Assembly: GCF_009720365.1 (NCBI RefSeq)
Contig: NZ_ML769317.1
Location: 12,313 to 76,312 of the forward strand
Direction: 5' to 3'
Length of the DNA: 64,000 bases
DNA from: Catellatospora paridis
GTDB lineage: Bacteria > Actinomycetota > Actinomycetes > Mycobacteriales > Micromonosporaceae
Part shown: in pieces, positions 1-64,000 of the stretch
Numbering within the stretch: position 1 is the stretch's first letter
Layout of the letters: each line of letters opens with the position of its first letter
The notes under the pieces: generated by a model
Told to the model about the DNA's origin: nothing
The model's input: the letters and a program-made list of their open reading frames with translations, nothing else
The model's database searches: none
Made by a program: the position numbers and the translations under genes

Positions 1-46
1 GCCCCGCCCACGACCGGCCGTGCCCCCCCCCCTCACCGCCCCCGGG

Positions 47-75
47 GGTGCCGGGGACCACGGGTCCCCGGCACC
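47..75. terminator. hairpin terminator of an upstream gene
   Basis: A perfect 13-bp stem (47-59 with 63-75) closes a 3-base loop. It lies ahead of the RHS gene and probably ends transcription from a gene outside the window. No T-tract follows, as is usual in actinomycetes. Confidence 0.6.
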
Positions 76-154
76 GCCGCTTTGCCGGCCGCGTCGACGC
101 AGCCGCGTGCCGGTGCACGTATCAACTGACACTCCACACGGGGAGGAGCTGTCC

Positions 155-3100
155 GTGCATACATGGACAGGCAGTATGCGGCGTGCGCGCCGTTTGATCG
201 TGGGTTCGGAGGAAAGCCGGTGGTCACCCGTCGCGGTGATCGCCACGGCTTTGACGGTCTCTCTGCTGACCGCCGCACCGGCGTACGCGAAGCCGTCGGC
301 GCCGCCGCAGGCGCCGCAGGCGGTCAAGCTCGACAAGGACGGCGGGCCGGTCACCGGCAAGGCCTGGACCCAGCAGCGGGTCAAGGACACCGCCCTGCCC
401 AAGCCGGTGTGGCCCACGCCCGGCAAGGGGCGGGTGGACCTGCCCGCCGCCGGTGCCCGCACGGCCGCCGACGACCGCGGCGTGAAAGCCGGTGACCTGC
501 CGGTCTGGGTGCGGCGCGGCAAGGACAAGTCCGGCGAGCGGCTGACCGGCGTCGAGGTGCAGGTTGTGGACCGCGCGGGGCTGCCCGAGGCGCTGCGCGA
601 CGGCATGGTGCTGCGCGTCAAGGCCGCCGCGGGCGCCGCGTCGGGCGCGGCGAGCGTGTCGGTCGACTACAGCGCGTTCCGGTACGCCGCCGGCGGTGAC
701 TGGGCGTCGCGGCTGCGGCTGTGGCAGGTGCCGGACTGCGCGCTGACCACGCCGCAGAGCCCGGCGTGCCGGCCGGTGCAGTTGCGCACCGACAACGACG
801 TCGCCGCCGGTGTGGCCACCGCCGAGGTGACCGCCTCGGTCGCGCCGACTTCCGGTTCCGGGGTGACCAGGGGCCAGCTGGCCGGCGATGTTCCGATGAG
901 CGCCGGTGCAGGGATGATGGTGGCCCTGGCCGCCGGTGCGTCCGGCGACGGCGACTACGGCGCGACCGGCCTGGCCCCGTCGTCGACGTGGTCGTCGGGC
1001 AGTTCGTCGGGTGAGTTCACCTGGAACTACCCGCTGCGTATGCCGCCGGGCGGCAGCCCCGCCCCGAGCGTGGCGCTGTCGTACTCCTCCTCGGCGGTCG
1101 ACGGCCGCTCGGATGTCACGAACAACCAGCCGTCCTGGATCGGCGAGGGTTTCGAGTACGGCGCCGGCTACATCGAGCGCCGCTACGTGCCCTGCGCCGA
1201 GGACAAGAAGAACAGCCCGAATAACTCCGTGTCGACCGGTGACCAGTGCTGGCGTTCGGAGAACGCCACGATGTCGCTCAACGGCCGCGGCGGTGAGCTG
1301 ATCTTCCAGACCGGCAAGGGCTGGCATGTGCGCGGCGAGGACGGCTCGAAGATCGAGAAGCTGACCGGCGCGTCCAACGGCGACGCGGGCGATCCGGCCT
1401 ACGGCGACGTCGGCGAGTACTGGAAGGTCACCACGACCGACGGCACGCAGTACTTCTTCGGTCTGGACGACCTGCCCGGGCAGTCGACGGCCACGAACTC
1501 GGTGCTGACCGTGCCGGTGTACGGCAACCACACCGGTGAGCCGTGCCGCAAGTCGACCTACGCCGGGTCGGACTGTGTGCAGGCGTGGCGGTGGAACCTC
1601 GACTACGTCGTGGACGTGCGCGGCAACACGATGTCGTACTGGTACGGCAAGGAGACCAACAAGTACGCCCGCAACAACACCCCGTCGGATCCGGTGACCT
1701 ACGACCGGGCCGGTTACCTCAAGCGCATCGACTACGGCACCTACGACCGCACGCTGGCCGTGCACGGGGTGACCGAGCGCAGCGTCACGCCGTACGCCCA
1801 GGTGGTCTTCGAGACCGACATGCGGTGCTTCAGCAACTGCGGCACCGAGTCGGCCCCGGTCAAGGCCTCCTGGAAGGACACGCCCTGGGACCAGGAGTGC
1901 AAGGGGTCGACCTGCACCACGCAGTACTCCCCGACGTTCTGGACCACCAAGCGCCTCAAGTCGGTGCTGACGAAGGTCTGGGACACGACGGTCACCCCGG
2001 CGAAGTGGCAGGACGTGGAGTCCTGGACGCTGACCCACACGTTCACCCCGACCGCGGACTCCACCCACACCGGCCTGTGGCTCGACAAGATCGACCACAG
2101 TGGGCTGGTGGGCACGCCGGTGGCGATGCCGCCGGTCACGTTCGAGGCGGTGTCGCTGCCCAACCGGGTGCTCACCGACCACACCTCGACCGACAACTGG
2201 CTGCGTGTCAACAGCGTCGTCACCGAGTCCGGTGCCCGGATCAAGGTCGATTACTCGCTGCCGGAGTGCACCGCGGCGATCGTGGCCACGCTGCAGCCGC
2301 ACAACAACAACCGGCGCTGCTACCCGACGCTGGTGCCCGACCCCGACGACCCGAGCGGTGACTCGCTCATCCCCGAGTGGTGGCACAAGTACCGCGTCGA
2401 CCACGTCGTCGAGAACGACATCCAGCTCGTCGACGGTCACCAGTCGGTGCCCAAGCACACGTGGTACGAGTACGTCGGCGACCCGGCGTGGCACTACGCC
2501 GACGACGACGGGCTGAGCAAGCCCGACCGTAAGACGTGGGCGCAGTGGCGCGGCTATGGCGAGGTCCGCACGCGGCTGGGCAGCGACCCGGCGACGCAGA
2601 CCCTCGCGGTGACCAAGTTCCTGCGGGGCATGCACGGCGACCGGCTGGCGCCGTCCGGTGGCACCCGTACCGTGGTGTCGACCGCGGCGGTCGGCCCGAA
2701 CGTCAACGACGAGGACCAGTTCGCGGGCCAGGTGCGTGAGCAGGTCGTGTATAACGGCACGCTGGACAAGCCGGTCAACCGGACGGTCAACGTGCCGTGG
2801 CGCTCGGACCCGACGGCGTCGCGGACCATCAACGGCGACGTGGCCGAGGCCCGTTACGTGAACACCACGACGACCTACTCGTCGACGGCGCTGGGCGTCA
2901 ACGGGGCCCGCGGCTGGCGCACCTCCAGCGGCACCCGGGACCTGGACCACACCTACGGCATGGTGAACTGGGCACAGGACGACGGCGACATCGCCGTCAG
3001 CGGCGACGAGAAGTGCACCACCTACACCTACAACCGCAATACCGACAAGAACATCGTCGGGACCATCAAGAAGACCACGGTCAAGGCGCTGCCCTGCGCC

Positions 3101-6100
3101 ACGCCGGTGACCACTGCCGACCAGATGGTCTCCGATCAGCGGCTGTACTACGACGGTGGGAACACCACCGGCAGCGTCCCGAAGTACGGCGCGGTGACCA
3201 AGGTCGAGCAGCTGCAGGACTGGGTGTCGGGCACCGGCACGGTCTTCCAGGTGACGTCGCAGAGCACCTACGACTTCGCGGGCCGGCCCAAGACCTCGAC
3301 CGACATCAAGGGCAACGTCACCACCACGGACTACACCCCCGCGGTCGGCGGGCCGATCACGAAGGTGACCAGCACCGGGCCGGCGCCGACGAGCTGGACC
3401 AGCAGCGCCGAGTCGAACCCGTACTGGGGCTCGACGGTCAAGGCGACCGACCAGAACAACCGGGTCACCGCCGAGATCGAGTACGACGCGCTGGGCCGCA
3501 CCACGAAGGTGTGGCAGCTGGGCTGGTCCAAGACGGATCACCCGACCCAGCCGGGGGCGGAGTTCGCCTACTCGTTCGCACCCAACCGTGACGCCTACCC
3601 GTACGTGACGTCCAAGACGCTCAACGCCGACGGCAACCAGATCGTCTCGTTCCAGATCTTCGACGGACTGCTGCGAGAACGTCAGTCGCAGTCGACGGCA
3701 CTGGACGGCAGCGGCGCCCGCCTCGTCAGCGACACGATCTATGACGAGCTCGGTGCCTCCACCACGTCGTACGCCGCGCACGCCGAGCCTGGTGCGCCGT
3801 CGGGAACGCTGTGGTGGGAGCCGGAGTGGTCGGTGCCGACGGTCACCAAGACCGAGTACGACCGTGCGACGCGCCCGACCGCCAGTGTGCTGCTGGCGGG
3901 TGACGGTGTGGTGAACCTGGTCGAGAAGTGGCGCACCGTGACTTCGTACGAGGGTGACCTCGCGCAGGTCACACCACCGAACGGCGGGATCCCGACCACG
4001 ACGGTCACCGACGTCGAGGGACGGACGGTCGCCGTCCGCCAGCACACCACACCGGCCGGAGTCGGCGGTGCCTACCAGGAGACCCGATACGAGTTCAACG
4101 CCAAGGGGCAGCTCGTCAAGACCATCGACCCTGCGGGCAACGAGTGGAAGTCCGAGTACGACATCCTGGGCCGGTTGTGGCGTAGCACCGATCCTGACAA
4201 GGGAGTCAACAGCAGCACGTTCGGCGTAGCCGGCGAGCTGGTGTCCACGACCGATGCCAACGGCGAGGTGCTGTGGTTCGGCTATGACGCGCTCGGGCGC
4301 AAGAAGGAGGTGCGCGACGACTCGGCGACAGGCGCGCTGCGCACCGAGTTCAAGTACGACACGTTGTATTCGGGGCAGAGCGGGTTCAAGGGCCAGCTGA
4401 CCCAGTCGATCCGCTACGAACCGCCGGGCTCGGCCAACGCGTACAAGTGGCAGGTTCGCGGATTCAACGACCGATACCTGCCGACCGGCGTCAACTACGT
4501 GATTCCGGCGGTGGAAACGGGCCTGGACCAGACCTACGTCTACGCGTACGAGTACTCCGCGGCGACCGGGGCGCCGGCGTCGATGACCTACCCGTCTGCG
4601 GGCGGCCTCGTCACGGAGAAGGTGACCACCGACTTCGACGACGTCACGGGCCTGCCGAGCAAGCTGAACACGGACCTCACGGGCTTCGCCGGGACGATGG
4701 CCACGGCGAGTTACACCGCCTATGGCGAGACCTCGGGGACCATCTACAAGATGCCGGGTGGCGTGTACGCCCAGCAGCTCAATGTCCGGGACGAGGCCAC
4801 CCGGCGGGTCACCCAGTCGAAGGTGCTCACCGAGACGGGGACCGGCACGGTCGCCGACCGCAGGTACACCTACGACCATGCCGGCAATGTCACGTCGATC
4901 GCAGACCTGCCCCAGGTCGGGCAGGCCGACACGCAGTGCTTCCGGTACGACGCGCTGGCCCGGCTGAAGTCCGCGTGGACACCGAAGTCGGGGGTGGACT
5001 GCCAGCCGGATCCGGTGGTAGCCGACCTCGGCGGTCCTGAGCCGTACTGGAAGGACTGGACCTTCGACGCGGCACACAACAGGCTGACCGAAACGGGTCA
5101 TGCCGGTGCCGGTGACACCGTCCGCACGTACACGGTGCCGAACGGCGGTCAGAACGTGGTCCGGCCGCACGTGGCCAATGCCATGACCACGACCTCGCCG
5201 GGCGCGAGCGCAGTCGCGTCGAACTACGCCTACGACAACGCCGGCAACACCGTGTGTCGTCCGACCGGATCCGCAACCAACGACTGCGCGACCAAGGCCA
5301 ACAGCCAGACTCTGGTTTGGGATGCCGAGGGTGAACTGGCGTCGGTGAAGGTCGGCACGCAGACGGTCGAGTCGAACGTGTACGACGCCGACGGAACCCG
5401 CCTGATTCGCCGTGACTCGGCTGGCACCACGCTGTACCTGCCGGGTCAGGAAATCCGCCGTGAGGGAACCGTCACGACGGGAACGCGTTACTACACGTTC
5501 GACGGCGCGATGTGCGCTTCACGCAAGAACAGCTCGGCCACAGCCGACCTGACGTGGCTGTACTCCGACCACCAGCTGACCCAGCAGGTGTCGATCAACG
5601 CGGCCACGCAGGCGGTGACGGTGCGTCGCCAGGATCCCTATGGCGGGAACCGGCCGGGCAGTTCTTCGCCGGCCTGGGCGAACGGGAAGGGTTTCGTCGG
5701 CGGCGACAAGGACCCGACCGGTTTGGTGAACATCGGCGCACGACAGTACGACCCGGTGCTGGGACGGTTCATCACGGCCGACCCGGTGATGGACATGGCC
5801 GATCCGCATCATTTCAACGCCTACTCGTACGGGTTCAACAGCCCCGTCACCAAGAGCGACCCGACCGGCATGGACCCGTGTCCTGGCGGCGGTGGTGGCT
5901 GCTATTACGACGGTACGACGACGAGCAGGGACGGTGTCACTCCCGAGCAGATGACTCGTGCGCGCCAGGCCAGTGCCGCACTGGTGCCGCTCGTGGCGGA
6001 GCAGCAACGCAAGATCCAGGAGGCCGAGCGAAAGAAGCGCGAGTGCGAGGCCAGCTTCTGGTGCCGCAACGCGGGCTGGGTCGGCGCCGCCGCAGGCATC

Positions 6101-7249
6101 GTGGCCGGTGTCGTGGCGGGCGCGGGTTGCGGGTTGCTGCTCGGCCCGGTCGGCGCGGCAGCGTGTGGCGGGTTCGTCGGTGGTGTCGTGGGTTCGCTGG
6201 TCACCAACAGCCTCGACGCGGACGAAGAGTCCGGCTGGCAGATGTTCGGCGAGGCGCTGGGCGCCGGTCTGGTGGGTGCGGCACTGGGTGCCGGAGCGGC
6301 AGTGATCGGTGCTGCTGCGTTCGGAGCCGGCGTTGCTCTATCGGCAGGGATGGGTCTGAAAGCGGCCGGTCAGATGGCGGTCGCCAGCGTCCGCTCCAGC
6401 GTTGCCGCAGTGGGCGGCGGTGCTGGCGGGCTGCGCAACCTGCTCAAGCCCGGTGGTGCCAAGCCGGCCGGTGGCGGTGCCAAGCCGCCGTGCCACAGCT
6501 TCGACCCGCAGACGCCGGTGCTGATGGCGGACGGCTCGACCAAGCCGATCAAGAACGTCAAGATCGGTGACGAAGTCAAAGCCACCGACCCGGAGACCGG
6601 CGAGACCGCGTCGAAGCAGGTGACCTGGCTGCACATCAACCAGGACGCCGACCTCACCGACGTCACGGTCAGGAACGAGAAGACCGGCCAGACCCAGACG
6701 CTGCACACGACGTGGCATCACCCGTTCTGGAATGTCGGCTCGAACCGCTGGGACGACGCCATGGATCTGGCTCCCGGCGTGCTGCTGCGGGACGTCGACG
6801 GCCTCGTCGCGCAACGCGTGGTCTCGGTCAAGAGCTGGGTAGGTCAGCAGGAGATGCGGGATCTGACGGTCTTCGGCATTCACACCTACTACGTCATCGC
6901 CAACGAGTCGCCGATCCTGGTCCACAACTGTGACCCGGTGGCGGCCAATGGGGCGAGCCTGGAAAATCTCTCGCTGGTCGACATCGGGAAGATTCAGGCG
7001 ACGGCAGACCGGATCAACCGGGTCATCCACGTAGTGGGAAGCCGGACGACCGGTAAGCTCAAGCCGGATTCGGACTGGGATTACGTGGTCAGCAATGCCA
7101 CGAGCAAGATCAAGGATAAGATCAAGTGGATGGCCCCGCGTGGCCCCCGCATCAACGGAAGCAACGGGCTCGATATCATCGAGAATCTGAACGACACACT
7201 GCCCCATATCACTTTCTTCCCGAAGGGAATGTGTGGCTGTGGAGGTTGA
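155..7249 (+). CDS. secreted RHS-repeat polymorphic toxin with Hint domain and C-terminal nucleotidyltransferase toxin
   Basis: This 2364-residue protein is a contact or secreted polymorphic toxin. The GTG at 155 is chosen because GGGAGGAG lies 6 bases upstream; an in-frame ORF continues to 20 but lacks a signal there. A twin-arginine-poor Sec-type signal follows (basic MRRARR, then a hydrophobic stretch ending AYA). YD/RHS repeats fill about residues 900-1850, then the RHS core with GARQYDPVLGRF and DPTG motifs (about 1850-1905). Two Gly/Ala-rich hydrophobic stretches (about 1970-2070) precede a Hint-type autoprocessing domain that begins at Cys2113 and ends VHNC near residue 2259. The last 105 residues carry GSR-x10-SDWDYV (about 2295-2308), the signature of a nucleotidyltransferase fold, so the toxin probably transfers a nucleotide to a cellular target. 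Known: Hint-released C-terminal toxins in RHS proteins. Inferred: the target. The next gene overlaps its end and is the probable immunity gene. Confidence 0.93.
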   Translation: MHTWTGSMRRARRLIVGSEESRWSPVAVIATALTVSLLTAAPAYAKPSAPPQAPQAVKLDKDGGPVTGKAWTQQRVKDTALPKPVWPTPGKGRVDLPAAGARTAADDRGVKAGDLPVWVRRGKDKSGERLTGVEVQVVDRAGLPEALRDGMVLRVKAAAGAASGAASVSVDYSAFRYAAGGDWASRLRLWQVPDCALTTPQSPACRPVQLRTDNDVAAGVATAEVTASVAPTSGSGVTRGQLAGDVPMSAGAGMMVALAAGASGDGDYGATGLAPSSTWSSGSSSGEFTWNYPLRMPPGGSPAPSVALSYSSSAVDGRSDVTNNQPSWIGEGFEYGAGYIERRYVPCAEDKKNSPNNSVSTGDQCWRSENATMSLNGRGGELIFQTGKGWHVRGEDGSKIEKLTGASNGDAGDPAYGDVGEYWKVTTTDGTQYFFGLDDLPGQSTATNSVLTVPVYGNHTGEPCRKSTYAGSDCVQAWRWNLDYVVDVRGNTMSYWYGKETNKYARNNTPSDPVTYDRAGYLKRIDYGTYDRTLAVHGVTERSVTPYAQVVFETDMRCFSNCGTESAPVKASWKDTPWDQECKGSTCTTQYSPTFWTTKRLKSVLTKVWDTTVTPAKWQDVESWTLTHTFTPTADSTHTGLWLDKIDHSGLVGTPVAMPPVTFEAVSLPNRVLTDHTSTDNWLRVNSVVTESGARIKVDYSLPECTAAIVATLQPHNNNRRCYPTLVPDPDDPSGDSLIPEWWHKYRVDHVVENDIQLVDGHQSVPKHTWYEYVGDPAWHYADDDGLSKPDRKTWAQWRGYGEVRTRLGSDPATQTLAVTKFLRGMHGDRLAPSGGTRTVVSTAAVGPNVNDEDQFAGQVREQVVYNGTLDKPVNRTVNVPWRSDPTASRTINGDVAEARYVNTTTTYSSTALGVNGARGWRTSSGTRDLDHTYGMVNWAQDDGDIAVSGDEKCTTYTYNRNTDKNIVGTIKKTTVKALPCATPVTTADQMVSDQRLYYDGGNTTGSVPKYGAVTKVEQLQDWVSGTGTVFQVTSQSTYDFAGRPKTSTDIKGNVTTTDYTPAVGGPITKVTSTGPAPTSWTSSAESNPYWGSTVKATDQNNRVTAEIEYDALGRTTKVWQLGWSKTDHPTQPGAEFAYSFAPNRDAYPYVTSKTLNADGNQIVSFQIFDGLLRERQSQSTALDGSGARLVSDTIYDELGASTTSYAAHAEPGAPSGTLWWEPEWSVPTVTKTEYDRATRPTASVLLAGDGVVNLVEKWRTVTSYEGDLAQVTPPNGGIPTTTVTDVEGRTVAVRQHTTPAGVGGAYQETRYEFNAKGQLVKTIDPAGNEWKSEYDILGRLWRSTDPDKGVNSSTFGVAGELVSTTDANGEVLWFGYDALGRKKEVRDDSATGALRTEFKYDTLYSGQSGFKGQLTQSIRYEPPGSANAYKWQVRGFNDRYLPTGVNYVIPAVETGLDQTYVYAYEYSAATGAPASMTYPSAGGLVTEKVTTDFDDVTGLPSKLNTDLTGFAGTMATASYTAYGETSGTIYKMPGGVYAQQLNVRDEATRRVTQSKVLTETGTGTVADRRYTYDHAGNVTSIADLPQVGQADTQCFRYDALARLKSAWTPKSGVDCQPDPVVADLGGPEPYWKDWTFDAAHNRLTETGHAGAGDTVRTYTVPNGGQNVVRPHVANAMTTTSPGASAVASNYAYDNAGNTVCRPTGSATNDCATKANSQTLVWDAEGELASVKVGTQTVESNVYDADGTRLIRRDSAGTTLYLPGQEIRREGTVTTGTRYYTFDGAMCASRKNSSATADLTWLYSDHQLTQQVSINAATQAVTVRRQDPYGGNRPGSSSPAWANGKGFVGGDKDPTGLVNIGARQYDPVLGRFITADPVMDMADPHHFNAYSYGFNSPVTKSDPTGMDPCPGGGGGCYYDGTTTSRDGVTPEQMTRARQASAALVPLVAEQQRKIQEAERKKRECEASFWCRNAGWVGAAAGIVAGVVAGAGCGLLLGPVGAAACGGFVGGVVGSLVTNSLDADEESGWQMFGEALGAGLVGAALGAGAAVIGAAAFGAGVALSAGMGLKAAGQMAVASVRSSVAAVGGGAGGLRNLLKPGGAKPAGGGAKPPCHSFDPQTPVLMADGSTKPIKNVKIGDEVKATDPETGETASKQVTWLHINQDADLTDVTVRNEKTGQTQTLHTTWHHPFWNVGSNRWDDAMDLAPGVLLRDVDGLVAQRVVSVKSWVGQQEMRDLTVFGIHTYYVIANESPILVHNCDPVAANGASLENLSLVDIGKIQATADRINRVIHVVGSRTTGKLKPDSDWDYVVSNATSKIKDKIKWMAPRGPRINGSNGLDIIENLNDTLPHITFFPKGMCGCGG

Positions 7250-7499
7250 GGTCTTGCATCGCAGCGGCAACCTGGCTGTGATCCAATTTGCGAGCCGCAA
7301 CTTTCCCGGCATTTTCGCGCAGGGCGACACCATGTCGACGATCCGGGACCTGTTGAAGCCTCTCGAAGCTCAGGATCTGGTGGGCGTGGATGAACTCACC
7401 GCGGACCGAATCCTCGAGGCTCGTGACCGGCTCAATGAACTCATGGCGTACTACGAGGAGGTCCTCGCAGCGCGAGGGATTTCCAAGCCGTACCTCTGA
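7233..7499 (+). CDS. probable immunity protein of the RHS toxin (DUF6959-like)
   Basis: This 88-residue cytoplasmic protein has no signal or membrane segment. It opens with a short beta-rich part (VEVEVLHRSGN, then FPGIFAQGD) and ends in a helical half, finishing with ISKPYL. The pattern resembles the small actinobacterial family DUF6959, from memory of the family rather than a search. The GTG at 7233 has AAGGGA about 6 bases upstream and lies inside the last 17 bases of the toxin gene, so the two are translationally coupled. Position directly after a toxin C-terminus is the main argument for an immunity role; binding to the nucleotidyltransferase domain is inference. The GTG at 7239 is an alternative start. 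Confidence 0.75.
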   Translation: MAVEVEVLHRSGNLAVIQFASRNFPGIFAQGDTMSTIRDLLKPLEAQDLVGVDELTADRILEARDRLNELMAYYEEVLAARGISKPYL

Positions 7500-7507
7500 G
7501 TGATCAT

Positions 7508-7545
7508 CGAGAACCGGCTCAGGCTGTGGCCTGGGCCGGTTCTCG
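7508..7545. terminator. strong hairpin terminator after the toxin-immunity pair
   Basis: An 11-bp arm pair (7508-7518 with 7535-7545) is extended by an inner 5-bp pair (7520-7524 with 7529-7533) around a TGTG loop. It starts 9 bases after the immunity gene stop. The rest of the gap to 7736 shows no further feature. Confidence 0.75.
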
Positions 7546-7736
7546 CCGTCGAACGCGAGATGAGGGCGGTGGAAGCCGGTCGGTCCGGCACCTGCCCCAC
7601 AGGCCGACTCCACCGGCGCTTCGGCCGCCGTGCCAGACAGGTCCAGCCGATCGCCGGTTCGCCGAGGCAATCCGCCCGCAAGCCGGGACCGGCGCAGGTC
7701 TTCCCAACTGAGTGATCAGTCAGTCAGACTCATCTG

Positions 7737-9332
7737 GTGACGCATGACGTGATCATCATCGGTGGCGGCCACAACGGCCTGGTCGCCGCCGCGTACCTCG
7801 CCCGGGCCGGCCGCCGGGTCGTGGTGCTGGAACGCCGCCACACCGTCGGCGGCGCCGCCGTCTCCGAGCGCCCGTTCGGCCCCGACTTTCTGGTGACCTC
7901 CCTGTCGTACGTGGTGAGCCTGCTCCCGCCGGACATGGTCGCAGACCTGCGCCTGACCGAGCACGGCTACCACGTGTACGAGCAAGGCCCCTACTTCGCC
8001 CCCCGCCGCGACGGCCGCCACCTGCACCTCGCGAGCGACCCGCAGCGCCGCCACGAAGAGATCAGCAAGTTCTCCAAGGCCGACGCCGACGCCTACGAGC
8101 GCTGGGAGGCGTGGCTGGGTGGGCTCGGCGCGAAGGTCGGCCCGCTGCTGGACGCCATCCCGCCGAAGCTCGGCTCCAAGCGCCCCGGCGACCTACTGGG
8201 CCAGGCGGCGCTGCTCAAGACGCTGCGCAAGGTCGACGTGCGGGCCGCGTTCGACCTGACCCGGCTGTTCACTGCCAGCGTCGCCGACCTGGTCGAGGAC
8301 CGGTTCGAGTCGGACGCGATGCGGGGCCTGCTGTCGGTGTCGGGCGTCATCGGCACCTGGGGCGGCCCACGCAGCGCCGGCACCGCGTTCGTCACCCTGC
8401 ACCACCACCTGGACCAGACCGGCGGCCAGTCCGCGGCGTGGGGTTTCCCGCGCGGCGGCATGGGCGGGGTCACCGCCGCGATGGCCGCGGCCGCGCGCTC
8501 GTTCGGCGCGGAGATCCGCACCGAGGCGACCGTGGCCCGCATCGACACCAAGGCCGGCCGGGTCACCGGCGTGACGCTGGAGTCGGGTGAGCAGCTCACC
8601 GCACCGACGGTGATCACCACAGCCCATCCGAAGATCTCGTTCCTGCGGCTGATGGACCGCGACGAGCTGCCGGGCGATTTCGTGGGCGACATCGAGTCGT
8701 GGCAGACCCGGTCGGGCACCGTGAAGGTCAACTTCGCGGTGGACCGGCTGCCGAGCTTCGCCAGCCACCCGGAGTTCGACCCCGCGGTGTACGGGGGCAC
8801 GATCGTGCTGTCGGAGTCCCTCGACGACGTGGAGACCGCGTTCCAAGAGGCCGCGGCCGGCAGGGCGGCGACGCTGCCGTTTGCGGACGTGTGCATCCCG
8901 TCGGTGTTCGACCCGACGCTGGCGCCCGAGGGCAAGCACGTGATCAGCATGTTCACCCAGTGGGTGCCGCACACCTGGGCCGCACAGCCGCACACCGCCG
9001 AACTCGACGCCTACGCCGACCGCCTCGTGGCGCGGATGGAGGCGGTCGCGCCCGGGTTCACCGACTCGGTCATCGGGCGTCAGATCATCGGCCCGCACGA
9101 GATGGAGCACGAGTACGGCCTCGTCGGCGGCAACATCTTCCACGGCGAACTGACGCCGGGGCAGATGTTTCACTGCCGTCCCGCAGCCGGTTACGCCGAT
9201 CTGCGTACCCCGATCAAAGGCCTTTACCAGGCCGGGTCCGCCACGCATGGCGGTGGCGGGGTCACCGGCATCCCGGGCCGCAACGTGGTCCGGCAGGTGC
9301 TGCACGACACCGGCCGCCGGGGTCGGCGATGA
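7737..9332 (+). CDS. FAD-dependent phytoene-dehydrogenase-like oxidoreductase
   Basis: This 531-residue cytosolic flavoprotein belongs to the CrtI/amine-oxidase-like NAD(P)/FAD oxidoreductases. The Rossmann dinucleotide motif GGGHNG is at residues 9-14 with the acidic end of the second strand at LERR. The C-terminal FAD signature reads YQAGSATHGGGGVTGIPGRN. Length matches actinobacterial members annotated as phytoene dehydrogenase-like, but no carotenoid genes are nearby, so a desaturase role on carotenoids is not supported. The stop overlaps the start of a Rieske oxygenase by 4 bases, so the two probably act on one substrate in sequence. Start is a GTG with no clear ribosome site. Confidence 0.87.
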   Translation: MTHDVIIIGGGHNGLVAAAYLARAGRRVVVLERRHTVGGAAVSERPFGPDFLVTSLSYVVSLLPPDMVADLRLTEHGYHVYEQGPYFAPRRDGRHLHLASDPQRRHEEISKFSKADADAYERWEAWLGGLGAKVGPLLDAIPPKLGSKRPGDLLGQAALLKTLRKVDVRAAFDLTRLFTASVADLVEDRFESDAMRGLLSVSGVIGTWGGPRSAGTAFVTLHHHLDQTGGQSAAWGFPRGGMGGVTAAMAAAARSFGAEIRTEATVARIDTKAGRVTGVTLESGEQLTAPTVITTAHPKISFLRLMDRDELPGDFVGDIESWQTRSGTVKVNFAVDRLPSFASHPEFDPAVYGGTIVLSESLDDVETAFQEAAAGRAATLPFADVCIPSVFDPTLAPEGKHVISMFTQWVPHTWAAQPHTAELDAYADRLVARMEAVAPGFTDSVIGRQIIGPHEMEHEYGLVGGNIFHGELTPGQMFHCRPAAGYADLRTPIKGLYQAGSATHGGGGVTGIPGRNVVRQVLHDTGRRGRR

Positions 9333-10480
9333 CCGCCGCGCCGCTGCCCGCCGACGGTCTCGACGCCGCACTGCGGCCGTTCGGGACCTCACGGATGCTG
9401 CCCGTGCAGGCCTACACCGACCCGGCGGTCCTCGACTGGGAGCGGCGGCACCTGTTCGCCGGTTCGTGGACGTGCCTGGGCCGACGATCCCAGCTGGCCG
9501 ACGGTGGCAACCAGCACGCTGTGACCGTCGGCGACGTCGCGGTCGTGCTGACCGTCTCCGACGCGGGGGTGCGCGCGTTCGCGAACGTGTGCCGCCACCG
9601 CGGGCACGAGCTGCTGCCCGACGGCGGCACGTGTGACCGGCGGGCGATCGTGTGCCCGTACCACGGCTGGTCCTACGACCTCGACGGTGCGCTCAAGACC
9701 GCGCCGCGGATGCCCGACGACTTCCCGGCCAAACAGTTCGGCCTGGTGGAGCTGCCGGCGGTGGACTGGCACGGGTGGGTGTTCGTCAACGCGACCGGCA
9801 CCGCGATGCCGTTCGAGGAGCACCTGGGCACCCTGGATCGGCTGGTCGCGCCCTACGCGCCGGAAAAGCTGACGGTCAAGGCCGTGCACCGCTACGAGGT
9901 CGCCGCGAACTGGAAGGTCATCGCCGAGAACTACCACGAGTGCTACCACTGCCCGCTGATCCACCCGGAACTGTGCGCAGTCACCCCGCCGAACTCCGGC
10001 GACAACTGGCACGAGCCCGGCCACTGGCTCGGCGGGTCGATGGAACTGCGCGAACACGCCGAGACCATGTCGCTCGACGGGCGCTCGCGGGGGGTGATGC
10101 TCGACGGCGTCGACCGGCGTACCGTGCGCTACCTGGGGCTGTTCCCGAACGTGCTGCTGTCGCTGCACCCGGACTACGTGATGGCGCACCGGATGACGCC
10201 ACTCGCGCCGGACCGGACGCTGGTCGAGTGCCTGTGGCTGTTCGACGACACGGTCACCGACCCGTCGTACGCGGTGGAGTTCTGGGACGTCACGAACCGG
10301 CAGGACTGGGCGGCGTGCGAGTCGGTGCAGCGCGGCCTGTCCTCGCCGCACTACACCCCGGGACCGCTCGCGCCGAACGAGACCGCGATCTACGACTGGG
10401 TCACGCTGCTGGCCCGGGCGTATCGCGACCCCGCAGGGGCGCTCGGTCGGTCGAGTCCCGTGCCGGGGCTACCGGCCTGA
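9329..10480 (+). CDS. Rieske non-heme iron oxygenase, large subunit
   Basis: This 383-residue protein is an aromatic-ring-hydroxylating-type or betaine-demethylase-type oxygenase alpha subunit. The Rieske [2Fe-2S] ligands are C88, H90, C109 and H112 (CRH and CPYHGW). The mononuclear iron site is E204, H207 and H212 in NYHECYHCPLIH; this E-C-Y-H-C form is seen in choline/stachydrine-type monooxygenases. The ATG at 9329 overlaps the upstream flavoprotein stop (ATGA), indicating coupling. No separate reductase, ferredoxin or beta subunit is nearby; the upstream FAD protein could supply electrons, but it lacks an obvious iron-sulfur domain. Substrate is unknown. The last 12 bases overlap the convergent gene. 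Confidence 0.93.
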   Translation: MTAAPLPADGLDAALRPFGTSRMLPVQAYTDPAVLDWERRHLFAGSWTCLGRRSQLADGGNQHAVTVGDVAVVLTVSDAGVRAFANVCRHRGHELLPDGGTCDRRAIVCPYHGWSYDLDGALKTAPRMPDDFPAKQFGLVELPAVDWHGWVFVNATGTAMPFEEHLGTLDRLVAPYAPEKLTVKAVHRYEVAANWKVIAENYHECYHCPLIHPELCAVTPPNSGDNWHEPGHWLGGSMELREHAETMSLDGRSRGVMLDGVDRRTVRYLGLFPNVLLSLHPDYVMAHRMTPLAPDRTLVECLWLFDDTVTDPSYAVEFWDVTNRQDWAACESVQRGLSSPHYTPGPLAPNETAIYDWVTLLARAYRDPAGALGRSSPVPGLPA

Positions 10481-11086
10481 GGCCGTGGTGCAGGTGCTCA
10501 GGATCTGCGTGGTCGCCGGGTCGAAGGTGTACCGCCGGGGCTCGTTCGGGATGAACTCGTCCTGAACCTCGAACGTGTCCGCGCCGACGAATGCGGCGCC
10601 GACCGGAATGACCGCGCAAGGCACCGGGGATTGCCTGCTCAACGCGCCCTCGACGCTGCGGAAGAACAGGCGGTCGTTGTCTTCGTCGAGCACGATCTGG
10701 TGGTGGCCGTCGGGGGAGGCGGCCAGGACCCGCTCCTTGGGCACCGACGTGGCGGAGCTGACGGTCATCACCAGGGCGGCCGCCCCCAGCACTGAGGTGA
10801 AGCACGTCCAGAGCATCCAGCTGCGGTCACGGGGGTGGTCCGACCACCGCGGGCCGTGTCCGCGCCAGCGCAGGTGCAGCAGGTAGACGCCGAACGGCAG
10901 TGCCACCCAGAACATGGGCGCGTGGTCCAGCCAGCGGTCGACGACGACCAGCCGCCACGGATTCCAGGAGCCGACGATGCCGACCACGGCCAGCGTCGCC
11001 GCGGTGATGAACAACGTCCATGCGACCCGTCGGTGGGTGGCGCTGACGGGCACGGCGGCGGAGACGGCGGGGTCGGACGAAGTCAT
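10469..11086 (-). CDS. membrane protein of unknown function
   Basis: This 205-residue protein has three hydrophobic helices (about residues 22-42, 57-72 and 91-111) followed by a roughly 90-residue hydrophilic C-terminal domain with short beta strands and two cysteines (PCAVIP and STCTT). I do not recognise a family. It is convergent with the Rieske gene and overlaps it by 12 bases, so the two cannot both be transcribed fully without interference. Nothing shows its job. Confidence 0.7.
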   Translation of the reverse strand: MTSSDPAVSAAVPVSATHRRVAWTLFITAATLAVVGIVGSWNPWRLVVVDRWLDHAPMFWVALPFGVYLLHLRWRGHGPRWSDHPRDRSWMLWTCFTSVLGAAALVMTVSSATSVPKERVLAASPDGHHQIVLDEDNDRLFFRSVEGALSRQSPVPCAVIPVGAAFVGADTFEVQDEFIPNEPRRYTFDPATTQILSTCTTASGR

Positions 11087-11207
11087 GCGGGAGATTATCG
11101 GCGCAGGTCGGCTCGGCTGTCTGCCCCGAAGCGGCGCCCTGACGAGAGGTACGCCACAGACCCGCCGAGGCGCCGCGGTGTCCGGCCGCCGCCCGTTGTC
11201 CAGGTCG

Positions 11208-11282
11208 TCAGGTGACGGGCCGGCCGACGCTGCCGCGGACCATCTGCGACCACTCGGCGTCGATGTCGGCCCGCCGGGGCTA
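11208..11282 (-). pseudogene. 3'-terminal fragment of a VOC-family gene
   Basis: Read on the minus strand, the segment encodes RRADIDAEWSQMVRGSVGRP and then a stop. It is a diverged match to the last residues of the intact VOC gene at 20794-21279 (RRRDIDADAAWSAMVRTSVG). The N-terminal part is gone at 11282, where a Rieske fragment begins. Confidence 0.65.
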
Positions 11283-11285
11283 GTG

Positions 11286-11360
11286 AGGAGCCGCTGCTGG
11301 CATGGGCGTATCGCGATCCTGCGGGGATGCTGGGCCGCCTGAGCGCTGTCCCAGGTGCGG
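11286..11360 (+). pseudogene. 3' fragment of a second Rieske oxygenase gene
   Basis: On the plus strand this encodes EPLLAWAYRDPAGMLGRLSA, matching the C-terminus of the intact Rieske gene (VTLLARAYRDPAGALGRSSP at about 10400-10455). It has lost the rest of the gene and the stop. It directly abuts the VOC fragment, so this is a deletion scar of an older copy. The remaining sequence from 11087 to 11498 shows no gene. Confidence 0.65.
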
Positions 11361-11498
11361 AGAACACCGTTGCACGGTGGTCTGGTCGGGGTTTAGGTTC
11401 GGCGTACACGACTGGCGCGGGTGGGTGACCACCGGGGAGTGACTGTCGGGGCGTCGACCGCCTGGGTGCCCTTGTCCATGAGACGAGGAGACGCGCCC

Positions 11499-12368
11499 GT
11501 GACCGTCCGCAACCGCATCCTGCACCTGTCCGACACCCACTTCAACAGCCCTGACGTCGATGCCGCCGCGGCGCTGGCGCGCATGCTGCACGACGCGCGT
11601 CACGTGACGGACCTGGACCTGGTCGTCGTGAGCGGCGACATCGCCGACGACGGCTCGGCCGAAGGCTGCGCGGGCGTACGCGAACAGGTGGGCCGGTTCT
11701 GCGCCGAGCGGGGCATCCCACACGTCTACTGCACGGGCAATCACGACACCCGTGAGTCGTTCGCAGCCGTCCTAGGCTCCGGGCACCTAGCGGCCGACGG
11801 CACCGACGTGGGCACGACCATGCCGGACGCGTCCGGCATGCGCGCCGCCGTCAGCCACGTCGCCGGGCTGCGCGTCATCACCCTGGACAGTCTCGTGCCG
11901 GGCCAGGTCCACGGGCACCTCGACCGGGCACAACTGGTCTGGCTGCGGGAAGTCCTGGCCGAACCCGCCGCGGCCGGTTCGGTGCTCGTGCTGCACCATC
12001 CGCCGATCGCCGTGCCCACCTCCCTGATCATGGGCGTGGTGAACCTCCGCAACGCCGACGAGCTCGCCGACGTCGTGGCGGGCACTGACGTGCACGCCAT
12101 CCTGTGCGGCCACTTCCACCTGCAGCTTTCCGGGCTGCTGCGCGGCGTGCCAGTGTGGGTGACACCCGGGGTGGTCACCCGCATCGACTTCACCGCGCCG
12201 CCGCGCTGGGAACGCGCCGTCCTGGGCGCCGGAGCCACGGTGGTCGACCTCGGCGGCCCGGCCTCCCCGATGTTCCACCTGTTGCAGGCCCGCGACCCCC
12301 GTGCCGGAGAGCAGGTCTATCTCGTCGACGCGGTGTCGGGTGGCGACGCCGAAGGGGAAGACGCGTGA
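11499..12368 (+). CDS. calcineurin-like metallophosphoesterase (CpdA/cyclic-nucleotide phosphodiesterase type)
   Basis: This 289-residue cytosolic enzyme hydrolyses phosphodiesters with two metal ions. The ligand motifs appear in order: SDTH (D12, H14), GDIAD, GNHD followed by TRES, HHPP and GHFH. The order and length match class III cyclic-nucleotide phosphodiesterases, although activity on cAMP is inference. The GTG at 11499 is chosen because GAGGAGA lies about 8 bases upstream. An in-frame extension to 11421 has no ribosome site. It stands alone between gene scars and a reverse-strand kinase. Confidence 0.88.
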   Translation: MTVRNRILHLSDTHFNSPDVDAAAALARMLHDARHVTDLDLVVVSGDIADDGSAEGCAGVREQVGRFCAERGIPHVYCTGNHDTRESFAAVLGSGHLAADGTDVGTTMPDASGMRAAVSHVAGLRVITLDSLVPGQVHGHLDRAQLVWLREVLAEPAAAGSVLVLHHPPIAVPTSLIMGVVNLRNADELADVVAGTDVHAILCGHFHLQLSGLLRGVPVWVTPGVVTRIDFTAPPRWERAVLGAGATVVDLGGPASPMFHLLQARDPRAGEQVYLVDAVSGGDAEGEDA

Positions 12369-12547
12369 CGCGGCGGTGCACCACGCCCCGCGTCGACGAA
12401 ACGTCGGCCGGCTGACCAGGTGCTCGAGTGAGACGCCGTGGATGTAATCCGAGCCCGCGCTGCACCGCCTGCAGCCAATTGATCACGCTGATCTGACAGC
12501 GTTCCGGACGGTCCCTGCGTGCTGAGCGACCACCGGCAGATTCGAGG

Positions 12548-13099
12548 TTAATTCGCTACCGTGACATCCAGGCGCGGCAGTGTCGGCCAGCGATCACTGG
12601 CCCAGTGTTGCCAACTGTCAAACCCGAACGGCGGTGCCGGTATCGCTGCGTAGCCAAGCTCTTCAGTCGTTGGTGGCTGACACAGGGCCAAGAACCGGTC
12701 ATGGTCCGCGTCGGTCATCGGAAACGTCGACTCTGGGTGCTCCCGCCAACGACGACTCGCTCGCGCCCGGCGTTCCGACTCGTCGACCTGGACATACCTC
12801 ATCTCGAAGACCGCGCCGACGGACTCGGCAATCGTGCGGATCGCGTACCTCTCGTCGCTTGACCAGCAACCGAAGTCAAGGATGACCGACGCTCCGCTGC
12901 GGAGTACCTCATGCGCCGTCCAGATCATTCGGCCCTCAAGGATGTCGCGGCGACCATCCGCCTCACTGTCCCCGAACAGCGGAGCCATCCACTCGTCCGG
13001 CGTCAGCTGAAGTATGCATCGCTGCTCCGCAAGCCGTTTCGCCATCGTCGTCTTCCCCGCACCCGGCAGCCCGACAGTCAGGAACAGTGTGGTTCGCAT
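12548..13099 (-). CDS. P-loop kinase-like AAA family ATPase
   Basis: This 183-residue protein has a Walker A motif near its N-terminus (GLPGAGKTT, about residues 8-16) and a kinase-like layout: an acidic LTPDEWM after helix one, ILDFG as the Walker B-like strand, and an Arg-rich lid (RRARASRR). These zeta-toxin/gluconate-kinase-like proteins phosphorylate small molecules, but the substrate cannot be read. The ATG at 13099 is used; an upstream GTG at 13105 is equally possible. It is 91 bases downstream of a histidine phosphatase on the same strand, so the two may share a transcript. Confidence 0.82.
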   Translation of the reverse strand: MRTTLFLTVGLPGAGKTTMAKRLAEQRCILQLTPDEWMAPLFGDSEADGRRDILEGRMIWTAHEVLRSGASVILDFGCWSSDERYAIRTIAESVGAVFEMRYVQVDESERRARASRRWREHPESTFPMTDADHDRFLALCQPPTTEELGYAAIPAPPFGFDSWQHWASDRWPTLPRLDVTVAN

Positions 13100-13190
13100 G
13101 ATCACGAATTCACTGTGCCATCCGCCGCCTCGGCCAAGCAACCAATATGAATACCCGGCGGCATGCGGGCGTGCACGTCACACGGCGAAT

Positions 13191-13724
13191 TCAGAGCCGG
13201 TATTCCCAGCCTTCACGCCACGCGAACGGGCTGCCGATCTGGTCATCCAACCGAATGCCCTTGACCCGTTCGTCAAGCGCCCATCCGGTGGCGACGTGGC
13301 CGATGACGAGAACCCGTTGGCCCGACCAGCGCGAGGGCAGGTCATCGAGGAATCCGTTGACGCGGGCGATGGCCTGCCGCCAGCTCTCACCGCCCGGATA
13401 CGGCTGGTCAAGGTAGGCCTGCTTGTCTTGGTGCAACTCTGCCGCAGGCATGCCGTTGAGGCGGCCGTAATCGCATTCCCGCAATCGCCAGTCGTGCAGG
13501 ATCGGCACCTCGGTACCGCCGAAGGCTATGTTCGCGGTCTCGACCGCCCTGTAGAGATCAGAGGTGAAGACCGCGGTGATTCCGTCGTTGCGGCGGCGGT
13601 CACCCAGCTCCGCGGCAAGCCCAAGGCCGCGTTCTGACAGCCTGCCCGGCAACCAACCGGTAGCCAGGCCAAGGTCGTTGTCCTCGCTCCACGAGTGTGT
13701 CTCGAACACCAGCTCGATCCCCAT
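13191..13724 (-). CDS. histidine phosphatase family protein with altered RHG motif
   Basis: This 177-residue protein fits the phosphoglycerate-mutase/histidine-phosphatase fold. Early FETHSW replaces the usual RHG: the catalytic His is kept and the Arg is Thr. TSDLYRAVETA supplies the next Arg and Glu, and VIGHVATGWALD gives the second His. A subgroup of actinobacterial proteins carries this same ETHS form, so it is probably active or modified rather than broken. Substrate is unknown. It lies upstream of the P-loop kinase on the same strand, an opposed kinase/phosphatase pair. Confidence 0.82.
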   Translation of the reverse strand: MGIELVFETHSWSEDNDLGLATGWLPGRLSERGLGLAAELGDRRRNDGITAVFTSDLYRAVETANIAFGGTEVPILHDWRLRECDYGRLNGMPAAELHQDKQAYLDQPYPGGESWRQAIARVNGFLDDLPSRWSGQRVLVIGHVATGWALDERVKGIRLDDQIGSPFAWREGWEYRL

Positions 13725-13807
13725 GGACCCGACCCTATCCGGGTGTCGTCATGGAGCCGAGGACCGTCCGCGCTCCGGGGTGATCTGGTGTTCGGCCTTG
13801 GTCCGGT

Positions 13808-13963
13808 TCAGGTCGGTCGTGCTGCGGCGAGGGACGGCCATGACCGGATGTCGGAGTCGTAGACCGTGACGGTGTGCTCGTCGAGGGCGACGGCGACGAG
13901 CTTGCCGCCGTGGCGGCCCGCACGTTCTGCGATCCTGCAGGGTTTTTCGGGCAAATCGGCCAT
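13808..13963 (-). CDS. short hypothetical ORF
   Basis: A 51-residue reading frame (MADLPEKPCRIAERAGRHGG at its start, ending AAARPT) has actinomycete-like codon use and a central DEHTVTVYDSD. No ribosome site or family is apparent, and it may be a remnant. It occupies the 340-base gap before a secreted-protein gene; nothing else is visible there. Confidence 0.3.
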   Translation of the reverse strand: MADLPEKPCRIAERAGRHGGKLVAVALDEHTVTVYDSDIRSWPSLAAARPT

Positions 13964-14068
13964 ATAAGTGACTCGTGCCGTTTTCAACCCGATAGCAGCT
14001 GAATCTCCTTGTACCGTGCATGGACGGGCATGAACATGCCCTCCGCGCACATGCAAGGGAGGCCCGAC

Positions 14069-15043
14069 ATGGCAGACGACGCTCATCCGCGGCTGAGGCG
14101 GTCGCTGCTGCTCGCGGCAGCCTCAGTCGCGCTGCTCGCGCCCGCGCTGACCTGCCCTGCCGCCGCGGCACCGGCGACCGGGGCCACACGGTTCACGCTG
14201 GCCGCGAAGGCCGCCAGCCCGTGCAACGCCTTGACGAAGTTCAAGCGCTCGCACTTCGCGGACTCCGCCCGGATCGACAACAAGCGCGACCCCCTGCCGC
14301 CCGGAACCCGGTTCGTCCTCGACGGACAGACCGCAGAAGGCCCCCACCGGGTCGTGCTCACCGTCACCGACCTGGTCAAACGCATCGACGGCGTATGGAC
14401 GCGCGTGCTGTGGGACCAGGACCTCCAGGGCGACCCGCTCGCCCTCGTCGAATCGGAACTGGCCTTCCACGCCCAGGACAAGAACGCGAACGTCTGGGTC
14501 CTGGGCGAGTACCCGGAGGAGTTCGAAGCCGGAGTGTTCACCGGCGCCCCCAACACGTGGATCTCCGGTGCCGCCGGCGCCCGGGGCGGGGTCCTCGTTC
14601 CCGGCAAGCCCCGCAAGGGCGGACCGTTCCTGCAGGGCTTCGCGCCCGCCATCGACTTCCTCGACTGCGGGCAGGTCGTCAAGACCCGCCAGGACGACGT
14701 CTGCGCAGGCGGCGTCTGCTACGACGACGTCACGCAGATCCGCGAGTTCAGCCCGCTGGATCCCGACGGAGGCAGCCAGCTAAAGTTCTACGCGCCCGGT
14801 GTCGGCAACATCAAGATCACGGCCGAGGGGGATCCGGAAGGGGAGTTCCTCGACCTGGCCAGCAGATCCAAGCTGAGCCCGGAGGAGCGGATCCGGGCCG
14901 ATCTCGCCGCGCTCAGACTCGAACGCCGCGCCTACAAGAACAGCAAGGTCTACCGCACCACCTCGCCGATGCTGCTGTGGCCCGGCGACCCGGACACGAC
15001 CAAGGTACGGCAGGCGATCAAGGCCGAACTCGTCCGCAGGTAG
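14069..15043 (+). CDS. secreted protein of unknown function, paralog of 21457-22452
   Basis: This 324-residue exported protein has a signal peptide (RLRRSLLL, a hydrophobic core and AAA cleavage sites near residue 32). The mature part has DSARIDN, DLVKRIDGVWTRVLW, a region with QDKNANVWVLGEYPEEF, and a Cys-bearing core (DCGQ, DDVCAGGVCYDDV) that could form disulfides. It ends in a helical segment (EERIRADLAALRLERRAY). I do not recognise a domain. The ATG at 14069 has AAGGGAGG about 6 bases upstream; in-frame codons reach back to 14009 without a ribosome site. A second copy with the same motif order is at 21457. It is convergent with the next gene. Confidence 0.82.
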   Translation: MADDAHPRLRRSLLLAAASVALLAPALTCPAAAAPATGATRFTLAAKAASPCNALTKFKRSHFADSARIDNKRDPLPPGTRFVLDGQTAEGPHRVVLTVTDLVKRIDGVWTRVLWDQDLQGDPLALVESELAFHAQDKNANVWVLGEYPEEFEAGVFTGAPNTWISGAAGARGGVLVPGKPRKGGPFLQGFAPAIDFLDCGQVVKTRQDDVCAGGVCYDDVTQIREFSPLDPDGGSQLKFYAPGVGNIKITAEGDPEGEFLDLASRSKLSPEERIRADLAALRLERRAYKNSKVYRTTSPMLLWPGDPDTTKVRQAIKAELVRR

Positions 15044-15057
15044 GCGGCGTCCGAGTC

Positions 15058-15807
15058 CTATCGAGACCCTCGCCACAGCGCTGCTGAAGCGCCCACGATC
15101 AGCGCCAGTACCAGAGCGAACGCAGCGATCGCGGGCGTGTTCGAGGGCTGGTTCACCGGTTCGGCGCTCACCGGCACGGTGTGGACCGGCTCCGACGGTT
15201 CCGCAGACGGGACCGCGCTGCTCACGATGGCGCTCGGCGACGGCTCGGCACTCGGGGACGCCACGGCAGTCGGGGACGGCTTCGGGGCAGGGGAGGTGGC
15301 GGTGCGGCTCGGCTTGGGCTTGGGGCGCGGGCTCGTGACCTGGGTGGGCTGCGGGTCGTAGCGCTTGCCGTTGGTGCACCAGCCGCCGATGACGCAGATG
15401 TGCAGGATGTCGGCGTTGGAGGTGTTCGGGTCGGGCGTCGAGGTGCGCACCCCGTACGAGCCGCTCGGATCCTTGCCCGTGATCTTGATGTTGGCGACGG
15501 CCGACTGCGCCGCGCCTGCCTGCAGCGTGGGCAGCATGCAGCCACCGTCGTTCAGCTCACCCGGGCACGACGCGAAGCCGACGAAGGCCAGCCCGGGAGC
15601 GCCGTAGACGAACACCGTCGGATGGAACGACGGGTCCGGTCCCCGGTTGCTCACCGTGATGGTGACCTTGACGGTCTGGCCGACCGAGCCGACCGCCCGG
15701 GTGTCGGAGACCCGGATGTCGGCCGACTCGGCCGCGTACGCCGGAACCGCCCCCCACCCGGCGGCGACCAGCCCGCACAGCAGTGCGCCCAACATTCGAA
15801 GCCTCAC
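15058..15807 (-). CDS. membrane-anchored surface protein with DUF11-like domain and Pro/Ser-rich stalk
   Basis: This 249-residue protein begins with a signal peptide (MLGALLCGLVAAGWGAVPAYA). A beta-sandwich of the DUF11/CARDB kind follows (VKVTITVSNRGPDPSFHPTV), with cysteines at SCPGE, GGCM and CVIGGWC. A long Pro/Ser/Lys stalk leads to a C-terminal membrane helix (IAAFALVLALIVGASAALW) and RGSR tail, so the protein is probably tethered outside the cell. No LPxTG is present. The GTG at 15807 has GGGAGGG 8 bases upstream. In-frame codons continue to 15999, but those residues are a VOC gene scar and not part of this protein. Confidence 0.8.
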   Translation of the reverse strand: MRLRMLGALLCGLVAAGWGAVPAYAAESADIRVSDTRAVGSVGQTVKVTITVSNRGPDPSFHPTVFVYGAPGLAFVGFASCPGELNDGGCMLPTLQAGAAQSAVANIKITGKDPSGSYGVRTSTPDPNTSNADILHICVIGGWCTNGKRYDPQPTQVTSPRPKPKPSRTATSPAPKPSPTAVASPSAEPSPSAIVSSAVPSAEPSEPVHTVPVSAEPVNQPSNTPAIAAFALVLALIVGASAALWRGSR

Positions 15808-15879
15808 GACACCAGCCCTCCCGCGTTGATCGACTGCGAGAGCGTAGTGGCTGCCAGGAGACGGGACGCCGCCGACCCG

Positions 15880-15985
15880 GTGCGGCTGCCGCCGCAGGTG
15901 AACCAGCATCGTCGACCCGTCCGGCCCGGGCATCGCAGCGAGGACGACGAACCCGACTCGTACCACCGTGTCGTGGCGGGCAGGC
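15880..15985 (-). pseudogene. internal fragment of a VOC-family gene
   Basis: The minus strand encodes GFVVLAAMPGPDGSTMLVHL, nearly identical to residues of the intact VOC protein at 20794-21279. Flanking bases also match with small deletions. The rest of the gene is absent. It is a second VOC scar, separate from the one at 11208. Confidence 0.7.
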
Positions 15986-16238
15986 CGGCGGCTTCGCACG
16001 GGCGCTGGGCGCGCTGCCGTTCCTGCTGCTGGTGGCCGTCGCGGCCGGCGGGTATCCCGCGGGCGATGAGGTGTGCGCGGTCCAATATGGACCGGTTGCT
16101 CGGCGCGGTCGCCAGGTCGCGGACGTCGTCGAGCGGCGAGCTGCGCATGAGGGCAGACAGGGGATCTCGCTACCGGTTATCGTGCCGTGGCCGACAGTCA
16201 GGTCGGTGGTGAACATCGATGACGGGGACTGGGATTCA

Positions 16239-19200
16239 GTGAAAACATTGTCATGGCGGGCCTTGCCGGCATTACTGATGTGCGGGGTGATGGTGGCCGG
16301 CCTGGGGGCGTACGTCGACGCCTCGCCGGCCGTTGCGGCGACGGTCTGTGCCGAGCAGGCATCATCGGAGAAGGCGGCACTGGCCCTGGCGGCCTCGTGC
16401 GACTCGCCTGTCGCGGTGGACGCGACGCGGACCGAGTACACGCAGGTCCTCGCATTGCCGGGCGGCGGCCTTCGGCTGGAGGCGTCGGTCGTGCCGCAGC
16501 GGGCGCGTGCCGGCGGCGCGTGGGTCGACATCGATCTCGGCCTGCGCCGTGGCGGCGACGGGCGGTGGCGGCCCGCGGTTTCCGTGGCAGATGTTGCCTT
16601 CTCCGCCGGCGGTTCGGGTCCGCTGGTGACCCTGACCCGCGGTGGCAGGTCGATGAGCCTGACGTGGCCGGCCGGGGCGCTGCCCGTGCCGACCGTGTCC
16701 GGTGAGGCGGTCACCTACCGCAACGTGTTCGCAAACGTGGATCTCGTGGTGCGTGCCACCAGGACCGGCTTCACGCACGTACTGGTGATCAAGTCAGCGG
16801 CCGCGGCTGCCGACCCGGCGCTGCGTCGGATCCGGTTCGGGTTGGGCGGTGACGCCGAGATCGTCCGGGGCCGGGACGGTTCGTTGAGCGCGGTCGCTGA
16901 CGGTGTGGTGCTGGCCGCGGCCGAACCGGCGGTGATGTGGGACTCCCGGACCGCTGCTGCGGCAGCCCGTACGGCGCAGCCGAAGACGTCGGTCGCCGGC
17001 TCGCGTTCGTCGGCGGCCGCCGCAGGCGACGCCGCCCGTGTCGCGAAGGTCGCGGCTCAGGTCTCCGGGCGGGAGCTGGTGCTGAGTCCGGACACGGCAC
17101 TGCTGGACTCGCCCGACGCGGTGTTCCCGCTGTATGTCGACCCGGCGTGGTCGGCCCCGAAGTCGAAGTGGGCCTACGCCACCGACAACAACTCGTCCAA
17201 CACCGACTATTCGGTGGCCCGGGTGGGCCTGAACCCCGACACCGGCGCCCTGTACCGCTCGTTCTTCGAGTTCCCGACCACGGCGAACAACGTGTCGCTG
17301 AAGGGCAAGCACATCGAGTCGGCGCGGGTGGAGATGGATCTCGACCACTCGTGGTCCTGCGGCGACACCGTGTCGTCGATGTACGCCGCTCCCGCGATCA
17401 ACGCGACGATGAAGGCGACCTGGTCGAAGATGACTCTGGGCGGCTTCCTCGATGACGCTTTCGGGCATGCCAACGAGGCCGGCGGCTGCTCGGGCAACCA
17501 GCAGAACATGCTCATGAATTATGCGAGCGCGGGCGTGACCTCGCAGGTGCAGGCCGCCGCCAACGGCAGCTGGAACTCGATCACGTTCGGCTTCACCGCC
17601 CGGGCCGCGAACGGCACGGGGGAGAGCACCCAGGACCGGTGGAAGAGGTTCGACCCGGCCAAGGCGAAGCTGTTCGTCGACTTCGACACCGTCCCGGGCG
17701 CCCCGCTCGACCCGCAGGTGGCGGGTGTGAGCTGTCCCGCCTCCGGCGTGGTGACCGTCGGCACCCTGTCCCCGACCCTGTCGGTGATCTTCGCCGACGG
17801 TGACCCGACGGATTCGCTGACCGGGACGTTCGAGTGGATCGAGGTGCCCGCCGGGGGCATCTCGACGGTGACCGACACCTCGCCGGCCCGGCTGGCCGCG
17901 CCGCCGCAGAAGACCGGGGTCACCCCGAACACGCGCGCCACCAGCGCCGCAGTGACGGTCGTCAGGGACAGCACGTACGCGTTCCGGGCCAGAGCCACCG
18001 ACCGGGCGCCGTACACGCTGACGGGGCCGTGGTCGGCGTGGTGCCAGTTCGTCGTGGACACGACGGTGCCGCCGGCCACCGCGCAGGTGCTCACGCTGCC
18101 GTCGGGGCCCGGCATGCCGGGCCGGTTGCGATTCGAGTCGACGGCCACCGACGTGGTGAAGTTCAAATACAGCTGGACCGGCGGGGCCCTGACGGAGGTC
18201 GCGGCGCAGGGCGGCAGCCCGCGGTGGGCCGAGGTCGAGGTGACCGCGCAGAAGTTCGGCCGCAACGTGGTGGACGTGTGGGCTGTCGACAGCACCCTGA
18301 ACGAGGGCAAGGGCACGGTCGAGTTCACCGTGGGCAGGGCGTCTCCGCCGATCGCCCGGTGGGGCTTGGAGGCATACCCGGGCATCAGCCAGACCCACGC
18401 GATGGCCGACCAGCAGCCTGCCCTGGCCGCGCAACTGCTCACCCCGGCACAGTCCCAGATGACGGACATCAGCACCTTCATCACGGACAACCACGCGACG
18501 GACATGTCCATAGACACCGACCGCGGGCAGGGCGGCAGCACTGAATCGCTGCAGCTCGCGCCGCTGGCGTCGGGTGCGTCGGAGGACACCTTCGCGGCGC
18601 CCGGCGGCGACACCGGCGGCTTCCGGCTGGGCATGCAGCCAGGCCGCAGCTACCGGGCGTCAGCTTGGATCTACGTGCCCGGCGCGACGGGTCTGAACCC
18701 GGTCGACGGGCGCGGACTGCGCATCGCCGTGTACCACAAGACCGGCACCTACGGATTCGTGTCGTCGCCGAAGGCGTCGATCGTGGATTCATGGCAGCGC
18801 CTGTCGGTCGACTTCACGGTGCCCGCCAACGCGACCGAGGCGTTCATCCGCCTGTACAACGGGTTCCGCACCGGCAATCCGGGCAAGGTCGTGTACTGGG
18901 ACAACCTGTCGGTCACCGAGCTGACGGACCAGCCGCTGGCATCGGTCACGGACGTCACCTGGCCCAGCGACGTCCGCGTGCTCGACGCCGAGACTGCCTC
19001 GTTCAACGGAACCTCGTCGCGGGCTTCGACGGCGACACCGGTGATCGATCCGACGAAGTCGTTCAGCGTCGCGGCATGGGTGAAGCTGGGCGAGCAGGGC
19101 CAGCCGCTGCCGACCGGCAACAGGATCGCGGTGGCTCAAGACGGCGGCCTGGCTGACAGCTTCGTGCTGGGATACAGCGGAAACCAGCGGTGGGCCATGT

Positions 19201-20639
19201 GGATGCACACCAGCGACACGGCCAGCGCCGTGGAGACGGGCGTGGTTTACTCGCCGGTGCCGGTGGAGACGGGCGTATGGACCCACCTGGCGGGTGTGTA
19301 TGACGCGGTCACGGGCAAGACCACGTTGTATGTCAACGGCCGGTCGCCGGTGTCCGCCGGTGCGCAGGGGCTGCAGCCGTGGCCGAACCGGCAGCGGATC
19401 ACGCTGGGCCGCGAGCTCTGGGACGGCGCCGCAGCGAGCTTCTGGTCCGGCCAGATCGCCGACGTGCAGGTGTTCGACCGTGTGCTGGTGCCGCAGGACT
19501 TCACCGGCCAGCTGGCCACCGACCCGGGCTCCGGCGGGTTCGACGAGCCGGGATTCCTGACCCCGGTGCAGGTCGCCGGCTGGGACTTCAGTGCGGCGGT
19601 GCCGTGCTACACCGCGGACATCATCGACACGTGCGAGGCGCCGGACTCGACGGCGTGGGGCCGGTGGCTGGCGCTGACGCGGGGCTCCGCGGTGGGCGCG
19701 GGGCACTCGGCCGGCGGGCACGGCCTGTGGCTGGACAGCGAGTACTTCCCCGAGGAGGGTTACAGCGAGGCCACCCAGGAGCGCGGTCGCAGCGCGGTGA
19801 AGACGGGCACCTCCGGGGACCTGACCGTCTGGCAGGACAGGGCAGTCCTGCGTACGGACCAGTCGTTCACCATCTCGGCCTGGGTCGACCTGGCCGACAG
19901 CGACGGCTACCACACCGCCGTCACCCAGCAGGGAAGCACCACCAGCGGGTTCTTCCTCTACTACGACGTCAACGTCAACCGGTGGGCGTTCGCGATGCAC
20001 ACCTGCGACGGCTGCCCCACGTCCAACTGGGTCGGGGCGACGTCGGCGGCACCGCCCGAGCTCGGCCGGTGGACCCACCTGACGGGCGTGTACGACAAGG
20101 CGGCGGGGCAGCTGCGGCTGTACGTCGACGGCAAGCTCCAAGGGTCGGCCGCCTGGGCGGGAGCATGGAACGCCACCGGACCGCTCACCGTCGGCGGCGG
20201 CAAGGGCGGCGGGCGGTGGAACGGCGGCATCGACGAGGTGCGCGCATTCCAGGGCGCGATGACCGACATGCAGGTGCGCGGCATGTACAACTCGTTCGTG
20301 GAGACGCCACCGGGCACGAACACGCTCACCAAGGGCCACGACATGGTCGCCGGTGACTACCTGCGTTCGGACACCGGCGGCTACGAGCTGGTCATGCAGT
20401 CCGACGGCAACCTCGTGCTCGGACAGGCCGGCCAGCCGCTGTGGGACAGCTCGACCTGGGGCAACCCCGGTTCGTGGCTGAGCTTGCAAACCGACGGGAA
20501 CCTGGTCATCTACAACAGCGGCGACGTCCCGATCTGGGACACCGCGACCTGGGGCTCGACCGGCGACAGGCTCGTGCTGCGCGACGACGGTGATCTGGTG
20601 CTGCTCGATGCGGACGGCCAGATCGTCTGGCGGCGGTAG
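16239..20639 (+). CDS. large secreted LamG and bulb-type lectin protein
   Basis: This roughly 1466-residue exported protein probably binds glycans outside the cell. A signal peptide ends near AVAA. The N-terminal part (about 60-290) precedes a DNRLRE-like beta region (about 290-480, with VFPLYVDPAW and FFEF), fibronectin-like repeats (about 485-700), a CBM-like jelly roll (about 755-895) and two LamG/concanavalin folds (about 920-1090 and 1185-1355). The C-terminal 105 residues are a D-mannose-binding bulb lectin with three QxDGNLV-type repeats (MQSDGNLVL, LQTDGNLVIY, LRDDGDLVLL). Proteins with this N-terminal layout often accompany RHS toxins in actinomycetes, and an RHS toxin lies 9 kb upstream. 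The GTG at 16239 is the best start but has only a weak ribosome site; GTG at 16206 is possible. Confidence 0.87.
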   Translation: MKTLSWRALPALLMCGVMVAGLGAYVDASPAVAATVCAEQASSEKAALALAASCDSPVAVDATRTEYTQVLALPGGGLRLEASVVPQRARAGGAWVDIDLGLRRGGDGRWRPAVSVADVAFSAGGSGPLVTLTRGGRSMSLTWPAGALPVPTVSGEAVTYRNVFANVDLVVRATRTGFTHVLVIKSAAAAADPALRRIRFGLGGDAEIVRGRDGSLSAVADGVVLAAAEPAVMWDSRTAAAAARTAQPKTSVAGSRSSAAAAGDAARVAKVAAQVSGRELVLSPDTALLDSPDAVFPLYVDPAWSAPKSKWAYATDNNSSNTDYSVARVGLNPDTGALYRSFFEFPTTANNVSLKGKHIESARVEMDLDHSWSCGDTVSSMYAAPAINATMKATWSKMTLGGFLDDAFGHANEAGGCSGNQQNMLMNYASAGVTSQVQAAANGSWNSITFGFTARAANGTGESTQDRWKRFDPAKAKLFVDFDTVPGAPLDPQVAGVSCPASGVVTVGTLSPTLSVIFADGDPTDSLTGTFEWIEVPAGGISTVTDTSPARLAAPPQKTGVTPNTRATSAAVTVVRDSTYAFRARATDRAPYTLTGPWSAWCQFVVDTTVPPATAQVLTLPSGPGMPGRLRFESTATDVVKFKYSWTGGALTEVAAQGGSPRWAEVEVTAQKFGRNVVDVWAVDSTLNEGKGTVEFTVGRASPPIARWGLEAYPGISQTHAMADQQPALAAQLLTPAQSQMTDISTFITDNHATDMSIDTDRGQGGSTESLQLAPLASGASEDTFAAPGGDTGGFRLGMQPGRSYRASAWIYVPGATGLNPVDGRGLRIAVYHKTGTYGFVSSPKASIVDSWQRLSVDFTVPANATEAFIRLYNGFRTGNPGKVVYWDNLSVTELTDQPLASVTDVTWPSDVRVLDAETASFNGTSSRASTATPVIDPTKSFSVAAWVKLGEQGQPLPTGNRIAVAQDGGLADSFVLGYSGNQRWAMWMHTSDTASAVETGVVYSPVPVETGVWTHLAGVYDAVTGKTTLYVNGRSPVSAGAQGLQPWPNRQRITLGRELWDGAAASFWSGQIADVQVFDRVLVPQDFTGQLATDPGSGGFDEPGFLTPVQVAGWDFSAAVPCYTADIIDTCEAPDSTAWGRWLALTRGSAVGAGHSAGGHGLWLDSEYFPEEGYSEATQERGRSAVKTGTSGDLTVWQDRAVLRTDQSFTISAWVDLADSDGYHTAVTQQGSTTSGFFLYYDVNVNRWAFAMHTCDGCPTSNWVGATSAAPPELGRWTHLTGVYDKAAGQLRLYVDGKLQGSAAWAGAWNATGPLTVGGGKGGGRWNGGIDEVRAFQGAMTDMQVRGMYNSFVETPPGTNTLTKGHDMVAGDYLRSDTGGYELVMQSDGNLVLGQAGQPLWDSSTWGNPGSWLSLQTDGNLVIYNSGDVPIWDTATWGSTGDRLVLRDDGDLVLLDADGQIVWRR

Positions 20640-20649
20640 CGGATCGAGC

Positions 20650-20703
20650 GGCCGCCTTCGGCCTGCTCGGCGTGTGATCACGTCGAGCGGGCCGAAGGCG
20701 GCC
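20650..20703. terminator. long hairpin terminator
   Basis: A perfect 14-bp stem (20650-20663 with 20690-20703) with a 26-base loop starts 10 bases after the LamG gene. The LamG gene and the VOC gene converge here, so it can serve both. Confidence 0.75.
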
Positions 20704-20793
20704 TTTGCGTACCGTGGGGCCGGCCCTGTCGAAGGGCGTGGCCCACGGAGCCCGTGCGGACCGACCGTCGCCCGCCGACTGTGGGTCACCGCC

Positions 20794-21279
20794 TCAGGGG
20801 GCGACGGTGCGCCCGACGCTGGTGCGGACCATTGCCGACCATGCGGCGTCGGCGTCGATGTCGCGCCTGCGGGGCTCGGTGAGGACCACGACGTTGCCGT
20901 CGGGGTCGGTGAGGACCAGGTCGTCGCTGTACCAGGGGGTCGGCGTGGGTCCCTGCACGGTGCCGCCACCGGCCGCGGCCACCTCCTGGGCACGCCGGAC
21001 GAGGTCGTCGCCGCCGGCGGCCATGGTGATCCGGCCGCCGCCGGTCGGGGCGCCGCCGGCGGGCACGACCAGGATGTCCTGGTATCGCTGGCGGCGCAGG
21101 TGGACCAGCATCGTCGTCCCGTCCGGGCCGGGCATGGCGGCGAGGACGACGAACCCGGCGGTCTCGTACCACGCTGCGGTGGCCCCCAGGTCAGTCGCCT
21201 CGAATTTCACGAACGCGGGCATCGGGTAGATGCCGCGGTCGATGCCCGGCGCGGTCCGGGCGATGGGCTTGGTGGTCAT
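20794..21279 (-). CDS. VOC (glyoxalase/bleomycin-resistance) family protein
   Basis: This 161-residue protein has the paired beta-alpha-beta modules of the vicinal oxygen chelate fold: FVKFEATDLGATAAWYETAGF in the first module and VLTDPDGNVVVLTEP in the second. Members bind a metal and act on small molecules or bind drugs; the substrate is not evident. The ATG at 21279 has GAGGAG 5 bases upstream. Two decayed fragments of close relatives lie at 11208-11282 and 15880-15985, so this is the survivor of repeated duplication and loss. Confidence 0.87.
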   Translation of the reverse strand: MTTKPIARTAPGIDRGIYPMPAFVKFEATDLGATAAWYETAGFVVLAAMPGPDGTTMLVHLRRQRYQDILVVPAGGAPTGGGRITMAAGGDDLVRRAQEVAAAGGGTVQGPTPTPWYSDDLVLTDPDGNVVVLTEPRRRDIDADAAWSAMVRTSVGRTVAP

Positions 21280-21456
21280 GGGTACTCCTCGGTGCTGGAA
21301 GAACTGTTCGGGCTCGACGGTGCCGCCTGCCGCCACGTCAGGGTCAAACCGGCGGCGCAGACGGGTGACCTCGATAGGAGATTCCCGGTGAATGCCCCTA
21401 ATCTCCGAACATGGGGCATAAGCACCCATCGGTTCACGGCCGAGGAGGGCGGGACC

Positions 21457-22452
21457 ATGCACACCCACGACGCTCTTCCACGACGGACAACACACAGCAC
21501 CCTCTCCGCCGTCGCGCTCGCCGTCACACTCACCCTGACCCCCGCGGCCGCACAGGCCACACCGGACCCGGCCGACGATCCCGGCCCCGCCGCGACCGTG
21601 CTACCCCCGGCCGCGACCGCCGACCCCGGCCCCTGCCCGCCACTGACCAGGTTCCGCGCTCGCGACTTCGACGACTCCGCCGACCTCGACAACTTCCACC
21701 AGCCGCTGCGACCCGGCACCGAGCTCACCCTGCAGGCCGTCGCCAACGACGACGGCGCGCTGCTGCCCCACGTCGTCGTCATCACCGCGACCGACCTCGT
21801 CAAGAACGTCGACGGCGTATGGACACGGGTGCTGTGGCAGCGCGACTGGCGCGACGGCACCGCCGCCGAGTCCGCCCTCGTCTTCCAAGCCCAGGACGAC
21901 GACGGCAACGTCTGGCAGCTGGGGCAGTACCCCGAGCTGATCTCCGACGAGCTCCCCGCGGGAGCACCCGGCGCCTGGATCGCGGGCATCGCGGGAGCAC
22001 GGGCCGGTGTCGTCGTGCCCGGCGACCCCGACCGCGACGAGCCGCCGTATCTGCGCGCCGAAGCACCCGCCATCGGCCTGCTGCAATGCGGACTGGTCAT
22101 CCGGACCTCCGCCGACGAGGTCTGCGCACCCGCCATCTGCTACGACGACGTCCTGATCGTCGAGGAGTTCAGCCCGCTACTCGCTCCACCGGTGCGCCAC
22201 GCCTACGCACCCGGGATCGGGCTGATCGCGGCGGCTCAGGCGAACTCCGACGGCGAGACGCTGTTCCTGTCCGGCAAGCGGGGCCTCACCATCGCCGAGC
22301 GGCTCGCCGCGGACTGGGAGGCGGTGCAGTTGGAGGACCGGGCGTACGAGACCAGCGAGGTCTACGCGGACACGTCGCCGATGCGGTTCCATGCCGATGA
22401 CGGCGACGCCGAGGCGGTCCGGCAGCTGATGGCAGACCGCTTGCGATCCTGA
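21457..22452 (+). CDS. secreted protein of unknown function, paralog of 14069-15043
   Basis: This 331-residue exported protein has a signal peptide ending near AQATPD. Its motifs follow the same order as the paralog: DSADLDN, DLVKNVDGVWTRVLW, DDDGNVWQLGQYPE, then DEVCAPAICYDDV and a helical tail (ERLAADWEAVQLEDRAY). The four-cysteine pattern is conserved. I recognise no domain. The ATG at 21457 follows GAGGAGGG by about 6 bases. The gap to the divergent VOC gene (21280-21456) should hold both promoters, but none is clear. Confidence 0.82.
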   Translation: MHTHDALPRRTTHSTLSAVALAVTLTLTPAAAQATPDPADDPGPAATVLPPAATADPGPCPPLTRFRARDFDDSADLDNFHQPLRPGTELTLQAVANDDGALLPHVVVITATDLVKNVDGVWTRVLWQRDWRDGTAAESALVFQAQDDDGNVWQLGQYPELISDELPAGAPGAWIAGIAGARAGVVVPGDPDRDEPPYLRAEAPAIGLLQCGLVIRTSADEVCAPAICYDDVLIVEEFSPLLAPPVRHAYAPGIGLIAAAQANSDGETLFLSGKRGLTIAERLAADWEAVQLEDRAYETSEVYADTSPMRFHADDGDAEAVRQLMADRLRS

Positions 22453-22463
22453 GCATTGCTCCA

Positions 22464-22496
22464 GCAGCGGCGCCGCGCCCCGGGCGGCGCCGCTGC
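22464..22496. terminator. bidirectional hairpin terminator
   Basis: A perfect 12-bp stem (22464-22475 with 22485-22496) around a 9-base loop lies between two convergent genes. Confidence 0.8.
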
Positions 22497-22515
22497 GCAT
22501 CGTGTCCGGCCCCGG

Positions 22516-23217
22516 TCAGACCGTCGCGACCTGCGCGGGCATCGCGGGGCCGGCGGCGGCGGCCCGGTCCGACACCCCCTTGACTAGCAGGTACCCGACC
22601 ATCCAGAACTCGCCGATGGTGGCGGGCACGACGAGGGCGGAGACGGCGCCGGTGGCCTCGGGCAGAGTCACGGCCACGATGAGGCTCAACACGTATCCGA
22701 CGCCTCCGGCCTGCAGCATCCAGCCGAGCGGGCGCGGCATGAACCCGGAGCGGATGGCCAGCCATCCCATCGGCATCAGCCACAAGCCGAAGAACAGCGC
22801 GCCGAGGGTGAACGCCGCGCCGTTGAGCTCGTAGAGCAGCAGTGCCTGGTCGGCCGAGGGGGTGTCGGCGCGCAGGGCCACGTCGAGGGCGGTGGCCGAG
22901 AACATGGTGCCGACGAGGATCGTCACCGAGTTGACCAGGCCGAACACTGCCAGGGACCCGGCGGCGACGGGGTCGGTGGGCCGGAACAGTTTCCAGAACC
23001 AGGCGGCGGTGACGGCCTGGGTCAGCACCATGCCGAGGTCGGCGAGGACGCCGAGGCGGGCCAGGGACTCGTGGGCGATCAGGTTCGCGGCGGTGCGGGC
23101 GGCGTCGTCGGGTACGTAGAGCTGCTCGCGGATGAACAGGAAGCCGAGGAATCCGGTGATGGCGAGGCCGAGGTAGGCCAGGCCGGTGATGCGGGCGGTG
23201 CGTTTCGTGTTCGTCAT
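22516..23217 (-). CDS. DUF4386 integral membrane protein
   Basis: This 233-residue protein has about six membrane helices (for example ITGLAYLGLAITGFLGFLF, LGALFFGLWLMPMGWLA and a helix near VGYVLSLIVAVTLP). The helix pattern and the ARITGLAYL opening match DUF4386 proteins, whose function is unknown. The ATG at 23217 is used; an AT-rich segment upstream (23282-23315) is the only such stretch nearby and may hold its promoter. Confidence 0.85.
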   Translation of the reverse strand: MTNTKRTARITGLAYLGLAITGFLGFLFIREQLYVPDDAARTAANLIAHESLARLGVLADLGMVLTQAVTAAWFWKLFRPTDPVAAGSLAVFGLVNSVTILVGTMFSATALDVALRADTPSADQALLLYELNGAAFTLGALFFGLWLMPMGWLAIRSGFMPRPLGWMLQAGGVGYVLSLIVAVTLPEATGAVSALVVPATIGEFWMVGYLLVKGVSDRAAAAGPAMPAQVATV

Positions 23218-23281
23218 GGCACTGCTCCAGGGTGGGTGGGGGTGGTGCAGGGCGCGCTTGTTCGGCGGACCATCGGCCCGC

Positions 23282-23315
23282 GTGTTAAAAATATTTGACA
23301 TGTTAGACGGTACGT
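23282..23315 (-). promoter_or_regulatory. AT-rich segment with a partial palindrome upstream of the DUF4386 gene
   Basis: The segment contains a run of A and T and the near-palindrome TGACATGTTA around an ACATGT core. In such high-GC DNA this is conspicuous and may be a promoter/operator. No clear -35/-10 pair is seen on the minus strand. Confidence 0.3.
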
Positions 23316-23409
23316 CCTGACGGCGCGTCGCGTCAAACTTTCTTTACATCGCAGGCCTCGCGCCGCGGCAACACCGCCCCAGTCCGGCGCCGTCGGGTCA
23401 CGCCGGCCG

Positions 23410-24678
23410 TCAAACGCCGCGCAGCCAGTCGCGTACGACGTGCCGTGGCCGGCGCCGCGACAGCAGGGCGATCACCGCCACCGCGACCAACGCCACCGCC
23501 CACCCCGGGAGCCGGAAAGGCGGCGGCGGGCCAGGATCGGCCACCCCTGGCACACGCGGCTGCGCGCCGACATGGAGCGTGGCGACGTCGAGCTCGTAGA
23601 CGGTGTCGGGGGCGGTCAGCAGCACGCGGGGCGGCTCGCTCAGCTCGTACAGCCGCTGGTTGCCGATGACAGCCAGGGCTGTTTCCCCACGCCAGCCGAC
23701 CACGTCGACCAGCGGCGTCATCTCGCGGCCTACCCGCTGGACTCCTTCGGCGCCGGGCAGCACGGCCATGGCTGCGCCCGAGGCCGCGTCCAGCGGCAGC
23801 AGCCGGCCCCGCGCGTCGGACAGCAACAGCCGCCGACCGTCCGGGGTCCACGCGGCCCGGCCCGCGAGCTGCCCGGCGACCCGCGCACGCCAGGCGACGG
23901 TCCCGTCGCGGTGGTACGCGGTGACCTGGTCACGCTGCTGGACCGCGAGCATCAACCCGTCGGGTGACAGTGCCGCGCGCAGTTCGCGGAACACGCCCGG
24001 CAGTGGGGTGAGCGGGACTTGCCATAGTTTTCGCCCGGCGGGCATGGATACGACGGTGATCTGGCCGCCGACGGGGTCGTCGCTGGTCCCGTCGCCGTTG
24101 TAGTGGACGAGCGCCGCGAGGGCGCCGTCCGGTGACCAGGTCAGCGGTGCCCCGGCGTCGAGGGTGCGGACGTCGCCGGTGGCGACGTCCAGCAGCCGGC
24201 TGCGAAGGCGGTCCCCGGATCCCCACTGGGCCATGAGCACGTACCGGCCGTCGGGGGAGAGCAGGATCGTATTCGTCCAGCCCGAGGCGAAGGTCCATTC
24301 GGGCCGGTCGTATTCGCGGTACCGGTCGTCGCTGCCGACGACGGTCAGCGGGGAGTTCTCGCCGGGCAGGAACTGGTCGGCGGTGGCGTACAGGGCCAGC
24401 GCGCGGGACAGCGGGGCGTCGCGGAGTGCGGCCGTGCCCGCCGGTGGCGATACGAGCACGGTGGGCAGCTGGTCGATGCCCGGCTCGGCCGGCGCCGGTG
24501 GGCTCGGCCGCCACCCGGGAAAGGCGATTGCACCGGCGATCAGCAGGGTCGTCACCGCGGCTAGCGCGGCCAGCCGCCGTCGCCGTGCGCGGCGCGCCCG
24601 GGCGTACAGCCCGGACGGGACTCGCATCCCGGCGTTGTCGGCGACGTCGTGCATGATCCGGCCCAGTTCGGTCGTCAC
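23410..24678 (-). CDS. membrane beta-propeller protein coupled to an ECF sigma factor; candidate anti-sigma factor
   Basis: This 422-residue protein has a 45-residue cytosolic N-terminus (LGRIMHDVADNAG, then an Arg-rich stretch), a membrane helix (LAALAAVTTLLIAGAIAF), a WD40/PD40-like propeller with LLSPDGRYVLMAQW, LTWSPDGALAALVH, ALSPDGLMLAV and AWTPDGRRLLL repeats, and a second helix near the C-terminus (WAVALVAVAVIALLS) before an Arg-rich tail. The GTG at 24678 overlaps the sigma-factor stop by 4 bases, so the two are co-expressed. The arrangement is that of an anti-sigma with a sensor domain, but no zinc-binding anti-sigma motif is visible, so that role is inference. Confidence 0.82.
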   Translation of the reverse strand: MTTELGRIMHDVADNAGMRVPSGLYARARRARRRRLAALAAVTTLLIAGAIAFPGWRPSPPAPAEPGIDQLPTVLVSPPAGTAALRDAPLSRALALYATADQFLPGENSPLTVVGSDDRYREYDRPEWTFASGWTNTILLSPDGRYVLMAQWGSGDRLRSRLLDVATGDVRTLDAGAPLTWSPDGALAALVHYNGDGTSDDPVGGQITVVSMPAGRKLWQVPLTPLPGVFRELRAALSPDGLMLAVQQRDQVTAYHRDGTVAWRARVAGQLAGRAAWTPDGRRLLLSDARGRLLPLDAASGAAMAVLPGAEGVQRVGREMTPLVDVVGWRGETALAVIGNQRLYELSEPPRVLLTAPDTVYELDVATLHVGAQPRVPGVADPGPPPPFRLPGWAVALVAVAVIALLSRRRPRHVVRDWLRGV

Positions 24679-25199
24679 CGGGTCACCACCGATCTGGGCT
24701 GGTCCCCGACCAGGGTGGCCAGGTGCGGATTGAGTTCTCGCAGCCGCGCCAGGGCGTGGCGGGTCTGGCTCTTGACCGTGCCGACAGCGCAGGCGAGCTG
24801 CTCGGCGGTCTGTGATTCGCTGAGGTCCTCGTAGAAGCGCAGCACCAGTACCGCGCGCTGTTTCGGGGTGAGCCGGCGCAGCGCGTCGTCGAGGACCAGG
24901 CGCAGGTCCTGGTCGGTGGGTGCGACGGGCAGGGTGGGTGGTTCGTCGGTGAGGGTCTCCGGTGGGCGTCGTTTGCGGGTGCGCCACCACGACACCGACT
25001 GGGTGAACAGGATGCGGCGCACGTACGCCTCGGGGTCGTCGATCGTCGCCCATCGCACGGCGGCCCGGCACAGCGCCGCCTGCAGCAGGTCCTCGGCGTC
25101 CTCGCGGTGTCCGGTGAGCAGGTATGCGATCTTGGCCAGTGCGGCTGAGCGCCCCGCTACGAACTCCTCGAAGGACGCCTGTGCCTGCTGCGTGTCCAT
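24675..25199 (-). CDS. SigE-family ECF sigma factor
   Basis: This 174-residue extracytoplasmic-function sigma factor directs RNA polymerase to its own regulon. Region 2 has YLLTGHREDAEDLLQAAL and the WATIDDPEAYVRRILF segment typical of the SigE-like actinobacterial group. Region 4 has LTPKQRAVLVLRFYEDLS and a helix-turn-helix ending in GTVKSQTRHALARLRE. The ATG at 25199 follows AGGGGG closely; a GTG at 25205 is less likely because it overlaps that site. The downstream coupled propeller protein probably controls its activity. Confidence 0.92.
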   Translation of the reverse strand: MDTQQAQASFEEFVAGRSAALAKIAYLLTGHREDAEDLLQAALCRAAVRWATIDDPEAYVRRILFTQSVSWWRTRKRRPPETLTDEPPTLPVAPTDQDLRLVLDDALRRLTPKQRAVLVLRFYEDLSESQTAEQLACAVGTVKSQTRHALARLRELNPHLATLVGDQPRSVVTR

Positions 25200-25285
25200 C
25201 AACACCCCCTGCCTACTCAGACGCCTGCCGCGGTGGGCGTGGAGGGAAGGAAACCTACCGTGGTGATCACCGGCGGGCGGCCGTA

Positions 25286-25299
25286 GGAAGACGTTTTCC
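25286..25299. promoter_or_regulatory. candidate LacI-type operator upstream of the beta-galactosidase
   Basis: GGAAGACGTTTTCC is a CG-centred near-palindrome of the kind bound by LacI-family repressors. It lies 66 bases before the beta-galactosidase start; a TTGACA hexamer at 25330-25335 sits between them, though no good -10 follows. No LacI gene is in the window. Confidence 0.35.
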
Positions 25300-25304
25300 G
25301 GTAG

Positions 25305-28370
<3,066 letters not shown>

Positions 28371-28463
28371 ACGAACGCCCGGGATGCGGCCAGTGGCCCG
28401 GGGACGTCCGCCGGGACGTTCATGCTCGACGGCGTGCCTTCCTGCTCTGCGGCCGGCGCGGCT

Positions 28464-29024
28464 TCAGGGCAGGAGGGCTTCTAGCTGCTCGCGCAGGTCA
28501 GGGGCGCCCAGGCGGTTGTCAATGGCCAGGTGGGGGACGGGTGGTTCGACGCCTGCGCGGATGGCCGTGAGGTAGGTGTCGAAGGCGGCGAGTTTCTGGC
28601 CGTCGCGGGCCAGGGCGCGGGCGGTCAGGCGGGCGTGCAGGGTGACGGCGTCGGTGCGGATCCAGACCAGGTGGACCGGGTTGCCGCCGAGCTCCGCGAC
28701 CCACGTCGCCCACCGGTCTGGATCATGGATCTGGCCGGTGAACGGGGCGTCGAGGAGGACCGGGCAGCCGTGAGAGCGGATCAGGTGGGCCGCGGCCGTC
28801 ATACCGCGGTACTCGTGGATCTTGATGTGCTCGTCGTACCAGGGTCCCTCGCGCTCGCCGTGCGGGCGGCCGGCGGCCTGCAGGGTTGCGGCGACGAAGC
28901 CGCCGTAGAGGACGTCCTTGTCGAGCAGGGCCGGGACCGGGTCGAGGGCGGCCAGGAGTAGTCGGGAGACGGTGCTCTTGCCGGCTCCTGGCGGACCGGC
29001 AACGACCCATACCGCAGCGTTCAC
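28464..29024 (-). CDS. P-loop small-molecule kinase-like protein
   Basis: This 186-residue protein begins with a Walker A motif ([12 protein letters not shown], about residues 7-18), followed by LLDKD as the substrate-binding acidic pair and VLLDAPF as the Walker B-like strand. An Arg-rich lid ([15 protein letters not shown]) completes a nucleoside/shikimate-kinase-like fold. Substrate is unknown. It begins at a GTG 137 bases from the tRNA gene and faces away from it. Confidence 0.8.
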
Positions 29025-29161
29025 GCTCGGAGACTACCGACAGCGGTAACCCGATGTGCGTGATCAACGGGGAGCGTGTATCGTTGTGGCTCGTGCGGCT
29101 GATGCCGGACACCAGCGGAGATATGCCTCCGAAGGTGGCCGGGGAAGGTCGGACACCACCG

Positions 29162-29245
29162 GTCCGGGTGGCGGAATGGCAGACGCGCTAGCTTGAGGTG
29201 CTAGTGCCCGTATAGGGCGTGGGGGTTCAAGTCCCCCCTCGGACA
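29162..29245 (+). tRNA. tRNA-Leu (anticodon GAG)
   Basis: The 84-base gene folds fully. The acceptor pairs 29162-29168 with 29238-29244, with discriminator A29245. The anticodon stem pairs 29188-29192 with 29200-29204, with GAG at 29195-29197. A long variable arm and a GGGGG/CCCCC T-stem around TTCAAGT identify the leucine class. CCA is not encoded. Its 3' end is the probable insertion site of the downstream island. Confidence 0.96.
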
Positions 29246-29247
29246 CG

Positions 29248-30726
29248 TTAACCCCCACGCGAGCCTGCCTCGGTGGGGGTTTTTGCTGGTCGGCGCTGGT
29301 GTGGGACGCTCGCAGCGGTCGGGGCGACTGGGGGATTCGCGCCTTCGACCGTGACGACCCCGCCGAGTCCGCACATGATCACAAACTGGTACGCCCGCAG
29401 GTAGGCGGATACGGTGTTGGGATCGTCGGGCAGGCCGAGTTGGGCTGCCACCTCCGTGACGGCTTTGCGCTCGTGCACGTAGACATTGCGTGGCAGGCCC
29501 GAGTCGGCTTGGCTGCTGCTGCGTCGACCGTGCCGGCACCGGTACGCGGCCCGGCCATGCACCCAGTGCCCGTCCAGGACCCGGCCACACAGGTGGCATC
29601 TGATCAGCCCGGTCAGCGAGTAGCGAGTCTGTGGGCTGTTTGCGCCCTTCGGAACTGCGTTGATCTGCTGGGCGGCGACGAAGTCCTGTTCGCTGACCAG
29701 CGGTGGATGCGCGACGTCTTCGGAGATCACCCACTGCTGGATCGCGTTCCAGCGACGGGCCTCTGACCGGCCGAGCACATCATCGGCTCCCGACAGCGGA
29801 GCATAGTCGGTGCGCTGCCGGTTCCATGCCTGCCGACCGGTATAGCGCGGGTTGGCCAGGATCGCCGCCACGGTCCGTAGGGTCCAGGCCGCGCCACCGC
29901 GGTGCGGGTTACGGACCGGGTCGACACCAGACGGACACCGAACACCCAGCTCATTGAGTTCCCGGGCGATGCCGGCGACACTACGGCCCGATAAGCGCTG
30001 CACGAAGATCCACTGCACATGCGGCGCGGTGACCGGATCCGGCTCCAGCCGGTGCGCACGGCGGCCCCATCGGGCATGCCTCGCGTTCGGGTGGGGGCCG
30101 GCATCCACGAGCTGATACCCGTAAGGTGGGCGGCCTCCCACATGTCGGCCCTGCAACGCGACCTGCGCCTGCATGGCCGCCTTGGCCCGGAAGCGGGAGC
30201 GCAGCACCTCCCGCCGCGAGTGCACGCCCAGCAGCATCAGCAACGACAGGTGCAGCTCGTTGTCGACGTCGACCGGCCCGTCGAGCTCCGGTAGCCACAC
30301 CTGCACTCCGTAGCAATCGAACAACGGCGCCAGGCGTAGGAACTGGTCACCATAGAAGGCTCGCTCAAACTCGCCGACCACGATGGCGTCGAACGGCCGT
30401 TGCGGGTCAGCAATGGCTTCCAGCAGCAGCGCAGCTTGCGGCCGTTCGCTCCATTCCAGGCGGCGCGAGCAGCCGACGTCGAAGAACTCAGCCACGATCG
30501 TGCCGCGCCCCTCGATCAGATCCGCGGCGAAGTCGCGCTGCCACCGGGCGGACGATATCCAGTCCTGGAAGCCAGTGGTGGAGATCCGGCCGTAGAACAC
30601 GAACCGGAGTTCGCCGGCCGAAGGTGACGAGCGACGGTTCATGCGCGGCGCCCGGGCTGCACCGTGCGCTTGACGGATCCACCAGCCCAGCAGATCTGGT
30701 CCACCGTGCTGAACCGAGTCAGCCAT
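29248..30726 (-). CDS. large serine recombinase (integrase) of the island
   Basis: This 492-residue protein catalyses site-specific recombination. The resolvase domain carries the catalytic Ser in FYGRISTTGFQ, with FDAIVVGEFERAFYG further on. The recombinase domain (GRHVGGRPPYGY, then TLRTVAAILANPRYTGR) and a zinc ribbon (LIRCHLCGRVL and AYRCRHG) follow. The C-terminus runs into the terminator at 29251-29284. The ATG at 30726 has GAAGGGA about 9 bases upstream; in-frame codons continue to 30870 without support. It lies at the element edge next to the attachment site, as expected of an integrase. A deleted relative is at 63105-63589. Confidence 0.92.
   Translation of the reverse strand: MADSVQHGGPDLLGWWIRQAHGAARAPRMNRRSSPSAGELRFVFYGRISTTGFQDWISSARWQRDFAADLIEGRGTIVAEFFDVGCSRRLEWSERPQAALLLEAIADPQRPFDAIVVGEFERAFYGDQFLRLAPLFDCYGVQVWLPELDGPVDVDNELHLSLLMLLGVHSRREVLRSRFRAKAAMQAQVALQGRHVGGRPPYGYQLVDAGPHPNARHARWGRRAHRLEPDPVTAPHVQWIFVQRLSGRSVAGIARELNELGVRCPSGVDPVRNPHRGGAAWTLRTVAAILANPRYTGRQAWNRQRTDYAPLSGADDVLGRSEARRWNAIQQWVISEDVAHPPLVSEQDFVAAQQINAVPKGANSPQTRYSLTGLIRCHLCGRVLDGHWVHGRAAYRCRHGRRSSSQADSGLPRNVYVHERKAVTEVAAQLGLPDDPNTVSAYLRAYQFVIMCGLGGVVTVEGANPPVAPTAASVPHQRRPAKTPTEAGSRGG
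29251..29284 (+). terminator. rho-independent terminator after tRNA-Leu
   Basis: An 8-bp stem (29251-29258 with 29273-29280) is followed by TTTTT. It overlaps the recombinase 3' end, so the island supplies a new terminator for the tRNA. Confidence 0.85.
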
Positions 30727-31080
30727 GCGGCGGCTCCCTTCGGGAGAGCTTCGCGCTACATTGAGCAAATAATCATCAATTGGCTCGATTAGAGGCAATC
30801 CCCCAGAAGGGTCGCGCTGATCGAGTTCCTGTCGATGTCGGTTGGTGTCGCGCTCACATGTCAGCGACACCGAGGATTCACCGTCACCGCTGACCTGCTG
30901 GATCGGTGCGCCACGTGAGCCGGGGACGACGTTCCCGTGGCTGGTGGAGCGAGATTGGACGGGTTCATCCCATAGTCACTCATCGTCATGTCTCCGTTAC
31001 GGATCTCTCGACTGAGGCCCTCGCATTCAGTAGCATGATTGGGCCCGTCCATTTGCCTGGTGGTCCGTCTGGGGGAGTAG
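30727..31080. other. divergent promoter region of recombinase and nuclease genes
   Basis: This 354-base gap separates two divergent genes. A stretch at about 30760-30790 is A/T-rich and has an imperfect inverted repeat around ATAATCATCAATTGGCTC. The proximal part (about 30730-30775) has a match upstream of the recombinase pseudogene (about 63595-63632), so it belongs to the recombinase module. No gene is seen. Confidence 0.45.
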
Positions 31081-32655
31081 ATGGCGAAGCGATCGCCAAG
31101 TGCCGCCGAGTACCACCGCCGGCAACAGGCTCAAGCCAAGGAGGCCGCCCGGCAGCAGCGAGCGGCAGAGAACGCGGTCAAGGCGACGCAGCGCGCGGAG
31201 CGGGAGAATTACCTTGCGAGCAGAGGCCGCGAGGCGGATAACAAAACCCATGAGGTCCAGCAGCGGATGCTTTCCTTGCAGAGTCTGCTGGAAGTCGGTC
31301 TGCGGCGTTCAGCGCGCATCGATCTCGTCTCTCTGAAGAAGGCTCCAGAGAGCCCGCCGTTCGCGTCGGGCGCAGTCGGTGTGCCGGCGCAGCGTCCGTC
31401 ATGGGAGATGTTTGCACCTTCGCGTCCGGGAGTGATCAAGTCAGTTCTCGAAGGCCGTACGAGGCAGGAACAGCGGGAGCTCGCTGCAAGGCAGCAGTAC
31501 GAGGCAGCCCAGCGGGCGTGGGAGCAGAGCGAGCACGTCCGGCTCGAACGGCTCGCGGCGCTGAGGCGGGAGCACCTCGGTCTGCTGGCCGCCAAGCAAC
31601 AGGCGGCAGATGCTCACAACAGGGCGATCGATGAATTGGCGTCGGGCGTTCGGAGTAGGCGCAAGGACGCGGTGGAAAAGTACCTGCAGACCGTGCTGCG
31701 CCGCATGCCCCTGCCAGCCGTGTTCGCACGCCGCAGCGACGTGATCTACAGCCCGCACGCCGAGCAGGTGGTCGTCAGGCTACAGCTGCCTAGTCGTGAC
31801 GTCGTTCCCGTAGTCAAGGGCTACAGCTACATCCAGTCGAAGGATGAGCTCAGACCGGCACCGCGGCCCGCGAAGGAAGTTGCTGAGCTCTACCGTGCCA
31901 CGATCGCACAGGTAGCGTTGTTGGTGACCCGAGACCTGTTCGACGCCGACCCGATGCTGCGGGAGGTCGGCTTCAACGGACACGTGGACACCGTGGATCC
32001 CGCCACGGGGCAGAGCGTTTATCCCTGCCTCATCAGCCTGACCGTGGACAGGGACAGATTCAGCTCGTTGAACCTGCGCCAGGTCAACCCGGAGGACTGC
32101 CTGCGGCACTTGAACGCGCTGGTCTCGCAGCACCCATACGAGCTCAAGGGGATCACCCCGGTCCTGGACTTTGACCGCACAAAGTATGCGTTTGTCGAGG
32201 GCATGGACGCCGTAGCGATGCTCGACTCGCGACCCGACCTGATGCAACTGAGTGCCGGTGAATTCGAGCACCTCGTGCGCCAGGTTTTCGAGGCCATGGG
32301 CATGCAGGGTTGGACGACGACGCCGAGCAAGGACGACGGCGTTGATGGCGTGGTCTTCAATCCAACGCCGTTCGTCGGCGGTCTCACCATCGTTCAAGCG
32401 AAGCGGTACAAGGATGTCGTTGGCGTGAACCACATCCGCGAGCTGGCCGGCGCGATGGAGGAGAAAAAGGCCGGACACGGCGTCCTGGTGACCACATCGT
32501 GGTTCACCACTGGCGGTTGGCAGAAGGCTCGTGACCACGGACGCATCGAACTGGTCGACGGTCCGCGGCTGGTGCACCTCATCAAAGAACACCTAGGCAA
32601 AGATGTGCTGATCGGCATAAAGCGGCCGAAGACGGCCAGCACAGGGCCATCATGA
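31081..32655 (+). CDS. Mrr-type restriction endonuclease with long coiled-coil N-terminus
   Basis: This 524-residue protein probably cleaves foreign or modified DNA. The last 150 residues are the Mrr/PD-(D/E)xK nuclease: FEHLVRQVFEAMG, the catalytic Asp in DDGVDGVVF (about residues 417-422), QAKRYKDVVG (QxK, about 438) and GVLVTTSWFTTGG. The first 200 residues are charged and helical, and a middle part (200-370) is unrecognised and may recognise the target. The ATG at 31081 follows GGGGGAG by 6 bases. There is no methylase, so a type IV (modified-DNA) enzyme is likely. It is the first cargo gene beside the recombinase, a common place for defence genes. Confidence 0.85.
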   Translation: MAKRSPSAAEYHRRQQAQAKEAARQQRAAENAVKATQRAERENYLASRGREADNKTHEVQQRMLSLQSLLEVGLRRSARIDLVSLKKAPESPPFASGAVGVPAQRPSWEMFAPSRPGVIKSVLEGRTRQEQRELAARQQYEAAQRAWEQSEHVRLERLAALRREHLGLLAAKQQAADAHNRAIDELASGVRSRRKDAVEKYLQTVLRRMPLPAVFARRSDVIYSPHAEQVVVRLQLPSRDVVPVVKGYSYIQSKDELRPAPRPAKEVAELYRATIAQVALLVTRDLFDADPMLREVGFNGHVDTVDPATGQSVYPCLISLTVDRDRFSSLNLRQVNPEDCLRHLNALVSQHPYELKGITPVLDFDRTKYAFVEGMDAVAMLDSRPDLMQLSAGEFEHLVRQVFEAMGMQGWTTTPSKDDGVDGVVFNPTPFVGGLTIVQAKRYKDVVGVNHIRELAGAMEEKKAGHGVLVTTSWFTTGGWQKARDHGRIELVDGPRLVHLIKEHLGKDVLIGIKRPKTASTGPS

Positions 32656-32751
32656 GCCGCCGGCTTCTCGGCCTGCGGACGTACGCTCGTGGTTGCCACC
32701 AGCGGCGTTATCACGCTGTGTCACCGACAGTTGGTCGAGTAGTGTGCGGCG

Positions 32752-33268
32752 GTGGCGCCGAGGGCGTACCAGGAGCTGGGCATCGAGCAAGTGGCGGTGT
32801 GGGACCGTTTTATGCGCAGTTCGACTTCAGGCCCAGCATGCACCGCTTTCCGGCGATCACCGAGCCCACCCCGTCGGTTACCTGGAGCCTGAGCAGCCTC
32901 GGCGATGATGTCGGCTATACACGGCTGGACCACCTGGTCGAGGCCGTGCACGCTGGGCTCACCGGGCTGGTCGGTGACGGGCGCTCCTGTGCCTGGACTG
33001 GCAGCACCTCGACTACCGCGTTTGGCCCAGCCTTGTCGGGCCGGACAACATCGACCCACCGGGCGGACCAGGCTGGCCCCTGTCGCCATATCCTGACGGC
33101 GACTACTTCATCTACCTTGCGGAAGACTTCCGATTCGGCACTTTTGGCCATCCGTGGGAGCCGTCGCTGTGCGCCTTCGGCGGCGACCTGCTGGACCTGG
33201 TCGAAGCCAAGTTGCACGACGCTCTCGGCCAGGTCATACACCGCGACGGCCAGCAGGTGACGGTGTGA
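32752..33268 (+). pseudogene. DUF2716 gene with two frameshifts
   Basis: Three frames together give one DUF2716-like protein. The first has VAVWDRF, the second FYAQFDFRPSMHRFPAITEP, and the third LLCLDWQHLDYRV through PYPDGDYFIYLAEDFRF and FGHPWEPSLCAFGG to the stop at 33268. The frame moves once near 32812 and again near 32985, each consistent with a single-base deletion. Either the gene is broken or the assembly has two errors. DUF2716 function is unknown. Confidence 0.72.
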
Positions 33269-33602
33269 ACGAGGACCGCCAACGTGAGACCGTACGGCCA
33301 GATTAGCCGGGCGACGATCTGACGTCGTCCGCCGCCGACCGGCCATGGCGATCTTGGAAGCCGCAGCGGTGCCTGGATTGGCTCCAAGGTGGAAGGTACG
33401 GCAGAGCCCGCCAACGGAAGAGGCCTCCCCATGCGGGCTACTATTACGGTGAGAAACCCCGAGAAGGTCGGTGACGCAGTGCTGGGCTATGTGCTTTCGC
33501 ATCGAACGGGAAAGCCTCAGCTGACCTGGTACGACCCGACAGGCACGAAGCGCGAATCGAATACGGCAGCGCGTTCGATCTCCGCGGAAGCAGAAAATAA
33601 AA
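33269..33602. other. gap without a confident gene
   Basis: A short frame from 33431 (MRATITVRNPEKVGDAVLGY at its start) runs to 33679 but overlaps the lipoprotein gene, lacks a clear ribosome site and matches nothing I know. The lower GC just before 33603 may hold the lipoprotein start signals. Confidence 0.3.
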
Positions 33603-34613
33603 ATGGTTCTGACTACTACGCGTCGTCGCCTCTGCACCTCCGTCCTCCTGGTGACGCTCGCTCTGATCGCGGGGTGTAGCGGTCGCGGCCCAGACAACGA
33701 GGTCGTGAGCGACCCCCATGGCACGGACACGGTGGATCTGGTCGCCGCCATGGACGACGGATCGGTGTACTACGTCACCGCCCCTGCCTGGGAAGGTCCC
33801 GTGCGTCTGTGGTTCAAGCAATCCGAGAGCCACCAGCCGGTCGAAGTTCCCTACACCGACAGCCGCTGTACTCCCTTCTCGCCGATATCGATCAGCGCCA
33901 TCGGAGAACAAGCCATCGGCTTGGTGCTGGACTGCGGTGATGGATCAGCAGCCTTCGACGCGGTGATGTCGCAAGGAAGGTTCGAAAGACTCGAAGCTCG
34001 TCCTGTCGTACCATCCGCGAACCTCGCCGTGTGGCGGCCGGGAGCTGACGTTGCCTACTTCCAAGTCCTCCGACGCTGTGAGGGCTTGATCCGCTTGACG
34101 AAAGGTGGTGCGGTTGCGGTTCTGACGGGTAAGCCGCATGGCAGTTATTCATGGAGTGAGATGTCACTCGAACAGAGTTGTGGTGGCCCTGCTGTCGGCA
34201 CTGCCCTTGCACTGGATTCCGCGGGCGACCTACTCGCCTTCTCCGAGGGCATCAGCTCGTCGACGCGCCAGGTAGAGTTCAGGGATCCGGGCGTCGACCT
34301 GGTGGTTGTCGCCTCGGCATCCGGCTCGGTTCGCTATGTTCTGGACGAGGTCAGGGCACTCGACGGATCGGGATACCTGGCCGGATTCGCTTTTGTGCCG
34401 GGGACCTCGCAGCTTGCTCTGTCGGGAACTGTCGAGGACCATCCCGGCATCTGGCTGATCGACGTGCCCTCTGGGAACCGCCGGCGAATCCTTGACGGTG
34501 AATTCGGTGCACTCTCGCTTTCACCGGAGGGACGATTTCTGGCAGCCGTGTGCCGTCATTGCGACGGAGGCCTCACTCTGCTAGACCTTCGTTCACATGG
34601 TGTGGTTTCGTAG
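33603..34613 (+). CDS. lipoprotein with beta-propeller-like repeats
   Basis: This 336-residue protein has a lipoprotein signal (RRRLCTSVLLVTLALIAGC, with the lipobox Cys near residue 25), so it is tethered outside the membrane. The mature part is beta-rich with WD/PD40-like strands (ALDSAGDLLAFSEG, FVPGTSQLALSG, LSLSPEGRFLAAV) and scattered cysteines, two of them in CRHC. No family is assigned. The ribosome site before the ATG is weak. It is an island cargo gene. Confidence 0.75.
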   Translation: MVLTTTRRRLCTSVLLVTLALIAGCSGRGPDNEVVSDPHGTDTVDLVAAMDDGSVYYVTAPAWEGPVRLWFKQSESHQPVEVPYTDSRCTPFSPISISAIGEQAIGLVLDCGDGSAAFDAVMSQGRFERLEARPVVPSANLAVWRPGADVAYFQVLRRCEGLIRLTKGGAVAVLTGKPHGSYSWSEMSLEQSCGGPAVGTALALDSAGDLLAFSEGISSSTRQVEFRDPGVDLVVVASASGSVRYVLDEVRALDGSGYLAGFAFVPGTSQLALSGTVEDHPGIWLIDVPSGNRRRILDGEFGALSLSPEGRFLAAVCRHCDGGLTLLDLRSHGVVS

Positions 34614-35049
34614 CGGAGCCAAGCGACTGAAGATCGGTGACGTTTCGCGGCCCCTGCGAAATCATCATTGAGACCGCCCACCCCGAAACCCTCATCCCGC
34701 CCGCATCGGCAGCCAGCCACCGAACCCGACATCGGGGGAGTACCGATACTGCTCCAACTCCATATGCCGAACTGCAGATCGAGGCCCGCCCCACTGGCAA
34801 GGGACGGGCCCGCCGCGTCGACCGCTATGGACGGTGGTCCACGAAGCCGGGTTGGACCTGGAAGTCGTACAGGCCGCCGATCTCAGCCGAGCCCCCTCAC
34901 CCAGTTGGCCGCCGTGACGGTCTCCGGGGCGTTGTCCGTGCGGTGCGCGGCGGCGACCGGCCAGCGGGCGGCCAGTGGCGGGCGGCGGAGCTGCTACCGG
35001 CTCGCGCAACTTTAGCCTGGCGGCCCGGCGATTTCCGCCGCCCGGTATC
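34614..35049. other. gap with no confident gene
   Basis: Short stretches look once-coding in different frames, such as HEAGLDLEVVQAADLSRAPS near 34830-34890, but none is intact. It is probably debris between the lipoprotein gene and an attachment-like repeat. Confidence 0.35.
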
Positions 35050-35202
35050 GCGATCATGGAATTCGCAGGTCAGCCAACATCGTGATCATGTACTTAGGGT
35101 TCATATAGCCCCGGAGACTCCAGACTTTATCTCAGGTGCTGTTTTCCCTGCTCAAATGACGTTCGCGGGCCGCGTTTCGGGGTGCGTTTCGGGCGGCTCG
35201 CT
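35050..35202. repeat. attachment-like repeat, copy A
   Basis: The 48-base core 35065-35112 (from GCAGGTCAGC to TATAGCCCC) matches copy B at 40540-40587 in 43 of 48 bases. It also matches copy C at 59764-59811. Copies A and C stay similar for about 90 bases beyond the core, whereas copy B switches to tRNA-Leu sequence. Copy A may be an unrecombined site or a remnant of another element. Confidence 0.7.
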
Positions 35203-35333
35203 CAACAGGTGGAAAGGAGCGACGCTCCTTCGATCTGAGGTGATGTTGCGAGGCTTATGGCGGGGATCGCCGCCTGGGTGAGGCACGCATGTAGCACCCT
35301 TGCTTCAGTACGGCGTCATCCGGGACGGCGCAC

Positions 35334-35933
35334 CTAAAGGTGGGGGAGAGCTTCGCCGGGCCGGGGCTGGCGCTGCTGTTCGAGCCAGAATAGATAGCCG
35401 CGTAGGTATGCCTCCAGGCCGTCGTCGAGGTAGGCGACGAAGTCCCAGTGGCCTTGGGCGGCGTCGTGATAATGGCCCAGATATCTGGGGTGGGCGTTGT
35501 AGCCCCAATGCGGGTGTGTGTCGGCTCCCCAGTCGGCGGCGATGGCGACAGCCCATTGCCGTACCCGGCTTCGGTCCCGCCACCACCCACGTACGGTCTC
35601 CGCGGTCCAGTGGTCGTTGCCGTCCCAGTTATAGCCCCGGTAGAGCTCTAACCGGCAGCCGTTGACCACGGCCTCGGTCTCGCGCTCGTTCACCGGCTGG
35701 CGGTATATGAACTCGGATCCGAACCCGCCACCGAGATCGTCGTCGTAGCAGATGTGGTCTGGTGCATCCAGCCGCCCGATGGCCAGGCTGTCGGTCTCAC
35801 CGGCGTAGAAGGGGCCCGGGACGTTGCGCCAGTTCCGCTGTTCCCAGCGTCCGGTGAACAGCTCCTCGGCGGGCTCATTGAAGCTCTCCACCAACCGCCG
35901 GGCCGTGGGCAGCGGGTCCCAGTAGCCGATCAT
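35334..35933 (-). CDS. conserved actinobacterial hypothetical protein
   Basis: This 199-residue soluble protein has many Trp and Tyr and conserved-looking blocks: WDPLPTARRLVESFN at the N-terminus, TGRWEQRNWRNVPGPFYAGE, DHWTAETVRGWWRDRSRVR and LRGYLFWLEQQRQPRPGE at the end. I recall similar proteins scattered in actinomycetes without a function. The ATG at 35933 is the natural start; in-frame codons further upstream are antisense to the next gene. It lies 122 bases from the next gene on the same strand. Confidence 0.78.
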   Translation of the reverse strand: MIGYWDPLPTARRLVESFNEPAEELFTGRWEQRNWRNVPGPFYAGETDSLAIGRLDAPDHICYDDDLGGGFGSEFIYRQPVNERETEAVVNGCRLELYRGYNWDGNDHWTAETVRGWWRDRSRVRQWAVAIAADWGADTHPHWGYNAHPRYLGHYHDAAQGHWDFVAYLDDGLEAYLRGYLFWLEQQRQPRPGEALPHL

Positions 35934-36055
35934 CGCCCTATCTTGCCCGACGTGGGCGTCATGTTCCGGCGGACCTGGGGCGCCCACCGGAGACCTCGCA
36001 GGCACTTCCGCGCAGGCGCGCGGTGCCTGCCCAGGCTGGCCGCGCTCGTCGCGGG

Positions 36056-37108
36056 TTAGTTCCAGTTCGTGGCGGTGCATGTCGTGATCTGGCACCGCTC
36101 GCACAGGTAGAGGGTGCGCCAGCCGTGCCCGTACTCGCGGATGTAGTTCTGCACGGTGACGACGTGGAACATCAGGCGGTCGCAGCTGCGGCAGTGTGGG
36201 TTCGGGTAGAGACCTATCGGTGGGCCGCCTGCCGTCCCGACCACGCCCGGTGTCGACAGGACGTGTCCGTTGCTGTAGACGAGGTCGCTGTCGTACGGCC
36301 GGAGCACGGCGACGCCGATGCCGCGCGGGTCGCTGTTGTCGACCTCGGTTTCGTCTTCGCGAGGCGGCTCGTCGAAGGTCACGGTCTCGTCGTGCCAGAG
36401 GCCGTCCGGACCCGCCGCCGTGGTCAGCGTCCAGCCGACCGATCCTTTCGGGCTGGCCAGGTGCACCCGGTCGGCGGGCAAGTCCGGCATACCCGGCACT
36501 TGGTCGAGGCGCAGCGAAAGGTAATGCCATACCGCCGGGGTGGCCTCCGGTCGGCGAACGACCTGATCCAGTGGCAGTCCGACGGGATGATCCGCGGTTA
36601 GCAGCTCCGCGGGGTCGGACACGGTCCGGAGTTCGACCACCTGCCGGTGCGGAGTGAACCGGCATCGTGCCGGCCCGGTGGCAGGGGTCCAGATGCCCGA
36701 GTCCTCGAACTCCTTGCCCGGGTCCGCGCCGTCGCGGACGAGGCCGGCGATCGCGGTGAGCGCGGCCTCGGTTCCGATCGCCGCGAGCATCCACGCTTGC
36801 TGGTACGTCCAGCGGCTTCGTAGCCGCCGCTCCAGGTGCTCCACACGGCGATCGGGTGCGCCGTGGAACAGCACGCACAGGTTGTCGAAGGTCACGTCGA
36901 AACCGTCAATGAACTCGGTGACGACCGCGTCCTGATGCGGCCGGAACCACTCCGGACGGGTACCCGCCACGAACGCGAAGTGGTCGCCGAGGTCGTTGCG
37001 CAGCCGCTCGTCAATGGCGGCCCGTCCAAGAAGCTCCACCAGGGCTGTGACGTCGTCCGCGGTGTCGACCGGGAACGCGGCAGCACCGGTGTAGGTCTTG
37101 ATCGGCAT
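36056..37108 (-). CDS. hypothetical protein with C-terminal zinc ribbon
   Basis: This 350-residue soluble protein is mixed alpha/beta. The C-terminal 50 residues have two Cys pairs (CRSCDRLMF and LYLCERC, with a further Cys at TTC) that would bind zinc. The N-terminal half has ALVELLGRAAIDERLRNDLG and VEHLERRLRSRWTYQQAWML. I recognise no family. It is island cargo with the same orientation as 35334-35933. Confidence 0.75.
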   Translation of the reverse strand: MPIKTYTGAAAFPVDTADDVTALVELLGRAAIDERLRNDLGDHFAFVAGTRPEWFRPHQDAVVTEFIDGFDVTFDNLCVLFHGAPDRRVEHLERRLRSRWTYQQAWMLAAIGTEAALTAIAGLVRDGADPGKEFEDSGIWTPATGPARCRFTPHRQVVELRTVSDPAELLTADHPVGLPLDQVVRRPEATPAVWHYLSLRLDQVPGMPDLPADRVHLASPKGSVGWTLTTAAGPDGLWHDETVTFDEPPREDETEVDNSDPRGIGVAVLRPYDSDLVYSNGHVLSTPGVVGTAGGPPIGLYPNPHCRSCDRLMFHVVTVQNYIREYGHGWRTLYLCERCQITTCTATNWN

Positions 37109-37144
37109 TCGCGGACTGTATCAACGCAGCCGGATCGAGCCGGT

Positions 37145-37385
37145 CGTTCAGGGAATGAGTTCGGGGTGTACTCGACCCAGATGCGGGCGGTACGCAGGTC
37201 CGGCTCGCCTGCCGGGGTGTGACAACCGATGGCCCACAGCGCCATGAGCACCTGTGCCGGGAATCGGTGTGCCGCGTCCGCCGCTGCGGTGAACAGCTCG
37301 AGGTCGGCGCTGATGACGCCGTGTACCGCCTCCCACCTGCACCAGCCGCACCAGGCGGCCTACACATGGCCAGGGCCGCGTAGGA
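37145..37385 (-). pseudogene. remnant of a hypothetical gene
   Basis: The minus strand encodes a coding-like stretch, AVHGVISADLELFTAAADAA and then LMALWAIGCHTPAGEPDLRT, ending near WVEYTPNSFPE. The frame is cut by a stop upstream and no start fits. It is probably gene debris; the 385-base gap holds nothing else. Confidence 0.35.
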
Positions 37386-37511
37386 GACGACGGCGTGCGT
37401 GTGGCTGCTATCGGTTGGGCCTGTTCCGGCACTACGGTCTGCGCCTGATTCACCCCTCGATGGACTACGCCCCGATGCCCACACGGCCGGCTTGTGCAAT
37501 ACGCTGCCGCG

Positions 37512-38165
37512 ATGGAAGCAGCCGAGGAGGTTCTCGCTCAACTCGACGGTGCTGCGCGCGGCTCTGGGTTCGCCGATCCCGAGCATCCGTACTACTCGGC
37601 CATCGACGCGCGGATGCACGTGTTCCGTGATGATCACCGTTGGGCGTTGTTGATCGAACTTGTCGGCTACAACCCCCGTGCCGGAAACGTCGTCGATGTC
37701 TTGCACACGTACGGCAACTGCCTCACCCGAGGCCGACCCGGTTTCGAGGTCGAGGACTTCCACTCCCGGATAGACAACATGGACGAGATCGAGGATCGCG
37801 ACAACCCGGAGTACCTGTGCGTCGAGGGCGGGCCGATCGAGGTCCGCGGGCAGCGGGTGCCGGTGCCTGCACGCGTCGGCGACCTGCTCGAAGATGTGTT
37901 TCGCCTGCTCGTGCCGGAGCATCGCGATCTGCTGCTGGCCGACGATGCTGAGCTGCGTCGACGTATCCCGGCGGAGCTGCCTCGGATCCTGGTGCTCGAA
38001 GAGTGGCGGCATCGCGAGCCGGACCACTACGACCAGCTGCCCAGTGAGACGGAGACGTTCCGGCAGCTCGCCGAGGTCCTGGCGACCGGTGATCCCACCA
38101 GATACCGGCCGTCCGCAGCGCCGAATACGCACTGGTCGAACTGGCCGGAATCGGGGTCGCTGTGA
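37512..38165 (+). CDS. DUF7003-like protein, first gene of a five-gene operon
   Basis: This 217-residue soluble protein has conserved blocks ARMHVFRDDHRWALLIELVG, NPRAGNVVDVLHTYGNCL, DFHSRIDN and the C-terminal NTHWSNWPESGSL. These fit, from memory, the DUF7003 family, whose function is unknown. The ATG at 37512 gives MEAAEEVLAQLD; a GTG at 37494 is possible. Its stop overlaps the next start by 4 bases. The operon of five unrelated small soluble proteins resembles arrays of immunity or effector genes, but no toxin is adjacent. Confidence 0.8.
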   Translation: MEAAEEVLAQLDGAARGSGFADPEHPYYSAIDARMHVFRDDHRWALLIELVGYNPRAGNVVDVLHTYGNCLTRGRPGFEVEDFHSRIDNMDEIEDRDNPEYLCVEGGPIEVRGQRVPVPARVGDLLEDVFRLLVPEHRDLLLADDAELRRRIPAELPRILVLEEWRHREPDHYDQLPSETETFRQLAEVLATGDPTRYRPSAAPNTHWSNWPESGSL

Positions 38166-38548
38166 GCAAGGAGATCGCTGAGGGCGAGGAGACCGGCCTT
38201 CGGCAGTTGGTCGGTTTAGAGGTCAGTGCCGTCTGCTTCGTCAGAGACTATGTCGAGTTGCACTTTGACGGACCGGTCCTGCGGGCGGTGAGCGATCCGT
38301 TCGGCCACTGCGGCTGTCAGGGCTGGCGGTTTCCCGAAGGAAACTCGCCCATCCTCATGCGCTCCTACATCGGCACGACCGTCGACGGGTTCGAGCTGAT
38401 CCCGGATCGGTTTCTTGCCCTCGACTTCGGCGAGCATCGTTTCGTTATCCCGCTGGATGAAGCCTCGCGGAGCGGTCCGGAGGCAGCGCACCTACAAATT
38501 CCTGATCCCGGCGGTTCGTCTGGCCGCCACCATTTGTGGATCTGGTGA
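38162..38548 (+). CDS. hypothetical protein, operon gene 2
   Basis: This 128-residue soluble protein is beta-rich (VSAVCFVRDYVELHFDG, then DRFLALDFGEHRFVIPLDE). It has GHCGCQGW in its middle. The GTG overlaps the upstream stop (GTGA) and the next gene follows after 7 bases, so it is co-translated. I recognise no family. Confidence 0.72.
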   Translation: MSKEIAEGEETGLRQLVGLEVSAVCFVRDYVELHFDGPVLRAVSDPFGHCGCQGWRFPEGNSPILMRSYIGTTVDGFELIPDRFLALDFGEHRFVIPLDEASRSGPEAAHLQIPDPGGSSGRHHLWIW

Positions 38549-38555
38549 TGTCGTC

Positions 38556-39092
38556 ATGAACCAAGGGACGAACAGATACCTTGTCGCGCACGATTACGAC
38601 ATGGGCGCCTTTTGGTGGTGGGTGTGGGCCGGGTCGGCGGCGGAGATCGTCGAGAAGTGCGCCGAGGTCGAAGTCGTCACCGATCCGGACGTGCTGCGTC
38701 GCACCGAGGCGTGGGATCTTCCAGTTGTCTACCTTGGCGCCGACGACCTGGGACCGTTGGAGAGTTTCCGTGCCAAGCGGGATGCTCAGTGTGATCAGCC
38801 AGGGTTCGGCGTTCTCGTCGGTCGTGGGGTGGTGCACGTGCGGTACGAGGACCCGGACGTTGAAGAGACGTTCGACGGGGCGTATCTGCTGGAGTTGGGT
38901 TCGGACGGGCGGCGCCTGCGGCAGGTCGTGATCGAATCCGATGGGTCCGTTACTGCGGAGGGGCCCGACGAATGGCCGTTCAACCCGCCCTTCGACCTGT
39001 ACGACCCGAAGCTGGCCGCGATGCAGATCGCCGGCAGCGAGTTCGAAGCCGCCTTGTCGAACGCCCGGACCGTGAACGGAGCCAAGGCATGA
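38556..39092 (+). CDS. hypothetical protein, operon gene 3
   Basis: This 178-residue soluble protein starts RYLVAHDYDMGAFWWWVWA and has EIVEKCAEVEVVTDPDVL, QPGFGVLVGRG, LELGSDGRRLRQVVIESDG and a C-terminal DLYDPKLAAMQI. The blocks recall a family of actinobacterial hypothetical proteins with no known function. The stop overlaps the next start by 4 bases (ATGA). Confidence 0.77.
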   Translation: MNQGTNRYLVAHDYDMGAFWWWVWAGSAAEIVEKCAEVEVVTDPDVLRRTEAWDLPVVYLGADDLGPLESFRAKRDAQCDQPGFGVLVGRGVVHVRYEDPDVEETFDGAYLLELGSDGRRLRQVVIESDGSVTAEGPDEWPFNPPFDLYDPKLAAMQIAGSEFEAALSNARTVNGAKA

Positions 39093-39778
39093 GTCCCGCC
39101 ACCGTCACCACGGTGTACGACATCGCGTCAGCGCTGCCGGACATCGAGACTTTGCGCCACCGCTGCCGTGCTTTGGCGATCCTTGAGGTGATCATCAGCC
39201 CCGAGTGGGAGTCGCGCTACTACTCCTTCGACGCAGCCTGGAACACCGGTGAGCAGATGGCATCGATGCGTAATGGCAGCGGGGACGAGTACTCGATCGT
39301 GTTCACTGCCGCCGGCGCGTTCATCCGCGGCTTTGACCACGAGTCACCGATGAGCCGGTTTGGCAACGGCGGCGAGCTGTGGCCAGGTCTGCTCGACGGC
39401 GTGCCGGACGTGTTCGCTTCGCAGGTCGCCGAGCCTGCATTCAGCTACGCCGGGAAGCTGAGCGCGACCTTCTGCCTCTGGCGCCAGAGCGAAGACGCCG
39501 GTTGGCGCACCGGTCGCCTCGACTTTCCCGCAGTCCGCGGATACCGCGACGACCCGGACGGCTCCGGTCTGCTGAAGATCCTCTGCGATGGCAGCGGTGA
39601 CGCATATCGGGCATTCGCGACCGACTACTACGAGGTCGAAATCGACCAGGCTGCGGTGACGCACATCTATGCCCGGCTGCCGTTGGACGACCACATCGTG
39701 CGGCTGTTGAATCCAGACCTGGTCCTCGCCGACGTCGCGGACGAGGTCACCGCCATGGAGGAGACGCGTCGTGCCTGA
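39089..39778 (+). CDS. hypothetical protein, operon gene 4
   Basis: This 229-residue soluble protein has AILEVIISPEWESRYYSFDA and a GDEYSIVFTAAGAFIRGFDH block, with Trp-rich centre (FCLWRQ and GWRTGRLDF). The C-terminal part reads AFATDYYEVEIDQ and HIVRLLNPDLVL. The first blocks are conserved in actinobacterial hypothetical proteins. It overlaps its neighbours by 4 and 8 bases. Confidence 0.77.
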   Translation: MSPATVTTVYDIASALPDIETLRHRCRALAILEVIISPEWESRYYSFDAAWNTGEQMASMRNGSGDEYSIVFTAAGAFIRGFDHESPMSRFGNGGELWPGLLDGVPDVFASQVAEPAFSYAGKLSATFCLWRQSEDAGWRTGRLDFPAVRGYRDDPDGSGLLKILCDGSGDAYRAFATDYYEVEIDQAAVTHIYARLPLDDHIVRLLNPDLVLADVADEVTAMEETRRA

Positions 39779-40331
39779 AGGACCACCCATCGCCGGTCTG
39801 CAACGATATGAGTACGTGGGATCGCCGGAGATCCGCGACGCTGTCGCGTCCGCAGGCAGCGGTCGTGCGATCCTGGCGGCAATCGACGTGGCCGAGTGGC
39901 TTGGCGGCCTGCCGGCCCGGGACCGATCGCAGCCGCACACGTTCGTCGTCGATGTGACGGGCGTTCTGCGTGTAGCGGCCCGGCGCAGCGAACACGTCGC
40001 GTGCGCCGGTGGTGAGCCGGTGCTCAGTGCTGGAGAAATCACCTTCACTCGCCACGATCAGGGTTGGTTGGTCAGTGAGGTCACCAACCAGTCGACCGGC
40101 TACTGCCCGCGCGTTTCCTCCTGGACCGCTGTGGCCGCGGCGTGCGAACGCGCCGGTCTGGACGATCCGGGCGGGTTCACCACCGCGTTCGAATTTCGCC
40201 ACTGCCCCGAGTGTCAGCAGATCAACATCGTGAAGGACGAAGACTTCACCTGCCTGGCGTGTGGTGTCGGCCTGCCTGCGGAGTGGAACTTCACGGGCAG
40301 GCCGGATTTTCCGGCGCCGCGCGGCACATGA
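39771..40331 (+). CDS. hypothetical zinc-ribbon protein, operon gene 5
   Basis: This 186-residue soluble protein has a beta-rich N-terminal domain (QRYEYVGSPEIRDAV, then VTGVLRVAARRSEHVACAGG and SEVTNQSTGYCPRVSSW). A C-terminal zinc ribbon is formed by CPECQQINIV and FTCLACG. The GTG overlaps the upstream stop by 8 bases. It ends the operon about 210 bases before the island's right end. Confidence 0.77.
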   Translation: MPEGPPIAGLQRYEYVGSPEIRDAVASAGSGRAILAAIDVAEWLGGLPARDRSQPHTFVVDVTGVLRVAARRSEHVACAGGEPVLSAGEITFTRHDQGWLVSEVTNQSTGYCPRVSSWTAVAAACERAGLDDPGGFTTAFEFRHCPECQQINIVKDEDFTCLACGVGLPAEWNFTGRPDFPAPRGT

Positions 40332-40539
40332 GCGATTCCCTGAAAGCGTGGCCCCGAGGCCGAGCTGATCTTCCCTCCCACCCCTTCCTCTGGGCCATCG
40401 CTAGTTCAGAGAAACCTGAATCCGGCTGATCGATGCTGCACGGCCGAGATACTCGCCGCGTGCGGAGGCGTTTCGTCGCTGGATCAATCGCTTGCTGCAT
40501 GGTCATCGACAGGTTCCGCCCCTGGCGATCAGCATAATT

Positions 40540-40596
40540 GCAGGTCAGCGGCCATTGTGATCATGTACTTAGGGTTCATGTAGCCCCTCGGACACG
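40540..40596. repeat. island right attachment junction (copy B of the repeat)
   Basis: Bases 40540-40587 are the 48-base element-side repeat also present at 35065 and 59764. Bases 40572-40596 match the tRNA-Leu 3' end (29223-29247) in 22 of 25 positions. CCCC is common to both halves, so crossover probably lies in or beside it. Nothing else is seen from 40332 to 40539. Confidence 0.7.
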
Positions 40597-40603
40597 CAAA
40601 TCC

Positions 40604-40635
40604 AGCGAGGCATCAGTCATTGACTATGCCTCGCT
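40604..40635 (+). terminator. hairpin, probable original tRNA-Leu terminator
   Basis: A 10-bp stem (40604-40613 with 40626-40635) is extended by 5 inner pairs (40615-40619 with 40621-40625). It begins 8 bases after the tRNA-like tail, the distance expected for the terminator of an uninterrupted tRNA gene. Confidence 0.65.
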
Positions 40636-40766
40636 TATGTTTCTGCTGCTGAGCTCGTTGTCGGGGGATTCCCGACCCTCGTCTTGAGCCGTTGGCAAGC
40701 GGTCTAACGGTGATCGGCTTCTCCTGATCGGGTTCGAGCGAGATGCTCGTCGCGCGGCATCATGGT

Positions 40767-40813
40767 GTACGAAGTCGCGCCGCCACGGAGTCCGTGACGG
40801 CGCGACCTCGTAC
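40767..40813. terminator. long hairpin terminator of the 1946-residue gene
   Basis: A 23-bp stem (40767-40789 with 40791-40813, two mismatches) lies just beyond the stop of the reverse-strand gene at 40828. It is the longest simple hairpin found in the window. Confidence 0.8.
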
Positions 40814-40827
40814 CAGATGGTGCTTGT

Positions 40828-43800
40828 CTACCTCAGACGGCCGTTCTTGCCGATGCGGACAACGTCACCGTCCAACCGGCCGACGCCGGCCAGTGACGTG
40901 CCGCCGTTGGTCTTGACCCCGGCGTTGGTCGGTGGTGTGCCGCCCAGCCTGATGATCATGGCATCGGTGTCGCGGACGAGTACCGCCCGGACTTCGGCCT
41001 CGGGCACCAGCGAGGTGTTCAACGCGAGCGCGCGGAACTCCTTGAGCTGGTTGATGGCCTTGGCGTCGTTGCCGTTCGCCTCGGACTGGCGAGCCGCTGT
41101 CAGCTTGGTCGTCAACTTCTTGTGCGCGTTGGCCGAAAGCCGGCTGGTCGCCTTGAACCGGTCCAGCAGGTTCTGCATGTCCCGGAACGAGGTCGTCACG
41201 TAGAACCGCACTGTCGAGACCGTCTTGTTGCCGGCCTTGTCTGTGGCGGTGACCGTCAACTCGTGCAGGCCGAGCCGCAGCTCGTACATGGCCTGCAGGG
41301 TGCCGGTCGCGTACGACGCGCCGTTGAGCGTCCCGACGACCGACGCGATACCAGAGGTCGGATCTACGGCCTGGAAGGTGACCCGGACGTCCTGGCTGTC
41401 GCCGTAGAGCTGGCCGTCGGCCAACCCTGCCACGATGACGGTCGGCTGGTTGCCGTCGACCTTCAGGTTGGCGGACTTCAGCGTCTCCACGTTGCCGGCC
41501 CCGTCGGTGGCCCGGTAGAGCAGCTCGTGCTGCCCGTCGCCGCCGATGTTGACAGGCTCGGTGTAGGGCGTCCACGACCCGCCGTCCAGTGACCACTCCA
41601 GCTTGGCCACGCCGGCACCGGCGTCGGTGGCGGCGAGCACCACCGGCACCTGCCCGGCGTGCCAGCCGTCGTCGTTGGCCGGTGCGAACGTCGCCGTGGT
41701 GATCGGCGCCGTGACGTCGACCTTCACCTCGACGGTCTTGGCCTGCTCGATGTTGCCCGCGGTGTCGGTGGAGCGGTAGCGCAGCTGGTGCATTCCGGTC
41801 CCGCTGATCAGCACCGGCTCGGTGTAGGTGGTCCACGTCGTGGCGTCGTCGAGCTGGTACTGAGTGGTCGCGACGCCGCTGCCGGCTGCCTCGTCGGCGG
41901 CGGTCAGGGTGACCGTCGGCGACTCGGTGTACCAGCCGGCGGTGGCCGTGCCGGTTACTGCTGCCGTGGTGACCGGCGCTGTGGTGTCGCCGGTGCCCGG
42001 CGTGGTCAACCGGAAGTAGTCGAAGCTTGCCGGCTTCGACGCCGTCTGGTTGGCGCCGAGCGTGAACAGCCCGACCTTGGCAGTGTCACCGACGGCCGTG
42101 TTGGTCAGCGGCTCCAGCGCCGTCCAGGTGGTGCCGTCCGCCGAGTAGGACGCCGTGTAGACGCTGCCCACCCGGGCCAGTCGCAGGTGCCATACCGCGC
42201 CAATGAGGTTGGTGATTCCGGGTTGCGGGTTCTGTACCACGCTCGCGATCTCGCTGCGGAACTCGATCCGCCGGCTGACCGGCGAGCCGGCCGTGTTGTC
42301 GACGATGTAGTCCAGCTTGAGGTAGTTGTCGTCGTCGAGGTAGACCAGCAGGCCTGCCTGCTGGTACTGCTCGTTGAGCTGGCTGCCGTCGACCTTCGTC
42401 TCCAGCGTCCAGTCACCGGACGGCGCGTTCTGCAGGATGAAGTTGGTAGGCCCGGTGTTGGCACCTGTGTAGATGTCCCCGTTGGGCACGTCGATCTCCA
42501 GCTTGCCGCCGGCGACCCGGTATTTGCTGGTGTCCTCGCGGACTACTGCGTTCCACTTGCACCGGTCCAGGGTCGACCCGTTGAACTCGTCGGACGGGTC
42601 AATGGGCCCGGTCGGAGCGTCCGGGGTGACCTGGAACCAGTCGAACGCCGCGTCGACGACCGGCGCGGTGGTGCCGCCGTTGAGGGCGAACATGCCCACC
42701 TTCGGGTTGACGATGCCGGCCAGCGCGGCCGACTGCCCGACCGGCGCGAACGTCACGCCATCAGCTGACCAGGCCGCCGTCAGGTTCACGCCGTCACTGG
42801 TCAACCGCAGGTAGGCCGTGCTGCCGAGCTCTGCCGGGGCGCTGACCGCGTCGGCGGCGCCGTTGCGCGGCGACCCGGCGGTCTCCCGGATGAACTCGAA
42901 CTTCCTGGAGCCTGCGTACAGCAGGTCGAGCTTGGCGTAGTTCTCGTCGTCGCCGTACACGATCAAGCCGGCCTGCTGGTAGTCGGCCGCCACGGCGACG
43001 GACACCTTGGTGGTCGCCTGCCAGGCGCCGTCCGGCGCCGGCTGCAGGATCAGGTTGGTCGCGTCGTTGCGGGTGCCGTAGAGGTCGCCGACCGCGGTGG
43101 GCAGCAGCAGCGTGCCACCGGCCACCGAGTAGAGCTGGTTCTCCCGGACCACTGTCGACCAGCGGCCCTTGTCCAGTGCCGTGCCGTCGAAGTTGTCCGA
43201 CCGGGCGCCGAGGCAGGCGTTGTTCGGCGCTTCGACCCTGACGACCACATTGGCGTACGACTTCGCGCCGCGCGCATCGGACACGGTCAGCGTCGCGGTG
43301 AACGTGCCGGGGGTGGCGTAGGTGTGCGTGGCGTTGGCGGTGCCGGCTGTGGCGCCGTCTCCGAACTCCCACAGGTAGGTCAGCGGGTTGTCGCCCTCGG
43401 CGTCGGTCGCCGAGCCGGTGAAGGTGACCAGCACCGGCGCGGTGCCGGTGGTGGGCGTCGCTGACGCGGTGACCACCGGTGGCGCGTTGTCGGTCACGCC
43501 GCGTCCAAGGAAGTCGACCCAGTTGACGTTGAACAACGAACCCGTGCCGGTGTCGCCTACCGGGTTCTTCGCTACCAGGAACAGCGGCCCTGTCACCGTG
43601 CTCGGGTTGCTCAGCGTCGCCGTGACATCGGTGAAGCTCTGCCAGCCGCCGGTGCCCGGCACTGTCGCGGTGGCGAGCACCGGCCCGTCCGCCGCGCCGG
43701 CCCGTACCTCGATGCGTCCGCCAGCGGCGTTCGACGCCACCCGGAACCGCAGCGCGTCGATACCGGTCAGGTTCACCGGGGCGTACGACCAGAAGTCGCC

Positions 43801-46668
43801 GTCCTCGATGAAGCCGATGTTCTGGAAGCCGCCGGCGGTGTCCGTCGTCGTCTCCAGTTGCACGCCCTGGTCGCCGCCGCCGACGCCGTCCGGAGCCCGT
43901 CCGGTGGCGGTGAAGTACTCGGCCTGCTTGCGCTTGGGCTGCAGCTGTTCGATCGCCCTGCCGGTCAACGGGTTGGAGCCGCCGGCTCCGCCGGCATCGG
44001 TGTAGGTGGCCTCGAACACGGCGAACACGTTGGCGTCAGCGCCGTGACCGGAGGCCAGCGACGTCTGCACGGTGCCGGTGCACCCGGTGTACGACTGCAG
44101 GGGGTGGGCGTGCTGGTCGTGACCCAGGTAGTACTGCAGGGTCACCCGCGAGCAGTCGATCGTCCCGTCCTCCGGGTCGGTCACCGCGACGGTGTACTGG
44201 ACCTGGTCACCCCATTCGAAGAAGCCGCCGTCGGGCGGGAATGAGATGGTGACTGTGGGCGCCGTGTTGCCGACCGTGATCGTCACGTTCGCGACGGCCG
44301 TACGGTTGGCGGTGTTGGTGACCGTCAGCTGCGCCGTGTAGTCACCGGCAGCCGGGTAGGTGTGCGAGGGGTTTGCCGCGGTGGAGGTGCCACCGTCACC
44401 GAACGTCCACGCGTAGCTCAGCGCCCCGCCGTTGGGGTCACGTGACCCGGCGCTGGAGAACTGCACCGTAAGCGGCGCCGGTCCGGAGTCCGGCGTGCCG
44501 GTCGCGACCGCGATCGGGGCCCGCTCGCCCGCTATGTAGTCGATGCGGTAGATCCCGGAGTCGCCGTTGTTGCCGCCGAATCCGGTACCCCACTCGATCA
44601 GGTAGAGCGCGCCGTCGGGACCGAACTCGAAGTCCATCGGCCGCAGGAAGGTCATGCCGCTGAGCATGTTGTTGATGTCGACCAGCGACTTGCCGTCGGC
44701 GGCGACCTGGAACGCGTACATCTTGTTCTGGTTCCACTCGCCGAACATCGCCTTGCCGTCGTAGTACGCCGGCCACTTGCGCTCGGAGACGAGGTTGGGG
44801 TCGTAGCGGTAGACGGGCCCGCCCATCGGCGCGCCGCCGCCGCCGATCTCCGGGAACAGCGCGTTGCCGCTGTAGTCGTAGTCGACGGTGGCGCTGATCG
44901 CCGGGGGGAGGTTGGTCAGACCCGTGTTGTTGGGCGAGTTGTTGACCGGCGCCGCGCAGTCGAACTTCGCGCCGGACGGTCCGCTCGGGAAGGTGTAGTC
45001 GTTGTAGGCGTAGTTAGCCCCGTGGCAGTACGGCCAGCCGTAGTTGCCGGCCTGGGCGATGTTCCATTCAACTGTGCCTTCCGGGCCGCGGTTGGGGTTC
45101 GTCGCGCCCGCGTCCGGGCCGTAGTCGGCCACGTACAGCGTGTTTGTCTTCGCGTCGATGCCGATCCGGAACGGATTGCGGAAGCCCATCGCGAAGATCT
45201 CCGGCCGGGTCAACGCCGTACCCTGCGGGAAGAGGTTCCCACTCGGGATGGTGTACGTGCCGTCCGCCTCCGGGTGGATGCGCAGCACCTTGCCGCGCAG
45301 GTCGTTGGTGTTGCCGGAGGTGCGCTGGGCGTCATAATTCTGGCGCCCGGCCCGCTCGTCGATCGGGGTGAATGAGTCGGACTCGAACGGGTTGGTGTTG
45401 TCGCCGGTGGCCAGGTACAGGTTGCCGGCGCTGTCGAACACCATCGAACCGCCGGCGTGGCAGCAGGTGGTGCGCTGCGTTGTCACTTCCAGCACGACCT
45501 TCTCGCTGGCCAGGTCGATGCTGTCGCCGCTGACCGTGAACCGGGAGATCCGGTTTCGCGTCATACCATCGTTGGGCGCCCAGTACAGGTAGACCCAGTG
45601 GGTGGTGGCGAAGTCCGGGTCCAACCGGATGCCGATCAGGCCGTCCTCGTTGCCGGTGAAGACATCGAGATCAACCGCGGTCACCGTGGTGCCGGTGGCG
45701 GGCTTGATGATCTGCACCCGGCCGTCGCGCTCGATGTAGAAGACCCGGCCGTCCGGCGCGATGTCCAGCTCCATCGGATTCTGCGTGTTGCCGTCCAGCG
45801 TCACCTTCTCGTACCCGCTGGTCAGCGACGCGCTGCAGTCGGAGTCGAGCGCGCCGGCCGCCGTCTGGATGCCGCCGAGCAGATGAGCCAGGAATGAAGG
45901 CTCGGTGTACGACGCGATGGTGTGACCGATACCGGTGTACCAGGACCGGCCGCCGTCGTAATCCTGGCACCACGCGATCGGGTGGTCGGCGCCCATCGCA
46001 CCGGTGCCCGGCGAGTAGGTCCGCTCGTCCAGACTGGCCAGCACGTGCACCTTGCTGCGCGGGTTTGCCTGGTAATTGTACCACTCGTCGAGCCGCGACC
46101 ACTGCGCCGGCAGAGAAGCCGTGGACGGGTGCGACGGGTCCTCGACCTTGATGGTCGCCTGCTGGTTGTTCGGGTGCGCCGAGAAGTAGGCGCCGACCAG
46201 GCTGCCGTACCACGCCCAGCCGTACTCGGTGTCCGATGCGGAATGCACGCCGGCAAAACCGCCACCGGCACGGATGTAGCGCTCGAAGGCCCCCTGCTGA
46301 GCGGCGTCGAGCACATCACCGGTGGTCGACAGCCAGATCACCGCCGCGTACTGCGCGAGGTTGGCGTCGGTGAACGCGCCAGCGTCCTCCGTCGCGGCAA
46401 CCGTGAACCCGTTGTCGACGCCGAGCTGCTGGATCGCTGCGATACCAGCGGGAATGGAATCATGCCGGAACCCGACGGTCTTCGAGAAGACCAGCACCGA
46501 GAACGGAGCAAGCGCCGCATTGGCTTGATTGGTGGTTGCCGGCGTGGCCTGCGCGGGCGACTGCCCGACGGCAAGCGAGATCACGGTCATGGCGAGCGCG
46601 AGCACCGAACCGAGGAGAGATCGCGCTCTGATATTCGGATGGGTGCGGCTACGACGTTGTACGGACAC
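40828..46668 (-). CDS. giant exported ThuA, sugar-dehydrogenase-like, PKD and carbohydrate-binding protein
   Basis: This 1946-residue protein has a signal peptide ending near AQA. A ThuA-like (glutamine-amidotransferase-fold) domain (about 55-285, FSKTVGFRHDSIPAG) is followed by a glucose/sorbosone-dehydrogenase-like six-bladed propeller (about 290-740, FRNPFRIGIDAKT). Then come a PKD domain (AGSRDPNGGALSYAWTFGDG), a CBM6-like domain (about 940-1070), a second PKD, two DUF1349-like concanavalin folds (about 1170-1540), two OmpL47-like repeats (about 1560-1720) and a helical FIMAH-like C-terminus (LLDRFKATSRLSANAHKKL). It probably binds and oxidises sugars of polysaccharides outside the cell; PQQ dependence is inference. 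It lies just outside the island's right end. Confidence 0.92.
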   Translation of the reverse strand: MSVQRRSRTHPNIRARSLLGSVLALAMTVISLAVGQSPAQATPATTNQANAALAPFSVLVFSKTVGFRHDSIPAGIAAIQQLGVDNGFTVAATEDAGAFTDANLAQYAAVIWLSTTGDVLDAAQQGAFERYIRAGGGFAGVHSASDTEYGWAWYGSLVGAYFSAHPNNQQATIKVEDPSHPSTASLPAQWSRLDEWYNYQANPRSKVHVLASLDERTYSPGTGAMGADHPIAWCQDYDGGRSWYTGIGHTIASYTEPSFLAHLLGGIQTAAGALDSDCSASLTSGYEKVTLDGNTQNPMELDIAPDGRVFYIERDGRVQIIKPATGTTVTAVDLDVFTGNEDGLIGIRLDPDFATTHWVYLYWAPNDGMTRNRISRFTVSGDSIDLASEKVVLEVTTQRTTCCHAGGSMVFDSAGNLYLATGDNTNPFESDSFTPIDERAGRQNYDAQRTSGNTNDLRGKVLRIHPEADGTYTIPSGNLFPQGTALTRPEIFAMGFRNPFRIGIDAKTNTLYVADYGPDAGATNPNRGPEGTVEWNIAQAGNYGWPYCHGANYAYNDYTFPSGPSGAKFDCAAPVNNSPNNTGLTNLPPAISATVDYDYSGNALFPEIGGGGAPMGGPVYRYDPNLVSERKWPAYYDGKAMFGEWNQNKMYAFQVAADGKSLVDINNMLSGMTFLRPMDFEFGPDGALYLIEWGTGFGGNNGDSGIYRIDYIAGERAPIAVATGTPDSGPAPLTVQFSSAGSRDPNGGALSYAWTFGDGGTSTAANPSHTYPAAGDYTAQLTVTNTANRTAVANVTITVGNTAPTVTISFPPDGGFFEWGDQVQYTVAVTDPEDGTIDCSRVTLQYYLGHDQHAHPLQSYTGCTGTVQTSLASGHGADANVFAVFEATYTDAGGAGGSNPLTGRAIEQLQPKRKQAEYFTATGRAPDGVGGGDQGVQLETTTDTAGGFQNIGFIEDGDFWSYAPVNLTGIDALRFRVASNAAGGRIEVRAGAADGPVLATATVPGTGGWQSFTDVTATLSNPSTVTGPLFLVAKNPVGDTGTGSLFNVNWVDFLGRGVTDNAPPVVTASATPTTGTAPVLVTFTGSATDAEGDNPLTYLWEFGDGATAGTANATHTYATPGTFTATLTVSDARGAKSYANVVVRVEAPNNACLGARSDNFDGTALDKGRWSTVVRENQLYSVAGGTLLLPTAVGDLYGTRNDATNLILQPAPDGAWQATTKVSVAVAADYQQAGLIVYGDDENYAKLDLLYAGSRKFEFIRETAGSPRNGAADAVSAPAELGSTAYLRLTSDGVNLTAAWSADGVTFAPVGQSAALAGIVNPKVGMFALNGGTTAPVVDAAFDWFQVTPDAPTGPIDPSDEFNGSTLDRCKWNAVVREDTSKYRVAGGKLEIDVPNGDIYTGANTGPTNFILQNAPSGDWTLETKVDGSQLNEQYQQAGLLVYLDDDNYLKLDYIVDNTAGSPVSRRIEFRSEIASVVQNPQPGITNLIGAVWHLRLARVGSVYTASYSADGTTWTALEPLTNTAVGDTAKVGLFTLGANQTASKPASFDYFRLTTPGTGDTTAPVTTAAVTGTATAGWYTESPTVTLTAADEAAGSGVATTQYQLDDATTWTTYTEPVLISGTGMHQLRYRSTDTAGNIEQAKTVEVKVDVTAPITTATFAPANDDGWHAGQVPVVLAATDAGAGVAKLEWSLDGGSWTPYTEPVNIGGDGQHELLYRATDGAGNVETLKSANLKVDGNQPTVIVAGLADGQLYGDSQDVRVTFQAVDPTSGIASVVGTLNGASYATGTLQAMYELRLGLHELTVTATDKAGNKTVSTVRFYVTTSFRDMQNLLDRFKATSRLSANAHKKLTTKLTAARQSEANGNDAKAINQLKEFRALALNTSLVPEAEVRAVLVRDTDAMIIRLGGTPPTNAGVKTNGGTSLAGVGRLDGDVVRIGKNGRLR

Positions 46669-46913
46669 GAAGAATCTCCAATGCCTGGACGGGACTTCAG
46701 AGCCCGCCGCGGCTCGCCGAAGACCAGTGGGGGGGGTAATAGTTCACGCCCCAAACAAACTAGCGGCGCTACCGAAGTTGTGGTCAGAATGATGCCGGTC
46801 AATTTGGTAACGCTTCGATAACGCCCGACACCGACAGAGTCCTGGCTGGGTAATCCATTAGGGACCCTAGTAAACCGGGCACGACCACTCACCATCGAGC
46901 CGCCCGACGGTCA
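46669..46913. other. upstream region of the giant gene
   Basis: It holds the promoter of the gene at 40828-46668. The segment AACGCTTCGATAACG (about 46809-46823) resembles a half-palindromic repressor site, but it is weak. Nothing else is visible. Confidence 0.3.
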
Positions 46914-47224
46914 CGACTCCGAAAGCGATCTCGCTACCAGTACGGCTTCGGCCTGCGCGAGTTTGCGCTCGGCGGCGTTACGGGCCCGTTGTGCGGTGGT
47001 TCGGGTCAGGCGAAGGCCCGTTAGTTCCTGTCGGGCGTCGTCGCGTCGCCACCGAAGTTCGGTGTGTTCCTTCTCCAGCTCGGCCAGCTCGCGGGTGGCC
47101 GGCTGCTTGGCCTCGGCCGCCTCGTCCAGCGCCGAGCCTCCTCCTCGCGCGCCGCGTCAACGTCGGCGCGCAGCCAATCGATCTCCGCCGCCCGCTGCGA
47201 GCCGGCGCACGGAGGTCGGTGCAA
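46914..47224 (-). pseudogene. frameshifted coiled-coil protein fragment
   Basis: The minus strand encodes IDWLRADVDAAREEEA in one frame and ALDEAAEAKQPATRELAELE through LTGLRLTRTTAQRARNAAER to a stop at 46914 in another. The frame changes near 47140. The combined sequence is a charged coiled coil typical of plasmid/transposon accessory proteins. The 5' part is absent. The following 300 bases to 47540 show no gene. Confidence 0.5.
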
Positions 47225-47523
47225 ACAAGGAACTCAGAGGCGGATCGACTCGGGCCGGGATTTCTGATGAAGCCCTCGCCGGTTCTTCATGGCTGGTGCG
47301 GTTTGATGGGACGGAAGGAGGCGTCGATGAGCGCTTGCGTTCGACGGCTATCCCTGCGCCGTCCGTGAGGTCTCCAGAACGGTGATGTCCTGGACGAGCC
47401 GTAGATCCTGACAGGCTTGCCAGCGGCATGGTCGACGACACCGGGTTCGGGCACAGCGGCACGCGCTGCTCCACCTCTTGCTTGAGCTCACACGGTTATG
47501 GGGCTATGCAGAACAAAGACTAG

Positions 47524-47531
47524 CTATATAG
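47524..47531. promoter_or_regulatory. candidate -10 element and operator of the PadR gene
   Basis: CTATATAG is a perfect palindrome containing TATATA. It starts 17 bases before the PadR ATG, so it can be a -10 hexamer of a leaderless message and a self-regulation site at once. Confidence 0.4.
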
Positions 47532-47540
47532 AGTACGCAC

Positions 47541-47864
47541 ATGGCTGAGCTACGCATGACCACACCTCGGCTGCTGGTGCTCCATGCCTTCCTGGATGAT
47601 CCGACACAGGAGCGGTACGGGCTCGAACTGGCTACGGCTGCGGGTCTGGAGCCCGGCACCATCTACCCCATCCTGGTGGCCTTCGAGAACGCCGGTTGGC
47701 TGAGCAGTCGGGAGGAGCAGGTCGACCCGCACCTGGAGGGCCGGCCCCGCCGCCGGTACTACACGCTGACCGCGGACGGCGTCGGCGCCGTCCGCGACGT
47801 GTTGGCCGAGAACGCTCGGCGACGCGGCCGCCGGGCCACCTCGACCCGTAAGTTGGCGTGGTGA
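47541..47864 (+). CDS. PadR-family transcriptional regulator
   Basis: This 107-residue winged-helix regulator has the PadR core: LLVLHAFLDDPTQERYGLEL for the first helices, LEPGTIYPILVAFENAGWL for the recognition helix, and RRRYYTLTADG for the wing. It is a short form without a long C-terminal dimer helix. Such genes usually repress a neighbouring membrane-protein operon and themselves. The next gene overlaps its stop by 4 bases (GTGA), so the membrane protein is the probable partner. Confidence 0.9.
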   Translation: MAELRMTTPRLLVLHAFLDDPTQERYGLELATAAGLEPGTIYPILVAFENAGWLSSREEQVDPHLEGRPRRRYYTLTADGVGAVRDVLAENARRRGRRATSTRKLAW

Positions 47865-48703
47865 GCGCCCACCAGGAGGCGGGCCGCCGCACCGGCGCTC
47901 TGACCCGCATCGACCGGGTGCTCGTGGCCGCGCTCGGCTCGGCTCTGCCGTCGCAATTCCGCGCCCGCCAACAAGCGGAGTGGGCCGCGGACCTGGCCGA
48001 CCTAGCCCGCGAACGCCAGCCGGCCGCCCGCTGGCGGTACCTGCTCGCCGCCGCCTGGACGTTGCCCACCCTGATCGCCCTCGCCCGCCACGCCCAGGTC
48101 GACGGTCCCCGCAGCGTGTCGCCACCGGCTGTGCTCACGGCAAGGATGCTGGCCTGGATCGTCGCGATCAGTCTCGGCTGGACGTTGCTGAGCTGGTCGG
48201 TCGTGATCGCCGGCCCGTACCTGGCCTTCGACGTTCCGGCACGCCAAGCCGCCGGCATCGACCACGGCCCGGAAATGATGTGGCCCATCGACGAGCGATC
48301 GCTGCCGTCGCTGCTGCGGGCCGCACTGGAACTCGGCGGCTACGCCGCCATCGGCATGGACCTGGTTCTGGTGGCTGTAGCAGCTGGGGTCACCGTCGGT
48401 TTCCTGCTGCTGCCATTCCGCCAGACTTGGCAGGACCGGCTGTACACGCTGGCTGGAGGCGCGGTCATTGGGACGGTCGCGCTGACGTTGACCGCGGTCA
48501 ACATGTCCGTATCGCTCGGCACCTCGGTCACCGGTCTGACGCTACTGGGCACCGGGATCGCCGCGGCCGGGTTGGCAGTGGGCCGGTTCGGACTGCCCAG
48601 GCGCTGGCGAATCGTGCTAGGTCTGCTGGCGGCGGCCAGCTTCGCTGTGGTCATCACCGACAACACCTTCGGCTCGGCAATGATCGTCTGGTTCCGCGAC
48701 TAG
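47861..48703 (+). CDS. membrane protein coupled to the PadR gene
   Basis: This 280-residue protein has an N-terminal cytosolic stretch (RVLVAALGSALPSQFRARQQ) and about six membrane helices (for example AWIVAISLGWTLLSWSVVIA, VLVAVAAGVTVGFLLLPF and WRIVLGLLAAASFAVVI). The N-terminal stretch resembles the prefix found before permease-like proteins regulated by PadR. No transport motif is seen. It shares a transcript with the regulator. Confidence 0.78.
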   Translation: MSAHQEAGRRTGALTRIDRVLVAALGSALPSQFRARQQAEWAADLADLARERQPAARWRYLLAAAWTLPTLIALARHAQVDGPRSVSPPAVLTARMLAWIVAISLGWTLLSWSVVIAGPYLAFDVPARQAAGIDHGPEMMWPIDERSLPSLLRAALELGGYAAIGMDLVLVAVAAGVTVGFLLLPFRQTWQDRLYTLAGGAVIGTVALTLTAVNMSVSLGTSVTGLTLLGTGIAAAGLAVGRFGLPRRWRIVLGLLAAASFAVVITDNTFGSAMIVWFRD

Positions 48704-48757
48704 CGGTACGAGAGAAAGCGAGTCCCCGCAGCCGGAATGCCGGATAGCAGGGCATTT

Positions 48758-48793
48758 CCGGCCTGCCAACGTCCTGAGACGTCGGCAGGCCGG
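48758..48793 (+). terminator. strong hairpin terminator of the PadR operon
   Basis: A 16-bp stem (48758-48773 with 48778-48793, one mismatch) closes a CTGA loop. It follows the membrane-protein gene by 54 bases. Confidence 0.82.
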
Positions 48794-48919
48794 TCAAGTT
48801 TGATGTCAACCATGGGTGTCGTGCGCTACGTCCCTAGATCAACGGGATGGGTACCGACAGCATAGGACCCGGTTGGGTTTTGGTTTGTGTCTTTCCTCGG
48901 ACACTTTTTGTGCTGATTT

Positions 48920-48964
48920 AGTCCGATTCATCGCGAATTATTTTCGGGGTGATCGGACTTTTTG
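48920..48964 (+). terminator. hairpin with T-tract
   Basis: An 8-bp stem (48920-48927 with 48952-48959) is followed by a T run. No gene ends just upstream on this strand, so it may be left over from a lost gene. The segment 48704-49115 shows no other feature. Confidence 0.45.
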
Positions 48965-49115
48965 TTTACGTCAGGCGGTCCGTTTTGGGTCGGCGACGAG
49001 GGGTTCGGCGGCGCTGGTGCGACGCACTGTTGGCCCTTGCGGAGTTGACTTCGTGGCCAGACTTAGACGCCGTTCGACATGGAATCCATCAAGCGCAGGC
49101 TCGCCGACCCGGCCG

Positions 49116-49991
49116 CTATGCCTCGCTGGCCTGGGCGAGCATCGGGTTGCGAAGGGTTCCGATGCCTTCGATCCAGGTGACCAGCACGTCACCCGGAGCG
49201 AGAAACTTCGGGGGAGTGCGGCCGACGCCGACGCCGGCCGGGGTGCCGGTGAACACCACGTCGCCCGGCAGCAGGGGGCACACGGCCGACACATACGTGA
49301 TGATCTCCGGTACGTCGAAGACCATCCTGGAGGTGCGGCTCTTCTGCAGGACCTCGCCGCCTTCGAGCCTGCAGCCCAGTTCGAGGTCGTCGGGGTCGGC
49401 GAACTCGTCAGCGCTGACCAGCTCCGGGCCGAGCGGAGCAAAGCCAGGGTAGGACTTGGCCAGGCCGTACTGCGGTGCCGGTCCGGCCAGTTGCATCCGG
49501 CGTTCGGAGAGGTCCTGGCCCACGGTCAGCCCGGCCACGTATGACCACGCTGTCTCCCGAGTCGCGCGGTAGCAGTAGCGGCCGATGACGACGACGAGCT
49601 CGGCCTCCCAGTCGACCAGCCCTTCGGGGAGGGTGACGGCGCTCTCGTGGCCGGTCAGGGACGCGCGGAACTTGGCGAAGATGGCCGGTTCGGTCGGCAC
49701 TTCCAGCTTCGCCTCGGCGATGTGGTCGCGGTAGTTCAGGCCGACCGCGAAGATCTGGGTCGGCCGGGGCACGGGAGGACCCCACTTCGTGCTGTCGTCG
49801 GTGCCGACCAGGGGTGCTGTCGCCGCGTCCGGCGACGCCAGGAACTCCCGGGTCCAGGATGAGAACGCCTCCCAGTCGTCGAACGCGGACTGCGGGTCGG
49901 GACCGAACCGCTGACCGCTGGCCTCTGCGGCGTCGAGATAGCCCCGCCGGGCCTTGATGACGAGTCGCCCGTCGATGTGTGCCGAGCGCAT
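49116..49991 (-). CDS. fumarylacetoacetate-hydrolase-family enzyme
   Basis: This 291-residue enzyme has the FAH fold, which cleaves or decarboxylates 2-oxo acids and their enols with a divalent metal. Key blocks are AVGLNYRDHIAEA, DWEAELVVVIG (metal-binding acids), YVAGLTVGQDLSERRMQ and VFTGTPAGVGV. The ATG at 49991 has GGAGG 5 bases upstream; in-frame codons reach 50183 without support. It is divergent from a crotonase gene 880 bases away, both suited to the degradation of an acyl or aromatic ring-cleavage product. Confidence 0.9.
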   Translation of the reverse strand: MRSAHIDGRLVIKARRGYLDAAEASGQRFGPDPQSAFDDWEAFSSWTREFLASPDAATAPLVGTDDSTKWGPPVPRPTQIFAVGLNYRDHIAEAKLEVPTEPAIFAKFRASLTGHESAVTLPEGLVDWEAELVVVIGRYCYRATRETAWSYVAGLTVGQDLSERRMQLAGPAPQYGLAKSYPGFAPLGPELVSADEFADPDDLELGCRLEGGEVLQKSRTSRMVFDVPEIITYVSAVCPLLPGDVVFTGTPAGVGVGRTPPKFLAPGDVLVTWIEGIGTLRNPMLAQASEA

Positions 49992-50292
49992 AAGGCCTCC
50001 ATACGTGCCCGATGTCCGCCGAACAGTCTTTGCGCGGACGTTCGGCGACATCTCCCATGCCATGCCGCAAGAGCAGAGCATGCTCTCCCGTGAATTACAC
50101 GAAGCACTGCTCGTTGACTTCAGCACATACCCGGCGCTGACATCCATAGGAGCATCCCAGGGATACCCGGATCCCCGTCTCACCAGGTGGTTTGGTCAAA
50201 GTATATGGACTTGTGGCCGGGTTGGTAGGTGAGAGCCCGAAGTGATCGGGTGCCCGGGTGCTGCAGGTGGGCGACAGGCGACGTAGGCGGCC

Positions 50293-50697
50293 GTGGGCCG
50301 CACGGCCACCCCGGCGACGCTCACCGAGCTCCCACGTCTGGTCGACCAGCTGGCGGCCGCTTCGGAGCTGCGTGTCGTCGTGTTCGAATCAGCGAACCCG
50401 GACAACTTTCACGACCAGCCCTGCGGCTTCAAGGCCATGACGGGCCTGCGTGCGTCCACACCGGCACCAACCGGCAGCCCGCCCGTCTTCTACCGCTGGC
50501 GGAAGCGGGAGGGCACGCACCTGCCGACCATGATCGACGTCCTGCGCGTCACCGGCGGGGCGATCACCGAGATCGTCACGTGCCACGACGACCGATTTCC
50601 AGGGCGACCAGCTCTGCGGAATCTCGGGACAAGGGCGGCACGGGTGTGCTGCGCGCAGCGGCCGGCGACGGGGCGGTTGGCACCGTGCCGCCGGTAG
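50293..50697 (+). pseudogene. chimeric fragment: crotonase N-terminus joined to a SnoaL-like tail
   Basis: The first 90 or so bases of coding match the intact crotonase gene (TLTELPRLVDQLAA and LRVVVFESANPD, compared with 50968-51060). The frame then becomes TGSPPVFYRWRKREG through MIDVLRVTGGAITEIVTCHD, which resembles the SnoaL-like tail of a sigma-factor-type protein. Neither part is complete. It is a product of recombination, not a functional gene. Flanking 49992-50292 shows no gene. Confidence 0.6.
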
Positions 50698-50869
50698 GAC
50701 ATCTCCCAGGCCATGCCCTAAGAGCGAGATCGGCGAGTGTCACGGATGCCAGAATTATTGTGTTTCAAGATGGTCTGGTGGAAGTTACTCGCGTCGGGCC
50801 GCGATGATGGACGAGTGCCGGTAGTGAACGGTTTCCGGGCCGGGCGGCGTCGGACAAGGAGACGAACTT

Positions 50870-51715
50870 GTGAAACCGTGGACCCACTTTTCCGTAGTGG
50901 CCGAGACCAGGAGACTGTGGCGGATCACGTTCGACAACCCTCCGATCAACCTGGTCTCCCCGGAGACGCTCACCGAGCTCCCGCGTCTGGTCGACCAGCT
51001 GGCGGCCGATTCGGAGCTGCGTGTCATCGTGTTCGAATCGGCGAACCCGGACTACTTCCTCAACCACTACGACACCTCCCGGGTCGCCGAGACGCCCAAG
51101 GAGCTCGGGGCGAGCGGCTACCCGCTGCTGATCGACGCCAGCACGCGCCTGTCGCGCCTGCCCGTCGTCTCGATCGCGAAGATCCGTGGACGGGTCAGAG
51201 GCGTGGGCAGCGAACTGACCCAGGCGATGGACATGCGCTTCGCCAGCGAAAGGGCACTGTTCGGCCAGCCTGAGACCGCCAACGGCAACCTGCCCGGCGG
51301 CGGCGGTCTGGAGCACCTGCCGCTGCTGCTCGGCCGCGCACGGGCCTTGGAGGTCGCCCTGTCCAGCGACGACTACCCGGGCGAGCTGGCCGAACGGTAC
51401 GGATGGGTCAACCGTACGGTCCCCGACGGGGAGCTCGACTCGCTGGTCGACGACCTCGCCCGGCGGATCTCCTCGTTCGACAAGGAATCGATCACCGCGG
51501 TGAAACAGCAGGTCAACAGGTATACCCTTCCGTCCGCGGACGATCTGAAGTCCTCCTATGACATCTACCTCTCGTCCTTCGGCTGGCCGGGATCCAAGCG
51601 CAGGCTGCCCGCCGCCAGCGCTGCCGGACGCAACCAGCCGGGCGACTACGAACTGCGCCTGGGATATCACCTCGGGCGCCAGCCGGACGTCGATTCTCCT
51701 GGAAACATCTCGTAG
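50870..51715 (+). CDS. enoyl-CoA hydratase/isomerase (crotonase) family protein
   Basis: This 281-residue protein has the crotonase fold that stabilises acyl-CoA enolates. The first strand block is LWRITFDNPPINLVSPETL. The active-site region reads IRGRVRGVGSELTQAMDMRF and FGQPETANGNLPGGGGLEHL; a typical hydratase Glu pair is only partly clear. The C-terminal 50 residues are longer than usual. The GTG at 50870 follows AAGGAG by about 7 bases. An incomplete copy of its N-terminal part lies upstream at 50293. Confidence 0.87.
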   Translation: MKPWTHFSVVAETRRLWRITFDNPPINLVSPETLTELPRLVDQLAADSELRVIVFESANPDYFLNHYDTSRVAETPKELGASGYPLLIDASTRLSRLPVVSIAKIRGRVRGVGSELTQAMDMRFASERALFGQPETANGNLPGGGGLEHLPLLLGRARALEVALSSDDYPGELAERYGWVNRTVPDGELDSLVDDLARRISSFDKESITAVKQQVNRYTLPSADDLKSSYDIYLSSFGWPGSKRRLPAASAAGRNQPGDYELRLGYHLGRQPDVDSPGNIS

Positions 51716-51873
51716 AGGCGTGGTCTTTGCGGAGACCGAACGCAGTTCCCGCTCGACGGCCCGGTCGCCAGTACTACGCTGGTGGCGGCGGAGAAATCGA
51801 AGGTCAGGGCTGCCGGGCCGGTGCTCGCCGGCAAAGGGTCCCGGTCGGTCGCTCCGCATAGGAGACATTCGAC

Positions 51874-54702
51874 ATGACTGCGGGCCGAGCGCTGTATGGT
51901 CGTCGCGCCGAGTGCGAGGTGCTCGACCGGCTCTTGAGTGAGGTGAAGCAGGACAGGGGCGCTACTGTCGTGCTGCGCGGCGAGTCCGGCGTGGGCAAGA
52001 CCGCGCTGCTGGACTATCTGGCAGAAGAAGCTTCGGCCCTGCGGACATACCGCGTATCGGGCGTAGAGTCGGAAATCGAGCTGGCGTACGCGAGCCTGCA
52101 GCAACTCTGCGCGCCGATGCTGGATCACCTGGACCGCCTGCCCGAACCGCAGCGTGATGCGCTCCGTGGAGCGTTCGGACTCGAGGAGAGGGCTCCTCCC
52201 GACCGGCTACTGGTCGGTCTGGCGACGCTGACCCTGCTGTCCGAAGTAGCCGCCGATCGACCGCTGCTCTGTCTCGTCGACGACTTCCAGTGGCTCGATC
52301 GGGCATCAGCGCAGGCCCTGGCCTTCGCCGCGCGGCGGCTGATGGCCGACCCGATCGGCCTGGTCTTCGCGGTACGCGTGCACGACGACGGCTACCAGCA
52401 GAACGACAGCGAGTACCGGCCCGGCGAGCTCGAGCTGGCGGGGCTGCCGGAACTGGTGGTCGGGGGTCTCGGCGACCGGGACGCGCGCTCACTGTTGGCA
52501 TCGGTGGTGCCCGGACCGCTCGATGAGCGGGTGCGTGAGCGGATCCTCGCCGAAGCCCGCGGCAACCCGCTGGCCTTGCTGGAACTGCCAGGCGAGCCGA
52601 CTCCGCCGGAACTGGCCGGAGGATACGACCTGCCCGGTGGCCGGCCGCCGATCAGCCGGGCCAGCCGGATCGAGCGGGGCTACCTGCGGCGCTTCGACGG
52701 CCTTGCCCCACAGACCCGACGGCTGCTGCTGGTGGCAGCCGCCGAACCCCTCGGCGATCCAGCGCTGCTGCGCCGTGCCGCATCCCGGCTGGGCCTGCCT
52801 GCCGACGCCGCGGCGCCCGCGGAAGCAGCCGGGTTGATCACGGTGGGCGCCTGGGTGCGCTTCGCCCACCCCCTGGTGCGCTCCGCCGTGTATCGCTCCG
52901 CCGCACCGGCCGAACGCCGACAGGTGCACCTGGCGCTGGCCGAGGCGACCGACCGTCTGACCGACCCCGACCGGCGTGCCTGGCACCTCGCGGCGGCGAC
53001 GGCGGTGCCGGAGGAGTCGGTCGCCCAGGACCTGGAGCACTCGGCGCAGCGCGCCAAGTCCCGTGGTGGCGCCGCGGCCGCCGCCGCCTTCCTGCAACGG
53101 GCCGCCGAGCTCACCCCCGACCTGCGCCGTCGAGGAGAACGCGCCCTGGCCGCCGCGCAGGCCGCGGGCGAGGCAGGCGCTCCGGCCGCGGCCAAGGACC
53201 TGCTGGCCATGGCGCAGCTGAGTCCGCTTGACCGGCTGCAGCAGGCCCGGTGCGAACGCCTGGGTGCGCAGTTGGTGTTCTACCGCAGTCGTGGCAGCGA
53301 CGCGCCGGACCTGCTGCTGCAGGCCGCGCAGCGACTCGCTCCACTGGACGCGGCGATGGCCCGGGAGACGTACCTTGAGGCGTTGCTGGCCGCGATGTGC
53401 GCCGGTGCCGGTCAGCCGCAACCCGAGGAAGGCGTGCGCGCCGTCGCCGCCGCAGCCCGGACGGTGCCGGTCGAACCGGGCTCGCAACAGGCCGCCGATC
53501 TTCTACTCGACGGGCTTTCGACGCAGTTCACGCAGGGATTCCCGCAGGCGGTGCCCACCCTGCGGCGGGCGTTGGAGGTCTCCGGCGCCGGCCCCACCGG
53601 CCTCACCCTGGTCTGCCTCGCCTGTTCGCTGGTGGCGATGGAGCTGTGGGAGGACACGGCGTGGCTGAACCTCCTGGAACGCGAAGTGCGGGTGGCCCGG
53701 CAAACGGGCACGCTGAGCATGCTCCCCGTGGCGCTGGACTATCTAGCCAGTTATCACATCCAGGCCGGGGACTTCACCGCCGCGGCCGCGTTCAACGACG
53801 AGTCCGTCGCGCTCGACGCCGCCATCCGAGTGTCACCCCCGCCGTACTCCCCGCTGATGCTGGCCGCCTGGCGGGGGGACCAGCAGGCCACTGCCCAGCT
53901 GACCCGGTTCGGCATCCAGGACGCGTCCCCCCGCGGCGAGGGCAGCGCTCTGGTGCTGACGGAATACGCCGCCGCGGTGCTGGACAACGGGCTGGGCCGT
54001 TACTCGTCGGCACTGGCGGCCGCCGAGCGCGCTATCACCGGGGACGTTCTCGTGGCCAGGTCGTGGACGCTGACGGAACTGGTGGAGGCCGCCGCGCGGG
54101 AAGGGCGGCGCGATGTCGGCGAACAAGCGCTGGAGCAGCTCGCGGAGCGAACGCAGGCAAGCGGCACGCAGTGGGCGTTGGGCAGCGAGGCCCGCTCGCG
54201 GGCGCTGCTGGGCGAAGGTCCGGCAGCCGAGGACCTCTACCGCGAGGCGATCGACCGGTTCGGGGACTGCCGCATGAACGCGCACCTGGCGCGGGCACAT
54301 CTGGTGTACGGCGAATGGCTGCGCCGCGAGAACCGCCGACAGGACGCCCGCGAACACCTCCACCGCGCCCACGACATGCTCACGGCCATGGGCGCCGAAG
54401 CGTTCGGGGAACGCGCCCGAAACGAACTGCTCGCCACCGGCGAGACGGTCCGTAAGCGCTCGGCGGACACGGTTTCAGACCTCACGCCCCAGGAGGCCCT
54501 GATCGCCTCCCGCGCCCGCGACGGGCGCACCAACCATGAGATCGGAGCCGAGCTGTTCATCAGCCCCCGCACCGTCGAGTGGCACCTGCGCAAGGTCTTC
54601 ACCAAGCTTGCCATCAGCTCCCGCAGGGACCTGCGCGCGGCCGCCCTCGACGCCAAGCTCGATGGCGCGTGGACACCTCCCCGATCCAGGCCATCTAGTT
54701 GA
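51874..54702 (+). CDS. LAL-type LuxR-family transcriptional regulator with AAA ATPase
   Basis: This 942-residue ATP-dependent activator has Walker A (GESGVGKTALL, about residues 36-46), Walker B (LLCLVDDFQWLD, about 130-141), a long TPR-like helical middle part and a C-terminal LuxR helix-turn-helix (LTPQEALIASRARDGRTNHE, then ISPRTVEWHLRKVF). Regulators of this kind respond to a ligand and activate neighbouring degradation or biosynthesis genes. The ATG at 51874 follows AGGAGA by about 8 bases. The crotonase and FAH-like genes are candidate targets by position only. Confidence 0.93.
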   Translation: MTAGRALYGRRAECEVLDRLLSEVKQDRGATVVLRGESGVGKTALLDYLAEEASALRTYRVSGVESEIELAYASLQQLCAPMLDHLDRLPEPQRDALRGAFGLEERAPPDRLLVGLATLTLLSEVAADRPLLCLVDDFQWLDRASAQALAFAARRLMADPIGLVFAVRVHDDGYQQNDSEYRPGELELAGLPELVVGGLGDRDARSLLASVVPGPLDERVRERILAEARGNPLALLELPGEPTPPELAGGYDLPGGRPPISRASRIERGYLRRFDGLAPQTRRLLLVAAAEPLGDPALLRRAASRLGLPADAAAPAEAAGLITVGAWVRFAHPLVRSAVYRSAAPAERRQVHLALAEATDRLTDPDRRAWHLAAATAVPEESVAQDLEHSAQRAKSRGGAAAAAAFLQRAAELTPDLRRRGERALAAAQAAGEAGAPAAAKDLLAMAQLSPLDRLQQARCERLGAQLVFYRSRGSDAPDLLLQAAQRLAPLDAAMARETYLEALLAAMCAGAGQPQPEEGVRAVAAAARTVPVEPGSQQAADLLLDGLSTQFTQGFPQAVPTLRRALEVSGAGPTGLTLVCLACSLVAMELWEDTAWLNLLEREVRVARQTGTLSMLPVALDYLASYHIQAGDFTAAAAFNDESVALDAAIRVSPPPYSPLMLAAWRGDQQATAQLTRFGIQDASPRGEGSALVLTEYAAAVLDNGLGRYSSALAAAERAITGDVLVARSWTLTELVEAAAREGRRDVGEQALEQLAERTQASGTQWALGSEARSRALLGEGPAAEDLYREAIDRFGDCRMNAHLARAHLVYGEWLRRENRRQDAREHLHRAHDMLTAMGAEAFGERARNELLATGETVRKRSADTVSDLTPQEALIASRARDGRTNHEIGAELFISPRTVEWHLRKVFTKLAISSRRDLRAAALDAKLDGAWTPPRSRPSS

Positions 54703-54882
54703 TGGCTGGCTGGAACGGTGTGACCACACTGGGCGGGGAGGGTCGGATTTGCTGACCAGGGCCGGATGCATGGGTGTCGCCGAGACAGCCCACTGGCTGA
54801 CGGGGTTCCAGCCGCGCTTGGACTTCAGCCCGTCGGCGGTCATCTCCCGCTCCGTACGCTGCAATGACGCAAAGGAACGGGG

Positions 54883-56190
54883 GTGGCCGGGAAAGTGGCC
54901 GCACACCATCTTCTTCCGTGGGCCGTGCGCGAACTGCCTTCGCCGTGGAACGACCTGACCCCGGAGCGGAAGCGGAGGCTGGAAGAACTCCCGCACACCG
55001 AAGCCAACGAGCGGGCAGCCCTGGACGCGCTGGCCGCTGCGCTGTCAGACATGCCGCCGGCGTCGCCCGGCGGCTGGAGCGACGAATCGTGGGAACTCTA
55101 CTACCGGTTCCGCGCGGAATGCGGGCACCGGCTCGCGCAGGCAATGCCGGCAGCCGACCTGCTCACCCGGGAGGGCGTCACCGGCGTACTTCGCGAGTGG
55201 GCGGAGAACGCAGCCGGGTCCGTGCCGGACTGGTGGATCGAGGAGCAGACGGACAGGATCCCCGGGACATGGGCCCGCTTCGTCTTGTCGGGCTGGGCCT
55301 ATGACGTGCTGTGGTGGTTGAGGCGGGAGCCGCAAGACGGGCGGCGCATCGCGGCGGTGGCCGAGCGCTGCATCCGAGCCGACCTGTCGGCTCAGGACGC
55401 GGTGAACCTGCTCCATGACCTCGGCGCGCCCCATGGCGAGAAGGCTCTGCTGCGCGTGGTGCGCGACGCCGGGGTTAGCGAACACCATCGCGCGTGGGCA
55501 CGGGAGTGGCTCATCGCCATACGGCGGCCTGGCTACGACAGCCGCGGGCGGGACCAGGCGTACGGCGAGGAACCTCTGCTGCCTGCCGGTGTACGGGAGC
55601 TGCCCTACGCGTGGGGGTCCGGCTTCCAGTGGCCGTCGGGCCTGCCGGAGACCGAAGAGAACATCGCTCGCGCACGGGCGGTTCTGGAAGCATGCGTGCC
55701 CGCCGGACCGGTCGCGGAACCCGCCCCCGCCCCCTCATGGGACGGAGACGAGGACGAGGAGCCGCCCGCGTGGCTTGAAGTCCGTTCGGTCATGTCCGAT
55801 CTGATGCCGTACGCGCGGCAGGTGACCCGCGAGCGCATGACCGAGGCGATGCGGGAGTGCGCGCTGCTAGGCATACCCGGCACTCCGCGGGACCCGGAGG
55901 GTGAGCAGGCGCAGCGGTTCGTCCGGCGGTGGGTGACGTGGATCAGCGCCTGGATCGCGGGTGAGGTCTTCACCTGGCTCGGCATGTACGTCGACTGCCA
56001 CGTCGGTATCACCCCGTGGGCGATGGAACTCGCCGAGCGGTACGCGCGCCACGGCGTGGCCGTCGGGCAGGCCGTGGCGATGCTGCGCTGGCACGGCACC
56101 GTTGCCCGCAGCAGTGAGGCCCTCTCCCGTATCGCGGCCGACGATTCATTGCCACCACAGGTGCGGGAGTCAGCCCGAATAACCCTCTAA
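54883..56190 (+). CDS. hypothetical protein
   Basis: This 435-residue soluble protein is mostly helical with many Trp residues (GWSDESWELYYRFRAECG, GWAYDVLWWLRREPQDG, WAREWLIAIRRPGYDSR, VTWISAWIAGEVFTWLG). Helix-pair repeats give an armadillo/HEAT-like impression, which is inference. I recognise no family. The GTG at 54883 follows AAAGGAA by about 6 bases. It is convergent with the ABC operon. Confidence 0.73.
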   Translation: MAGKVAAHHLLPWAVRELPSPWNDLTPERKRRLEELPHTEANERAALDALAAALSDMPPASPGGWSDESWELYYRFRAECGHRLAQAMPAADLLTREGVTGVLREWAENAAGSVPDWWIEEQTDRIPGTWARFVLSGWAYDVLWWLRREPQDGRRIAAVAERCIRADLSAQDAVNLLHDLGAPHGEKALLRVVRDAGVSEHHRAWAREWLIAIRRPGYDSRGRDQAYGEEPLLPAGVRELPYAWGSGFQWPSGLPETEENIARARAVLEACVPAGPVAEPAPAPSWDGDEDEEPPAWLEVRSVMSDLMPYARQVTRERMTEAMRECALLGIPGTPRDPEGEQAQRFVRRWVTWISAWIAGEVFTWLGMYVDCHVGITPWAMELAERYARHGVAVGQAVAMLRWHGTVARSSEALSRIAADDSLPPQVRESARITL

Positions 56191-56218
56191 CGCGGGGCGT
56201 CGCGGATGAAGACCAGGA

Positions 56219-56253
56219 GGCCGGTGGAGAACGCACGCAGTTCTCCACCGGCC
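56219..56253. terminator. bidirectional hairpin terminator
   Basis: A perfect 14-bp stem (56219-56232 with 56240-56253) around a 7-base loop separates the convergent gene at 54883-56190 from the ABC operon. Confidence 0.85.
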
Positions 56254-56285
56254 GACAAACGCCGCACGGCGCAGAAAGCGCGTCA

Positions 56286-57620
56286 CTAGGCGCGCATCAC
56301 CGTGGCAATGGGAATGCGCGCCGCCCGGATCGCCGGAATCAGCCCGCCGAGCAGCCCGGCCACCAATCCGGCGACGATCCCCGCAACACCGGCCTGCCAC
56401 GGAAACTCCATGTCCAGCGGGATCGGCGTACGTCCGCTGAGGATCGACCCGACGACCTTCAAGGCGAGAGAGGCGACCCCGATCGCCGCGGCGGCCGTGA
56501 ACAAACCGGTCAGCAGCGTCTCCGCCAGGACGATCCCGGCCAGCAACGTCCGCGGGGTGCCCACCGCGCGCCGCAATGCGAACTCCTCGACCCGCTCGCC
56601 GACCGTCGCGAGGCCGACGTTGAGGATGCCGGCGACCCCGATGAGCAGTACCAGCCCGGCGATCCCGAGGAACACCAGCCGCACCAGCCGCAGCTGCTCC
56701 TCGATCGCCTTGCGGGCGTTGACCGGATCGGCGCGTAGCTGTTCGGCGGGCACACCCAGGCCGACCAGGCGGGCGCGCAACGTTTGCTCGACGGCGTACG
56801 CGTCCGGCGCGAGCAGCGTCTCCACCCCGCCCATCATGTCCAGCGACGAGGCCGGCACCCAGTTCAGCAGTTCATCGACCCGGGTGTACGCCGTCGGCAT
56901 CGGCACGCCGTCGTCGACGACCCCGATGATCCGGGGCGTCGCGTTGGTGCTCACGCCGTAGATGCGCATTTCGGCCGGCACCTGATAGCGGGCGAAACCC
57001 TTGGCGGCCTCCAGGTTGACCACGATGCCCGGCGACAGTGACGGCACCTTCGTGAAGTCGAGCCACCGCCCGGACTTCATCCGGTAGGGCCGGAACGGCA
57101 GCACGTCTCCGGTCAGCGCGGAGAGCCGCAGCTCGATGGCCTGGCCGTTCGGCGTCTGCTCCGCCTGCTGCGCCTTGTCTACCGGCCTGCACCCCCGTTC
57201 GTCGCAGATCATTTCCGCGCCAGGCCCGCCGCCGTAGTAGTAGTCAGGTCCGCCGGCCTGCCGATCGAACGGAGCGCCGCCGGGGTTGACCGGGTTCACG
57301 CCCGGCTCGCCGATGGTCGCGCTGGTGCCGATGACGCCGACAGCATCGCTGCGGCCCTTCAGTGTCTCCAGCGCCGCCGCCATCGCGCCGGCCTTCTCTG
57401 GCGAGACATACATCATCCGGGTGCCGTCCTTGCCGACCTGCAGCTCGATGTCCGCGAGCGCCGCCTGGTTCGCGGCCTCCGCGCCTGCCTGCACGACCAC
57501 CACCGCCAGCACGCCGAGGAACAAGCTCACGATCGACAGGAGGGTACGCGTCTTGCGTGCCCGGATGCCCTGGCCTCCGATGATCAGAGCCGACCGCAGC
57601 CGGCCGGACAGGCGGATCAT
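56286..57620 (-). CDS. ABC transporter permease, MacB/FtsX type
   Basis: This 444-residue permease has the MacB layout: one N-terminal helix (TLLSIVSLFLGVLAVVVVQA), a roughly 260-residue extracytoplasmic domain, and three C-terminal helices (LVFLGIAGLVLLIGVAGI, then LLTGLFTAAAAIGVASLA, and GVAGIVAGLVAGLLGGLIP) with the conserved RRAVGTPR coupling loop. Such permeases do not pump through a channel; they drive an adaptor. The start overlaps the ATPase stop by 4 bases. It is the last gene of an adaptor-ATPase-permease operon. Confidence 0.92.
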   Translation of the reverse strand: MIRLSGRLRSALIIGGQGIRARKTRTLLSIVSLFLGVLAVVVVQAGAEAANQAALADIELQVGKDGTRMMYVSPEKAGAMAAALETLKGRSDAVGVIGTSATIGEPGVNPVNPGGAPFDRQAGGPDYYYGGGPGAEMICDERGCRPVDKAQQAEQTPNGQAIELRLSALTGDVLPFRPYRMKSGRWLDFTKVPSLSPGIVVNLEAAKGFARYQVPAEMRIYGVSTNATPRIIGVVDDGVPMPTAYTRVDELLNWVPASSLDMMGGVETLLAPDAYAVEQTLRARLVGLGVPAEQLRADPVNARKAIEEQLRLVRLVFLGIAGLVLLIGVAGILNVGLATVGERVEEFALRRAVGTPRTLLAGIVLAETLLTGLFTAAAAIGVASLALKVVGSILSGRTPIPLDMEFPWQAGVAGIVAGLVAGLLGGLIPAIRAARIPIATVMRA

Positions 57621-58333
57621 GCGGCCACCTCCGCGGGCGCGTGTTCGTATTCGTCGACGTCGTGCAACGTGCCGTCTTCCAGCCGCAGGACTCGGCCCAT
57701 CTTGCGGGCGTGGTCCCAGTCGTGCGTCACCAGGATCAGCGCCCGGCCCTGCCTAGTCGCCTCATGCAGCACATCGATAACCAGGTTGCCGGTCTCGGTG
57801 TCCAGTGCTCCGGTGGGCTCGTCGGCGAGCAGGATGCGCGGCTGGCGTACCAGCGCCCGCGCGACCGCGACCCGCTGCTGCTCGCCGCCGGACAGCTTCG
57901 CAGGCCGATGTTTGGCCAGATGCGCGATGCCGACCTGCTCCAACGCCGCCATCACCTTGGCGCGCCGCTGCCGCCGCGGCAGCCACCCCTGCCCGTTGAC
58001 CAGCGCCATCGCCACGTTCTGCGCCGCGCTCAGATGCTTGAGGAGGAAGAACCGCTGAAAGACGAAGCCGAACTCGGCGCTGCGCAGCGCGGCCGCCTTG
58101 CGCTCCGGGATCCGCGAGATGTCCTGGCCGTCGATCCGGTACGCGCCGCCGTCAGGCCGGTCGAACAACCCCACGATACTGAGCAGCGTGCTCTTGCCCG
58201 ACCCCGACCGGCCGAGCACCGCCACGCTCTGCCCGGCCTGCACCGTCAGGTCCACACCAGACAGAATCGTGCGCGGCTCCTGCTGACCCTTCAGCGTCTT
58301 CGTCACGCCGTCGAGCTCGATCAGCGGCGTCAC
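57617..58333 (-). CDS. ABC transporter ATPase, MacB/LolD type
   Basis: This 238-residue ATPase has Walker A (GRSGSGKST), Q-loop (FVFQRFFLL), signature LSGGEQQRVAVARAL, Walker B (ILLADEP) and the H-loop (VTHDWDHA). It powers the permease at 56286-57620. A GTG start overlaps the adaptor stop (GTGA), so all three genes are translated together. Length is usual for the family. Confidence 0.95.
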   Translation of the reverse strand: MTPLIELDGVTKTLKGQQEPRTILSGVDLTVQAGQSVAVLGRSGSGKSTLLSIVGLFDRPDGGAYRIDGQDISRIPERKAAALRSAEFGFVFQRFFLLKHLSAAQNVAMALVNGQGWLPRRQRRAKVMAALEQVGIAHLAKHRPAKLSGGEQQRVAVARALVRQPRILLADEPTGALDTETGNLVIDVLHEATRQGRALILVTHDWDHARKMGRVLRLEDGTLHDVDEYEHAPAEVAA

Positions 58334-59319
58334 TTGCTGATCACGCCCTCCGGACCCTTGTTCTCCGGCTGCGCTTGCGGTAGATCCGGTCCAGGCACCG
58401 CGATCTTCTCCTCGCCGGTGAGCCCCGACTTGATCTCGATGACCTTCCCGTCCGTCAGCCCCAGCACCACGTCCCGCGTCTCGCGGGTGCCGTCCGGGCG
58501 TACCACGTCAACCAGGCCCTTGCCCTGACCGCCCGCCACGGCCTCCACCGGAAGGACCAGCGCGTTGGCCGCCTTGGCGGTGATGACCTCCAGCGTCGCC
58601 GACGCGCCGTTGATCAGCGTGACCCCGGCCGGCGCGAGGCAGACCAGCCGCATGCCGGTCGCCTCCGACGGCTGCACGTTCTGCTGGGGTGCCTTCTGCA
58701 CCGGAGGCGCCGGCGACGCGCTCGGATCCGGCGCCGGGGGAGCGGGCGGTTCTGGCAACGTCCCTGACGGCAACGCCGCGATCGTGCCCAGCACCTTGCA
58801 CGCGAACGGCCCAGGGCCATTCGTGATCTGCGCGCGCACCGTCGTCAACGCCGCCGACAGCTTGTATGCCTGCGCACCGTCGATCTCGGCGACGATCGCA
58901 TAACCCACATGCTTGGCCGACACGACCGGCATCCCCGCCTGCACCGTCGACCGGTCGTCGACCAGCCGCCCGGCGAACGCCGCCCCCGCCGGTACGGTCA
59001 CGTGGTAGGCCTTGCCGCCCTTCCACACCGACGCGACCCGGGTCGCCTTCTTCGGCGTCGACGTCGGCGGCTGCACGTTCAGATAGCGGATCTGGCCCGA
59101 CACCGGCGTGACCAGCCCGAACACCGGGTTGATGGCCACCTTGCCGGTCAAGCTCACCCGGTTGGTGAGCTCCTGCCGCGTGGGCTTCACGGTCGTCATC
59201 ACTGTGCCCCGAGCCGCCAGACCCGGCGTCTCCGCCGGCGTCTGGTTGCCGGAACAGCCTGCGGCCGTTCCCGCCGCCACGACGGCAGCCATCAGGCAGA
59301 TCAAAAGTCTCTTGCGCAC
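58330..59319 (-). CDS. lipoprotein adaptor of the ABC transporter (membrane-fusion type)
   Basis: This 329-residue protein has a lipoprotein signal (MRKRLLICLMAAVVAAGTAAGC, Cys about 22). The mature part carries HlyD/MFP-like beta segments (TNRVSLTGKVAINPVFGLV, ITAKAANALVLPVEAV, TRETRDVVLGLTDGKVIEI) and a Pro-rich insertion (about 190-215). It would sit outside the membrane and couple to the permease. Substrate of the system is unknown; export of a peptide, lipid or antibiotic is typical. Confidence 0.87.
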   Translation of the reverse strand: MRKRLLICLMAAVVAAGTAAGCSGNQTPAETPGLAARGTVMTTVKPTRQELTNRVSLTGKVAINPVFGLVTPVSGQIRYLNVQPPTSTPKKATRVASVWKGGKAYHVTVPAGAAFAGRLVDDRSTVQAGMPVVSAKHVGYAIVAEIDGAQAYKLSAALTTVRAQITNGPGPFACKVLGTIAALPSGTLPEPPAPPAPDPSASPAPPVQKAPQQNVQPSEATGMRLVCLAPAGVTLINGASATLEVITAKAANALVLPVEAVAGGQGKGLVDVVRPDGTRETRDVVLGLTDGKVIEIKSGLTGEEKIAVPGPDLPQAQPENKGPEGVISK

Positions 59320-59749
59320 CGGGTCCCCTCACTCGCGCATCCAGCCGGCCACCTAGCAGACGCCGCAACGCACCTCGGCGTTGCCTCAGCGTCCGGCCAT
59401 GGCGCGCTGACCGTAACCGGGAACCCGTCATTCGCGCTGTCCCTGTCGTCACCCCCCGTCCGCACTAATTGTTGATCATAGGGTTGGTGCGTACCCCAGC
59501 GCCGAGCCAAGGGCCAGACCCTGACCGAGTCGACCCGCGAGCGCAGCCGCGCCGTCGCCTGATGTTCCCCGGGTTATCGGGGGGACCTCAGGGTGAGCCC
59601 CCTGGGCCTACGCCGCTAACGGTGTAAGCCGGTTGGCGAGATACCTTACGGCCGCGAACAGGCGTCCTTCGACGGCGTTGAGTGCGGGTCCCGTTTCGCG
59701 AAAGACCAGCTGGGCGGCGACACGGCAATATCCGCCGCCACCCAGGATG

Positions 59750-59900
59750 AGGATCATGGATCGGCAGGTCACCAGCCATCGTGATCATCTACTTAGGGTT
59801 CATGTAGCCCCGGAGACGCCAGACTTCAGCCCGGAGATGTTCTCCCTGTTCAATGCCGTTGTCGAGGCCGCGCTTCGGGGTGCGTTTGGGGCGGCTCGCC
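59750..59900. repeat. attachment-like repeat, copy C
   Basis: The 48-base core 59764-59811 (from GCAGGTCACC to GTAGCCCC) matches copies A and B, and the similarity to copy A continues to about 59900. No intact gene lies in 59320-60255; this repeat and the following recombinase remnant are the only contents seen. Confidence 0.7.
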
Positions 59901-60090
59901 GAAGCGTGAGTGGACCTTGATTGCAGCGCGACCTCGCCAGCCTCGTCAGGGCACTTGCACCCCGGCCGGGATCTGCGCCCTGCAATGGGATCTTGAAAGT
60001 GGGGATGAGCTGGTCGCCCATGATGTGGATCTCGAAGACGTGGGTTTCGACTATCGCCTTGCGCTGGCTGGGGGCCAGCCGCATTGAGAC
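59800..60090 (-). pseudogene. remnant of a recombinase 3' end next to attachment-like repeat C
   Basis: The minus strand encodes RLAPSQRKAIVETHVFEIHI and MGDQLIPTFKIPLQGAD, then a low-complexity tail ending SGVSGAT and a stop inside the repeat. The middle resembles the C-terminal end of actinobacterial serine recombinases as I remember them. The rest of the gene is absent. If right, the repeat is an attP-like site beside an integrase gene. Confidence 0.45.
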
Positions 60091-60255
60091 GGATCGCTCG
60101 CAGGGCACTGAGCAGGTAAAACGAGGATCTTTCGGTGGAAGCACAACGGGCACTTCGCCGTGCCGGACGGGCCTGCGGTTGCGTCCCGGCGGCCGTAGCC
60201 AGCGAATACCCAGTGTGTGACGGTACGAAAACCATTCTTTGTGGAGGGAGATCGA

Positions 60256-61020
60256 GTGAGAGTCACACGCATCCTGGGCACCCTGGCGGCGGCCGTCGCG
60301 CTGGTGGCCGGTCCGGGCCTGGCCCAGCCGGCGTACGCGGCGACGGTCACCGTCAGCGGCACGGTCTCCTGCGAGTACGGGCGTGCCGTGGTCGGGGTCT
60401 GGGTTCAAGCGAACTCAGGCGGCAGCGGTTTCGCGAGCTGGAGCGCGACCCCGGGGCGGGCCAACGTGGCCAGCTATAGCCGGGCGGTGTCGTCCGGCAC
60501 GGTGTCGCTGCACGTCGGTTGCGGTGGGACTGGCGGCGGTTGGTGGGGCGACAACTGGACCGGCGGCGTCAACGTCGGCGGCAACGCCACGCTCAACGCC
60601 CTGTGCTACGAGGCCGCGGGCACCGGCACGCGCTGCAACTGGCCCGCCCGCGGTGCGACCATCGACCGCAACTGGTTCGCAGCCGGCTACTGCACCTGGG
60701 GTGCGGCCGACATCTGGAGGTCGCGGACCGGCAATTACCCGGGCTGGAGCGGTAACGCCTTGGACTGGGACACGAATGCGGCGGCGAAGGGGTGGACCGT
60801 CGTGGACACCCCACGGGCCCGGTCCGTCGTGGTCATGGAGCCGGGCGCGACCACCAGCAGCCTGGGCCATGTCGGCTGGGTGAACCACTACTACGTCTCG
60901 GGCGGCACCGTGTATCTCAACATCACCGACATGAACTCCAGCGGGTTCGGGGTGTGGAGCACCTACGACCGCGCCTGGAAACCGGGGTATATGCGGTTCG
61001 TGTTGGCGCCGACGCCGTAG
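60256..61020 (+). CDS. secreted CHAP-domain hydrolase
   Basis: This 254-residue protein has a signal peptide ending near AYAAT. A small beta domain (about 30-130) precedes a CHAP cysteine amidase/peptidase domain with the catalytic Cys in YCTWGAADIW, the His in GHVGWVNH and the downstream ITDMN. CHAP enzymes cut peptidoglycan peptides, so it probably acts on cell walls outside the cell. The GTG at 60256 follows GGAGGGAG by about 5 bases. Confidence 0.85.
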   Translation: MRVTRILGTLAAAVALVAGPGLAQPAYAATVTVSGTVSCEYGRAVVGVWVQANSGGSGFASWSATPGRANVASYSRAVSSGTVSLHVGCGGTGGGWWGDNWTGGVNVGGNATLNALCYEAAGTGTRCNWPARGATIDRNWFAAGYCTWGAADIWRSRTGNYPGWSGNALDWDTNAAAKGWTVVDTPRARSVVVMEPGATTSSLGHVGWVNHYYVSGGTVYLNITDMNSSGFGVWSTYDRAWKPGYMRFVLAPTP

Positions 61021-61029
61021 CGCGAAGGC

Positions 61030-61065
61030 CGGTGTGCCCCGGATCGCTGGGTCCGGGGCACACCG
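61030..61065. terminator. hairpin terminator after the CHAP gene
   Basis: A perfect 14-bp stem (61030-61043 with 61052-61065) around an 8-base loop begins 10 bases after the CHAP stop. The convergent amine oxidase gene ends at 61208. Confidence 0.85.
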
Positions 61066-61207
61066 TTCACTCCCCAACCGACGGCCACCAGCAGCGGGGT
61101 TCTGGGCGACGGATTTACAGCCCGAGCGCAAGATGTCCGTTGAGCTGCAGTTGTCCGCGAGAATTTCACCGTTCCCCCGGACAATCCCCGGATCTTGCAT
61201 GTCGAGG

Positions 61208-62578
61208 TCAGGCGGTGACCGGCGACTTGAGTCCGGCGGGGGATAGGGTCTGGTGGCCGCTGGCGGTCAGATACTGGTCGGTGTGCTGGGCGGCGTGGTA
61301 GCCGCTTTCGATGGCTCCGTCGATGGAGGAGCGCCACGAGACCGCGGAGTCGCCGCTGGCAAAGAAGAGCCGGCCTTCGGCAGTGCGCATCTCTGGCAGC
61401 ACCTGCGTCAGCTGCCCTGGGCGGTAGATGCACCAGGTGCCGAGCGCGTACGGGTCGTTGCTCCAGTCCCATCCGTGGATGCTTTCCACTTCGACGCCGG
61501 GCAGCAGCGGCTGCAGCGCCTCCTGCATGCCGGCAGCGTCGTCGAAGCTGCTCATCGGCAGCCGTTTCGGGGTGGCGGCGAACACGATCAGCCAGGAGCC
61601 GTTCGTGTTGTGGTCGTAGGTCACCACCCAGTTGACCGGCTGAGCCTCCGGGGCCATGACGGCGACGTTGCCGATGTCGCCTTTCACGCGTACGTAGCAC
61701 TTCATGCCAGCGCCTGCGTGCCGTTCGGCGGACGCGGTCCGTTTGATCTGCGACAGGGGCGGGTCGAACTCCACGGTGTTCAGCACGTTCATCGGGAGCG
61801 TGATCACGGCGGTCGGGGCGGTGATCGTGTCGCCGTTGGTGAGTTCGACACTGACCTGCTTGCCGTTCTGCGTGATCCGCCGCACGGGCGAGTTGAGGCG
61901 GATGTCGGCGAGTCTTGCCTGCGCGGCGATGGAGTCGATCAGCTCGCGTGTGCCCTTCACCAGCTTCGTGGCCGACAACGCGGCCAGCATCTGTTCGGCG
62001 CTCCACCCCGACAAGGCATAGAACCGGAAGAGCTCGGTCGCGGCAGCCTGATCGATCGGTCCGAACGCGGTCACGCAGCACATCCCCTCGACCCAGTCAC
62101 GCAGCTTCGGCGCCACCTTTATGGTCTCCAGGTGCTGGCGCATCGATCGAGCGTCCATGTTCTGCGGGTCCGGACCCCACGTCCCGGTGTACGGCTCGGG
62201 GAACAGCGTCGTGCCGGGCGCGCAGTACTGGCCGAGCGCGTCGATTGCCCGGGCGACGTCGTCGTCGGACAGGTCCACCACGCGGCCGCCGGACACGACC
62301 GCTTGCCGCAGTCCTTCCAGCACCGGGAAGGTTTCGGTTTCCACCTCGTAGCGGTCGATCTCGGCCCAAACGTGTGGCTGCAGGGGGTGGACCCAGGTGC
62401 CGCCGAGTTCCATCGCATGCCCGTCGTGGTCCGACGTGTAGGTCCGGCCGCCCAGCCGGTCGCGCGCTTCGAGCAGCACCGATGTCCGCCCCCGCATCGT
62501 CAATTCGCGTGCAGCCGTCACCCCTGCGAATCCGCCGCCGATGATCACGACATCCGGACTCGACTCACTTGTCGCCAC
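61208..62578 (-). CDS. flavin monoamine oxidase family protein
   Basis: This 456-residue FAD enzyme oxidises amines or amino-acid-like substrates. It has the dinucleotide motif VVIIGGGFAGVTAARELTM, GGRTYT, ELGGTWVHP and the C-terminal FAD block FFASGDSAVSWRSSIDGAIE. Length is usual for the family. The GTG at 62578 lies 6 bases from an AAGGAG, and that ribosome site is duplicated (see 62580-62608). Its substrate is unknown and no partner gene is next to it. Confidence 0.9.
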   Translation of the reverse strand: MATSESSPDVVIIGGGFAGVTAARELTMRGRTSVLLEARDRLGGRTYTSDHDGHAMELGGTWVHPLQPHVWAEIDRYEVETETFPVLEGLRQAVVSGGRVVDLSDDDVARAIDALGQYCAPGTTLFPEPYTGTWGPDPQNMDARSMRQHLETIKVAPKLRDWVEGMCCVTAFGPIDQAAATELFRFYALSGWSAEQMLAALSATKLVKGTRELIDSIAAQARLADIRLNSPVRRITQNGKQVSVELTNGDTITAPTAVITLPMNVLNTVEFDPPLSQIKRTASAERHAGAGMKCYVRVKGDIGNVAVMAPEAQPVNWVVTYDHNTNGSWLIVFAATPKRLPMSSFDDAAGMQEALQPLLPGVEVESIHGWDWSNDPYALGTWCIYRPGQLTQVLPEMRTAEGRLFFASGDSAVSWRSSIDGAIESGYHAAQHTDQYLTASGHQTLSPAGLKSPVTA

Positions 62579-62579
62579 C

Positions 62580-62608
62580 GTCTTCTCCTTCTGAGTCTTC
62601 TCCTTCTG
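62580..62608 (-). promoter_or_regulatory. tandem ribosome-binding-site repeat
   Basis: The 14-base unit CAGAAGGAGAAGAC (minus strand) occurs twice with a 1-base spacer. Each holds AAGGAG; the near one is 6 bases from the amine oxidase GTG. Copy-number change here could tune translation. Confidence 0.6.
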
Positions 62609-63104
62609 CGTTCAGCTGATCGCCACGCGTACGGAACCGGCCTCCTGCGCACACGCAGTAATGGCGGTCTGCCGGCCCAAACCCTCGACGGGGTGAACGC
62701 CCACCGCATTCGCGGTGACAAAGGCCCTGAAAGTGAAATCTTATCCAACCGACCGCTTCCTGGCAGGCTGTTGCGACAACACCCCGGCCGATCGGTTTGT
62801 ACCTGAAGACGCCTACGTGACCAGCACCAAGTCGCCTGAGCAGGGTGGGTCGGAGCTGGTGTCAGTGTGAGGGCTCAGGCCCTGCTTGACCTAAGCGCCT
62901 CGGCTGACCGTCAAGCCCGGATTGCCAGCGAAGGGCGCAGGCGACTAGAAGATGTCAGCAGTACAACCGGCGCGAACGACCGCCAAGGGCTCTCCAGAAC
63001 CGTGGCCCACAGCGGCCCCTACTCGGCTGCCGGCTGGAGGCTGCCGAGCACTAGAGCGCAGTCAGACGTCGAAACATGATTTCCTCCGGCTCCGCACAGC
63101 CGTT

Positions 63105-63589
63105 GAACTGGTGCTCCCGCAGGTGGGTGGATACTGTGCTGGGATCGTCGGGCAGGCCGAGTTGGGCCGCCACCTCCGTGACGGCTTTGCGCTCGTGCAC
63201 GTAGACATTGCGTGGCAGGCCCGAGTCGGCTGGGCTGCTGCTGCGTCGACCGTGCCGGCACCGGTACGCGGCCCGGTTGTGCACCCAGTGATCGCGTTCC
63301 ACCGGCGGGCCTCTGACCGGCCGAGTACATCGTCGGCTTCCGACAGCGGCGCGCGGTTGGTGCGCTGCCGGTTCCACGCCTGCCTGCCGGTGAAGCGATG
63401 GCCTCCAGCAGCAGCGCAGCTTGCGGCCGCTCGCTCCATTCCAAACGGTGTGAGCAGCCGATATCGAAGAACTCGGCGACAATCGTGCCGCGCCCGTCGA
63501 TAAGATCCTCGGCGGAGTCACGCTTCCAGCGGGCGGACGACGAGCAAGCCCAGCAGATCTGGCCGCCTGGGATGGATAGAGTCGGCCAT
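63105..63589 (-). pseudogene. internally deleted serine recombinase
   Basis: It starts like the intact recombinase (MADSIHPRRPDLLG compared with MADSVQHGGPDLLG) and keeps segments GRGTIVAEFFDIGCSHRLEW, TGRQAWNRQRTN and YRCRHGRRSSSPADSGLPRN. The segment with the catalytic Ser (FYGRIS) and most of the middle are missing, and the frame changes. It also shares the upstream sequence of the intact gene. It has the same orientation and lies about 33 kb from that copy. Confidence 0.82.
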
Positions 63590-63763
63590 TGCGACAACTC
63601 CCTTCGGGAGAGCCCCGCTACGTTGAACAAATCATCCGTAATCTCTTCTGATACATGCAATACATCGGGAGGGTGGCAGGCAGAACCGGTAGGGCAGGAT
63701 CGCCGGGCGAAAGAAACCGAGTTCTGCGCGGGTACTCCACTCGGCTAGTGTTCGCCGGTGGCA

Positions 63764-64000
63764 ATGGGGCGGCGGACATATCGCGACGTGGACGGCGAGC
63801 GGGTTGAGGGCACGTGGCGGCACGTCTTCGTCCGCAACATGGACATGTACTTCCTCACCGACATGTTCATTTACGCGGATGGGGCCGTCGACTGCGGCAC
63901 AGGCGGGCTCACCGACCTGGACGGCCTCCGTGAACAGCTGCGCTGCGGCCGTGTGGCGGTAAGCCTGGCCGAGGGGGGCCAGGTGTCGGCACACCATCTC
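63764..64000 (+). CDS. hypothetical protein, 3' end outside the window
   Basis: An open frame begins with MGRRTYRDVDGERVEGTWRH and continues with VRNMDMYFLTDMFIYADGA and DCGTGGLTDLDGL to the window end with no stop. A GTG at 63758 is an alternative start. The first block recalls a small actinobacterial hypothetical family. It lies next to the recombinase pseudogene and may be cargo of an old element. Confidence 0.65.
   Translation, partial: MGRRTYRDVDGERVEGTWRHVFVRNMDMYFLTDMFIYADGAVDCGTGGLTDLDGLREQLRCGRVAVSLAEGGQVSAHHL

Follow-up and report, generated by a model that had tools for sequence, protein, structure and literature searches.

A probable tandem stack of site-specifically integrated units at the tRNA-Leu(GAG) gene of Catellatospora paridis

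In a 64-kb stretch of Catellatospora paridis DNA (hereafter 'the window'), a recombinase gene abuts the 3' end of a tRNA gene, and a near-copy of that tRNA end lies about 11 kb downstream. This arrangement raises the question of whether the DNA between the two copies is one integrated element, as the original prediction held, or an assembly of several. To address this question, the ends of the region were compared with repeats in the same genome, with ten relatives in the genus, and with loci from other genera of the family.

The tRNA-Leu(GAG) gene and the units behind it

The only tRNA found by ARAGORN in the 64-kb window is tRNA-Leu(GAG), at 29162-29246 on the forward strand. Of 101 family genomes searched, 86 have a match to this gene, and 84 of those have exactly one at E ≤ 1e-25. 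When read by eye, 29223-29247 and 40572-40596 agree at 22 of 25 bases, which confirms the near-duplicate tRNA end with three mismatches that had been reported. A 23-mer of the tRNA tail, allowed up to three mismatches, occurs in the window at just these two sites and in none of 100 shuffles. The exact core common to both copies comprises 13 bases, CCCCTCGGACACG (29235-29247 and 40584-40596), which at up to one mismatch is not rare (2 found versus 0.40 expected; 6 of 100 shuffles reach 2). This core alone was therefore set aside as weak border evidence, and we take the argument for the borders to be carried by a dispersed repeat and by comparative breaks. The features on which this argument draws are as follows.

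29162-29246, +: tRNA-Leu(GAG), the attachment gene (ARAGORN)
29235-29246, +: left copy of the 12-bp core CCCCTCGGACAC (attL; acceptor 3' strand of the tRNA)
29248-30870, -: large serine recombinase (LSR) oriented toward the tRNA; the longest frame has 540 aa, with the start codon uncertain
29250-29285, +: hairpin and T-run just 3' of the tRNA, seen by eye; presumed replacement terminator brought by the unit
31081-32655, +: type IV methyl-directed restriction enzyme (Mrr_cat; Pfam 4e-30; PADLOC mREase_IV 2.1e-114)
33603-34613, +: open frame of 336 aa with no family match, not selected by the codon-usage caller; possibly not a gene
35065-35112, +: P-end (see below) of the recombinase unit, the internal repeat copy
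35113-35283, +: left end of the cassette, beginning GGAGACTCCAGACTT, with a hairpin and T-rich stretch (15-copy alignment; 85-89% with the G004 and G003 copies)
35334-40331: cassette frames at 35334-35933 (-), 36056-37108 (-), 37494-38165 (+, DUF7003), 38556-39092 (+), 39089-39778 (+) and 39771-40331 (+, not chosen by the codon-usage caller)
40540-40587, +: P-end of the cassette; its tail plus the core make up the near-duplicate noted earlier
40584-40595, +: right copy of the 12-bp core CCCCTCGGACAC
40588-40760, +: stump of an older LSR element, with a left end of the GCAAATCCAGCGAGGCAT type and a presumed recombinase 3' end
40761-47214: block with a gene that we take to be of ThuA/PQQ type, the nearest conserved segment rightward (95-97% in seven relatives)
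59764-59811, +: third P-end, with a GGAGACGCC left end after it
63100-63660, -: decayed copy of the window recombinase, in pieces

A repeat search showed that 40540-40602 has related copies at 35065 and 59764. This repeat, here called the P-end, is approximately 48 bp long, carries a T-arm-like tail (GGGTTCATGTAGCCCC), and marks the right end of a mobile unit. What had been read as a border repeat is thus the element's own right end, the 48-bp repeat, with tRNA-derived core after it. Because P-ends also recur inside the island (35065-35112), the island appears to be composed of an LSR unit at 29247-35112, which includes the type IV restriction enzyme, and a recombinase-less cassette at 35113-40587, divided by a second junction at 35112|35113. 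No recombinase was found in 35334-40331, and the cassette has a P-end on its right and the motif GGAGAC on its left instead of the tRNA core. The order in the window is the tRNA, TCGGACAC (the 3' end of tRNA-Leu(GAG)), the LSR unit, its P-end (to 35112), the GGAGAC cassette, its P-end (to 40587), TCGGACAC again, and the rest of 40588-40760. The short identical core that restores the target gene, CCCCTCGGACAC, stands at 29235 and at 40584, and the G+C contents of the two units are 64.6 and 65.8%, versus 71.5% on the left flank.

The DNA to the right of 40597 had been regarded as flank, a reading that fails because the left end of another LSR element aligns with 40584-40759. In this stretch, the stump aligns with the tRNA-adjacent LSR left end of L198, a locus in another genus, at 140 of 182 columns (77%, 4e-33); it also resembles G009. 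Homology with seven relatives begins at 40742-40766, about where the L198 alignment ends (40759). The block from 40761 may or may not be a fixed core flank, given that its neighbours vary between relatives.

These findings bear directly on the proposal that one 11.3-kb element lies between the tRNA and the near-copy, with the internal repeat incidental. The outer borders by themselves would fit such an element, as would the presence of just one recombinase between them. However, the internal P-end|GGAGAC junction (35112|35113 in the window) could be aligned in 15 copies across the genus, including four in succession in G009, and 40588-40760 is the left end of another LSR element. We consider a single element very improbable. 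Instead, we judge it likely (probability of about 0.82) from the comparisons of shared ends, breakpoints, orientation and LSR adjacency that the region is a tandem stack of units integrated site-specifically at tRNA-Leu(GAG).

Junctions and breakpoints in Catellatospora genomes

The body of the tRNA is identical in all 11 Catellatospora genomes, and the DNA after ...CCCCTCGGACAC is of several unrelated types, G007 sharing its type with G002, and G005 with G004. Homology to the window extends 0 bases past 29246 in seven of ten relatives, and 3, 4 and 26 bases in the others (ends at 29249, 29250 and 29272). Site-specific integration at the tRNA end is thereby supported, but not the companion claim that the repeat defines both borders of one element. 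Likewise, the joint of 29247 to 40597 that had been predicted for an empty site is absent from all 11 genomes of the genus. A joint of this form does occur in L198, where the tRNA is directly followed by sequence of the 40597 type; at that locus, however, this sequence forms the left end of an LSR element, and the site is occupied. The 11 tRNA loci, one genome per species, include no proven empty site, and neither an excised circle nor within-species presence and absence was seen among these genomes.

The stretches of these genomes that were scanned contain 30 P-end copies with at least 30 of 48 positions matching, of which some are weak (33/48); they come from eight of the 11 genus genomes, that of the window included. 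In whole genomes, a 31-base piece of the P-end (up to three mismatches) is present in six of the 11, including the named species Catellatospora tritici and C. sichuanensis. The same piece is found in six of 300 family genomes, all six Catellatospora, and reversed-pattern controls gave 0 matches. All 15 P-ends that lie within ~160 kb downstream of the tRNA, one of them weak, share the tRNA's orientation. Distant copies in G003 (606 kb) and G008 (7.31 Mb), both on the other strand, and in G007 (C2, on another contig) are not explained by docking at the tRNA.

A P-end is followed either by TCGGACAC or by GGAGACTCCAGACTTC with a hairpin and T-rich stretch, and several copies have other or decayed followers. 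A search of the 11 genomes for GGAGACTCCAGACTTC at up to one mismatch returned 15 matches, compared with one for the reversed-pattern control. Because the 15 junctions aligned were chosen for GGAGAC after a P-end, with G004 C30 (a P-end then AGAGATTCC) and other followers omitted, the invariance of CCCCGGAGAC in the alignment is partly built in and was discarded as evidence. Of three other readings of these junctions, two were set aside and the third was rejected. GGAGAC is probably not the 3' end of another tRNA, as the G008 copy that lacks a P-end holds no tRNA; a pattern of T-arm plus CCGGAGAC has nine imperfect matches in the window's own genome (best with one mismatch) versus one for the reversed control. 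The junction could be a coding end in that it is partly open on the minus strand, but this seems doubtful, since its left half varies in length out of frame among copies, as judged by eye. The sequence 'CAACTAAATCCC' to the right of some junctions is not native host flank: G002 and G009 share, at 85%, a 1.75-kb segment that begins with it and contains an LSR.

All arrays were compared against all others, and four shared segments chosen for reaching a junction were inspected closely. Each of the four breaks at the junction and has its other end within a unit; many other shared segments in this comparison begin or end away from junctions. For example, the right ends in G008 and G002 are 96% identical over 2.3 kb up to CCCCTCGGACAC and unrelated beyond. 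Two G009 cassettes match the G005 right end at 88-89% over ~310 bp to CCCC, and at 12-15% in the next 40 nt. The left end of a cassette in G004 and G003 is 92% identical over 1.6 kb from GGAGAC onward, with 100% in the first 40 nt of this stretch, compared with 78% over the last 40 nt of the P-ends that precede it. In addition, G005 has two copies of the same LSR left end (1164 bp, 99.7%, 3 mismatches), the first at the tRNA and the second behind a P-end where the contig stops.

Such breaks might also arise if P-ends were ordinary dispersed repeats at which homologous recombination reshuffles the stacks, without the LSR acting on internal junctions. P-ends are at least 48 bp long and well conserved, so breaks at a P-end edge are expected under either mechanism, and recombination through these 48 shared bp could make some arrays. 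The broken or partial LSR genes in several genomes also fit this reading. Three of the four breaks, at a shared P-end edge, do not by themselves separate the mechanisms; only the G004/G003 case argues against homologous recombination between P-ends. There, the P-ends before the shared cassette differ, and recombination inside the P-end would not place the break where it is. Two further observations run against reshuffling, namely the common orientation of P-ends and tRNA over ~160 kb and the fit of an inverted repeat in one left-end type to a recombinase site (described below). Thus, we regard homologous recombination as a rather unlikely source of the internal junctions.

G009 carries four consecutive cassettes of 5.0, 2.8, 3.6 and 5.8 kb in the same orientation, each ending in a P-end, with TCGGACAC after the last. 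This array invites comparison with integrons, in which case the recombinase would capture GGAGAC cassettes singly at P-ends and P-end|GGAGAC would serve as an attC-like site. The shared orientation and sizes of 2.8-5.8 kb are consistent with capture of this kind, as is the lack of any match to the window LSR inside the four cassettes. However, two of the four have related cargo (69% over 2 kb), so duplication is possible, and a cassette contains several frames that run in both orientations. The dyad described below is also absent from GGAGAC left ends. Integrons proper have the tyrosine recombinase IntI with attI and folded attC sites, and the sole recombinase matched in the island is of the serine type. 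On balance, single capture in the manner of an integron seems quite improbable. Several units in one orientation behind one target, with att-derived junctions between them, were seen, as in tandem accretion with CIME-like members.

The recombinase, its site and its target in other genera

The adjacency of recombinase and tRNA stands as first described, although the stop codon (29248-29250) lies 1-2 bases beyond the tRNA rather than three. The protein matches PF07508 Recombinase (6.9e-19) and PF13408. Pfam did not detect the N-terminal Resolvase domain PF00239 in the window LSR and did detect it in the G002 and G005 relatives. Thus, a serine recombinase with Recombinase and zinc-ribbon domains stands beside the attachment site, with the Resolvase domain found in relatives only. 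Matches or remnants of this LSR at E ≤ 0.001, some weak, were found anywhere in the genome in eight of 11 Catellatospora genomes; no LSR match was seen beside the tRNA of G001, G003 or G010.

In a scan of the family, 60 of 150 genomes match the window LSR at E ≤ 1e-40. Among the best-scoring matches, 28 loci from other genera were examined, and 20 of them carry TCGGACAC no more than 271 nt from the end of the LSR match (19 exactly, one mismatched), with a chance one-mismatch occurrence in L200 excluded. Two more have tRNA-Leu(GAG) farther off, for a total of 22 of 28, and the tRNA itself was called by ARAGORN at 11. The remaining six lack both TCGGACAC and tRNA-Leu(GAG). Three of these have TTCGACAC behind a T-arm, from a different tRNA that ARAGORN called Arg in one case, and three have none of these sequences. 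We also collected 17 LSR 3'-end stretches from five genomes with several LSRs, five of which repeat loci of the 28. The 12 further stretches hold TCGGACAC exactly in eight cases, with one mismatch in one, and not at all in three, leaving out matches within the LSR gene.

Viewed from the tRNA side, an LSR or part of one lies within 1.5 kb in 18 of the 30 best-matching tRNA loci (15 of 25 from other genera), and the other 12, one of which is a contig end, have no LSR match within this distance. At six of the 18, the best match covers just the last ~20-90 residues, as in the window stump. Right ends in other genera have as little as TCGGACAC in common with the tRNA. A stacked arrangement behind the tRNA was also seen in related soil bacteria.

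One type of left end offers a view of the site itself. In six such left ends, one from another genus, GTACATGATC stands exactly 14 nt after the junction and forms an inverted repeat with GATCATGTAC in the P-end. The 11-nt exact match was not reached in any of 5000 mononucleotide shuffles of one left end, although the repeat was noticed by eye before this test and the six examples are homologous. The dyad centre falls inside CCCC, and the arrangement resembles what is expected of an LSR attP. Neither the left end in the window nor the GGAGAC end has this inverted repeat; their longest inverted matches are 6 and 3.

Proposed mechanism, related systems and cargo

In the model we propose, a circular unit carries its LSR gene at the end nearest the tRNA, and this LSR would join the unit's attP to the tRNA by exchange inside the CCCCTCGGACAC core. 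For the LSR unit at 29247-35112, the circular form would join its P-end to TCGGACACGTTAACC. The incoming unit would supply its own TCGGACAC and terminator, so that the tRNA stays intact and the new terminator and recombinase gene then stand behind it. The previous junction, now P-end|TCGGACAC, would come to lie on the far side of the unit. Because further units could insert either at the tRNA or at a junction already present, they would pile up in one orientation and decay, at times to a mere stump of ~115-270 bp that still provides the tRNA with a terminator. On this model, the window holds a recombinase unit (29247-35112), a cassette lacking a recombinase (35113-40587) and the stump of a third element (40588-40760). 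From these sequence comparisons, we infer that the LSR acts on the junctions, that cassettes may move in trans or with a neighbour, and roughly where the crossover would fall.

LSRs need little sequence identity, and selection to preserve an essential tRNA is therefore the best explanation for the rest of the 12-bp core; the terminator is presumably under selection too. If so, ends that are unable to restore the tRNA are expected only behind another unit. A GGAGAC left end cannot rebuild the tRNA, so cassettes of this kind would be tolerated only behind another unit's P-end. The outcome is that 14 of 15 near-exact copies of the GGAGAC end stand behind a P-end, and the exception (G008) is in unrelated sequence. 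A more specific, tentative version of the stack model, which we consider possible but doubtful, is that docking by serine recombinases has two tiers. Units with a tRNA 3' end would dock at the tRNA, and GGAGAC cassettes, recombinase-less and with the same P-end on the right, only behind an existing P-end. The result would be a growing, one-directional, integron-like array of defence and other cargo, its order imposed by the requirement that an essential single-copy tRNA remain intact.

The closest architectures appear to be the Dehalococcoides ssrA islands, which carry the serine recombinase DsiB (excerpts of PMC3146451), and the accretion of CIMEs (excerpts of PMC5704250 and PMC9513070). As in the window, the excerpts on Dehalococcoides describe tandem islands behind a structural RNA gene, with short copies of the 3' end of that gene as borders. 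A serine recombinase of a stated 540 residues is encoded on the reverse strand beside attL, and each repeat is preceded by a conserved motif unlike the sequence of the RNA gene (PMC3146451). Fifteen of those islands lack an integration module and were suggested to be cis-mobilizable. In contrast with the window, the target is tmRNA rather than tRNA-Leu and the host belongs to another phylum. DsiB, which is homologous to CcrB, has been proposed to act together with a second small recombinase, and the excerpts describe no non-restoring left-end class like GGAGAC (PMC3146451). Accretion of CIMEs, ICEs and IMEs likewise places recombinase-less units with att ends beside autonomous ones, with new units entering an existing att site and remnants of old elements left behind (excerpts of PMC5704250); for AICEs, accretion is described at tRNA-Arg (excerpts of PMC9513070). 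However, table excerpts of PMC5704250 list elements in tRNA genes with tyrosine recombinases, whereas the window recombinase is of the serine type, and the window's internal junctions have GGAGAC in place of a tRNA tail.

AICEs with serine recombinases in tRNA-Leu occur in Mycobacterium, and excerpts of PMC3218068, which deal with eight such recombinases, call serine-recombinase insertion in tRNA genes rare. Among nine island proteins (35334-35933 not included), none matched the AICE families for an FtsK/TraB-like translocase or a replication initiator at E ≤ 0.001. The window is also set apart by its target, tRNA-Leu, from SCC elements, which insert in rlmH and carry ccr genes. SCC elements otherwise combine serine recombinases, insertion in an essential gene, and composite stacks with recombinase-less members; they have ccrA/ccrB pairs and a target gene other than tRNA-Leu. 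Excerpts of PMC3146451 compare SCC elements with the Dehalococcoides ssrA islands. In the open-licence literature searched, an LSR stack at tRNA-Leu(GAG) across several Micromonosporaceae genera, together with a non-restoring cassette class, looks new.

One LSR family thus uses one usually single-copy tRNA in several genera of Micromonosporaceae and stacks units there. Because stumps are recognisable, the insertion history can be read, and the resemblance of the P-end to a tRNA T-arm suggests a route by which an LSR could have adopted a tRNA as its target. For actinomycete genetics, short attP/attB pairs located in a conserved tRNA might be of practical use as well. The hotspot is furthermore a place to look for defence genes, with type IV restriction in the window and two Wadjet-type (Jet) gene sets in the arrays of relatives. 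The window cassette itself encodes DUF7003 and frames without a family match, with no clear function. Cargo was scanned with PADLOC (E ≤ 1e-5) in 103 proteins from eight selected array stretches. Among the 25 families listed of 277, JetA, JetB, JetC and JetD (Wadjet), CARF-HEPN and a type I methyltransferase have two members each, and MkoA and mad3 have three. G003 and G009 have a 6.9-kb segment in common at 88%, which probably corresponds to the two Jet sets.

Block 40761-47214 and the sequence beyond it

The window block 40761-47214 exhibits 95-97% identity in seven relatives, whereas the left flank of tRNA-Leu(GAG), the attachment gene of the stacked integrated units, reaches only 84-91% in these same relatives. 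The neighbours of this block differ between the relatives that were looked at. The block itself may have been transferred between species.

Additional P-ends (the ~48-bp right ends of mobile units) and a broken copy of the window large serine recombinase (LSR) are located past this block, where they span window positions 59764-64000 and continue to 69437 (contig coordinates); the position G000 C6:197373 also belongs to this set. Therefore, older units may reside further along the contig. The decayed recombinase was placed as follows:

Window 63100-63660: decayed copy of the window LSR

Segments of related Catellatospora arrays

A 6.9-kb segment (88%) is common to the arrays of G009 (oriented 31743-38604) and G003 (oriented 15967-9105), in which it lies in opposite orientations. 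This segment is probably a Wadjet system. On contig C9 of G005, two LSR left ends were found at about 89010 and 186910, a spacing of ~98 kb; they are near-identical, with 3 mismatches over 1164 bp. The second resides at the contig end, and can be read either as a recent second copy or as a tandem.

Variant ends and a second tRNA-like tail

The P-end at G007 C2:794866-794896 (L045) carries a repeated 15-bp unit, TTCATGTACTTAGGG, which represents an expansion within the site. P-ends at G004 C30 (oriented 7155) and G005 C23 (oriented 8758) are followed by GTACATGATC-type left ends with a core other than TCGGACAC, the tRNA-Leu(GAG) 3' end. These left ends perhaps belong to units specific for other targets, or to decayed units.

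Related recombinases at three loci in other genera (L199, L200 and L204) are located behind a tRNA-like tail that ends in TTCGACAC rather than TCGGACAC. These TTCGACAC tails suggest target switching with retention of the T-arm.
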